Source of the DNA: an uncultured Fibrobacter sp.
GTDB taxonomy: Bacteria; Fibrobacterota; Fibrobacteria; Fibrobacterales; Fibrobacteraceae
Length of the DNA stretch: 26,032 bases
Direction of reading: 5' to 3'
Assembly (NCBI GenBank): GCA_937891805.1
Contig: CALATK010000136.1
Coordinates: 1-26,032, forward strand
Shown here: in pieces, positions 1 to 26,032 of the stretch
Layout of the letters: each line of letters opens with the position of its first letter
How positions within the stretch are numbered: the stretch's first letter is position 1
Position numbers and translations under genes: made by a program
Notes under the pieces: model-generated
What the model was told of the DNA's origin: nothing
Database searches by the model: none
Seen by the model: the letters and a program-made list of their open reading frames with translations, nothing else

Positions 1-1553
1 CCAACCTTGAATGCATCGGCAGGAACCTTGATGTATTCAGCGGTGAGCTTGGAAACCGGGATGAAGCCTTCGATACCGTCGGCGAGCTCAACCACGACAC
101 CGCGGTCCAGCATGCGAACGATCTTGCCCTTCACTTCGGCGTCCACGGGGTATGTGGTTTCCACAGAATCCCACGGGTCTTCGGTGAGGTGCTTCATGGA
201 AAGGCTAATGCGGCGCTTTTCCTTATCGACGGCCAGCACGACGCATTCCACCTTGTCACCCTTCTTGACCATTTCGTTGGGGTGGGTGATCTTCTTGGTC
301 CAGGACATGTCGGACACGTGGATGAGGCCATCAACACCTTCCTTGATTTCGACGAAGGCGCCGAAGGAAGCGATGTTGCGGATTTCACCAACCACGCGGG
401 CACCCGGCGGAAGTTCAGTTTCGATAGAATCCCACGGGTCGCTTTCCAGCTGCTTCATGCCGAGAGAGATACGTTCTGCATCTTCTTCAACCTTGAGCAC
501 CACGGCTTCCACTTCCTGACCAACGGTGAGGATCTTGGACGGGTGCTTGACATGCTGGGTCCAGGACATTTCGGAAACGTGGATGAGGCCTTCGACGCCG
601 CTATCCAGTTCAACGAATGCACCGTAATCGGTAATGGACACAACCTTACCCTTAACGATAGCGCCTTCGGGGTAGCGTTCGGCGATATCCTTCCACGGAT
701 GGGGCTTAAGCTGCTTCATGCCCAGAGAAATGCGTTCCTTCTTGTCGTTGAAGTCGAGAACCATAACTTCGACTTCCTGACCCAGCTGGACCATTTCGGT
801 GGGGTGGTTGATGCGCTTGTAGCTCATGTCGGTGATGTGGAGGAGGCCGTCTACGCCGCCCAGGTCAATGAATGCACCGAAGTCGGTGATGTTCTTGACG
901 ATACCCTTGCGAACCTGATTCTTTTCGAGGGTTTCGAGCACGTCGCCACGCTGCTTGTTGCGTTCTTCTTCGAGAACCACACGGCGAGAAACGACGATGT
1001 TGCGGCGAGCCTTGTTGACCTTGATAACCTTGAGGTCGAATTCCTGACCGATGAGGGCGTTGATATCCGGGATCTGACGGAGGTCGATCTGGGAACCCGG
1101 CAAGAAGGCGTCGATGCCGAACAGGTCGACAACCACACCGCCCTTGATACGCTTGGTGAGCGTACCGCGCACGACTTCGTTGTTTTCGAAAGCGGCGTGG
1201 ATGCGGTCCCACACGCGCACGAAGTCGGCCTTCTGCTTGGAGAGGATGAGACGTCCGTCTTCATCTTCCAGCTTTTCGACAAACACTTCGATTTCGGAAC
1301 CGATTTCGAGGGAGTCCGTGTCCTTGAATTCAGCACGGTCAATGACACCTTCGGACTTGTAGTTCACGTCGATCAGCACTTCCTGGTCGTTCACCTGGCT
1401 AATCTTACCGGTAACGAGCTTGCCCTGTTCCAGGCAGTCCATGCCGGCGTAGATGTCGGCGTTGGCCTTGCGGAAGTCCGGGGAGCATTCGCCTTGGGCG
1501 GCGAGGATTTCAGCGAGATCTTCTTGAGTTCCGAATTTGAGATTTTGAGACAT
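1..1553 (-). CDS. rpsA: 30S ribosomal protein S1, 3' end cut by window edge
   Basis: S1 is the large RNA-binding protein of the 30S subunit that helps load mRNA, especially mRNA with a weak Shine-Dalgarno sequence. About 517 residues are present, running off the left edge without a stop. Six S1 (OB-fold) domains can be followed, starting near residues 42, 128, 213, 298, 385 and 472. Domains 3 to 5 carry the typical pattern DFGAFIDL...GLLHITDMS, and domains 1 and 2 are divergent, as in other S1 proteins. The ATG at 1553 gives the N-terminus MSQNLKFGTQEDLAEIL. It lies 35 nt after the cmk stop, and cmk-rpsA is a very common bacterial pair. No purine-rich ribosome site is visible before the ATG. 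Identity is certain; only the C-terminus is missing. Confidence 0.97.
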   Translation of the reverse strand, partial: MSQNLKFGTQEDLAEILAAQGECSPDFRKANADIYAGMDCLEQGKLVTGKISQVNDQEVLIDVNYKSEGVIDRAEFKDTDSLEIGSEIEVFVEKLEDEDGRLILSKQKADFVRVWDRIHAAFENNEVVRGTLTKRIKGGVVVDLFGIDAFLPGSQIDLRQIPDINALIGQEFDLKVIKVNKARRNIVVSRRVVLEEERNKQRGDVLETLEKNQVRKGIVKNITDFGAFIDLGGVDGLLHITDMSYKRINHPTEMVQLGQEVEVMVLDFNDKKERISLGMKQLKPHPWKDIAERYPEGAIVKGKVVSITDYGAFVELDSGVEGLIHVSEMSWTQHVKHPSKILTVGQEVEAVVLKVEEDAERISLGMKQLESDPWDSIETELPPGARVVGEIRNIASFGAFVEIKEGVDGLIHVSDMSWTKKITHPNEMVKKGDKVECVVLAVDKEKRRISLSMKHLTEDPWDSVETTYPVDAEVKGKIVRMLDRGVVVELADGIEGFIPVSKLTAEYIKVPADAFKV

Positions 1554-1588
1554 ATTGTTTATTTGGGTTGTGGTTAAAAGACTCGGGG

Positions 1589-2260
1589 CTACGCCACTAC
1601 ACCTACGTAGTCGAGAATCTTTTGCACCTGTTGTTGGATTGAGATGTGTGTAGTGTCAATTTCGATTGCGTCATCCGCCTTCTTGAGGGGGGCGTTTGCA
1701 CGGGAAGAGTCCAGGCGGTCCCGTTCCACCAGGTTGTGGAGGACCTCTTCCAGGGTAACTTTTTCGCCTTTTTCAAGGAGTTCCTTGTAGCGGCGCTCGG
1801 CGCGGACCTCTACGTCCGTCACCATAAAAAACTTGTACTTGGCATCGGGGAACACCACGGTTCCGATGTCGCGGCCATCCAAGATGCAGCTCTGCTTCTT
1901 GCCGATTTCCCGCTGCAGCCTGGTCATGGCGGCCCGGACCGACGGCAGGGCGCAGTAGATGCTCACGTTGTTCGACACCTTCATACCGCGGATTTCGCTT
2001 TCGCGGCACACCCCGTTAATCAGGATGTGATTTTCGGAGTCGAACCCCAGAGTCAGGTTAGAGAGCAACTTGTCCATGGCGGGGCCGTCCTCGGCAGGGA
2101 GTCCTGCGTCCAGGGCAGCTAATGTCACGGCCCTGTACATGGCGCCCGTGTCCAGATAGGTGATACCCAGGGTCTTGGCCACAATCTTAGCGGTGGTACT
2201 CTTGCCGGTACCCGAACCGCCATCCAGGGCTATCACAAAATTCTCGCCACTTTTACTCAT
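1589..2260 (-). CDS. cmk: Cytidylate kinase
   Basis: Cytidylate kinase phosphorylates CMP and dCMP with ATP in cytoplasmic pyrimidine salvage. The protein has 223 residues, the normal family length. The P-loop GGSGTGKST is at residues 14-22, followed by the family motif YLDTGAMYRAVT and the CMP-binding region with GRDIGTVVFPDAKYKFF. The C-terminal lid contains ERDRLDSSRANAPLKKADDA. I chose the ATG at 2260 (MSKSGENFVIAL). An in-frame TTG at 2272 would add four residues but has no support. No Shine-Dalgarno sequence is visible. The gene sits directly upstream of rpsA with a 35-nt gap, so the two are probably co-transcribed. Confidence 0.96.
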   Translation of the reverse strand: MSKSGENFVIALDGGSGTGKSTTAKIVAKTLGITYLDTGAMYRAVTLAALDAGLPAEDGPAMDKLLSNLTLGFDSENHILINGVCRESEIRGMKVSNNVSIYCALPSVRAAMTRLQREIGKKQSCILDGRDIGTVVFPDAKYKFFMVTDVEVRAERRYKELLEKGEKVTLEEVLHNLVERDRLDSSRANAPLKKADDAIEIDTTHISIQQQVQKILDYVGVVA

Positions 2261-2269
2261 AAGTGGGGA

Positions 2270-2277
2270 CAAATATA
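2270..2277 (-). promoter_or_regulatory. Possible -10 element very close to cmk
   Basis: The minus strand reads TATATTTG ten bases before the cmk ATG. If it is a -10 element, transcription would start only a few bases before the start codon, giving an almost leaderless mRNA. No convincing -35 hexamer is seen; that position falls inside the palindromic repeat at 2281-2357. The same octamer occurs before the lipoprotein gene at 2849-3451. This is a weak call based on one AT-rich motif. Confidence 0.2.
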
Positions 2278-2280
2278 GCT

Positions 2281-2357
2281 AATTCAGAATCCAGAGTTCG
2301 GAATTCGGAGCTTTTCAAGGAAACAATTCCGAATTCATAAATCCGAAATCCGAATTT
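2281..2357. repeat. ATTCGGA-type palindromic intergenic repeat, copy 1
   Basis: This non-coding stretch fills the gap between cmk and the next gene. The left arm begins AATTCAGAATCCAGAGTTCG and the right arm ends ATCCGAAATCCGAATT. About 22 of 30 positions can pair, so it could fold into a long imperfect hairpin. The arms are built from a degenerate 7-bp unit ATTCGGA. Similar elements occur at 4766-4804 and 12557-12633. It directly follows the lipoprotein stop codon, so it may act as a 3'-end structure, but no U-run terminator is evident. Confidence 0.7.
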
Positions 2358-2786
2358 TTACCACACATCGTATAAGTAGTGGTGTTCCACCCCGGTATAG
2401 GTGTCGGCGTATATGACCTCGGCACCCGAATCGTAGACCGTCAGGCTGTAATTGCCGTCCAGGTTGAACTGGTAATAGTATTCGCCATAATGCCGGTCGT
2501 AAGCGTAATCGTACTCGTCTTTCCAGAAATAGTAGGGGCCGTATCCATCATAGTAGACAGTCGCATCCCCGTTCCAATCCACCTTCACGGACACCGTCAA
2601 AGAAGGCGACAGGGAATAGGCATCGCCGCAAAGGTAGTCGGCCCCCATCCAGGAGCAGTCCTGCCCGTAATAATAGTGGAAATGGAGTTTTGCCTGGTAA
2701 CCGTAATCAGAGTCATCGGTTCCCCAGTCCCCGCAACCCACGAGCACCAAGGCAAGGGCAAATAAAAGAATCGATAAGTGTTTCAT
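2358..2786 (-). CDS. Tyrosine-rich small lipoprotein of unknown function
   Basis: This 142-residue protein has a lipoprotein signal peptide (hydrophobic LSILLFALALVLV followed by lipobox LVGC, Cys18), so it should be anchored to a membrane, probably the outer one. The mature part is strikingly rich in Tyr (about 25 of 142 residues), Asp and Gly, with clusters such as HYYYGQ and GEYYYQF. It has only two other Cys (about positions 44 and 53), close together, which may form a disulfide. The alternating polar and aromatic pattern suggests a small beta-sheet domain. I do not recognise a family. The gene lies 62 nt downstream of another lipoprotein gene, with a hairpin between them. The start ATG at 2786 is preceded only by a weak ribosome site. 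Confidence 0.8.
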   Translation of the reverse strand: MKHLSILLFALALVLVGCGDWGTDDSDYGYQAKLHFHYYYGQDCSWMGADYLCGDAYSLSPSLTVSVKVDWNGDATVYYDGYGPYYFWKDEYDYAYDRHYGEYYYQFNLDGNYSLTVYDSGAEVIYADTYTGVEHHYLYDVW

Positions 2787-2802
2787 GTTTCTTTACAAGA
2801 AT

Positions 2803-2822
2803 CCCCCGACAGCAGTCGAGGG
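2803..2822 (-). terminator. Hairpin between two lipoprotein genes, possible terminator
   Basis: The minus strand can form an 8-bp stem, CCCTCGAC with GTCGGGGG (one G-U pair), around the tetraloop TGCT. It lies about 26 nt after the stop of the 2849-3451 gene. The sequence after it (ATTCTTGT) is only partly U-rich, so it may be a weak terminator or attenuator, or may protect the upstream mRNA end. Confidence 0.4.
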
Positions 2823-2848
2823 AAACCTAAAATTTAATTTATCTCAAA

Positions 2849-3451
2849 TTAGTCAGATTCGTAGTCGCCGTGAAGTTCCTCTTCGGCCGCTTCGGTGTTT
2901 TCATCTTCAAACTTCTCTGGAGCCTGCAGGTCGCGGGTGCTGCCGTACTTGCGCTTTTCCTCTTCCGTCAGTTTATTGGAATACACGATGTCTTCCTGTT
3001 CCTTGTTGGCCGCTTCTTCTTCCTGCTTCAAGACACGCTGGCCTTCTTCTAGACGGCGGCGGATGTGTTCCTTTTCCATTTCTTCCAAGTTGGTGCCCAC
3101 CTTGGCCTGTTCTTCGGAAACGATGTAGCGCTCGTTAGCCTCGTCCATAGCGTCCTTGATGCCAATCAAGCGGCCCTTGCCATCCACCTTCAAGCCCGCC
3201 TTGCGGAGAGTCGAAAGAGGCAAACGGCGGGCGGCCACCTTGTATTCTTCCTTGAATTCATCGCCATCACTAATCTCGTTGGCTTCGCTCTCAGTCACAT
3301 AATCCAATGCTTCATTCCAACGAGAACCCTGCACACACGATGTAAAACCCACCAAGGCGTTGTCAATCTTTTCGGGATCGTCCGAAACCGTACCTGCACA
3401 ACCGGCAATAATCATTGCCAAAAAAGAAACACCCATCAATAGTTTTTTCAT
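2849..3451 (-). CDS. Lipoprotein with charged, helical C-terminal half, unknown function
   Basis: The protein has 200 residues with a lipoprotein signal (MKKLLMGVSFLAMIIAGC, lipobox IAGC, Cys18). Residues about 25 to 110 form a compact region with a Cys and the pattern DNALVGFTSCVQGSRWNEAL. From about residue 110 it is highly charged (Glu, Lys, Arg) and predicted helical, possibly coiled coil, ending in an acidic tail. The start is fixed by GGAGG placed 8 nt before the ATG at 3451. The frame stays open for about 1.2 kb upstream, antisense to the TraB-family gene, but that extension has no ribosome site, and the lipoprotein signal would then be internal. No family was recognised. The gene is divergent from the TraB-family gene. 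Confidence 0.85.
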   Translation of the reverse strand: MKKLLMGVSFLAMIIAGCAGTVSDDPEKIDNALVGFTSCVQGSRWNEALDYVTESEANEISDGDEFKEEYKVAARRLPLSTLRKAGLKVDGKGRLIGIKDAMDEANERYIVSEEQAKVGTNLEEMEKEHIRRRLEEGQRVLKQEEEAANKEQEDIVYSNKLTEEEKRKYGSTRDLQAPEKFEDENTEAAEEELHGDYESD

Positions 3452-3483
3452 AGGATTTTCCTCCGAAAAAATAATAACCCTTT

Positions 3484-3491
3484 CAAATATA
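3484..3491 (-). promoter_or_regulatory. Possible -10 element for the lipoprotein gene
   Basis: The minus strand reads TATATTTG about 33 nt before the ATG at 3451, leaving room for a short leader that includes the GGAGG ribosome site. The surroundings are very A/T-rich and no clear -35 hexamer stands out, so this is a tentative call. Confidence 0.3.
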
Positions 3492-3589
3492 CACAATTTT
3501 TTTTGAAAAATCCGCTTTTTACCTTTTTTTTGCATTTTTAGGCATTTCCTGCGGACAGCACCCCCCTTTTTTCTATTTTTTCGCCCATT

Positions 3590-4762
3590 ATGAACGAAAA
3601 TGCGGACATCTACCGGATATCTACCGGCGACAACAGGGAAATCGTCCTTGTAGGCACGGCCCACATCTCCCAGGTTTCCAAGGAACTGGTCAGGGAGACC
3701 ATCGAAACCGAAAAGCCCGACACCGTATGCGTAGAACTGGACGCCGGGCGCATGCAGTCCCTCAAGGACCCCGACCGCTGGAAAAACACCGACCTGAAGT
3801 CCGTCATCAAGAACAAGCAGCTCGCCACCCTCATCGCCAACCTGGTGCTGGGCTCGTACCAAAAGCGCATGGGAGCCCAGACCGGAGTCAAGCCCGGCGC
3901 CGAACTGAAAGAGGCCGTAGATGAGGCCGAAGGAAACGAAATCCCCGTGGTCCTTGCCGACCGGGATATCAAGATTACGCTGAAGCGGGCCTGGGCATGC
4001 ACCCCCTGGTACCGCAAGCTGAGCCTCCTGGGCGGCCTGTTCGGGAGCATCTTCGACAAGACTCAGGTCAGCGAAGAAGAACTGGCCAAAATCAAGGAAC
4101 AGGATTCCCTCAGTGCCATGATGCAGGAATTCGGCAAGACCTTCCCCGAAGTAAAGAAGGTCCTGATTGACGAGCGGGACCAGTATCTGGCCAGCAAGAT
4201 CAAGACCGCCCCTGGAAACAAGGTGGTGGCCGTCGTAGGCGCCGGTCACGTGAAGGGAATCGCCAGCATCATCAGCGAGAACAAGGAACTCCCCAGCGAA
4301 GAGTCCATCACGGTTATCCCCAAGGGTTCCCCCATCTGGAAAATCATCGGCTGGGCAATCCCCGTAGCCATCGTGGCAAGCATCATCTACATCGGCTACC
4401 AGGCAGGCATCGAAAAGGCCGGCGAACTGAGCCTCCACTGGGCCATGCTTACCGGCGGCGGCGCCATGCTGGGCACTATCATCGCAGGCGGACACCCTCT
4501 CACGGTTCTGGTGGCGTTGGTCATGGCGCCCTTCACAGGACTGACGCCGCTTATCGGCGTCGGGTTCTTTACCGCCCTGACCCAGGTCTATATGCGCCCG
4601 CCGAGAGTCCAGGAAATGGAAACCCTCGCCGACGACATCTGGCAGGTGAAGCACTGGTGGAAAAACCGCGTCACCCGCGTCATGCTCTGCTTCTTGTGTC
4701 CGGGAATCCCCGCTATCATCGGGAAGATCCTCGCCATATTCAAGATATACCAGGCGTTCTAA
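3590..4762 (+). CDS. TraB/PrgY family membrane protein
   Basis: This 390-residue protein belongs to the TraB/PrgY family. Enterococcal PrgY limits pheromone activity, and the fold is related to the Tiki/EreA superfamily of putative metal-dependent proteases. Family motifs are present: VGTAHIS at residues 21-27, a conserved Glu in VCVELD (about 49), ERDQYLASKI (195-204) and VVGAGHVKGI (215-224). The last 140 residues form about four membrane segments (roughly 252-271, 286-305, 306-332 and 363-386), so the N-terminal domain is membrane tethered. It is the only plus-strand gene in the window. It is divergent from the lipoprotein gene on its left and convergent with the GlgE-type gene on its right. 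Its role in this organism is unknown. Confidence 0.9.
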   Translation: MNENADIYRISTGDNREIVLVGTAHISQVSKELVRETIETEKPDTVCVELDAGRMQSLKDPDRWKNTDLKSVIKNKQLATLIANLVLGSYQKRMGAQTGVKPGAELKEAVDEAEGNEIPVVLADRDIKITLKRAWACTPWYRKLSLLGGLFGSIFDKTQVSEEELAKIKEQDSLSAMMQEFGKTFPEVKKVLIDERDQYLASKIKTAPGNKVVAVVGAGHVKGIASIISENKELPSEESITVIPKGSPIWKIIGWAIPVAIVASIIYIGYQAGIEKAGELSLHWAMLTGGGAMLGTIIAGGHPLTVLVALVMAPFTGLTPLIGVGFFTALTQVYMRPPRVQEMETLADDIWQVKHWWKNRVTRVMLCFLCPGIPAIIGKILAIFKIYQAF

Positions 4763-4765
4763 ATC

Positions 4766-4804
4766 AATTCGGAGTTCGGAATTCTGAAATCCGAAATCTG
4801 AAAT
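4766..4804. repeat. ATTCGGA-type palindromic intergenic repeat, copy 2
   Basis: The element occupies the 45-nt gap between two convergent genes. The left half AATTCGGAGTTCGGAATTC is answered by a right half whose reverse complement reads TTCGGATTTCAGAATTC, so 15 of 17 positions match around a central GAATTC. It is a shorter form of the elements at 2281 and 12557. Its position suggests a two-way 3'-end structure, though no U-run is present. Confidence 0.65.
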
Positions 4805-4807
4805 ATC

Positions 4808-6538
4808 CTAAATCCTCTTCACAATGAACATGTGTCCGGGAGCACGGGCCGGGTCCAGGCGGACAAAGTTCTTGCTGCCACGCCACACGAAACTGTCTCC
4901 GGTAATCACGTCCTTCAAGAAGTAGAAGGCGTCTTCGGCCATGCCAAGCTTTGACATGTTGATTTCCACCAGGCCTTCTTGGGGGTTGTCCATATCCATA
5001 TTGCACACGCACAAGATAATGTCGTCGCCGGTCTTCTTGGAGTAAACCATCAGCTGGTCGTTCTGCGCGTAATGGAATTCCAGGTTGTCGTATTCCTGCA
5101 GGGCGGCATGTTCCTGACGGGCGGTGTTTACCCGACGGACAAAGTCCTGGATACCCGGACCGCTCCAGTTGTGAACCTTGTACTGGTACTTCTCGCTGTC
5201 GGCCAGTTCTTCCTTGATGGGACTCGGGATATTTTCGCACAGCTCATAGCCGTTGTACATACCGGTAAGGCTCGAAAGAGTAGCCGCCAAGAAATAACGC
5301 TGTTTGAAGGCGTTAGGGCCCTTGTAGGCCAGGTACTTCGGGAAAATGTCCGGAGTCGTCGGGAAGAAAATGCCCCGCATGTATTCCTTGGCACCACTCT
5401 GGGTAAGTTCCTTCAGGTACTGTTCGAATTCCCATTTGGCAGACCGCCAGGCAAAGTAGGTATAGCTCATGTCAAAGCCGGACTTTGCCAAGCGATGCAT
5501 CATTTTCGGGCGAGTGAATGCTTCGGCCAGGAACACCAGTTCCGGGCGTTTTTCCTTCACGTCGGCAATGAGCCATTCCCAGAAGGGGAAAGGCTTGGTA
5601 TGGGGGTTGTCGATACGGAAAATTTCGATTCCCTTGTCGGCCCAGAACAGAATGATGTTCTCGATTTCTTTCCACAGGGCCTTGTAGTTTTCGTTGTAGT
5701 AGTCGAAGGGGTAAATGTCCTCGTACTTCTTGGGCGGGTTTTCCGCAAACTTGATGCTGCCGTCCGGTTCGTGGTAGAACCATTCCGGGTGACTCTTCAC
5801 GTAGGGGTGGTCCGGGCTGCAGTTGAGGGCAATGTCCAGCGCCAGTCGGAGTCCCTTGTCTCGGGCGGTCTTTGCAAAATGTTCAAAGTCCTTCATGGTA
5901 CCTAGTTCCGGGTCCACGTCGTAATGGCCTCCGTTCTTGTTACCCACGGCGTAGGGGCATCCCGGTTCAATGGGTTTGCCCTTCTTGTCCACCTTGGCGT
6001 GCAAGGCGTTGTTTGCGCCCTTACGGTTGGTGACGCCAATGGGGTGAATCGGTACCAGGTAAACCGTATCAAAGCCGAGATTCACAATGTAGTCCAGTTG
6101 CTTTTCGCAGTCCTTCCAGGTGGCACTCTTCTTGGGGTCTGTGCCCTGGCTCTTGGGCCACATCTCGTACCAGGTGCCTACACGGCTGTAGGTAGGGTCC
6201 ACACGGAGTTTCATCACGGGGGACTCGGTAGGAACATCCTTCGGTTCAATGGTCCAGGCGCAAATCTTGTATTCGTAGTAACCGATGTTATTGACGGTAA
6301 AGGAACCTTCCCACTGGTCATTATCCACAAAGTGCATGGGAGCCTTTTCCCATTTTTTCTTGGACACGTGACGGTAGAAAATCGCAGCGTCGTACTTCTC
6401 GTGACTGTGGCGGAATATATCCGCCGTAAGCGTTACCGTATCACCGGGCTCACGCTTGAGCATAAAACGCCCCCCTTCGATTTGGGGGCAGATGTTTTCA
6501 ATAACCAGATTGTCTTTGAGGGTAGGAATAGTAGCCAT
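4808..6538 (-). CDS. glgE: GlgE-type alpha-1,4-glucan:maltose-1-phosphate maltosyltransferase (GH13)
   Basis: GlgE transfers maltosyl units from alpha-maltose 1-phosphate onto alpha-1,4-glucans in the cytoplasm. The 576-residue protein has an N-terminal beta-sandwich (about 8-115), a GH13 (beta/alpha)8 barrel (about 120-460) and a C-terminal beta domain. GlgE hallmarks are PDHPYVKSHPEWF (242-254), AENPPKKYEDIYPFDYY (265-281) and FRIDNPHTKPFPFWEW (307-322). The predicted nucleophile is Asp310, the acid/base Glu339 (FLAEAF), and the third Asp 397 (TTPDIF). It is about 100 residues shorter than actinobacterial GlgE (roughly 675-700). The shortage lies between the N domain and the barrel, where only about 30 residues join YYEYKICAW to GTWYEMWP. 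It follows rodA by 16 nt and is probably transcribed with the mre genes. Which donor it uses is inferred from the family. Confidence 0.88.
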   Translation of the reverse strand: MATIPTLKDNLVIENICPQIEGGRFMLKREPGDTVTLTADIFRHSHEKYDAAIFYRHVSKKKWEKAPMHFVDNDQWEGSFTVNNIGYYEYKICAWTIEPKDVPTESPVMKLRVDPTYSRVGTWYEMWPKSQGTDPKKSATWKDCEKQLDYIVNLGFDTVYLVPIHPIGVTNRKGANNALHAKVDKKGKPIEPGCPYAVGNKNGGHYDVDPELGTMKDFEHFAKTARDKGLRLALDIALNCSPDHPYVKSHPEWFYHEPDGSIKFAENPPKKYEDIYPFDYYNENYKALWKEIENIILFWADKGIEIFRIDNPHTKPFPFWEWLIADVKEKRPELVFLAEAFTRPKMMHRLAKSGFDMSYTYFAWRSAKWEFEQYLKELTQSGAKEYMRGIFFPTTPDIFPKYLAYKGPNAFKQRYFLAATLSSLTGMYNGYELCENIPSPIKEELADSEKYQYKVHNWSGPGIQDFVRRVNTARQEHAALQEYDNLEFHYAQNDQLMVYSKKTGDDIILCVCNMDMDNPQEGLVEINMSKLGMAEDAFYFLKDVITGDSFVWRGSKNFVRLDPARAPGHMFIVKRI

Positions 6539-6554
6539 AATGCCGTAAATATAA

Positions 6555-7808
6555 TTACTGGCGATGGCCCTGGAACCTCATGCAAAGAATCGCACCGACC
6601 AAAACCATACAGGTAATGGCAAAGGAGCCTCCGTAAGAAAGGAACGGCAATGGGAGCCCCGTCACGGGCATAAGCCCTATGGTCATGGCGATATTCACAA
6701 GAATATGGAAAAGGAATATGGTAGAGGCCCCCATGGTAATCAGGGTGATAAAGGGGTCCGAGAAAAGCTTGCAGGTAGAGGTGGCCCGCCAAAGGAACAA
6801 GAAATAAAGCACAAGGATTACGGCACAACCCATAAAGCCGAACTGTTCTCCAAGCACGCTAAAGATAAAGTCCGTATGTTCTTCGGGCAAGAAGGCCAGG
6901 TTGGTCTGGGTGCCATGCCCAAAACCCTTGCCCTTGAGACCACCTGAACCGATGGCCGTCAGGGACTGCAAAACCTGGTAGCCATCTCCCAAAGGATCGC
7001 TCATAGGGTCCAAAAAGGTATTCACCCGCTTCTGCTGGTGGGGCTGCAACATGTTCCAGGCCATAGAACTGGAATAACCCGCAAAGATGTTCACCACCAA
7101 AAACAAAACAGTCAAAATCTTGGGCAAGCGGCGACGCACCAAGGAGAACACCACAGCACAAATCAGGAGTCCCCAAAGCACCTGAAACATAGTCGTCTGG
7201 GAATGGGAAAACAGTACCGAAAGGAGCGGACTTGCCAGCAGGAACATGTCCGTCAAAGTGAGTCCCGCAAAAAAGAACCCCACGTAGGTTACCGCAATAA
7301 ACACCAGGGCCGTACTCAGGTCAGGCTGTTTCAACACCAGGGCAAAGGGCACAATGAACAAAAGCATGGGCACAACAAAGCTCTTCAGCTTGAACAGGCT
7401 CACCGGATGCCTGGAGAGCCAATAGGATATGGTCAGCAGGTAGGCGATCTTTGCAAACTCCGAAGGTTGCAACTTGAATATGCCAAGGTCAATCCAGCGG
7501 CCTGCGCCCTTCACTACGTCACCGGCAAAAAACAGCACCACGACAAGCAGAATCAATGCCGCCACATACATGGGTACTACCATCCTCTTGAGCCAATCCA
7601 GACGCAAAAAGACAATGCCCGCCGCAATGGCGCTACCGCAAACAAAGTAAATAATCTGCCTAAACCAGAAAGTCTCGTAAAAGACCACCTTCTCGTTGTT
7701 GGTGGCGGAATAAACCAGCAACACACCACAGACCATCAGGCAAAGGGTCAAGAAAAGAAAGAACCAGTCCACCTTCAGGGACTTGTCCAAAAAACGACCG
7801 GAACTCAT
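6555..7808 (-). CDS. rodA: RodA, SEDS peptidoglycan glycosyltransferase of the elongasome
   Basis: RodA polymerises lipid II into glycan strands during cell elongation, working with PBP2. The 417-residue protein is very hydrophobic, with about ten membrane segments. It carries SEDS-family signatures: LQPSEFAKIAYLL, the SGGLKGKGFGHGTQTNLAFL loop, and PEEHTDFIFSVLGEQFGF, which contains the conserved loop Asp needed for activity. The C-terminus has LPLPFLSYGGS, typical of FtsW/RodA. RodA rather than FtsW is chosen because it sits in the mre operon next to PBP2. The ATG at 7808 overlaps the mrdA stop by 4 nt (ATGA) and has a strong GGAGG site 7 nt upstream. Confidence 0.95.
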   Translation of the reverse strand: MSSGRFLDKSLKVDWFFLFLTLCLMVCGVLLVYSATNNEKVVFYETFWFRQIIYFVCGSAIAAGIVFLRLDWLKRMVVPMYVAALILLVVVLFFAGDVVKGAGRWIDLGIFKLQPSEFAKIAYLLTISYWLSRHPVSLFKLKSFVVPMLLFIVPFALVLKQPDLSTALVFIAVTYVGFFFAGLTLTDMFLLASPLLSVLFSHSQTTMFQVLWGLLICAVVFSLVRRRLPKILTVLFLVVNIFAGYSSSMAWNMLQPHQQKRVNTFLDPMSDPLGDGYQVLQSLTAIGSGGLKGKGFGHGTQTNLAFLPEEHTDFIFSVLGEQFGFMGCAVILVLYFLFLWRATSTCKLFSDPFITLITMGASTIFLFHILVNIAMTIGLMPVTGLPLPFLSYGGSFAITCMVLVGAILCMRFQGHRQ

Positions 7809-9646
7809 TTCTTGTCCTCCTTCCCAAAGTAGGCCATCAGCACCTTACGGGCAATAGGGCCCGAAACAGCGCCACCGCCACCAGCAGCTTCCATAATCAC
7901 GGCTACCGCGATTTCCGGATTGTCCAGCGGGGCCACTGCCGCATACCAGGCGTGGGTCTTTTCGCCCTTCTTCCATTCGCCAGAACCGGTCTTAGCCCCT
8001 ACGCGGATATCGGGCACACGGCCGCGCTTACCTGTTCCTCCGGGGTGGTTCACCACAGAATCCATGGCAGCCATCAAAATACGGTGGGTAGATTCCTTCA
8101 TCTTTCCGGAGCGAACAATTTCGGGTTCGTACTTTCGGACCACGTTTCCTTCGCTATCCCGAAGTTCCTTCATAAAATGCGGCCTGTAAACGCCCTTGTT
8201 GGTGGCAAGAGACCCAACAAGCACCGCCTGCTGCAAGGGCGTCACAATCTGGCCCTGCCCAATGGACAAGTTCAGGATAAGCCCCCTGGCCCAACGCCAA
8301 CCCAAGCGCTTGTTCCGCTGGTTGAAAGAAACCGAATCCGGAAGCCATCCCGCCTTTTCGCCGGGAATATCTACGCCCAGGGGCTTTTCTCCTAGGCCGA
8401 AACGCCTGCCGAATTCGTTAATGCGGGTCATGTCAATGTCGAGACCGGCCTGGTAAAAGAACACGTCGCAACTAAGCCGGATGGCGTTCACCACATTCAG
8501 GTTTCCATGGCTTCCCCAGCACTTCTGGTAGCGGGCTCCATACTGGAAACCGCCCGTACAAGATTTAGGATAATGCTTGAATTCCGAAAGCACGCCATAC
8601 TCCAGCCCCGCTCCGGCCGTTACCAGCTTAAAGACAGACGCCGGCGGGTAAGTTCCCGAAATGGCGCGGTTGGTCAAGGGCCGCAGGGAATCCAGGGCCA
8701 CCTGAGCCCATCCCTTGTTGCGTTCGCGTTTTTTCAAGGAGAAAATATTCGGGTCCAGCCTAGGCGAACTCACCATGGCAAGAATTTCTCCATTACGGGG
8801 ATCTATGGCCACCAAAGCACCTCGGGCCGTATCCGGAATGGCCTCTTCTGCCACCTTCTGCAATTTCAGATCGATAGTCGATACCAGATGGAGTCCCGGT
8901 ATGGGAGCCTTGCTATCTACCCCCTTCACCTGACTGATTTCGCGGCCGGAGGCGTTCACCTCCACCACCTTCACACCGTTTGTTCCGCGGAACTCCTGGT
9001 CATAAAACTGTTCCAGCCCTTTCTGGCCAATACGGTCACCCTGGGAATAATTTTCGTATTCCGGCAACTTCAGCTGTTCTTCTGAAATTTCGCTGGTGTA
9101 GCCCAGCACATGGGAAGCAAGTGTCCCGTAAGGGTAGGCACGCCTGGATTCGATAAGGGTCACTACGCCTGGCAGTTTTTCGGAATGTTCCTCTATAATG
9201 GAGACCTGCTCCGGCGAAGCATCTTCCAGAATGCGGATAGGCCTGTTCTTTATCCAGCGGGTCCGCTGGAATGCCGTATCTAGCGAAAGGGAATCAAACA
9301 TCCTCTTTCCGTCCTTGTCCACAATATGGAGCAAGGCGTTAAACACAGAATCCCGACCAGCCTTTTTCCGAGGCAGGTTCAGCGCCTGCAAGGCTATCTG
9401 GTAAGAAGGCCTGTTGCGCACCAGGACCTCGCCGTTCCTGTCGTAAATAAAACCGCGCTCGGCCACCAGTTCCACACGACGCAAGCGGTTATTTTCCGAC
9501 CGCTGGAAATTTTCGTCATAGTGAGTATGCTGCAAGGAATAAAGCCGAAACAATAGAATGACAAACAGAACGAATACGGCGGTCATATAGACCAGTACGT
9601 TCCAGTTCCGATTCTGAACACTCTCGTTATCGGACTTATTAAACAT
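7805..9646 (-). CDS. mrdA: Penicillin-binding protein 2, elongasome transpeptidase
   Basis: PBP2 cross-links peptidoglycan in the periplasm during rod elongation. The protein has 613 residues, a cytoplasmic tail, one membrane anchor (about 17-36), a dimerisation/pedestal region (about 60-240) and a transpeptidase domain (about 270-605). Active-site motifs are SVFK (Ser337 and Lys340), SCD (392-394) and KTG (552-554). The ATG at 9646 (MFNKSDNES) was chosen. The frame opens 36 residues further upstream, but that part overlaps mreD deeply and is rich in Pro, Arg and Ser. The true start overlaps the mreD stop by 8 nt. Translational coupling along mreD-mrdA-rodA is likely. Confidence 0.96.
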   Translation of the reverse strand: MFNKSDNESVQNRNWNVLVYMTAVFVLFVILLFRLYSLQHTHYDENFQRSENNRLRRVELVAERGFIYDRNGEVLVRNRPSYQIALQALNLPRKKAGRDSVFNALLHIVDKDGKRMFDSLSLDTAFQRTRWIKNRPIRILEDASPEQVSIIEEHSEKLPGVVTLIESRRAYPYGTLASHVLGYTSEISEEQLKLPEYENYSQGDRIGQKGLEQFYDQEFRGTNGVKVVEVNASGREISQVKGVDSKAPIPGLHLVSTIDLKLQKVAEEAIPDTARGALVAIDPRNGEILAMVSSPRLDPNIFSLKKRERNKGWAQVALDSLRPLTNRAISGTYPPASVFKLVTAGAGLEYGVLSEFKHYPKSCTGGFQYGARYQKCWGSHGNLNVVNAIRLSCDVFFYQAGLDIDMTRINEFGRRFGLGEKPLGVDIPGEKAGWLPDSVSFNQRNKRLGWRWARGLILNLSIGQGQIVTPLQQAVLVGSLATNKGVYRPHFMKELRDSEGNVVRKYEPEIVRSGKMKESTHRILMAAMDSVVNHPGGTGKRGRVPDIRVGAKTGSGEWKKGEKTHAWYAAVAPLDNPEIAVAVIMEAAGGGGAVSGPIARKVLMAYFGKEDKK

Positions 9647-10130
9647 GGACCTTTTTCTTTTTCCCGATAGACAAGTGGAAATAGATGGCCGCAACAAACA
9701 GCGTGTAGGCACACTCCGGAAGGGTCTTGGAAAAGAACAGGTTGGTAACCACATCCTTTTCGAGCCCCGTCAAGAAGAAATAAACCATGTCGCACACAAA
9801 GAATCCAAAGCCGAGCACTCCCAGTTTCATGGGCAGGTTCAATGTCAAGAACCTTTCTTCCAGCTGGCCCACCAAGAATCCGAGCACCGTCATGGAAATG
9901 GTGTTGGCACCAAGCCATTCCGCAGGTCCGTAGACATCCTGGGTAAATCCGGCAAAGAATCCCCAGAAGCACCCTGCCGCAGGCCCGAACTTGATGGCGA
10001 TGGACACGATCATGATAACGACAATATCGGGACTTGCTCCGAACAGCTGAATCCATTCAGCAACCGTCGTCTGCAAAATAAAGCAGACGATAAACACCAA
10101 CAGAACTTTTATCCACTTCAAGCTATTCAT
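9639..10130 (-). CDS. mreD: Rod shape-determining protein MreD
   Basis: MreD is a small inner-membrane partner of MreC in the elongasome. The 163-residue protein is almost entirely hydrophobic, with five or six membrane segments. It contains patterns usual for MreD, namely SPDIVVIMIVSIA, GFFAGFTQDVYGPAEWLGAN and ISMTVLGFLVGQLEERF. It ends in a basic tail (GKKKKVHV). Position between mreC and mrdA settles the name, because MreD sequences are poorly conserved. Its start overlaps the mreC stop by 8 nt, and its own stop overlaps the mrdA start by 8 nt. Confidence 0.92.
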   Translation of the reverse strand: MNSLKWIKVLLVFIVCFILQTTVAEWIQLFGASPDIVVIMIVSIAIKFGPAAGCFWGFFAGFTQDVYGPAEWLGANTISMTVLGFLVGQLEERFLTLNLPMKLGVLGFGFFVCDMVYFFLTGLEKDVVTNLFFSKTLPECAYTLFVAAIYFHLSIGKKKKVHV

Positions 10131-10950
10131 CTAAAAGTTCCTGCACAACCCATTCCGGTTCTTTGCCCATCACAAAGACCTCTTCCAAAGAAGAAAATTC
10201 CTGGAAAGGCATGACATCCATCAATTGCATCACTTCCAAGTCAGAGGGACGAATCTGGGTCACCGTACCCACCGGAATTCCTTTCGGGAAAATTCCGCCA
10301 AGGCCAGAAGTAATCAGGGTATCCCCCACTTTCACGCCGGCGTGGGTCGGAATCATAGCCGAAAGGGTTCGCCCATCTACAGATTCCAAGAAACCCACCA
10401 CCCGTGTCCTGCGCTCCAGTACAGACAACTTAAGATTCGGGTCCACCAAAAGCTGCACTCTGGAATGAGTGAGAGTAGCCTTAGAAACTTTTCCGACCAA
10501 GCCGTTCATAGAAAACACCGGCATATCTTCCTTGACACCTCTTGACGTTCCACGGTTGATGACAAGAGTCGTTAAAAAACGGCCGGGATTATGGCCCACC
10601 ACACGTGCGGTCACAATGGGATAGTCCCACTTGTCGTCAAAGCGCACTAGCGCATGCAGTCGGGCAAGTTCTTGTAGGGCTTCGCTGGCATAGTACGTCT
10701 CCTGCCGGAGCCTTGCGTTTTCCTCTTTCAGCATCTCATTTTCATGAGCCACTGAACGGAATTCATCTACCGACGAAATTACCATCTGCGCCGGATAAAA
10801 CACGGAGGCGAGAGCCGCCGATATGACGCTCTTCTGCGTCGCCTCCGGGGCCTGACGCATCAAGATTCCAAGCAGTAGAAAGAATGCAAAGGCGACTATG
10901 CCATGCTTCTGCGAAAACAAACCGACAATAAAGCGGAACGCTCTAAGCAT
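10123..10950 (-). CDS. mreC: Rod shape-determining protein MreC
   Basis: MreC is a bitopic periplasmic scaffold that binds and activates PBP2. The 275-residue protein has an N-terminal basic tail, one membrane helix (about 17-32), a coiled-coil region (about 60-105, with EFRSVAHENEMLKEENARL), and a two-lobed beta domain. Family motifs include VINRGTSRGVKEDMPV, NGLVGKV and SGLGGIFPKGIPVGTV near the C-terminal third. It lies 21 nt after mreB. No clear Shine-Dalgarno site precedes the ATG at 10950. The C-terminus ends in an acidic ELLDE. Confidence 0.94.
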   Translation of the reverse strand: MLRAFRFIVGLFSQKHGIVAFAFFLLLGILMRQAPEATQKSVISAALASVFYPAQMVISSVDEFRSVAHENEMLKEENARLRQETYYASEALQELARLHALVRFDDKWDYPIVTARVVGHNPGRFLTTLVINRGTSRGVKEDMPVFSMNGLVGKVSKATLTHSRVQLLVDPNLKLSVLERRTRVVGFLESVDGRTLSAMIPTHAGVKVGDTLITSGLGGIFPKGIPVGTVTQIRPSDLEVMQLMDVMPFQEFSSLEEVFVMGKEPEWVVQELLDE

Positions 10951-10971
10951 CGAGGACCGTTTTCAGTTAGG

Positions 10972-11994
10972 CTAGTTCGACGAGGCAATCAGTACAGGAC
11001 GATACTTGTCCAAATCTTCGAGAATGCGGGCGGCACCCTTGCAGACGCACACCAGGGCTTCGTCGATAACGTTTACAGAAAGGCCCGTCTCCTTGCGGAT
11101 ACGTTCGTCAAAGCCGCGAAGCTGAGAACCGCCGCCGGTCATGATAATGCCCTTGTCGTAAATGTCAGCAGAAAGTTCTGCAGGCGTCATGCTCAAGGCC
11201 TGTTTCACCGCTTCGATAATGGCGGTCACAGGTTCGTTCAAGGCTTCACGAATTTCCGTGCTGTTGATGGTCATGGTACGGGGCATACCCGCAATAAAGT
11301 CGTGACCGCGAACTTCCATGGTCAGTTCTTCTTCCAGTGGGCTTGCAGAACCAATCTGTATCTTGATCTGTTCAGCAGTACTTTCGCCCACATGCAAGTT
11401 GTACATCCTACGCAGGTAGCCCACGATGGCTTCGTCCATCTCGTCACCGCCCACGCGCACAGAAGCGTTGCAGACCGTTCCGTTCAAAGCAATCACGGCA
11501 ATGTCAGAAGTGCCACCGCCAATATCCACAATCATGTTACCAACAGGGTCTTCCACAGGGATTCCCATACCCACAGCAGCAGCCATAGGTTCGTGCACCA
11601 GGTGGACTTCCTTGGCACCTGCCTGCTTGGCGGCGTCAATCACGGCACGTTTTTCCACTTCGGTAATACCGCTGGGCACACCGACCACCACACGAGGTTT
11701 TACCATCCACAGGGGGTATTTCTGCACCCGCTTGATGAATGTCTGCAAAAGGGTTTCCACCAGTTCAAAATCCGCAATCACGCCATCGCGCATAGGGCGC
11801 ACGGCACGGGTTTCGCCAGGAGTACGGCCGAGCATTTTCTTGGCTTCGAAGCCGATGGCCGAAACCCTGTTGTTCTTGCTATCTACAGCAATCACGGTGG
11901 GTTCGTTAATTACAATTCCTTGACCTGCAACATGAACCAAGGTATTGGCGGTTCCGAGGTCTATACCGATATCGCAAGAAAATAATCCAAACAA
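10972..11994 (-). CDS. mreB: Rod shape-determining protein MreB (actin homologue)
   Basis: MreB forms ATP-dependent membrane-bound filaments that guide lateral wall synthesis. The 340-residue protein has the actin-fold nucleotide motifs: DIGIDLGTANT near residue 8 (phosphate 1), VDIGGGTSDIAV (phosphate 2) and MTGGGSQLRGF (adenosine). The N-terminal MFGLFSCD is a likely amphipathic membrane-binding segment, as in other MreB proteins. The start codon is TTG at 11994, not ATG. A GAGGG site lies 7 nt before it, and no in-frame ATG is near; an ATT directly precedes it. The gene heads the mreBCD-mrdA-rodA cluster. The region upstream contains TATATT at 12027-12032 and a CTAG-rich repeat. Confidence 0.96.
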   Translation of the reverse strand: MFGLFSCDIGIDLGTANTLVHVAGQGIVINEPTVIAVDSKNNRVSAIGFEAKKMLGRTPGETRAVRPMRDGVIADFELVETLLQTFIKRVQKYPLWMVKPRVVVGVPSGITEVEKRAVIDAAKQAGAKEVHLVHEPMAAAVGMGIPVEDPVGNMIVDIGGGTSDIAVIALNGTVCNASVRVGGDEMDEAIVGYLRRMYNLHVGESTAEQIKIQIGSASPLEEELTMEVRGHDFIAGMPRTMTINSTEIREALNEPVTAIIEAVKQALSMTPAELSADIYDKGIIMTGGGSQLRGFDERIRKETGLSVNVIDEALVCVCKGAARILEDLDKYRPVLIASSN

Positions 11995-12040
11995 AATGTT
12001 TCCCTCTGTGTGAAGATTTTGTTGATTAATATAGTAATTA

Positions 12041-12124
12041 GTTGTTAGGGACTAGGATCTAGGGGCTAGGATCTAGGATTGAAGGTTACAAGATGTTGTT
12101 AGGGACTAGGATCTAGGGGCTAGG
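12041..12124. repeat. CTAG-rich 30-bp direct repeat upstream of mreB
   Basis: An exact 30-bp sequence beginning GTTGTTAGGGACTAGGATCT occurs at 12041-12070 and again at 12095-12124. The 24 bp between the copies begin with a further partial unit (ATCTAGGATTG). The tetramer CTAG appears seven times in about 85 bp, which is notable because CTAG is scarce in many bacterial genomes. A G-rich tail follows (12125-12178) with GAGGC-type short repeats and the small inverted repeat GGCACAAGGTGCC. No protein is encoded. It lies in the leader or promoter region of mreB. Confidence 0.8.
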
Positions 12125-12178
12125 GGTCGCTTCGCTTTGAGGCTCGAGGCACAAGGTGCCAGGTCCGAGGCGCAAAAC

Positions 12179-12541
12179 TCAATTCTTCAACGAATCTGCC
12201 CCGAAGAACAGGACCTTGTAGTACCGGTCCCAATGGCGGGCACTCACATCGTAGCGGTATTTCCGCTTCTCGTGAAGCGCCATGTCCTTGTAGATAAAAT
12301 AATCCACTTCGGCGTAGGCAGAGTAAATCTCGGCCTCCGCCCCAGAAAACAACCTAAAGTCCTTGACCCGGTAATAGGGCGTGTCCAACAAGGCATCCCG
12401 GCTTCCAGCCTTCATAGTCTCCGCCACCATAAACTTCAGGTCTTCCTGAAGGTAGGCTTCCAGCTTCTTTTCAATGCGGTCCGTCCGTTCGGAACAACCG
12501 ACGAGCAGTAATGTAGCTAAGGCAAGGAATAAAAATCTCAT
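12179..12541 (-). CDS. Small lipoprotein, unknown function
   Basis: The 120-residue protein has a short lipoprotein signal (MRFLFLALATLLLVGC, Cys16, lipobox LVGC). The mature part is mixed charged and aromatic: residues 18-50 look helical, followed by probable beta strands including AEIYSAYAEVDYFIYKDM and RKYRYDVSARHWDRYYKVLFF. It contains no other Cys. I recognise no family. It stands alone between the CTAG repeat in front of mreB and the palindromic repeat at 12557-12633, so it may be its own transcription unit. No ribosome site is clear before the ATG at 12541. Confidence 0.8.
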   Translation of the reverse strand: MRFLFLALATLLLVGCSERTDRIEKKLEAYLQEDLKFMVAETMKAGSRDALLDTPYYRVKDFRLFSGAEAEIYSAYAEVDYFIYKDMALHEKRKYRYDVSARHWDRYYKVLFFGADSLKN

Positions 12542-12556
12542 ATTGAAAATCTAGAA

Positions 12557-12633
12557 AATTCGGAATTCGGAGTTCGGAATTCGGAATTATCTTCATAAGC
12601 CAATTCCTAATTCTGAACTCATAAATCCGAATT
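12557..12633. repeat. ATTCGGA-type palindromic intergenic repeat, copy 3
   Basis: This is the clearest copy. Two 32-bp arms (12557-12588 and 12602-12633) flank a 13-nt loop. The left arm is a period-7 run of ATTCGGA-type units. The reverse complement of the right arm matches it in length and at most positions, and both begin AATTCGGA and end GGAATT. The segment CTCATAAATCCGAA in the right arm is nearly identical to part of copy 1. It abuts a separate terminator hairpin at 12634-12663 and lies just upstream of the lipoprotein gene at 12179-12541. Confidence 0.8.
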
Positions 12634-12663
12634 AAAAAACGCCCCCGTTAGCGGAAGCGTTTT
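12634..12663 (-). terminator. Rho-independent terminator of the outer-membrane protein gene
   Basis: On the minus strand AAACGCTTCC pairs with GGGGGCGTTT (10 bp with two G-U pairs) around the loop GCTAAC, and the stem runs into a six-T tract. It lies about 20 nt after the stop of the 12684-13976 gene, where a terminator is expected. Confidence 0.85.
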
Positions 12664-12683
12664 CAAGTCCTGTTACAAACAAA

Positions 12684-13976
12684 TTAGAATGAATACGTTG
12701 CAGAGATTCTAGAGAAGATTCTGCCTTCGCCCTGGAAGGGGTTACGGAACAACAGGTCTTCAGCAACGGTCACATCAATTTTCAGTTTTTCTTCGATGTT
12801 GATGCCAAAACCAAAGCCCACATGGTCATCGGCAGTACCGTCAGCAAGCGGGTTCGTGCTGAAGAAGTTTCCGTCTTCACGGCAGATACCCTGACCAGAC
12901 TTGTTCTTTTCGTTGACGTCGCACTTGGTATAGAGGATAGACTTCTGACCGCCAACGCGAATCACGAACCAATCCCACCAAATGTTACGTTCGATACCGA
13001 AGGTAATCATACCGCCAATATCGGAACGCTTGTCCCAATGGGGGTGTTCTTCACCCTGAGAGTCATAAATGGATTCGCCAGACTCGTAGTCAAAGTACCA
13101 GTCGTGAGCCTTCAGCTTGTTCCAGATGAAGTCAGCACCCATCCAGAAGAAACCACGATCAAGCGCGACGTTGATACCGAGACCGGCCTGTGCATGCTTG
13201 TCTTCGATACCAGGAGCCTGCATCAACCTCATGGAGAAGGCCGGCACCAGCTCACCGTCCAGAGCGTCCAGCGTAAAGAAAGCGCGGGACTTGGCAAGGA
13301 AGGAGAAATCACCGTCATCGAAGAAATTCAGGTGTTCCGGACCGTACTGAATACGAGCCAAGCCAAAGCTGAACTCGAAATCAATATTGCTTCCGAACTG
13401 CAGATTCAAACCACCATCGGCCTGGACCGCAGAAGCGTATGCGCCGCCTTCCACTTGGTAGTCACCGCTTTCCGTCTTGTCGCCGCCATCCTGGTGGGCA
13501 ATGTAGATGTGCAAGCCCCAAGCATCTCCGTTAGAAAGGGTACCGCCCAAGAAGCCGTCGAAGTTCGTCACAGTCTCAGGAACTGCCGTGGTGTCGCCAG
13601 AGGTTTCACCAACAACTTTCGTCGGGAAATAACGCATCAGCTCGTTGTTAATACGGCCAAAAAGACCACCGATAGAGAGGCGCGGATCGGGATTGTTTTC
13701 GTCACCCAGAGAAAGCGAGAAAATGCCACCAAAGTTCGGATGCTGCGGATCCCTATTCGTTCCCGTAGGCACATCCTGGGTATAAGGTCCAAATTCACCG
13801 ATCAAGTAGTTCGGGTAAAGGTTGATGTTTGCAGCGTTGTCAAAGATGCTAACATCATCCATAATGTAAGTGGTGTTCTTGCCCATGGATTCCACACGGG
13901 CGAAGGTTGCAAAGGCAGACCCCACGCCGAGGACGCCGAAGGATAGACCCACTGCCGCAGCTGTTTTAAAATTCAT
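12684..13976 (-). CDS. Outer-membrane beta-barrel-like protein, unknown function
   Basis: The 430-residue protein has a signal peptide (MNFKTAAAVGLSFGVLGVGSAFA, cleavage near residue 23). Its mature part is rich in Gly, Asp and aromatic residues, with alternating strands such as ADFIWNKLKAHDWYFDY and HVGFGFGINIEEKLKIDV. It ends in an aromatic residue (ISATYSF), as barrel proteins recognised by the BAM machinery do. Two Cys (in KCDVNEKNKSGQGIC) could form a disulfide loop. No named family was recognised. An AGGAG ribosome site lies 9 nt before the ATG at 13976. Separate terminators lie upstream (14048-14080) and downstream (12634-12663), so it is probably a monocistronic unit next to the envelope-machine cluster. 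Confidence 0.82.
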   Translation of the reverse strand: MNFKTAAAVGLSFGVLGVGSAFATFARVESMGKNTTYIMDDVSIFDNAANINLYPNYLIGEFGPYTQDVPTGTNRDPQHPNFGGIFSLSLGDENNPDPRLSIGGLFGRINNELMRYFPTKVVGETSGDTTAVPETVTNFDGFLGGTLSNGDAWGLHIYIAHQDGGDKTESGDYQVEGGAYASAVQADGGLNLQFGSNIDFEFSFGLARIQYGPEHLNFFDDGDFSFLAKSRAFFTLDALDGELVPAFSMRLMQAPGIEDKHAQAGLGINVALDRGFFWMGADFIWNKLKAHDWYFDYESGESIYDSQGEEHPHWDKRSDIGGMITFGIERNIWWDWFVIRVGGQKSILYTKCDVNEKNKSGQGICREDGNFFSTNPLADGTADDHVGFGFGINIEEKLKIDVTVAEDLLFRNPFQGEGRIFSRISATYSF

Positions 13977-14047
13977 TGTACAGGACTCCTGTTGAAATAT
14001 CTGTCATAAAGTTAAATATATTCTTTGAAAAACGCAACAGAAAAATG

Positions 14048-14080
14048 AAAAAAGACCGCGCTTTTGGCACGGCCTTTTTT
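14048..14080 (-). terminator. Terminator at the end of the Exb/TonB-like gene block
   Basis: On the minus strand GGCCGTGC pairs with GCGCGGTC (8 bp, two G-U pairs) around the loop CAAAA, and is followed by six T. A matching A-run on the other side would also allow termination in the opposite direction. It lies 21 nt after the stop of the TonB-like gene at 14101 and separates that block from the outer-membrane protein gene. Confidence 0.88.
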
Positions 14081-14100
14081 AGCATATCGCTAGACCTGAA

Positions 14101-15036
14101 TTATTCAGAGAAGGTGAACGGAATAGTTACCGTAGTGTTACCGGACTTCACCTTGCTGAACTTCCAGCGGCTCACGGCATTCTTGATTTCGCCATCAAAC
14201 TCGCCGTAACCAGTGGTGGAAGAAGCAATGGAAATGCTGATAACTTCACCGCCCGGAGCGATCGTGAACTTCAGGGTAACCTTACCCTGGAATCCCGGTT
14301 TCTTCTTCAGGAACTTGTTATAGATGTGGCGCAGACCCGGAGTACGCTGACGCACAACCTTCATGATGTCTGCAGCGGAACGAGATCCACCGCCGGCACC
14401 CATGTCGATATCGCGTTCAGACGGAGTCTTGATGGAGCCCTTAGCCTTGGTAGCGATACCACCGCCCCCCCCGCCAAGGAGGCCAGCCAGGCCGTCACCG
14501 ATACCACCGGAACCGCCTTCGGCATAACCTTCGTTAAAGCCACCATCAGCCTTACCGCGACGGCCACCGAGAACGGTCTTACCCGTAGTCTGGAGGCCTG
14601 CCACGTCCTTAAGAACCTTATCGATGTCCTTGGTGAACTTCTGGTTCTTCATCAGGTCGTAGGCAGCAGCACTAGCGTTTTTGGTCTGAGCAGTGAGGAG
14701 CTTAAGAACGCCACGAGTCTGGGGAGCGTTGGGCTGACCCTTACCACGGGGCTTGCCACCACCACCAGCCTTCTTACGAGGCTTCTTGGGCTCTTCTTTC
14801 TTCTTCTCTTCTTTCTTTTCTTCCTTCTTTTCGTCCATCACCATGGAAGCGGAAAGGTCGGCAGCTGCAGATTCTTCGAAGATCACTTCGTCAACCACAG
14901 CTTCGTACATGGAAGCCCACAGGGAGAAAGCAAGAGCAACGATCAAGGAGATACCGGCGATAGCACCCATCTTCTTGTCGGATTCCGGCATCAGGGACGC
15001 TACTAACGGATCTACAGGAGCTTTTTTCTTAGCCAT
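14101..15036 (-). CDS. TonB/TolA-like energy transducer with AgmX/PglI-type C-terminal domain
   Basis: The 311-residue protein should carry force from an inner-membrane proton channel to the outer envelope. It has a short cytoplasmic N-terminus, one membrane helix (about 23-42), a Lys/Glu/Pro-rich stretch (68-105), a flexible Gly-rich region (155-220) and a TonB-fold C-terminal domain (222-311). That last domain contains IMKVVRQRTPGLRHIYNKFL, then GKVTLKFTIAPGGEVISISI and AVSRWKFSKV. It matches the AgmX/PglI C-terminal class known from gliding bacteria. The ATG at 15036 has GGGAGGA 7 nt upstream. An upstream in-frame start inside the preceding gene is less likely. It begins 2 nt after the ExbD-like gene and ends the block. 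Confidence 0.88.
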   Translation of the reverse strand: MAKKKAPVDPLVASLMPESDKKMGAIAGISLIVALAFSLWASMYEAVVDEVIFEESAAADLSASMVMDEKKEEKKEEKKKEEPKKPRKKAGGGGKPRGKGQPNAPQTRGVLKLLTAQTKNASAAAYDLMKNQKFTKDIDKVLKDVAGLQTTGKTVLGGRRGKADGGFNEGYAEGGSGGIGDGLAGLLGGGGGGIATKAKGSIKTPSERDIDMGAGGGSRSAADIMKVVRQRTPGLRHIYNKFLKKKPGFQGKVTLKFTIAPGGEVISISIASSTTGYGEFDGEIKNAVSRWKFSKVKSGNTTVTIPFTFSE

Positions 15037-15038
15037 AA

Positions 15039-15533
15039 TTATTCCTCCCCGCCGTTCTTTTCCATCACGGCAAATGCGATGTTCGTGTAACCGGCAAAGC
15101 CACAAGTGGCCATCACCTTGTACATGGCATCGTACGGGATGTTCTTGTCAATCTGGACAATGATATGGCCAGCTTCATCAGCCGGGAGGCCCATCTTCAG
15201 GTTGTGTTCCTGTTCGATAGCGCGGCGATCTTTCAGAACGTCGTTCACCTTTTCGACCAGGAGTTCTTCCTGACTGAGGACATCGGGAGTGGGAACCACC
15301 TTTTCATTATCCACGATAACGTACGCATTATCGACCACCACCGTCAAGGACACTTCCGTAGGCTGAACCTTGGAGGTAGAGATCGGAAGAATCAGGTTTT
15401 CGGCCTGAGTCAAAAGCTGACCTTCAGCGTCCAGGTTCTTAATCATGAACACCAGAATGATGGTCATCATGTCCATCATGGACGTGAGGGAGAAAGGTAC
15501 GTCTTCGCTAAACTTACGAGTTCTTCTAGCCAT
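15039..15533 (-). CDS. ExbD/TolR-like protein with the proton-path aspartate
   Basis: ExbD/TolR proteins pair with ExbB/TolQ to turn proton flow into movement. This 164-residue protein has a basic N-terminus, one membrane helix (about 16-32) and a periplasmic domain. The helix reads TSMMDMMTIILVFMI, with Asp21 at the place of the essential ExbD/TolR aspartate. The periplasmic part contains LTVVVDNAYVIVDNEKV and HIIVQIDKNIPYDAMYKVM, the usual ExbD pattern. The ribosome site GGGAGG lies inside the last codons of the upstream gene, and the two genes are 2 nt apart, so translation is probably coupled. Confidence 0.92.
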   Translation of the reverse strand: MARRTRKFSEDVPFSLTSMMDMMTIILVFMIKNLDAEGQLLTQAENLILPISTSKVQPTEVSLTVVVDNAYVIVDNEKVVPTPDVLSQEELLVEKVNDVLKDRRAIEQEHNLKMGLPADEAGHIIVQIDKNIPYDAMYKVMATCGFAGYTNIAFAVMEKNGGEE

Positions 15534-15535
15534 GA

Positions 15536-16432
15536 TTAACCTCCCAACTTAGCAAGTTGAATCTTCACGAAACCAGCTTCTTTGGAGCGGTCCATGAGCT
15601 GAATGATCTTGTCAAATTGAGTATCGTCGTTTGCCACGATGATAATGTTATCCACGTCTTCGAGGTCAATAAACTGCGTATGAATTGCAATCAGGTCCTT
15701 CGCAATCAGGTCGTAGGCAGAAAGCGGATAGATCATGGTCTTGGCGGCCACGTCCGGCTTGAGCGTACGAGCGGAGTTAGGCGTAAGGGTTGCAAGGGTC
15801 ACGCCTGCACCGGGCTTCTTCAAAGCCGGCGGCGGGGTAAGTCCCAATGTGCCTTCGCCAGGGAGAGCGAGGAAGCTGTTGTTTCCATCTACATAAGCAC
15901 TGTCAGCAATGGGTTCTTCTGCAGAGCCGCCGTTGGTGTAAAGTGCCCAAATAACCTTACCGGGATCTTCTTCAGATTCCTTCTGGATTGCCCAGAGTTC
16001 GATGTTCTCGATTTCGTAAAGATACTTTTCTTTATCCATCTCAGAACCATCTTTGCACTTGGGTCCGTGTCCACTTTCCACTGTCGCCTTGACGTCGTCC
16101 ACGGCGTAGGTAATCAGTTTAGCATCGGACTTGCAGCGGAACGTCCACATTTCCTTGAAATAGACGTTGGGCTGGAAACCACCGCGTGCACCAATCACGA
16201 GATAATCGCTGGTAATCGCGAGGGAAAGGTTCAATGCTTGCTGGTCGGGCTCCGGAGGAGTGTCGTTGTCCATCTGCATCATAGAACGTTCAGGCAGATT
16301 GACTTCAACAATAGCCAGCTTGGAGAAAGCGGTCATAGACAACAGCATAGGAATCAGAATCGTGAACAAGCCCATGGCCGGCAACAGGTCCGGTTCTTCA
16401 GGCTTGGCTGGTTTCTTAAGTTGTCTTGCCAT
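15536..16432 (-). CDS. Divergent, enlarged ExbD/TolR-like protein lacking the membrane aspartate
   Basis: The 298-residue protein is almost twice the usual ExbD size (about 135-165). It starts MARQLKKPAKPEEPDLLPAM and has one membrane helix (about 18-36), then a large periplasmic part. The end, with IHTQFIDLEDVDNIIIVAND and DKIIQLMDRSKEAGFVKIQL, is clearly ExbD-like. Residues about 60-225 form an insertion with two close Cys (in FRCKS and PKCKDG) and a Pro/Gly linker. Aligned with its downstream neighbour, position 21 is Gly instead of the functional Asp. It probably forms a mixed pair with that neighbour. A GGAG site lies 8 nt before the ATG at 16432. Confidence 0.85.
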   Translation of the reverse strand: MARQLKKPAKPEEPDLLPAMGLFTILIPMLLSMTAFSKLAIVEVNLPERSMMQMDNDTPPEPDQQALNLSLAITSDYLVIGARGGFQPNVYFKEMWTFRCKSDAKLITYAVDDVKATVESGHGPKCKDGSEMDKEKYLYEIENIELWAIQKESEEDPGKVIWALYTNGGSAEEPIADSAYVDGNNSFLALPGEGTLGLTPPPALKKPGAGVTLATLTPNSARTLKPDVAAKTMIYPLSAYDLIAKDLIAIHTQFIDLEDVDNIIIVANDDTQFDKIIQLMDRSKEAGFVKIQLAKLGG

Positions 16433-16470
16433 TTTTATAACTCCGTTTAATTAAAAACTCTCAGTTGAAA

Positions 16471-17091
16471 TTAGGAGAGGGAGTTGATAATCTTGAGGCC
16501 CTTTTCTTCCATTTCCTGGATCAGGCGTTCGGAGTTCATGTTGAGAAGACCCACGATGACCAGAAGAGGCACAGCGGAGAGAAGTCCAAGGAGCGTCGTA
16601 CCCATAGCGATAGCGATACCGTCGGAAAGAGCCTTAGCACGTTCAGAAGCGGGTTTGTTAGCCACAGCATCGAATGTGAAGATCAGACCGTAAATCGTAC
16701 CCATCAGTCCGAGCAAGGTAGAGATAGAAGCCATCACCTGGATAATGCTGATATAACGGGTAAGACGAGGAGCTTCAGTCAGGAACACGGCGTCGCATGC
16801 GGCCTGCATGGTGTCGCGGCCACCGCTCTTGGCACCAACGATAGCAGCCATCACACGAGCAATGGGCAGGTTGGTCTTGTTGGCCAGGGTAAGAGCTTCT
16901 TCGAACTGCTGAGAGCTGATGAGCTTACCGAAGTCGGCCAGGAACTTGGCGCGGCCCTTGGAGCTCTTCACCATGATGTAGACGATACGTTCGATAGAAA
17001 AGCCCAGACCGATCATGAACACCACGAGGATGATCCACATGAACTGGTAACCATCAGATTCAGGGCTGAAGGATTGAAGCATTTTAGACAT
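16471..17091 (-). CDS. ExbB/TolQ/MotA-family proton channel protein
   Basis: This 206-residue inner-membrane protein has three membrane helices (about 17-37, 113-140 and 162-184), the ExbB/TolQ arrangement, with a cytoplasmic domain between the first two. Conserved stretches are STLLGLMGTIYGLIFTF (124-140) and GIAIAMGTTLLGLLSAVP (158-175), which line the channel in ExbB/TolQ/MotA. It would form a pentamer around ExbD-like helices and use the proton gradient. An AAAGGAG site lies 8 nt before the ATG at 17091. It begins 189 nt after the large TPR gene and is followed by two ExbD-like genes, then the TonB-like gene. Confidence 0.93.
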   Translation of the reverse strand: MSKMLQSFSPESDGYQFMWIILVVFMIGLGFSIERIVYIMVKSSKGRAKFLADFGKLISSQQFEEALTLANKTNLPIARVMAAIVGAKSGGRDTMQAACDAVFLTEAPRLTRYISIIQVMASISTLLGLMGTIYGLIFTFDAVANKPASERAKALSDGIAIAMGTTLLGLLSAVPLLVIVGLLNMNSERLIQEMEEKGLKIINSLS

Positions 17092-17181
17092 TAGTGTACT
17101 CCTTTAGAGTTGTTTTTGGTTTGTTTTTTGTAATTCCTGCGTTCATATTTATTTTTTTTAAAGCGATTTAGGGGCGTCAAG

Positions 17182-17203
17182 GCTGTAAAACTTTATTTAC
17201 AGC
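17182..17203. other. Perfect 8-bp inverted repeat upstream of exbB-like gene
   Basis: GCTGTAAA and TTTACAGC flank a 6-nt loop. No U-run follows on either strand, so it is not a standard terminator. It lies 91-112 nt upstream of the exbB-like start and could be an operator or an mRNA structure that adjusts expression of the second half of the block. Confidence 0.4.
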
Positions 17204-17236
17204 TCCCGATTTGCCCTCAAATGCTCTAAAAGGCGA

Positions 17237-17260
17237 GGGAACCCTATGAACAAGGTTCCC
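17237..17260 (-). terminator. Hairpin after the large TPR gene, probable attenuating terminator
   Basis: A perfect 7-bp stem, GGGAACC with GGTTCCC, encloses a 10-nt loop. On the minus strand it sits upstream of the exbB-like gene, and the following sequence (TCGCCTTTTAGAG) has only four T in a row. It lies between the TPR gene start side (stop at 17281) and the exbB-like gene, so it may reduce but not abolish read-through. Confidence 0.4.
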
Positions 17261-17280
17261 GTAAAATTGTTTTTACCGCA

Positions 17281-20200
17281 CTACTTTTTCTTCTTTCCCT
17301 TCTTTTTCGGGGCAGGAGCAGCAGCGGGGGCGGCCTCGGGTTCAGCACCAGATTCAGAAGCGCCTACTTCTGCACCTGCAGCACCGGCAGCGGAGGGAGC
17401 CGGGGCCATCTGAGCCTTCAGTTCAGCCAATTCCTTCTTCAACTTTTCGTTTTCAGCCTTGGCTTCCTTGATAATGTCGCGGTAGGTAGCGAGCTTTTCT
17501 TCCGGAGTCATGACTTCGGACTTGGAAATCTGCTCGATACGAGCCTTGGTCTTGAAGTAGGCCGGGTCAGCAAACAAGGTAGACGGGTCGAACTTTTCAA
17601 TCTTGGTGTTCAACGTCTCGTTTGTTTCATCCATCTGCTTCAAGAGTTCAAACAACTTGGCTGTCCACTGGTTGTCGATACCGTAGTGGGCAGAAGCCTT
17701 AATACCGGTTGCGCACACGGGCACAGCAGCCTGCTTTGCGGCGTCGGACTTGTTGTTCAGTTCTTCACGATAGGCTTCCAAGTCTTCGTGAGCCATTTCG
17801 ATAGCGTCTTCCTTCACAGCACCTTCGTATTCCACATATTCCCTTACGATGGCAGCGGAGTCCGGCAGCGGAGCGTTGGCGAAGGCATCAGCCACTTCGG
17901 CAAACACGGCGCACTGCTGGTAGTACATTTCGATATAGCCCTCTTCGGCCTGGATCACATCCTGGTTGTAGAAGCCCTGGTCACGAGCAAGGTCAATGTT
18001 CTTCTGGAAGATAGGACGAGCCTGGTCGTAGTAAGGAGGCAGCTGCTGCACGATAGTGATACGTTCAGCAAACATTTCTTCTTCGCTCTTGGCACTCTTT
18101 TCCTGTTCGCGAACCTTGGTGGCCATGACCACGAAGAGCATACCCATCTTGTTGGTGGCGCGGAAGGTCCACTTTTCAGAAGCGTAAGACGCAGACTTGG
18201 AGTAGTGACCCATGGCGGCCTGCAGGATTTCCACCAACTTCTTGATGGTCGCGGCCTTTTCCTTTTCCTTGCCCTTCAGCACATAGGGTTCCATCTTGTT
18301 GTATTCATGTTCACCCAAGTAGAAGGCTGCTTCGGCAGGAACACCCGGATCGGCGTTCTTGATTTGCAGACCGTACTTGTCGTAGTTCTTAAGAGTCTGG
18401 TCATAGTCGGCCACGGCCTTTTCTTCTTCCTTAAGTTCCATATAAGCACGAGCCGCACCGATATAGGCCGCAATCAGCTTTTCCTTGTCTTCGGTGTAGT
18501 TCTTGATGAAGAAGTGGTATTCCTTAGCGGCTTCATCCCACTTCTTGGCATTGGCGTAGGCCACGGGAATGCTGAAGGCAGCATCCAAAGCGTAAGTGCT
18601 CTTGGGATAGTCATGGACCAGGTCCTTGGAGCAGCGAATGGCTTCGTCGGTCATCTGGGCTTCATCGTAGCTCAAGCAGGCGCTATAGAGGAAGCTCGGA
18701 GTGCGTTCATCCTTGGGGTAGCGCTTGTAGGCCAGTTCGTAGGTAACGGCAGCCTGCTTCTTGTCCGGAATGGAGTCGAAAGTCTGGGCAGCAAAACCAA
18801 TCGCCTGGAAGGCCATGGAGTCTTGCGGGAAGTTATCCGTAATGAACAGGAATGTCTGAGCAGCCTGACGAGGATTACCAGCCTTCTTGTAGTTGCTTGC
18901 TGCACGCAGGATACCCCTGATAGTCAAAGAAGAACTTGCATACTGTCTGGGAAGCATCATGAACGTTTCGGCAGCCTGTTCATGCTTATTGGCCTGTTCA
19001 TAAGCGACAGCGGCTTCAAACACAGCCTTGTCGGCAAAGGAAACCAGCGGGTAACGCTTAACCAATGCCAAGTACGCCTGAGCACCTTCTTCGTACTGCT
19101 TATTCTTCACAGACTTTTCGGCCTTCTGGAAGAGCACGGCCGCGATAGCCTTCTCGATTTCCTTGGCCATGGAGTCGTTCTTGGTAGCCTTCACATCGTG
19201 GTACTGCTTGTACAACCATTCGAATTCCACCAAAGCTTCGTCCAACTGGTCAGATTCCAGCAAGGACTGGGCGAGCATACGACGAATCAGCAAAATGTAC
19301 TGGTGATCCGGATAACGCTGAACCAGGTCGCGCAACACGGTCACAGCAGTCTTGTACTGCTTAGCCTCGTAATGCACGATAGCGGCGTTGTAGGCAAGTT
19401 CAGCAGCTTCCTTGTTCTGACCAAACTTGGCCATATACTTGTCAACCTGAGCAAAGTAGGCCTTGGTTTCTTCACCCTTGTAGGCCTTAGTTGCATCGCC
19501 ACCGTACTTCTTGGTCTTGGCCGCTTCACGAGCCTGGTCCATCATGAGCACAGCGTTGTAGGCAGCTTCTTCTTTCTTCAGGAGTTCCTTGTCACCCATG
19601 GGACGACGTCCGTAGCGGGTGGTATCGGAATCCACGATCCAGTTGAACATCTTGGCAGCGTTTGCAAACTGTTGCATTTCCTGGTAAACCAGAGCCAAAT
19701 TGATGTGGACCCTGTATTCATCCCAGGACGGTTCCTTGGCATAACGTTTCAAGAATGCTTCATAGGCCTTGATGGCTTCGGCATACTGCTTCTTACCGGC
19801 TTCCAGGTCACCTTCTTTGGTGAGCTTGGCAGCACGAGCATGGTGATACTGCGGAATGTCCAGCATAGCGCCACGAATGGCCGTTTCGGCATTCTTCACA
19901 GATTCAGGATATTTCTGATTTTTCTTGTACCAAGAAGAGTTGCGGTCGTAGCGCTTCACCACGGTGTAGCGGTGTTGCTGAGCTTCTTCGAACTTCTGCT
20001 GGATGATGAGGATTTCAATCATCGCGATATCGGCCAGAGGAGCGTCGATGTAATCAGGGTTGATGGACATCAAGCGCTTGAAGGACTGCACCGCTTCTTC
20101 GTTACGGTCATGGTCCTTGTTCTTCATACCGATACGATAGTACACGGAGTCCTTGAAGGGAACCTTCTTGTCTTTCAAGAAAGCTTCGGCTTCGGCGACA

Positions 20201-21120
20201 CCACCGCCTTCCAAGTCAGAGAAGGAGGCTGCCATGAAGTCCATAGCTTCAGCACGAAGGTCGTTGGGGTATTTACCCTTATCGGCACCGATGATGTAGT
20301 CATAATACTTGACAGCAGCTGTTTCGTATTCAGCGATATTGTAGTAAGATTCTGCCAAGTGGTACATGGCAAGAGCAGCTTCCTTACCCGTCAAGTTTTC
20401 GAAACCAGTCACCTTCTTGTAGGCGTCGATAGCATCGCGGAACTTACGGTTCATGAAATGGTATTCTGCTATACGGAGCCATGCCTTGGGAACAAGGCCG
20501 TTATCCGGGAAGTTGCGGACCAGGCGTTCACGGAGGCGGAAAGCCTTTTCGTCTTCGCCACTAGCTTCTTGCACGGCGGCGGCCTGGTACAGCACCATGG
20601 GAGTCTTGCTTTCCTTGGGATACTTGTCGATGTATTCCAAGAAATAGCCAAGAGACTTCTGGTGGTCTGCCTTGGGGAACTGGTCGATGTTTGCGCACTT
20701 GGCGGGCTTGTTGTCGCGGTCGGCACACCAGGCCACGTCTTCTTCGTACTGGGCTTGCTTATCCAGGAAGAGCTTTTCTTCTAACTGGAACTGGTAGTGG
20801 CCCAACTGTTGCAAGGCAGAAGCGCAGCGGGCGTTCTGCTTACCCTTACAGTTGTTCACCTGCTTTTCCCACTGCTTGATAGCAGAGCGCATGCCTTCTT
20901 CGTCAAGACCACCAGAACGGCAAGCCTGAGCAGCCTGGTTTTTCAGGAGCTTGTAAGAGTTGGCGCAGTCCTTGTACTTTGCAGAGCCCTTTTCCATGGA
21001 CTTGCACTTTGCGTAGAGTTTCTTGGCTTCTTCGGTTTTATCCTTACAGGGATCGGAAGCGGCAAAGGAAGTTCCCACCAAGGAAAAGACCATTGCCGTT
21101 AAGAGTAAGATACGTTTCAT
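17281..21120 (-). CDS. Very large periplasmic TPR-repeat protein
   Basis: The 1279-residue protein has a signal peptide (MKRILLLTAMVFSLVGTSFA, cut near residue 20). The first 125 mature residues carry eight Cys in spaced pairs, starting DPCKDKTEEAKKLYAKCKSM. A long TPR array follows, roughly residues 165-1000, with repeats of the form AEYHFMNRKFRDAIDAYKKV and HYEAKQYKTAVTVLRDLVQRYPD. These resemble the YbgF/CpoB and BamD classes, which bind envelope partners. The tail has a coiled coil (about 1205-1235, EEKLATYRDIIKEAKAENEK), an Ala/Pro-rich linker and a lysine-rich end (KKKGKKKK). It follows the barrel-TPR gene by 45 nt and precedes the exbB-like gene. It is probably the periplasmic scaffold of the proposed complex. 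Confidence 0.88.
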   Translation of the reverse strand: MKRILLLTAMVFSLVGTSFAASDPCKDKTEEAKKLYAKCKSMEKGSAKYKDCANSYKLLKNQAAQACRSGGLDEEGMRSAIKQWEKQVNNCKGKQNARCASALQQLGHYQFQLEEKLFLDKQAQYEEDVAWCADRDNKPAKCANIDQFPKADHQKSLGYFLEYIDKYPKESKTPMVLYQAAAVQEASGEDEKAFRLRERLVRNFPDNGLVPKAWLRIAEYHFMNRKFRDAIDAYKKVTGFENLTGKEAALAMYHLAESYYNIAEYETAAVKYYDYIIGADKGKYPNDLRAEAMDFMAASFSDLEGGGVAEAEAFLKDKKVPFKDSVYYRIGMKNKDHDRNEEAVQSFKRLMSINPDYIDAPLADIAMIEILIIQQKFEEAQQHRYTVVKRYDRNSSWYKKNQKYPESVKNAETAIRGAMLDIPQYHHARAAKLTKEGDLEAGKKQYAEAIKAYEAFLKRYAKEPSWDEYRVHINLALVYQEMQQFANAAKMFNWIVDSDTTRYGRRPMGDKELLKKEEAAYNAVLMMDQAREAAKTKKYGGDATKAYKGEETKAYFAQVDKYMAKFGQNKEAAELAYNAAIVHYEAKQYKTAVTVLRDLVQRYPDHQYILLIRRMLAQSLLESDQLDEALVEFEWLYKQYHDVKATKNDSMAKEIEKAIAAVLFQKAEKSVKNKQYEEGAQAYLALVKRYPLVSFADKAVFEAAVAYEQANKHEQAAETFMMLPRQYASSSLTIRGILRAASNYKKAGNPRQAAQTFLFITDNFPQDSMAFQAIGFAAQTFDSIPDKKQAAVTYELAYKRYPKDERTPSFLYSACLSYDEAQMTDEAIRCSKDLVHDYPKSTYALDAAFSIPVAYANAKKWDEAAKEYHFFIKNYTEDKEKLIAAYIGAARAYMELKEEEKAVADYDQTLKNYDKYGLQIKNADPGVPAEAAFYLGEHEYNKMEPYVLKGKEKEKAATIKKLVEILQAAMGHYSKSASYASEKWTFRATNKMGMLFVVMATKVREQEKSAKSEEEMFAERITIVQQLPPYYDQARPIFQKNIDLARDQGFYNQDVIQAEEGYIEMYYQQCAVFAEVADAFANAPLPDSAAIVREYVEYEGAVKEDAIEMAHEDLEAYREELNNKSDAAKQAAVPVCATGIKASAHYGIDNQWTAKLFELLKQMDETNETLNTKIEKFDPSTLFADPAYFKTKARIEQISKSEVMTPEEKLATYRDIIKEAKAENEKLKKELAELKAQMAPAPSAAGAAGAEVGASESGAEPEAAPAAAPAPKKKGKKKK

Positions 21121-21165
21121 TATTCTCTATCCACCTATAATTTCTATAAAAGGGACGAACCCGGA

Positions 21166-23400
21166 TTACTCCAGGTCATCCAATTCCTCCAGTTCCTGAG
21201 CAGCGCCAGAACCACCGGCACCACCAGCCATCTTGGTCTTGACGGTAGCCAAAGTAAAGCCAGCGTCGTCCAAAATGCGCTTACGGTTAGATTCAAAGCG
21301 GTCGCTCTGAATGGACCTCTGAGTAAACTCAGCATAGTCTTCGATAGCCTTGTTGGCCTTATCGAAATCAGGCTTCAAAGCTTCACGCTTGCTTTCCACA
21401 CGAGGCGTGGGCAACTGACGGGCAAGGTCAAGAGCCTTGACCTGAACAGAATCGAAATCGTTCTGCATAGCTTCGTAAGCCTGACGGGCGCTGTCACGTG
21501 CGGCTACAGACACAACCGGCTGTTCCGTACGCTTTTCGGCCTGTTCCAGAGACTTCACGGCCTTGTCGTAGTCCTTCTTGATGAAGTAGCAGTAACCCTG
21601 AACCAGGTAGGCTTCGGAAACCAGGAAGGATTCCGGAAGGTTGCTGATAATCCAGTTGGCAGGCTTCAAAGCCTCGTCGGGCTTGTTCACCTTGAGGAAG
21701 GACCATGCGATACCGAGCATAGCTTCGTCATACACAGGGGAACCCGGTTCCACCTGGCCATACATCTGGGCGGCGGCAGCCACATCGGGCTTTTCGCCAG
21801 AGAAGTAGATATGGCCCAGCTTCACCTTGGCGGCATCCTGCAGGTCGCGTTCAGACTGGTTGGAAACCGGCTGTTCCGTAATGTCGCGGAAGCAGTTTTC
21901 GGCTTCTTCCCACTTGCCCATGCGGCTGTAGGCGATACCCATGGTATAACGGGCATAGAAGTAGTTTGCGTTACCGGGGAGAATAGCTGCGAGCAGGTCT
22001 ACAGATTCCTGATAGAGGCCCTGTTCGAACTTGATCTGACCGGCGATATAGTCGGCGTCCGCCTTCACGTCGCTCTTGCCGAACACCTGAACAATGTTCT
22101 GGTACTTGGCCATAGCGTCGGTGTACTTGCCTTCCTTATAGTCGATGTTCATCAACTGGAAGTGGTACTTGGCGTTCTGTTCCGTTCTGGGATAGCGCTT
22201 GATAGCGTCTTCGTAAACGGCACGGGCAGCCTTGTGCATGCGGAGGTTTTCAAAGGACTTTGCCTTGTAGAACGCGGCCTGGTCCACCAAGTGGAATGCG
22301 GGGTACTTGGTCTGGACCTTACCGAAGGCATAAGCGGCTTCGAGGAACTGACGGTTCAAGTAGAGACGCATAGCGGCGCGGTAATCGTTTTCAGGTTCGA
22401 TCTTCAAACGACGATACCGTTCTTCACCAATCTTCTCTTCACGAGTGTCACCGAAGCGGGTAGTGAGCTTCACAGCCCAGATAAAGCCACGGTTCTTCTT
22501 GGCGTAGAGGTCGTCGTGAGACATTTCCAGGTCAAGCTGCAGGTAGCGGAAGAAGCTTACGTCCTTCACGTTAACCGTAGCGCCGACAACCGGGTAACCT
22601 TCCTTCGTGAAACGAAGACGGACACCAAGGTGCGGGGACAGATAGTAGGTCAAGGTGAAGCTTTCTTCCAAGTTCATGCCCTCACCACCTTCTTCATCGT
22701 CGTGCATCACGTCGATAATAGAAAGTTCGGCCTTGGCCTCGAGAGCGCGGTTAAGCCCGCGGTAGAACAAGGAGAAGTTCAGGTTAGCAGGAATCTTGTA
22801 CGCTTCGCTCTCCGTAAAGAGGACCACCGTGGGTGCATCCTTTTCGGCGGTGCTTACTGCAGGCTGCAGAGCGTTCTGCAAAGCAACACCCACAAACAAG
22901 TCACCATACTTGGAGGAGGAAAGCGGGTTCCAGCTCACGCCCACGTCGGCACCGAAGGTCACGTGCTTCACTTCATCGAACTGGTTGATGTAAAGCACAG
23001 AGATGTCGAGACCCACGGCCACGCAGTGCATCAGGTTATAAGCATAGCCCAGCAAGAAGGCGAATTCATCGTAGGACTTGCCGCCATCGATAGAAGCACC
23101 GTTCTCGAAGAAGGAGAATCCGATGGTGTGCTTGTAATCCATAGGGAAAGCCAAACTCACGTATTCCTGGCTGGCTTCACCACTGATCGAACTGAAGAAA
23201 GCGGCACTTACTTCCAGCTGGTCCGTCATGGAAATTCCAGCGGGGTTCACATACATAGCAGTGTTGTTACTACCAAATTCACCGAACCAGTCGTTCTGCT
23301 GGTATTTGTGCGGGGAGTAGACTGCTTCAGCGTAAAGCGCGCTGGCAGCTACTGTTAGTCCGAGGACTGACGTTTTGATGAAACTAGTACGCATCATCAT
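21166..23400 (-). CDS. Outer-membrane barrel (PorV/FadL-like) fused to TPR domain
   Basis: The protein has up to 744 residues and a signal peptide ending near ASALYA. Residues about 27-320 look like an outer-membrane barrel of the PorV/UPF0164 type, with the telltale SNNTAMYVNPAGIS near the N-terminus and alternating strands. Residues about 335-650 form a TPR array (e.g. KYHFQLMNIDYKEGKYTDAM, AYSRMGKWEEAENCF), then a helical tail and an acidic end (ELEELDDLE). Three ATG codons stand in a row (23400, 23397, 23394). The AAGGAG site lies 3, 6 or 9 nt before them, so the second or third may be used. It starts 8 nt after the OmpA-family gene. It may anchor the large TPR protein to the outer membrane. 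Confidence 0.85.
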   Translation of the reverse strand: MMMRTSFIKTSVLGLTVAASALYAEAVYSPHKYQQNDWFGEFGSNNTAMYVNPAGISMTDQLEVSAAFFSSISGEASQEYVSLAFPMDYKHTIGFSFFENGASIDGGKSYDEFAFLLGYAYNLMHCVAVGLDISVLYINQFDEVKHVTFGADVGVSWNPLSSSKYGDLFVGVALQNALQPAVSTAEKDAPTVVLFTESEAYKIPANLNFSLFYRGLNRALEAKAELSIIDVMHDDEEGGEGMNLEESFTLTYYLSPHLGVRLRFTKEGYPVVGATVNVKDVSFFRYLQLDLEMSHDDLYAKKNRGFIWAVKLTTRFGDTREEKIGEERYRRLKIEPENDYRAAMRLYLNRQFLEAAYAFGKVQTKYPAFHLVDQAAFYKAKSFENLRMHKAARAVYEDAIKRYPRTEQNAKYHFQLMNIDYKEGKYTDAMAKYQNIVQVFGKSDVKADADYIAGQIKFEQGLYQESVDLLAAILPGNANYFYARYTMGIAYSRMGKWEEAENCFRDITEQPVSNQSERDLQDAAKVKLGHIYFSGEKPDVAAAAQMYGQVEPGSPVYDEAMLGIAWSFLKVNKPDEALKPANWIISNLPESFLVSEAYLVQGYCYFIKKDYDKAVKSLEQAEKRTEQPVVSVAARDSARQAYEAMQNDFDSVQVKALDLARQLPTPRVESKREALKPDFDKANKAIEDYAEFTQRSIQSDRFESNRKRILDDAGFTLATVKTKMAGGAGGSGAAQELEELDDLE

Positions 23401-23408
23401 CTACTCCT

Positions 23409-24926
23409 TTACTTGATATCCGTGCGCTTGAATTCGATACGACGGTTCTGCGCACGCCCTTCGGGGGTTTTGTTGGAGGCCACCGGCTTGGTATCACCCA
23501 TACCGGATGTTGTAATACGGCTTTCGGAAATACCCTTTTCTACAAGGAAGTTCTTCACAGCTTCGGCGCGGTCGGCAGAGAGCTGCTTGTTCTTGGCCTT
23601 GTTACCCTGGTTATCCGTATGGCCCACGATTTCAAAAGTAGCTTCGGTAAAGGTTTCCATGATGTCCACCACCTTCAAGAGGGAGATGTAGGAATCCTGA
23701 GTGATGGTTGCCTTACCAGATTCAAAGTTCACGCCTTCGAGCACGAACACCTTCTTGGGCGGCTGCGGCACTTCGTCCGGGCAACCGTCATCGTCCTTGA
23801 AGTCGTTGATGGTTTCGGGCTGTTCGGGGCAAAGGTCAACTTCTTTACAGACGTGAGCAAAGTTAGCTTGCATAGCCTTGGCTTCAACCCAAGGATCGCA
23901 GATACCGTCGCGGTCGTTGTCGGCATCCGGGCAGCCATCATCATCTTGATAGCCGTCAAAGTCTTCACCTTCTTCGGGGCAGTTGTCCACACCGGTACAG
24001 ACCGATGCGTATTTGTCTGCAAGACCCTCTTCGGAGACCCAAGGATCGCACATGCCGTCGGCATCGGTGTCCGGATTACGGGTCTCTTCCACTTCTTCCT
24101 CTTCCTTCTCAATCTCAGTAGCAGTAAGGCCGATATCCAACTTACCCTTTCCACGCTTGAGCATCGGCGAGGTGGACTGGCAGTAGAAGTTCGGCTTCGA
24201 AAGAGAGTGGTTGATGAACTTCGGATCAAGGGAAACGTTGGTACGGTTCACCTTGATGAACTGGTTGAAGGGGTAGTAGTTCTTGTAGATGTTGTTGTAC
24301 TCCACCTTGGTCTGACCAGCAGCAGGGTCGGCGAACACACCATAGTAGTGGTTCTCCATAAAGATGTTGTTGGTGGCGATAACGTTGGTGGGGCCCTTCA
24401 GGGCAAGGCCGGAATAGCCGTTGCGGAGCACTACGTTCTGTTCGATGGAAGCGTCCAGGGCCTTAGCACCCCAAGCGAGGATGCCGGACCAGCGGTTGCC
24501 GTACACCACGTTATTGCGGAGGTGAGGAAGCGAAATGAACGCACCGATACCCGTGGCCTTGTTGTCCAACACATAGCAGTGGTGGATGTAAGGGGCGGCG
24601 TTTTCGCAAAGGATGCCTTCAAGACCGTTCCTGATGGTGAAGTGCGACATCTCGGCGCCCGAAGTACCCATGACGGTCGGACCATTGCGGCCGCCATCGA
24701 TAATCGTCGTGAGCGGGTCTTCACCTTTCAAGACCACGTCCATCACCAAGGTAATGTTTTCGTTGTAGGTGCCGCGCTTTACCAAGATGGTATCGCCAGC
24801 ATCCGCATTGCCAAGAGCGTCGGCAATCTTTGAGTAATCGCCAGGCACGTTGATATTCTTTGCCATGGCGGTTCCAGAAAGAAGCATCGCCCCGGCCGTT
24901 ACTAAGACCAGTTTCTTTAGGGTCAT
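23409..24926 (-). CDS. OmpA-family protein with beta-helix and thrombospondin-type-3 repeats
   Basis: This 505-residue protein should join the outer envelope to peptidoglycan. It has a signal peptide (cut near TAMA, residue 22), and a right-handed beta-helix of the pectin-lyase/NosD type (about 24-235, with PYIHHCYVLDN and NNIFMENHYYGVFAD). After an acidic linker come two tandem 50-residue units with thrombospondin type 3-like calcium loops (DTDADGMCDPW and DNDRDGICDPW). The C-terminus is an OmpA/Pal domain (about 394-499) with VNFESGKATIT, VGHTDNQG and NRRIEF, including the Asp and Arg that bind diaminopimelate in this family. The ATG at 24926 is preferred to an upstream TTG at 24944. It is the first gene after the promoter at 25012-25040. 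Confidence 0.92.
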   Translation of the reverse strand: MTLKKLVLVTAGAMLLSGTAMAKNINVPGDYSKIADALGNADAGDTILVKRGTYNENITLVMDVVLKGEDPLTTIIDGGRNGPTVMGTSGAEMSHFTIRNGLEGILCENAAPYIHHCYVLDNKATGIGAFISLPHLRNNVVYGNRWSGILAWGAKALDASIEQNVVLRNGYSGLALKGPTNVIATNNIFMENHYYGVFADPAAGQTKVEYNNIYKNYYPFNQFIKVNRTNVSLDPKFINHSLSKPNFYCQSTSPMLKRGKGKLDIGLTATEIEKEEEEVEETRNPDTDADGMCDPWVSEEGLADKYASVCTGVDNCPEEGEDFDGYQDDDGCPDADNDRDGICDPWVEAKAMQANFAHVCKEVDLCPEQPETINDFKDDDGCPDEVPQPPKKVFVLEGVNFESGKATITQDSYISLLKVVDIMETFTEATFEIVGHTDNQGNKAKNKQLSADRAEAVKNFLVEKGISESRITTSGMGDTKPVASNKTPEGRAQNRRIEFKRTDIK

Positions 24927-25011
24927 ACTGCTACGTTTCTCCAATCATAGAACACATAAATTCGTTTAGCTTTATCATTTGCCAAGACTGACAAAATCAA
25001 ACTCAAGTGGG

Positions 25012-25040
25012 AATATACCTCAAAAATCGAGTTTAGTCAA
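25012..25040 (-). promoter_or_regulatory. Sigma70-type promoter for the seven-gene envelope block
   Basis: On the minus strand the -35 hexamer TTGACT (25035-25040) and the -10 hexamer TATATT (25012-25017) are separated by exactly 17 bp. Transcription would start near 25005, giving a leader of about 80 nt before the ATG at 24926. This is the best promoter match in the window, and it stands directly before the first gene of the block. Confidence 0.65.
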
Positions 25041-25049
25041 ACCAATTCA

Positions 25050-25071
25050 GCGAAAAAACGGCATTTTTCGC
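25050..25071. other. Perfect 8-bp stem-loop between histone-like gene and promoter
   Basis: GCGAAAAA and TTTTTCGC flank the loop ACGGCA. It lies 40-60 nt after the stop of the 66-residue gene at 25111, just upstream of the promoter. It could end that transcript, but the T-run is part of the stem rather than after it, so the role is uncertain. Confidence 0.4.
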
Positions 25072-25110
25072 AAAAAAAGGAATCAAAGTCAGTCTTATGC
25101 AAAGCAAAAA

Positions 25111-25311
25111 TTACGATTCAGGGGTCTGAGACTCCTTCACGTCCTCCTTCTTCGCCCCCTGGATGGACACGCGAATCTCCTGGCAGGTCTTCTTGATGTC
25201 CTGCAGGACTTTGCGGGCACGGGTGCCGGCGGACTTGTTACCGCGCTCGAACTTTTCGTACTCGCGCTTGAAGTTTTCGACTTCCAGTTCAAGGTCGTTT
25301 ACTAAGCTCAT
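25111..25311 (-). CDS. Small histone H1-like (Hc1-type) DNA-binding protein
   Basis: This 66-residue protein resembles the Hc1 family first known from chlamydiae and also present in Bacteroidetes, whose members bind and compact DNA. The diagnostic part is GNKSAGTRARK at residues 24-34, preceded by an acidic/basic helix (LELEVENFKREYEKFE) and followed by a second helix (VLQDIKKTCQEIRVSIQ). The usual Hc1 lysine-rich tail is missing; it ends in KKEDVKESQTPES instead, so only the helical hairpin core is present. A GGGAG site lies before the ATG at 25311. It has about 130 nt of AT-rich upstream sequence after mqnD. Family assignment rests on the motif alone. Confidence 0.75.
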   Translation of the reverse strand: MSLVNDLELEVENFKREYEKFERGNKSAGTRARKVLQDIKKTCQEIRVSIQGAKKEDVKESQTPES

Positions 25312-25385
25312 AATAGAACTCCCATAAAAAAGATGCTTTACGGAAAATAAATAAAGTTTTTGCTAAAAAATCGCCATTTTGTAAA

Positions 25386-25414
25386 TTTAAAGATACATTA
25401 ACGAATTATTACAA
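25386..25414 (-). promoter_or_regulatory. Possible promoter for the histone-like gene
   Basis: TTGTAA (25409-25414) and TTTAAA (25386-25391) are separated by 17 bp on the minus strand. Both hexamers are imperfect and the region is AT-rich, so chance matches are likely. The start would lie about 70 nt before the ATG at 25311. Confidence 0.3.
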
Positions 25415-25439
25415 GATTTTTTTACTTATAAACACTTTA

Positions 25440-26032
25440 TCAACAACTTGACAACATCCACAATCGTTCCAAGGCGGCTTTCCCTTTTTCGCCAATTGCC
25501 TCAGAAAAGTCGTTTACAAACATTTTTATGTGAGATTCTATAACATTTTTTTCTTCGATTTGGGCCTTTTCTTGAATGAACGGGGTTACCATTTCAGCCC
25601 TCGTCCATGCCATTTTTAGACTCTTTCGAATTTCCGATTCAACGCCCTCTATTACTTCATTCGAAAAATCTTTTCGAGCAACCGCTATTCCCAGAGGAAT
25701 CGGAGTACCCGTTTCCTGCTCCCAATAAGCACCCAAATCCTGTAACAGATAAAGGCCGTCCCGCTTCCAGGTGAAACGGTGTTCATGGATAGTCACGCCC
25801 TGAGCTACCGAACCCGCAAGTAGCCCGCGGTACACTTCATCAAAAAAGGCGTAGCGGAGACGGGGCGCACCACCGAAGTTTTTCTGGTACCAAAATTTGA
25901 ACAAAAGGGCCGCCGTTGTGTTTTTACCGGGCAGCGTGGTTTCGCCATTGGGGTCAAATTCGTTCCCCTTGCTTGACAGCAGGAGCGGTCCGCAACCATA
26001 ACCGATGGCACCGCCACAGCCAAGTACCCGGT
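25440..26032 (-). CDS. mqnD: 1,4-dihydroxy-6-naphthoate synthase, 5' end outside window
   Basis: MqnD converts cyclic dehypoxanthinyl futalosine to 1,4-dihydroxy-6-naphthoate in the futalosine route to menaquinone. About 197 C-terminal residues are present. The visible part begins RVLGCGGAIGYGCGPLLLSS and continues with GETTLPGKNTTAALLFKFWY, the conserved family region that carries the GK-TT pattern. Further typical blocks are FDEVYRGLLAGSVAQGVTIHE and PIPLGIAVARKDF. Coding continues without a stop to the right edge, so a start at the internal TTG near 25904 would be wrong. The 128 nt after its stop carry no clear terminator. It implies menaquinone-based anaerobic respiration. Confidence 0.92.
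   Translation of the reverse strand, partial: RVLGCGGAIGYGCGPLLLSSKGNEFDPNGETTLPGKNTTAALLFKFWYQKNFGGAPRLRYAFFDEVYRGLLAGSVAQGVTIHEHRFTWKRDGLYLLQDLGAYWEQETGTPIPLGIAVARKDFSNEVIEGVESEIRKSLKMAWTRAEMVTPFIQEKAQIEEKNVIESHIKMFVNDFSEAIGEKGKAALERLWMLSSC

Follow-up and report, generated by a model that had tools for sequence, protein, structure and literature searches.

Envelope motors related to the locus

The known 5:2 motors of MotAB, ExbBD and TolQR type have an axle made of two identical subunits, each with a proton-binding aspartate. In the Myxococcus xanthus machines for gliding (Agl-Glt) and sporulation (Agl-Nfs), an Asp is predicted for AglQ and AglS alike, and according to PMC9389320 it is not known whether the two pair as hetero- or homodimers. 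A Glt/Agl "core complex" (Group B: gltC, D, E and G together with aglRQS) was reported in Fibrobacter succinogenes in 2011, with sequences from this species placed with Agl/Glt in a tree (PMC3169522); among the papers listed in literature searches on Glt/Agl or gliding genes in Fibrobacteres, it alone dealt with the subject. Because of this report, the kind of machine discussed below is already known.

An eight-gene block in an uncultured Fibrobacter

The window, a 26,032-nucleotide stretch of an uncultured Fibrobacter sp. (GCA_937891805.1, contig CALATK010000136.1), carries eight adjoining genes, all on the (-) strand. ORF and Pfam domain analysis of the window confirmed the seven genes of a preliminary description in the order given there, and added a gene for a PopA-like barrel. 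A sigma-70-like promoter candidate (TTGACT-17-TATATT, 10/12 matches; 25012..25040, (-) strand) lies ahead of the first gene; since the scanned region holds 14 such sites against 9.2 expected, it is the placement that speaks for it. The first gene, g7 (23409..24944), encodes a secreted 511-residue protein (505 residues from an alternative ATG at 24926) that joins a beta-helix (Pfam Beta_helix, 4.9e-14) through an Asp-rich linker to an OmpA peptidoglycan-binding domain (OmpA, 3.8e-26). The 744-residue product of g6 (21166..23400) has a predicted fold in which a FadL/PorV-type outer-membrane barrel is fused to a TPR superhelix and a long C-terminal helix. The secreted giant TPR protein encoded by g5 (17281..21120; 1279 aa; TPR_6, 5.7e-29) has a hydrophobic segment at its N-terminus and belongs to the same size class as GltD (1191 aa; PMC3169522, Table 1).

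The motor and transducer genes follow: g4 (16471..17091; 206 aa), for an ExbB/TolQ/AglR-type proton-channel subunit with three transmembrane (TM) segments; g3 (15536..16432; 298 aa) and g2 (15039..15533; 164 aa), for two ExbD/TolR-type proteins; and g1 (14101..15036; 311 aa), for a GltG/AgmX-type TonB-like transducer that lacks the FHA domain. An intrinsic-terminator-like hairpin of 14 pairs (14048..14080, (-) strand) lies after g1, and beyond it is the eighth gene, g0 (12684..13976), whose 430-residue product is a PopA-like outer-membrane barrel scoring 38.7 bits against NF053618, under the cut-off of 150.

Conservation of the block

The preliminary description had proposed that gene order be compared across Fibrobacterota, and the order proved to be conserved. 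Among 20 loci chosen across the phylum, 14 have all seven genes in order and all 20 keep the ExbB-ExbD-ExbD-TonB order (g4-g3-g2-g1). The giant TPR gene adjoins this unit in 18/20 loci, and a g0 homologue stands next after g1 in 18/20, four of which were in the search profile. Two loci (L037 and L038) have their motor genes without the TPR and OmpA genes alongside. Synteny is kept in other families and classes of Fibrobacterota, which supports the earlier proposal of a single trans-envelope unit driven by the proton motive force (PMF). The GltG/AgmX-type transducer points the same way, as does the finding that the F. succinogenes counterparts increase together on cellulose (PMC6851124).

Outside the phylum sample, a Raymondbacteria genome has the block and Calditrichota have an altered version of it; in two Calditrichota loci the order of the motor, GltG-type and large-TPR genes is unchanged. 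This distribution makes adhesion to cellulose unlikely as its general role.

One of the two ExbD proteins lacks the proton-binding aspartate

The g4 product matches MotA_ExbB (Pfam, 2.4e-21) as well as TolQ and ExbB chains in the PDB, and that of g2 matches ExbD (2.5e-14). The 298-residue ExbD (g3) has no PDB match by sequence at E 1; its fold, predicted in this analysis, would include a large periplasmic insert. At the position of the TM proton-binding aspartate, g3 has Gly. This Asp is present in 0/51 rows of the g3 alignment and, among the matches listed, in 2/117 database relatives, while g2 retains it, as do 50/50 rows of its alignment. Thus, g3 has lost the proton-binding Asp and g2 has kept it. 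The same split between an Asp-free and an Asp-bearing ExbD occurs in the two Calditrichota loci; a tblastn search of plasmids with a Calditrichota g3 gave no match. No description of an Asp-free ExbD partner, or of Asp loss in one partner with retention in the other, was found among the papers listed, although so small a search says little about whether one has been published.

These data raise the possibility of an asymmetric axle, that is, an obligate heterodimer of an Asp-bearing and an Asp-free ExbD with a single proton site, to which we give roughly even chances. We infer a motor in which an ExbB-like pentamer would rotate about an axle formed by the two dissimilar ExbD proteins. The proton-binding aspartate would sit only on the shorter ExbD, and the longer, Asp-free one would supply the second axle helix together with a bulky periplasmic domain. 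Kept across the phylum and also seen in Calditrichota, the pair offers a natural experiment on two questions: can a single proton site suffice, and are the axle subunits heterodimeric?

Probable kinship with the Glt/Agl core complex

The g1 product exceeds the cut-off of 40 for the GltG/AgmX-type C-terminal domain (NF033768) with 81.5 bits, and three distant loci score 80.3-90.8 bits, also over the cut-off. Against the GltG model, g1 reaches 59 bits over model positions 413-646 only, and the three distant loci 85.5-101.8 bits. As a full-length GltG (NF033760, cut-off 650) g1 fails with these 59 bits, the FHA half being absent. One TolQ-type and two TolR-type genes are contiguous with the transducer gene in the window and in 20/20 chosen loci. 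The TPR proteins fit GltC, GltD and GltE by size; TPR likeness is too generic to establish orthology with GltD or GltC. No match to the GltC model is listed for the window proteins, and its best score elsewhere is 29 bits (in L042, against a cut-off of 450); matches between TPR proteins are unspecific.

The block thus resembles the core complex (PMC3169522) in its TolQ-type protein, two TolR-type proteins, GltG-type transducer and secreted TPR proteins, and in forming one cluster outside Deltaproteobacteria, with F. succinogenes a named carrier. It differs in a GltG-like protein without the FHA domain, in its PopA-like barrel and in a TolR-type protein without Asp, a contrast that refers to the description of Myxococcus AglQ and AglS, where Asp is predicted in both (PMC9389320) and not in one only, as here with g2. 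With the Myxococcus machines it also shares the motor class, the transducer class and a proposed trans-envelope action on surface material, but no motility has been demonstrated in F. succinogenes. The preliminary description considered the part list unlike any system its author could name. This goes too far in view of the 2011 report, and of the earlier proposal that the F. succinogenes S85 counterparts, FSU_2396-2403, form a surface scaffold and, in addition, a system for cellodextrin uptake (PMC6851124); what stands is that the barrel-TPR fusion and the beta-helix OmpA protein set the block apart from the Glt/Agl core complex.

Collectively, we consider it fairly likely that the block encodes a divergent Glt/Agl-type, PMF-driven trans-envelope machine with an asymmetric motor. 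The GltG-type TonB-like protein would relay motion through the periplasm to the giant TPR and barrel-TPR proteins, with the OmpA/beta-helix protein anchoring the outer-membrane side to peptidoglycan.

Relation to Tol-Pal and to TonB-dependent uptake

Other trans-envelope systems share part classes with the block. A device of the Tol-Pal kind, serving constriction and a stable outer membrane, would also combine TolQ, TolR, a TonB/TolA-like protein, a CpoB-like TPR protein and an OmpA-type anchor. Against this, domain searches of the block proteins revealed no TolB-like propeller, the two ExbD proteins are unlike each other, and Tol-Pal is separately encoded in the same genus. That locus (L085) has TolQ, TolR, a TolA-like protein, a TolB-like propeller, an OmpA-type Pal and a TPR protein, with TolA and the lipoprotein nature of Pal judged by eye. 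A Tol-Pal-like role is therefore very improbable, and a separate Tol-Pal locus in the same-genus genome G106 rules out the block as Tol-Pal itself. Besides the block, G106 has four further motor loci: one is Tol-Pal, one an iron/TonB locus that includes FeoB and a TonB-dependent receptor, and two are of the DUF3450/paired-ExbB/TonB kind. The block motor is thus an extra one.

The authors of the S85 proteome proposed a TonB/ExbB/ExbD system for active cellodextrin uptake (PMC6851124). The ExbB and ExbD proteins, the TonB_C domain of g1 (Pfam), two predicted outer-membrane barrels (g6 and g0) and the higher levels of the counterparts on cellulose (PMC6851124) agree with this. But domain searches of the block proteins, the downstream barrel included, detected no TonB-dependent receptor or plug domain, and the proposing authors found no MalA-like receptor (PMC6851124). 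Moreover, g1 scores 81.5 bits on the GltG/AgmX domain against 45.1 on the TonB model, two unlike ExbDs and large TPR parts distinguish the block from uptake systems, and the genus has another TonB/ExbB locus (L086) that comes with a receptor. We consider cellodextrin uptake improbable.

The block and type IX secretion

The type IX translocon SprA was found in 76/76 Fibrobacterota genomes searched, and the PorV family and type IX cargo signals are also present in the phylum. In these 76 genomes, to which the GldM search was confined, neither GldL nor GldM exceeded the cut-off; 14 control genomes were also silent. GldL gave one weak match in 12 SprA-bearing genomes and seven in 60 genomes of a phylum with records named WOR-3 and Stahlbacteria, none over the cut-off and none from a known GldL carrier. 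As these searches yielded no positive control, "not detected" is the most that can be said. Visual inspection of eight stretches around SprA or SprE-like genes, limited to ORF starts and TM counts, revealed nothing resembling a GldLM pair. This phylum, with translocon and cargo signals and no GldLM detected, presents a gap that the block highlights.

The block could in principle replace GldLM as the type IX motor, energising SprA via the PorV-like barrel-TPR and TPR proteins; like the GldL/GldM system, it would couple a PMF motor to outer-membrane barrels and TPR proteins. We regard this as unlikely. The block motor is of the ExbB/ExbD type (its proteins match MotA_ExbB and ExbD, with no Gld motor model listed), and a physical or genetic tie to SprA is putative. 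FadL barrels and PorV give equal scores, and SprE is outscored by unrelated TPR proteins such as LGN. A strong g3 match is absent in 6/76 SprA-bearing genomes, a GltG-type protein exceeds the cut-off in only 2/11 SprA-bearing genomes whose records carry names of other phyla, both Calditrichota, and the force could instead come from two paired-ExbB loci present in the genus. The case for replacement also leans on a GldL/GldM absence from searches that had no positive control. The fuller scheme for Fibrobacterota, GldLM-free secretion with SprA driven by a Glt-type asymmetric-axle motor via the PorV-like barrel-TPR protein, is quite unlikely, and the asymmetric axle on its own is much likelier than block-driven type IX secretion.

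That g6 represents PorV fused to a missing SprE is weakened because further PorV-family proteins (8/8 genomes examined) and a separate SprE-like protein of ~640 aa are encoded outside the block, which likewise speaks against the block as type IX motor. The SprE model is itself unspecific, matching 76/76 Fibrobacterota and 11/14 control genomes, with none over the cut-off in either set.

Counterparts in F. succinogenes S85

Among the counterparts, FSU_2400 is the ExbB-like protein, FSU_2401 and FSU_2402 are the two ExbDs, the latter with the Asp, and FSU_2403 is GltG-like. In the proteomic study, growth on cellulose raised FSU_2396-2398 and FSU_2400-2403 by factors of 1.2 to 1.73. FSU_2396 and FSU_2397 were reported to share a complex with cellulases and a fibro-slime protein (PMC6851124, citing Arntzen et al.). 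An earlier proteome detected FSU_2397, 2398 and 2400 on glucose as well as cellulose (PMC4619616). According to PMC3079729 the species does not move actively and has no known genes for motility, and no mutant phenotype for the block genes was found in the literature. In Fibrobacter, the proposed Glt/Agl-type machine probably does mechanical work on a complex at the cell surface, with fibro-slime proteins and cellulases among its members. The block also gives a testable identity to a motor that is co-regulated with surface-attached cellulose breakdown. By size and order, the g7 counterpart is FSU_2396, a 55.97-kDa protein with a signal peptide cut at 28-29.

Gene order and its conservation

The order g4-g3-g2-g1 (ExbB-like, first and longer ExbD, second ExbD, GltG/AgmX-type TonB-like) is common to all 20 loci compared, which were hand-chosen to span families, all from genomes with a g3 match. 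With the OmpA/beta-helix (g7), barrel-TPR (g6) and giant TPR (g5) genes, all seven stand in order in 14 of the 20 (L031-L036, L039-L042, L045, L046, L048, L049). L050 has the block without g7, L044 and L047 retain g5-g1 only, L037 and L038 g4-g1 only, and in L043 the contig end cuts the block after g5. The gene order in Fibrobacterota supports the preliminary description's reading of one unit. In L050, two ORFs of 248 and 175 aa (3585-4861, minus strand) take the place of a single TonB-like gene, perhaps through a frameshift or sequencing error.

A single-sequence search detects g3 in 149 of 167 Fibrobacterota genomes. A profile search covered the 76 genomes returned by a 95% completeness filter, one of them the nearest genome (G001, with a listed completeness of 84%); any match was obtained in 75 and one with E of 1e-49 or better in 70; a strong match is absent from G016, G156, G157, G160, G163 and G166. 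The Calditrichota loci L212 and L215 share this order with a weakly TPR-like, a very large TPR, an ExbB, a short first ExbD, a second ExbD and a GltG-type gene.

Past the terminator lies an eighth gene, g0 (12684-13976, minus strand), encoding a PopA-like porin (38.7 bits, cut-off 150). In a profile search, 18 of the 20 loci (exceptions, L035 and L040) have a g0 homologue directly behind g1, the profile itself including four of these 18; none was detected in another ten (L212-L221), which are Calditrichota loci and further GltG-type sites in a Raymondbacteria genome. Further downstream on the block's strand, 4808-11994 carries a rod-shape gene set (GlgE-like, RodA/FtsW, PBP2-type transpeptidase, MreC and MreB); upstream, an ORF at 25440-25904 matches PF02621, a menaquinone biosynthesis family, over that family's C-terminal part.

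Relationship to the Glt/Agl machine

The g1 protein scores 81.5 bits against the AgmX/PglI C-terminal domain (cut-off 40), above its 45.1 bits against TonB. It matches only the C-terminal part of the GltG model, on which its relatives score 85.5-112.6 bits; this model includes an FHA domain, whereas profile models detect none in g1. The block is best read as encoding a trans-envelope machine of a divergent Glt/Agl type, known in outline since 2011, when PMC3169522 reported that F. succinogenes carries a Glt/Agl core complex. That core complex is likely the block, because the other four of the five loci that hold the seven above-cut-off ExbB-type genes of a same-genus genome (G106) are Tol-Pal (L085; TolQ, TolR, TolA-like, TolB-like propeller, OmpA-type Pal, TPR), iron/TonB (L086; FeoB, receptor plug, TonB, ExbB, ExbD) and two DUF3450/paired-ExbB/TonB loci (L084, L087). 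The suggestion of one trans-envelope machine gains support from synteny, while its description as unlike any system holds only in part. The block further has a motor asymmetry of which no description was found, an additional eighth gene and an order kept in most phylum loci examined.

Asymmetry of the two ExbD proteins

The transmembrane Asp of TolR, ExbD and MotB is the likely proton-binding site (PMC4646322, PMC9389320, as available in part). At this position g2 has Asp in 50 of 50 rows, and g3 has Gly (37), Asn (7), Ser (3), Ala (3) or Cys (1) in a 51-row alignment comprising, besides other rows, the window's own g3 and 30 close same-genus relatives. Database relatives of g3 (139 matches; 120 listed, 117 with a residue there) carry Asn (80), Ser (31), Ala (3), Gly (1) or Asp (2). 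The two Asp-bearing proteins among the matches listed, P0111 and P0113, suggest that g3 descended from an ordinary ExbD. Named relatives among those listed, a minority, are from Fibrobacterota or Raymondbacteria, apart from one labelled Elusimicrobia and one "bacterium".

The short Calditrichota/Raymondbacteria form of the first ExbD has Asn in all 120 matches listed of 519, and its partner carries Asp in L212, L215 and L221. The Asp is kept in ExbD/TolR proteins of other same-genus or same-family loci (L085-L088). In Myxococcus, Asp is predicted in both AglQ and AglS, which may or may not pair with each other (PMC9389320); in the block, by contrast, only g2 bears it. On the simplest reading, g3 and g2 would form an axle that is always a heterodimer and has a single proton site. 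We found no description of this asymmetry in the literature, which is thin evidence of absence.

Further Asp-free ExbDs occur in the Candidatus Raymondbacteria genome G167 (record MFYT01000061.1), at L094, L097 and L100. There, a 430-aa ORF immediately downstream of a separate ExbB (L094, 8422-9711, plus strand) joins an ExbB-like to an Asp-free ExbD-like domain, and a distinct ExbB-ExbD-ExbD locus (L097, 5969-8034, minus strand) again combines an Asp-bearing ExbD with a long one of 269 aa that has Asn instead. ExbB-like and g3-like matches also share one 436-aa frame in G032 (contig C39), and a profile search for g3 alone places other matches in frames of 432-446 aa.

Counterparts in F. succinogenes S85

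The S85 relative of g6, P0348, is 79% identical over its full length, and its computed mass (83.838 kDa), pI (5.51) and GRAVY (-0.341) agree with those in the available part of PMC4619616 for FSU_2397 (83.84, 5.51, -0.341). In cellulose-grown cells, FSU_2396-2398 and FSU_2400-2403 are up 1.2- to 1.73-fold (PMC6851124, in part); an earlier study also records FSU_2397, 2398 and 2400 on glucose (PMC4619616). It was proposed in 2019 that FSU_2400-2403 serve cellodextrin uptake and FSU_2396/2397 a surface scaffold, the latter pair having been reported to share a complex with a fibro-slime protein and cellulases (Arntzen et al., as cited in PMC6851124). Conserved synteny argues that these scaffold and uptake halves would form one machine. 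According to PMC3079729, motility is not shown in F. succinogenes and none of the known motility genes was found.

Type IX translocon components

SprA homologues occur in records bearing the names Calditrichaeota, Neomarinimicrobiota, Stahlbacteria, Eisenbacteria, WOR-3 and Edwardsbacteria (L120, L133, L138, L143, L151, L183). GldL was above cut-off in none of 12 such SprA-bearing genomes, a set that includes no known GldL carrier as a positive control. A SprE/PorW-like protein of ~640 aa, weak on the SprE model, is encoded at L231 (5487-7406), L234 (3-1814) and L238 (7001-8923), with a start that by eye is lipoprotein-like in L231 and L238; such a gene lies roughly 11-31 kb from SprA in five genomes (G096, G068, G058, G072, G119).
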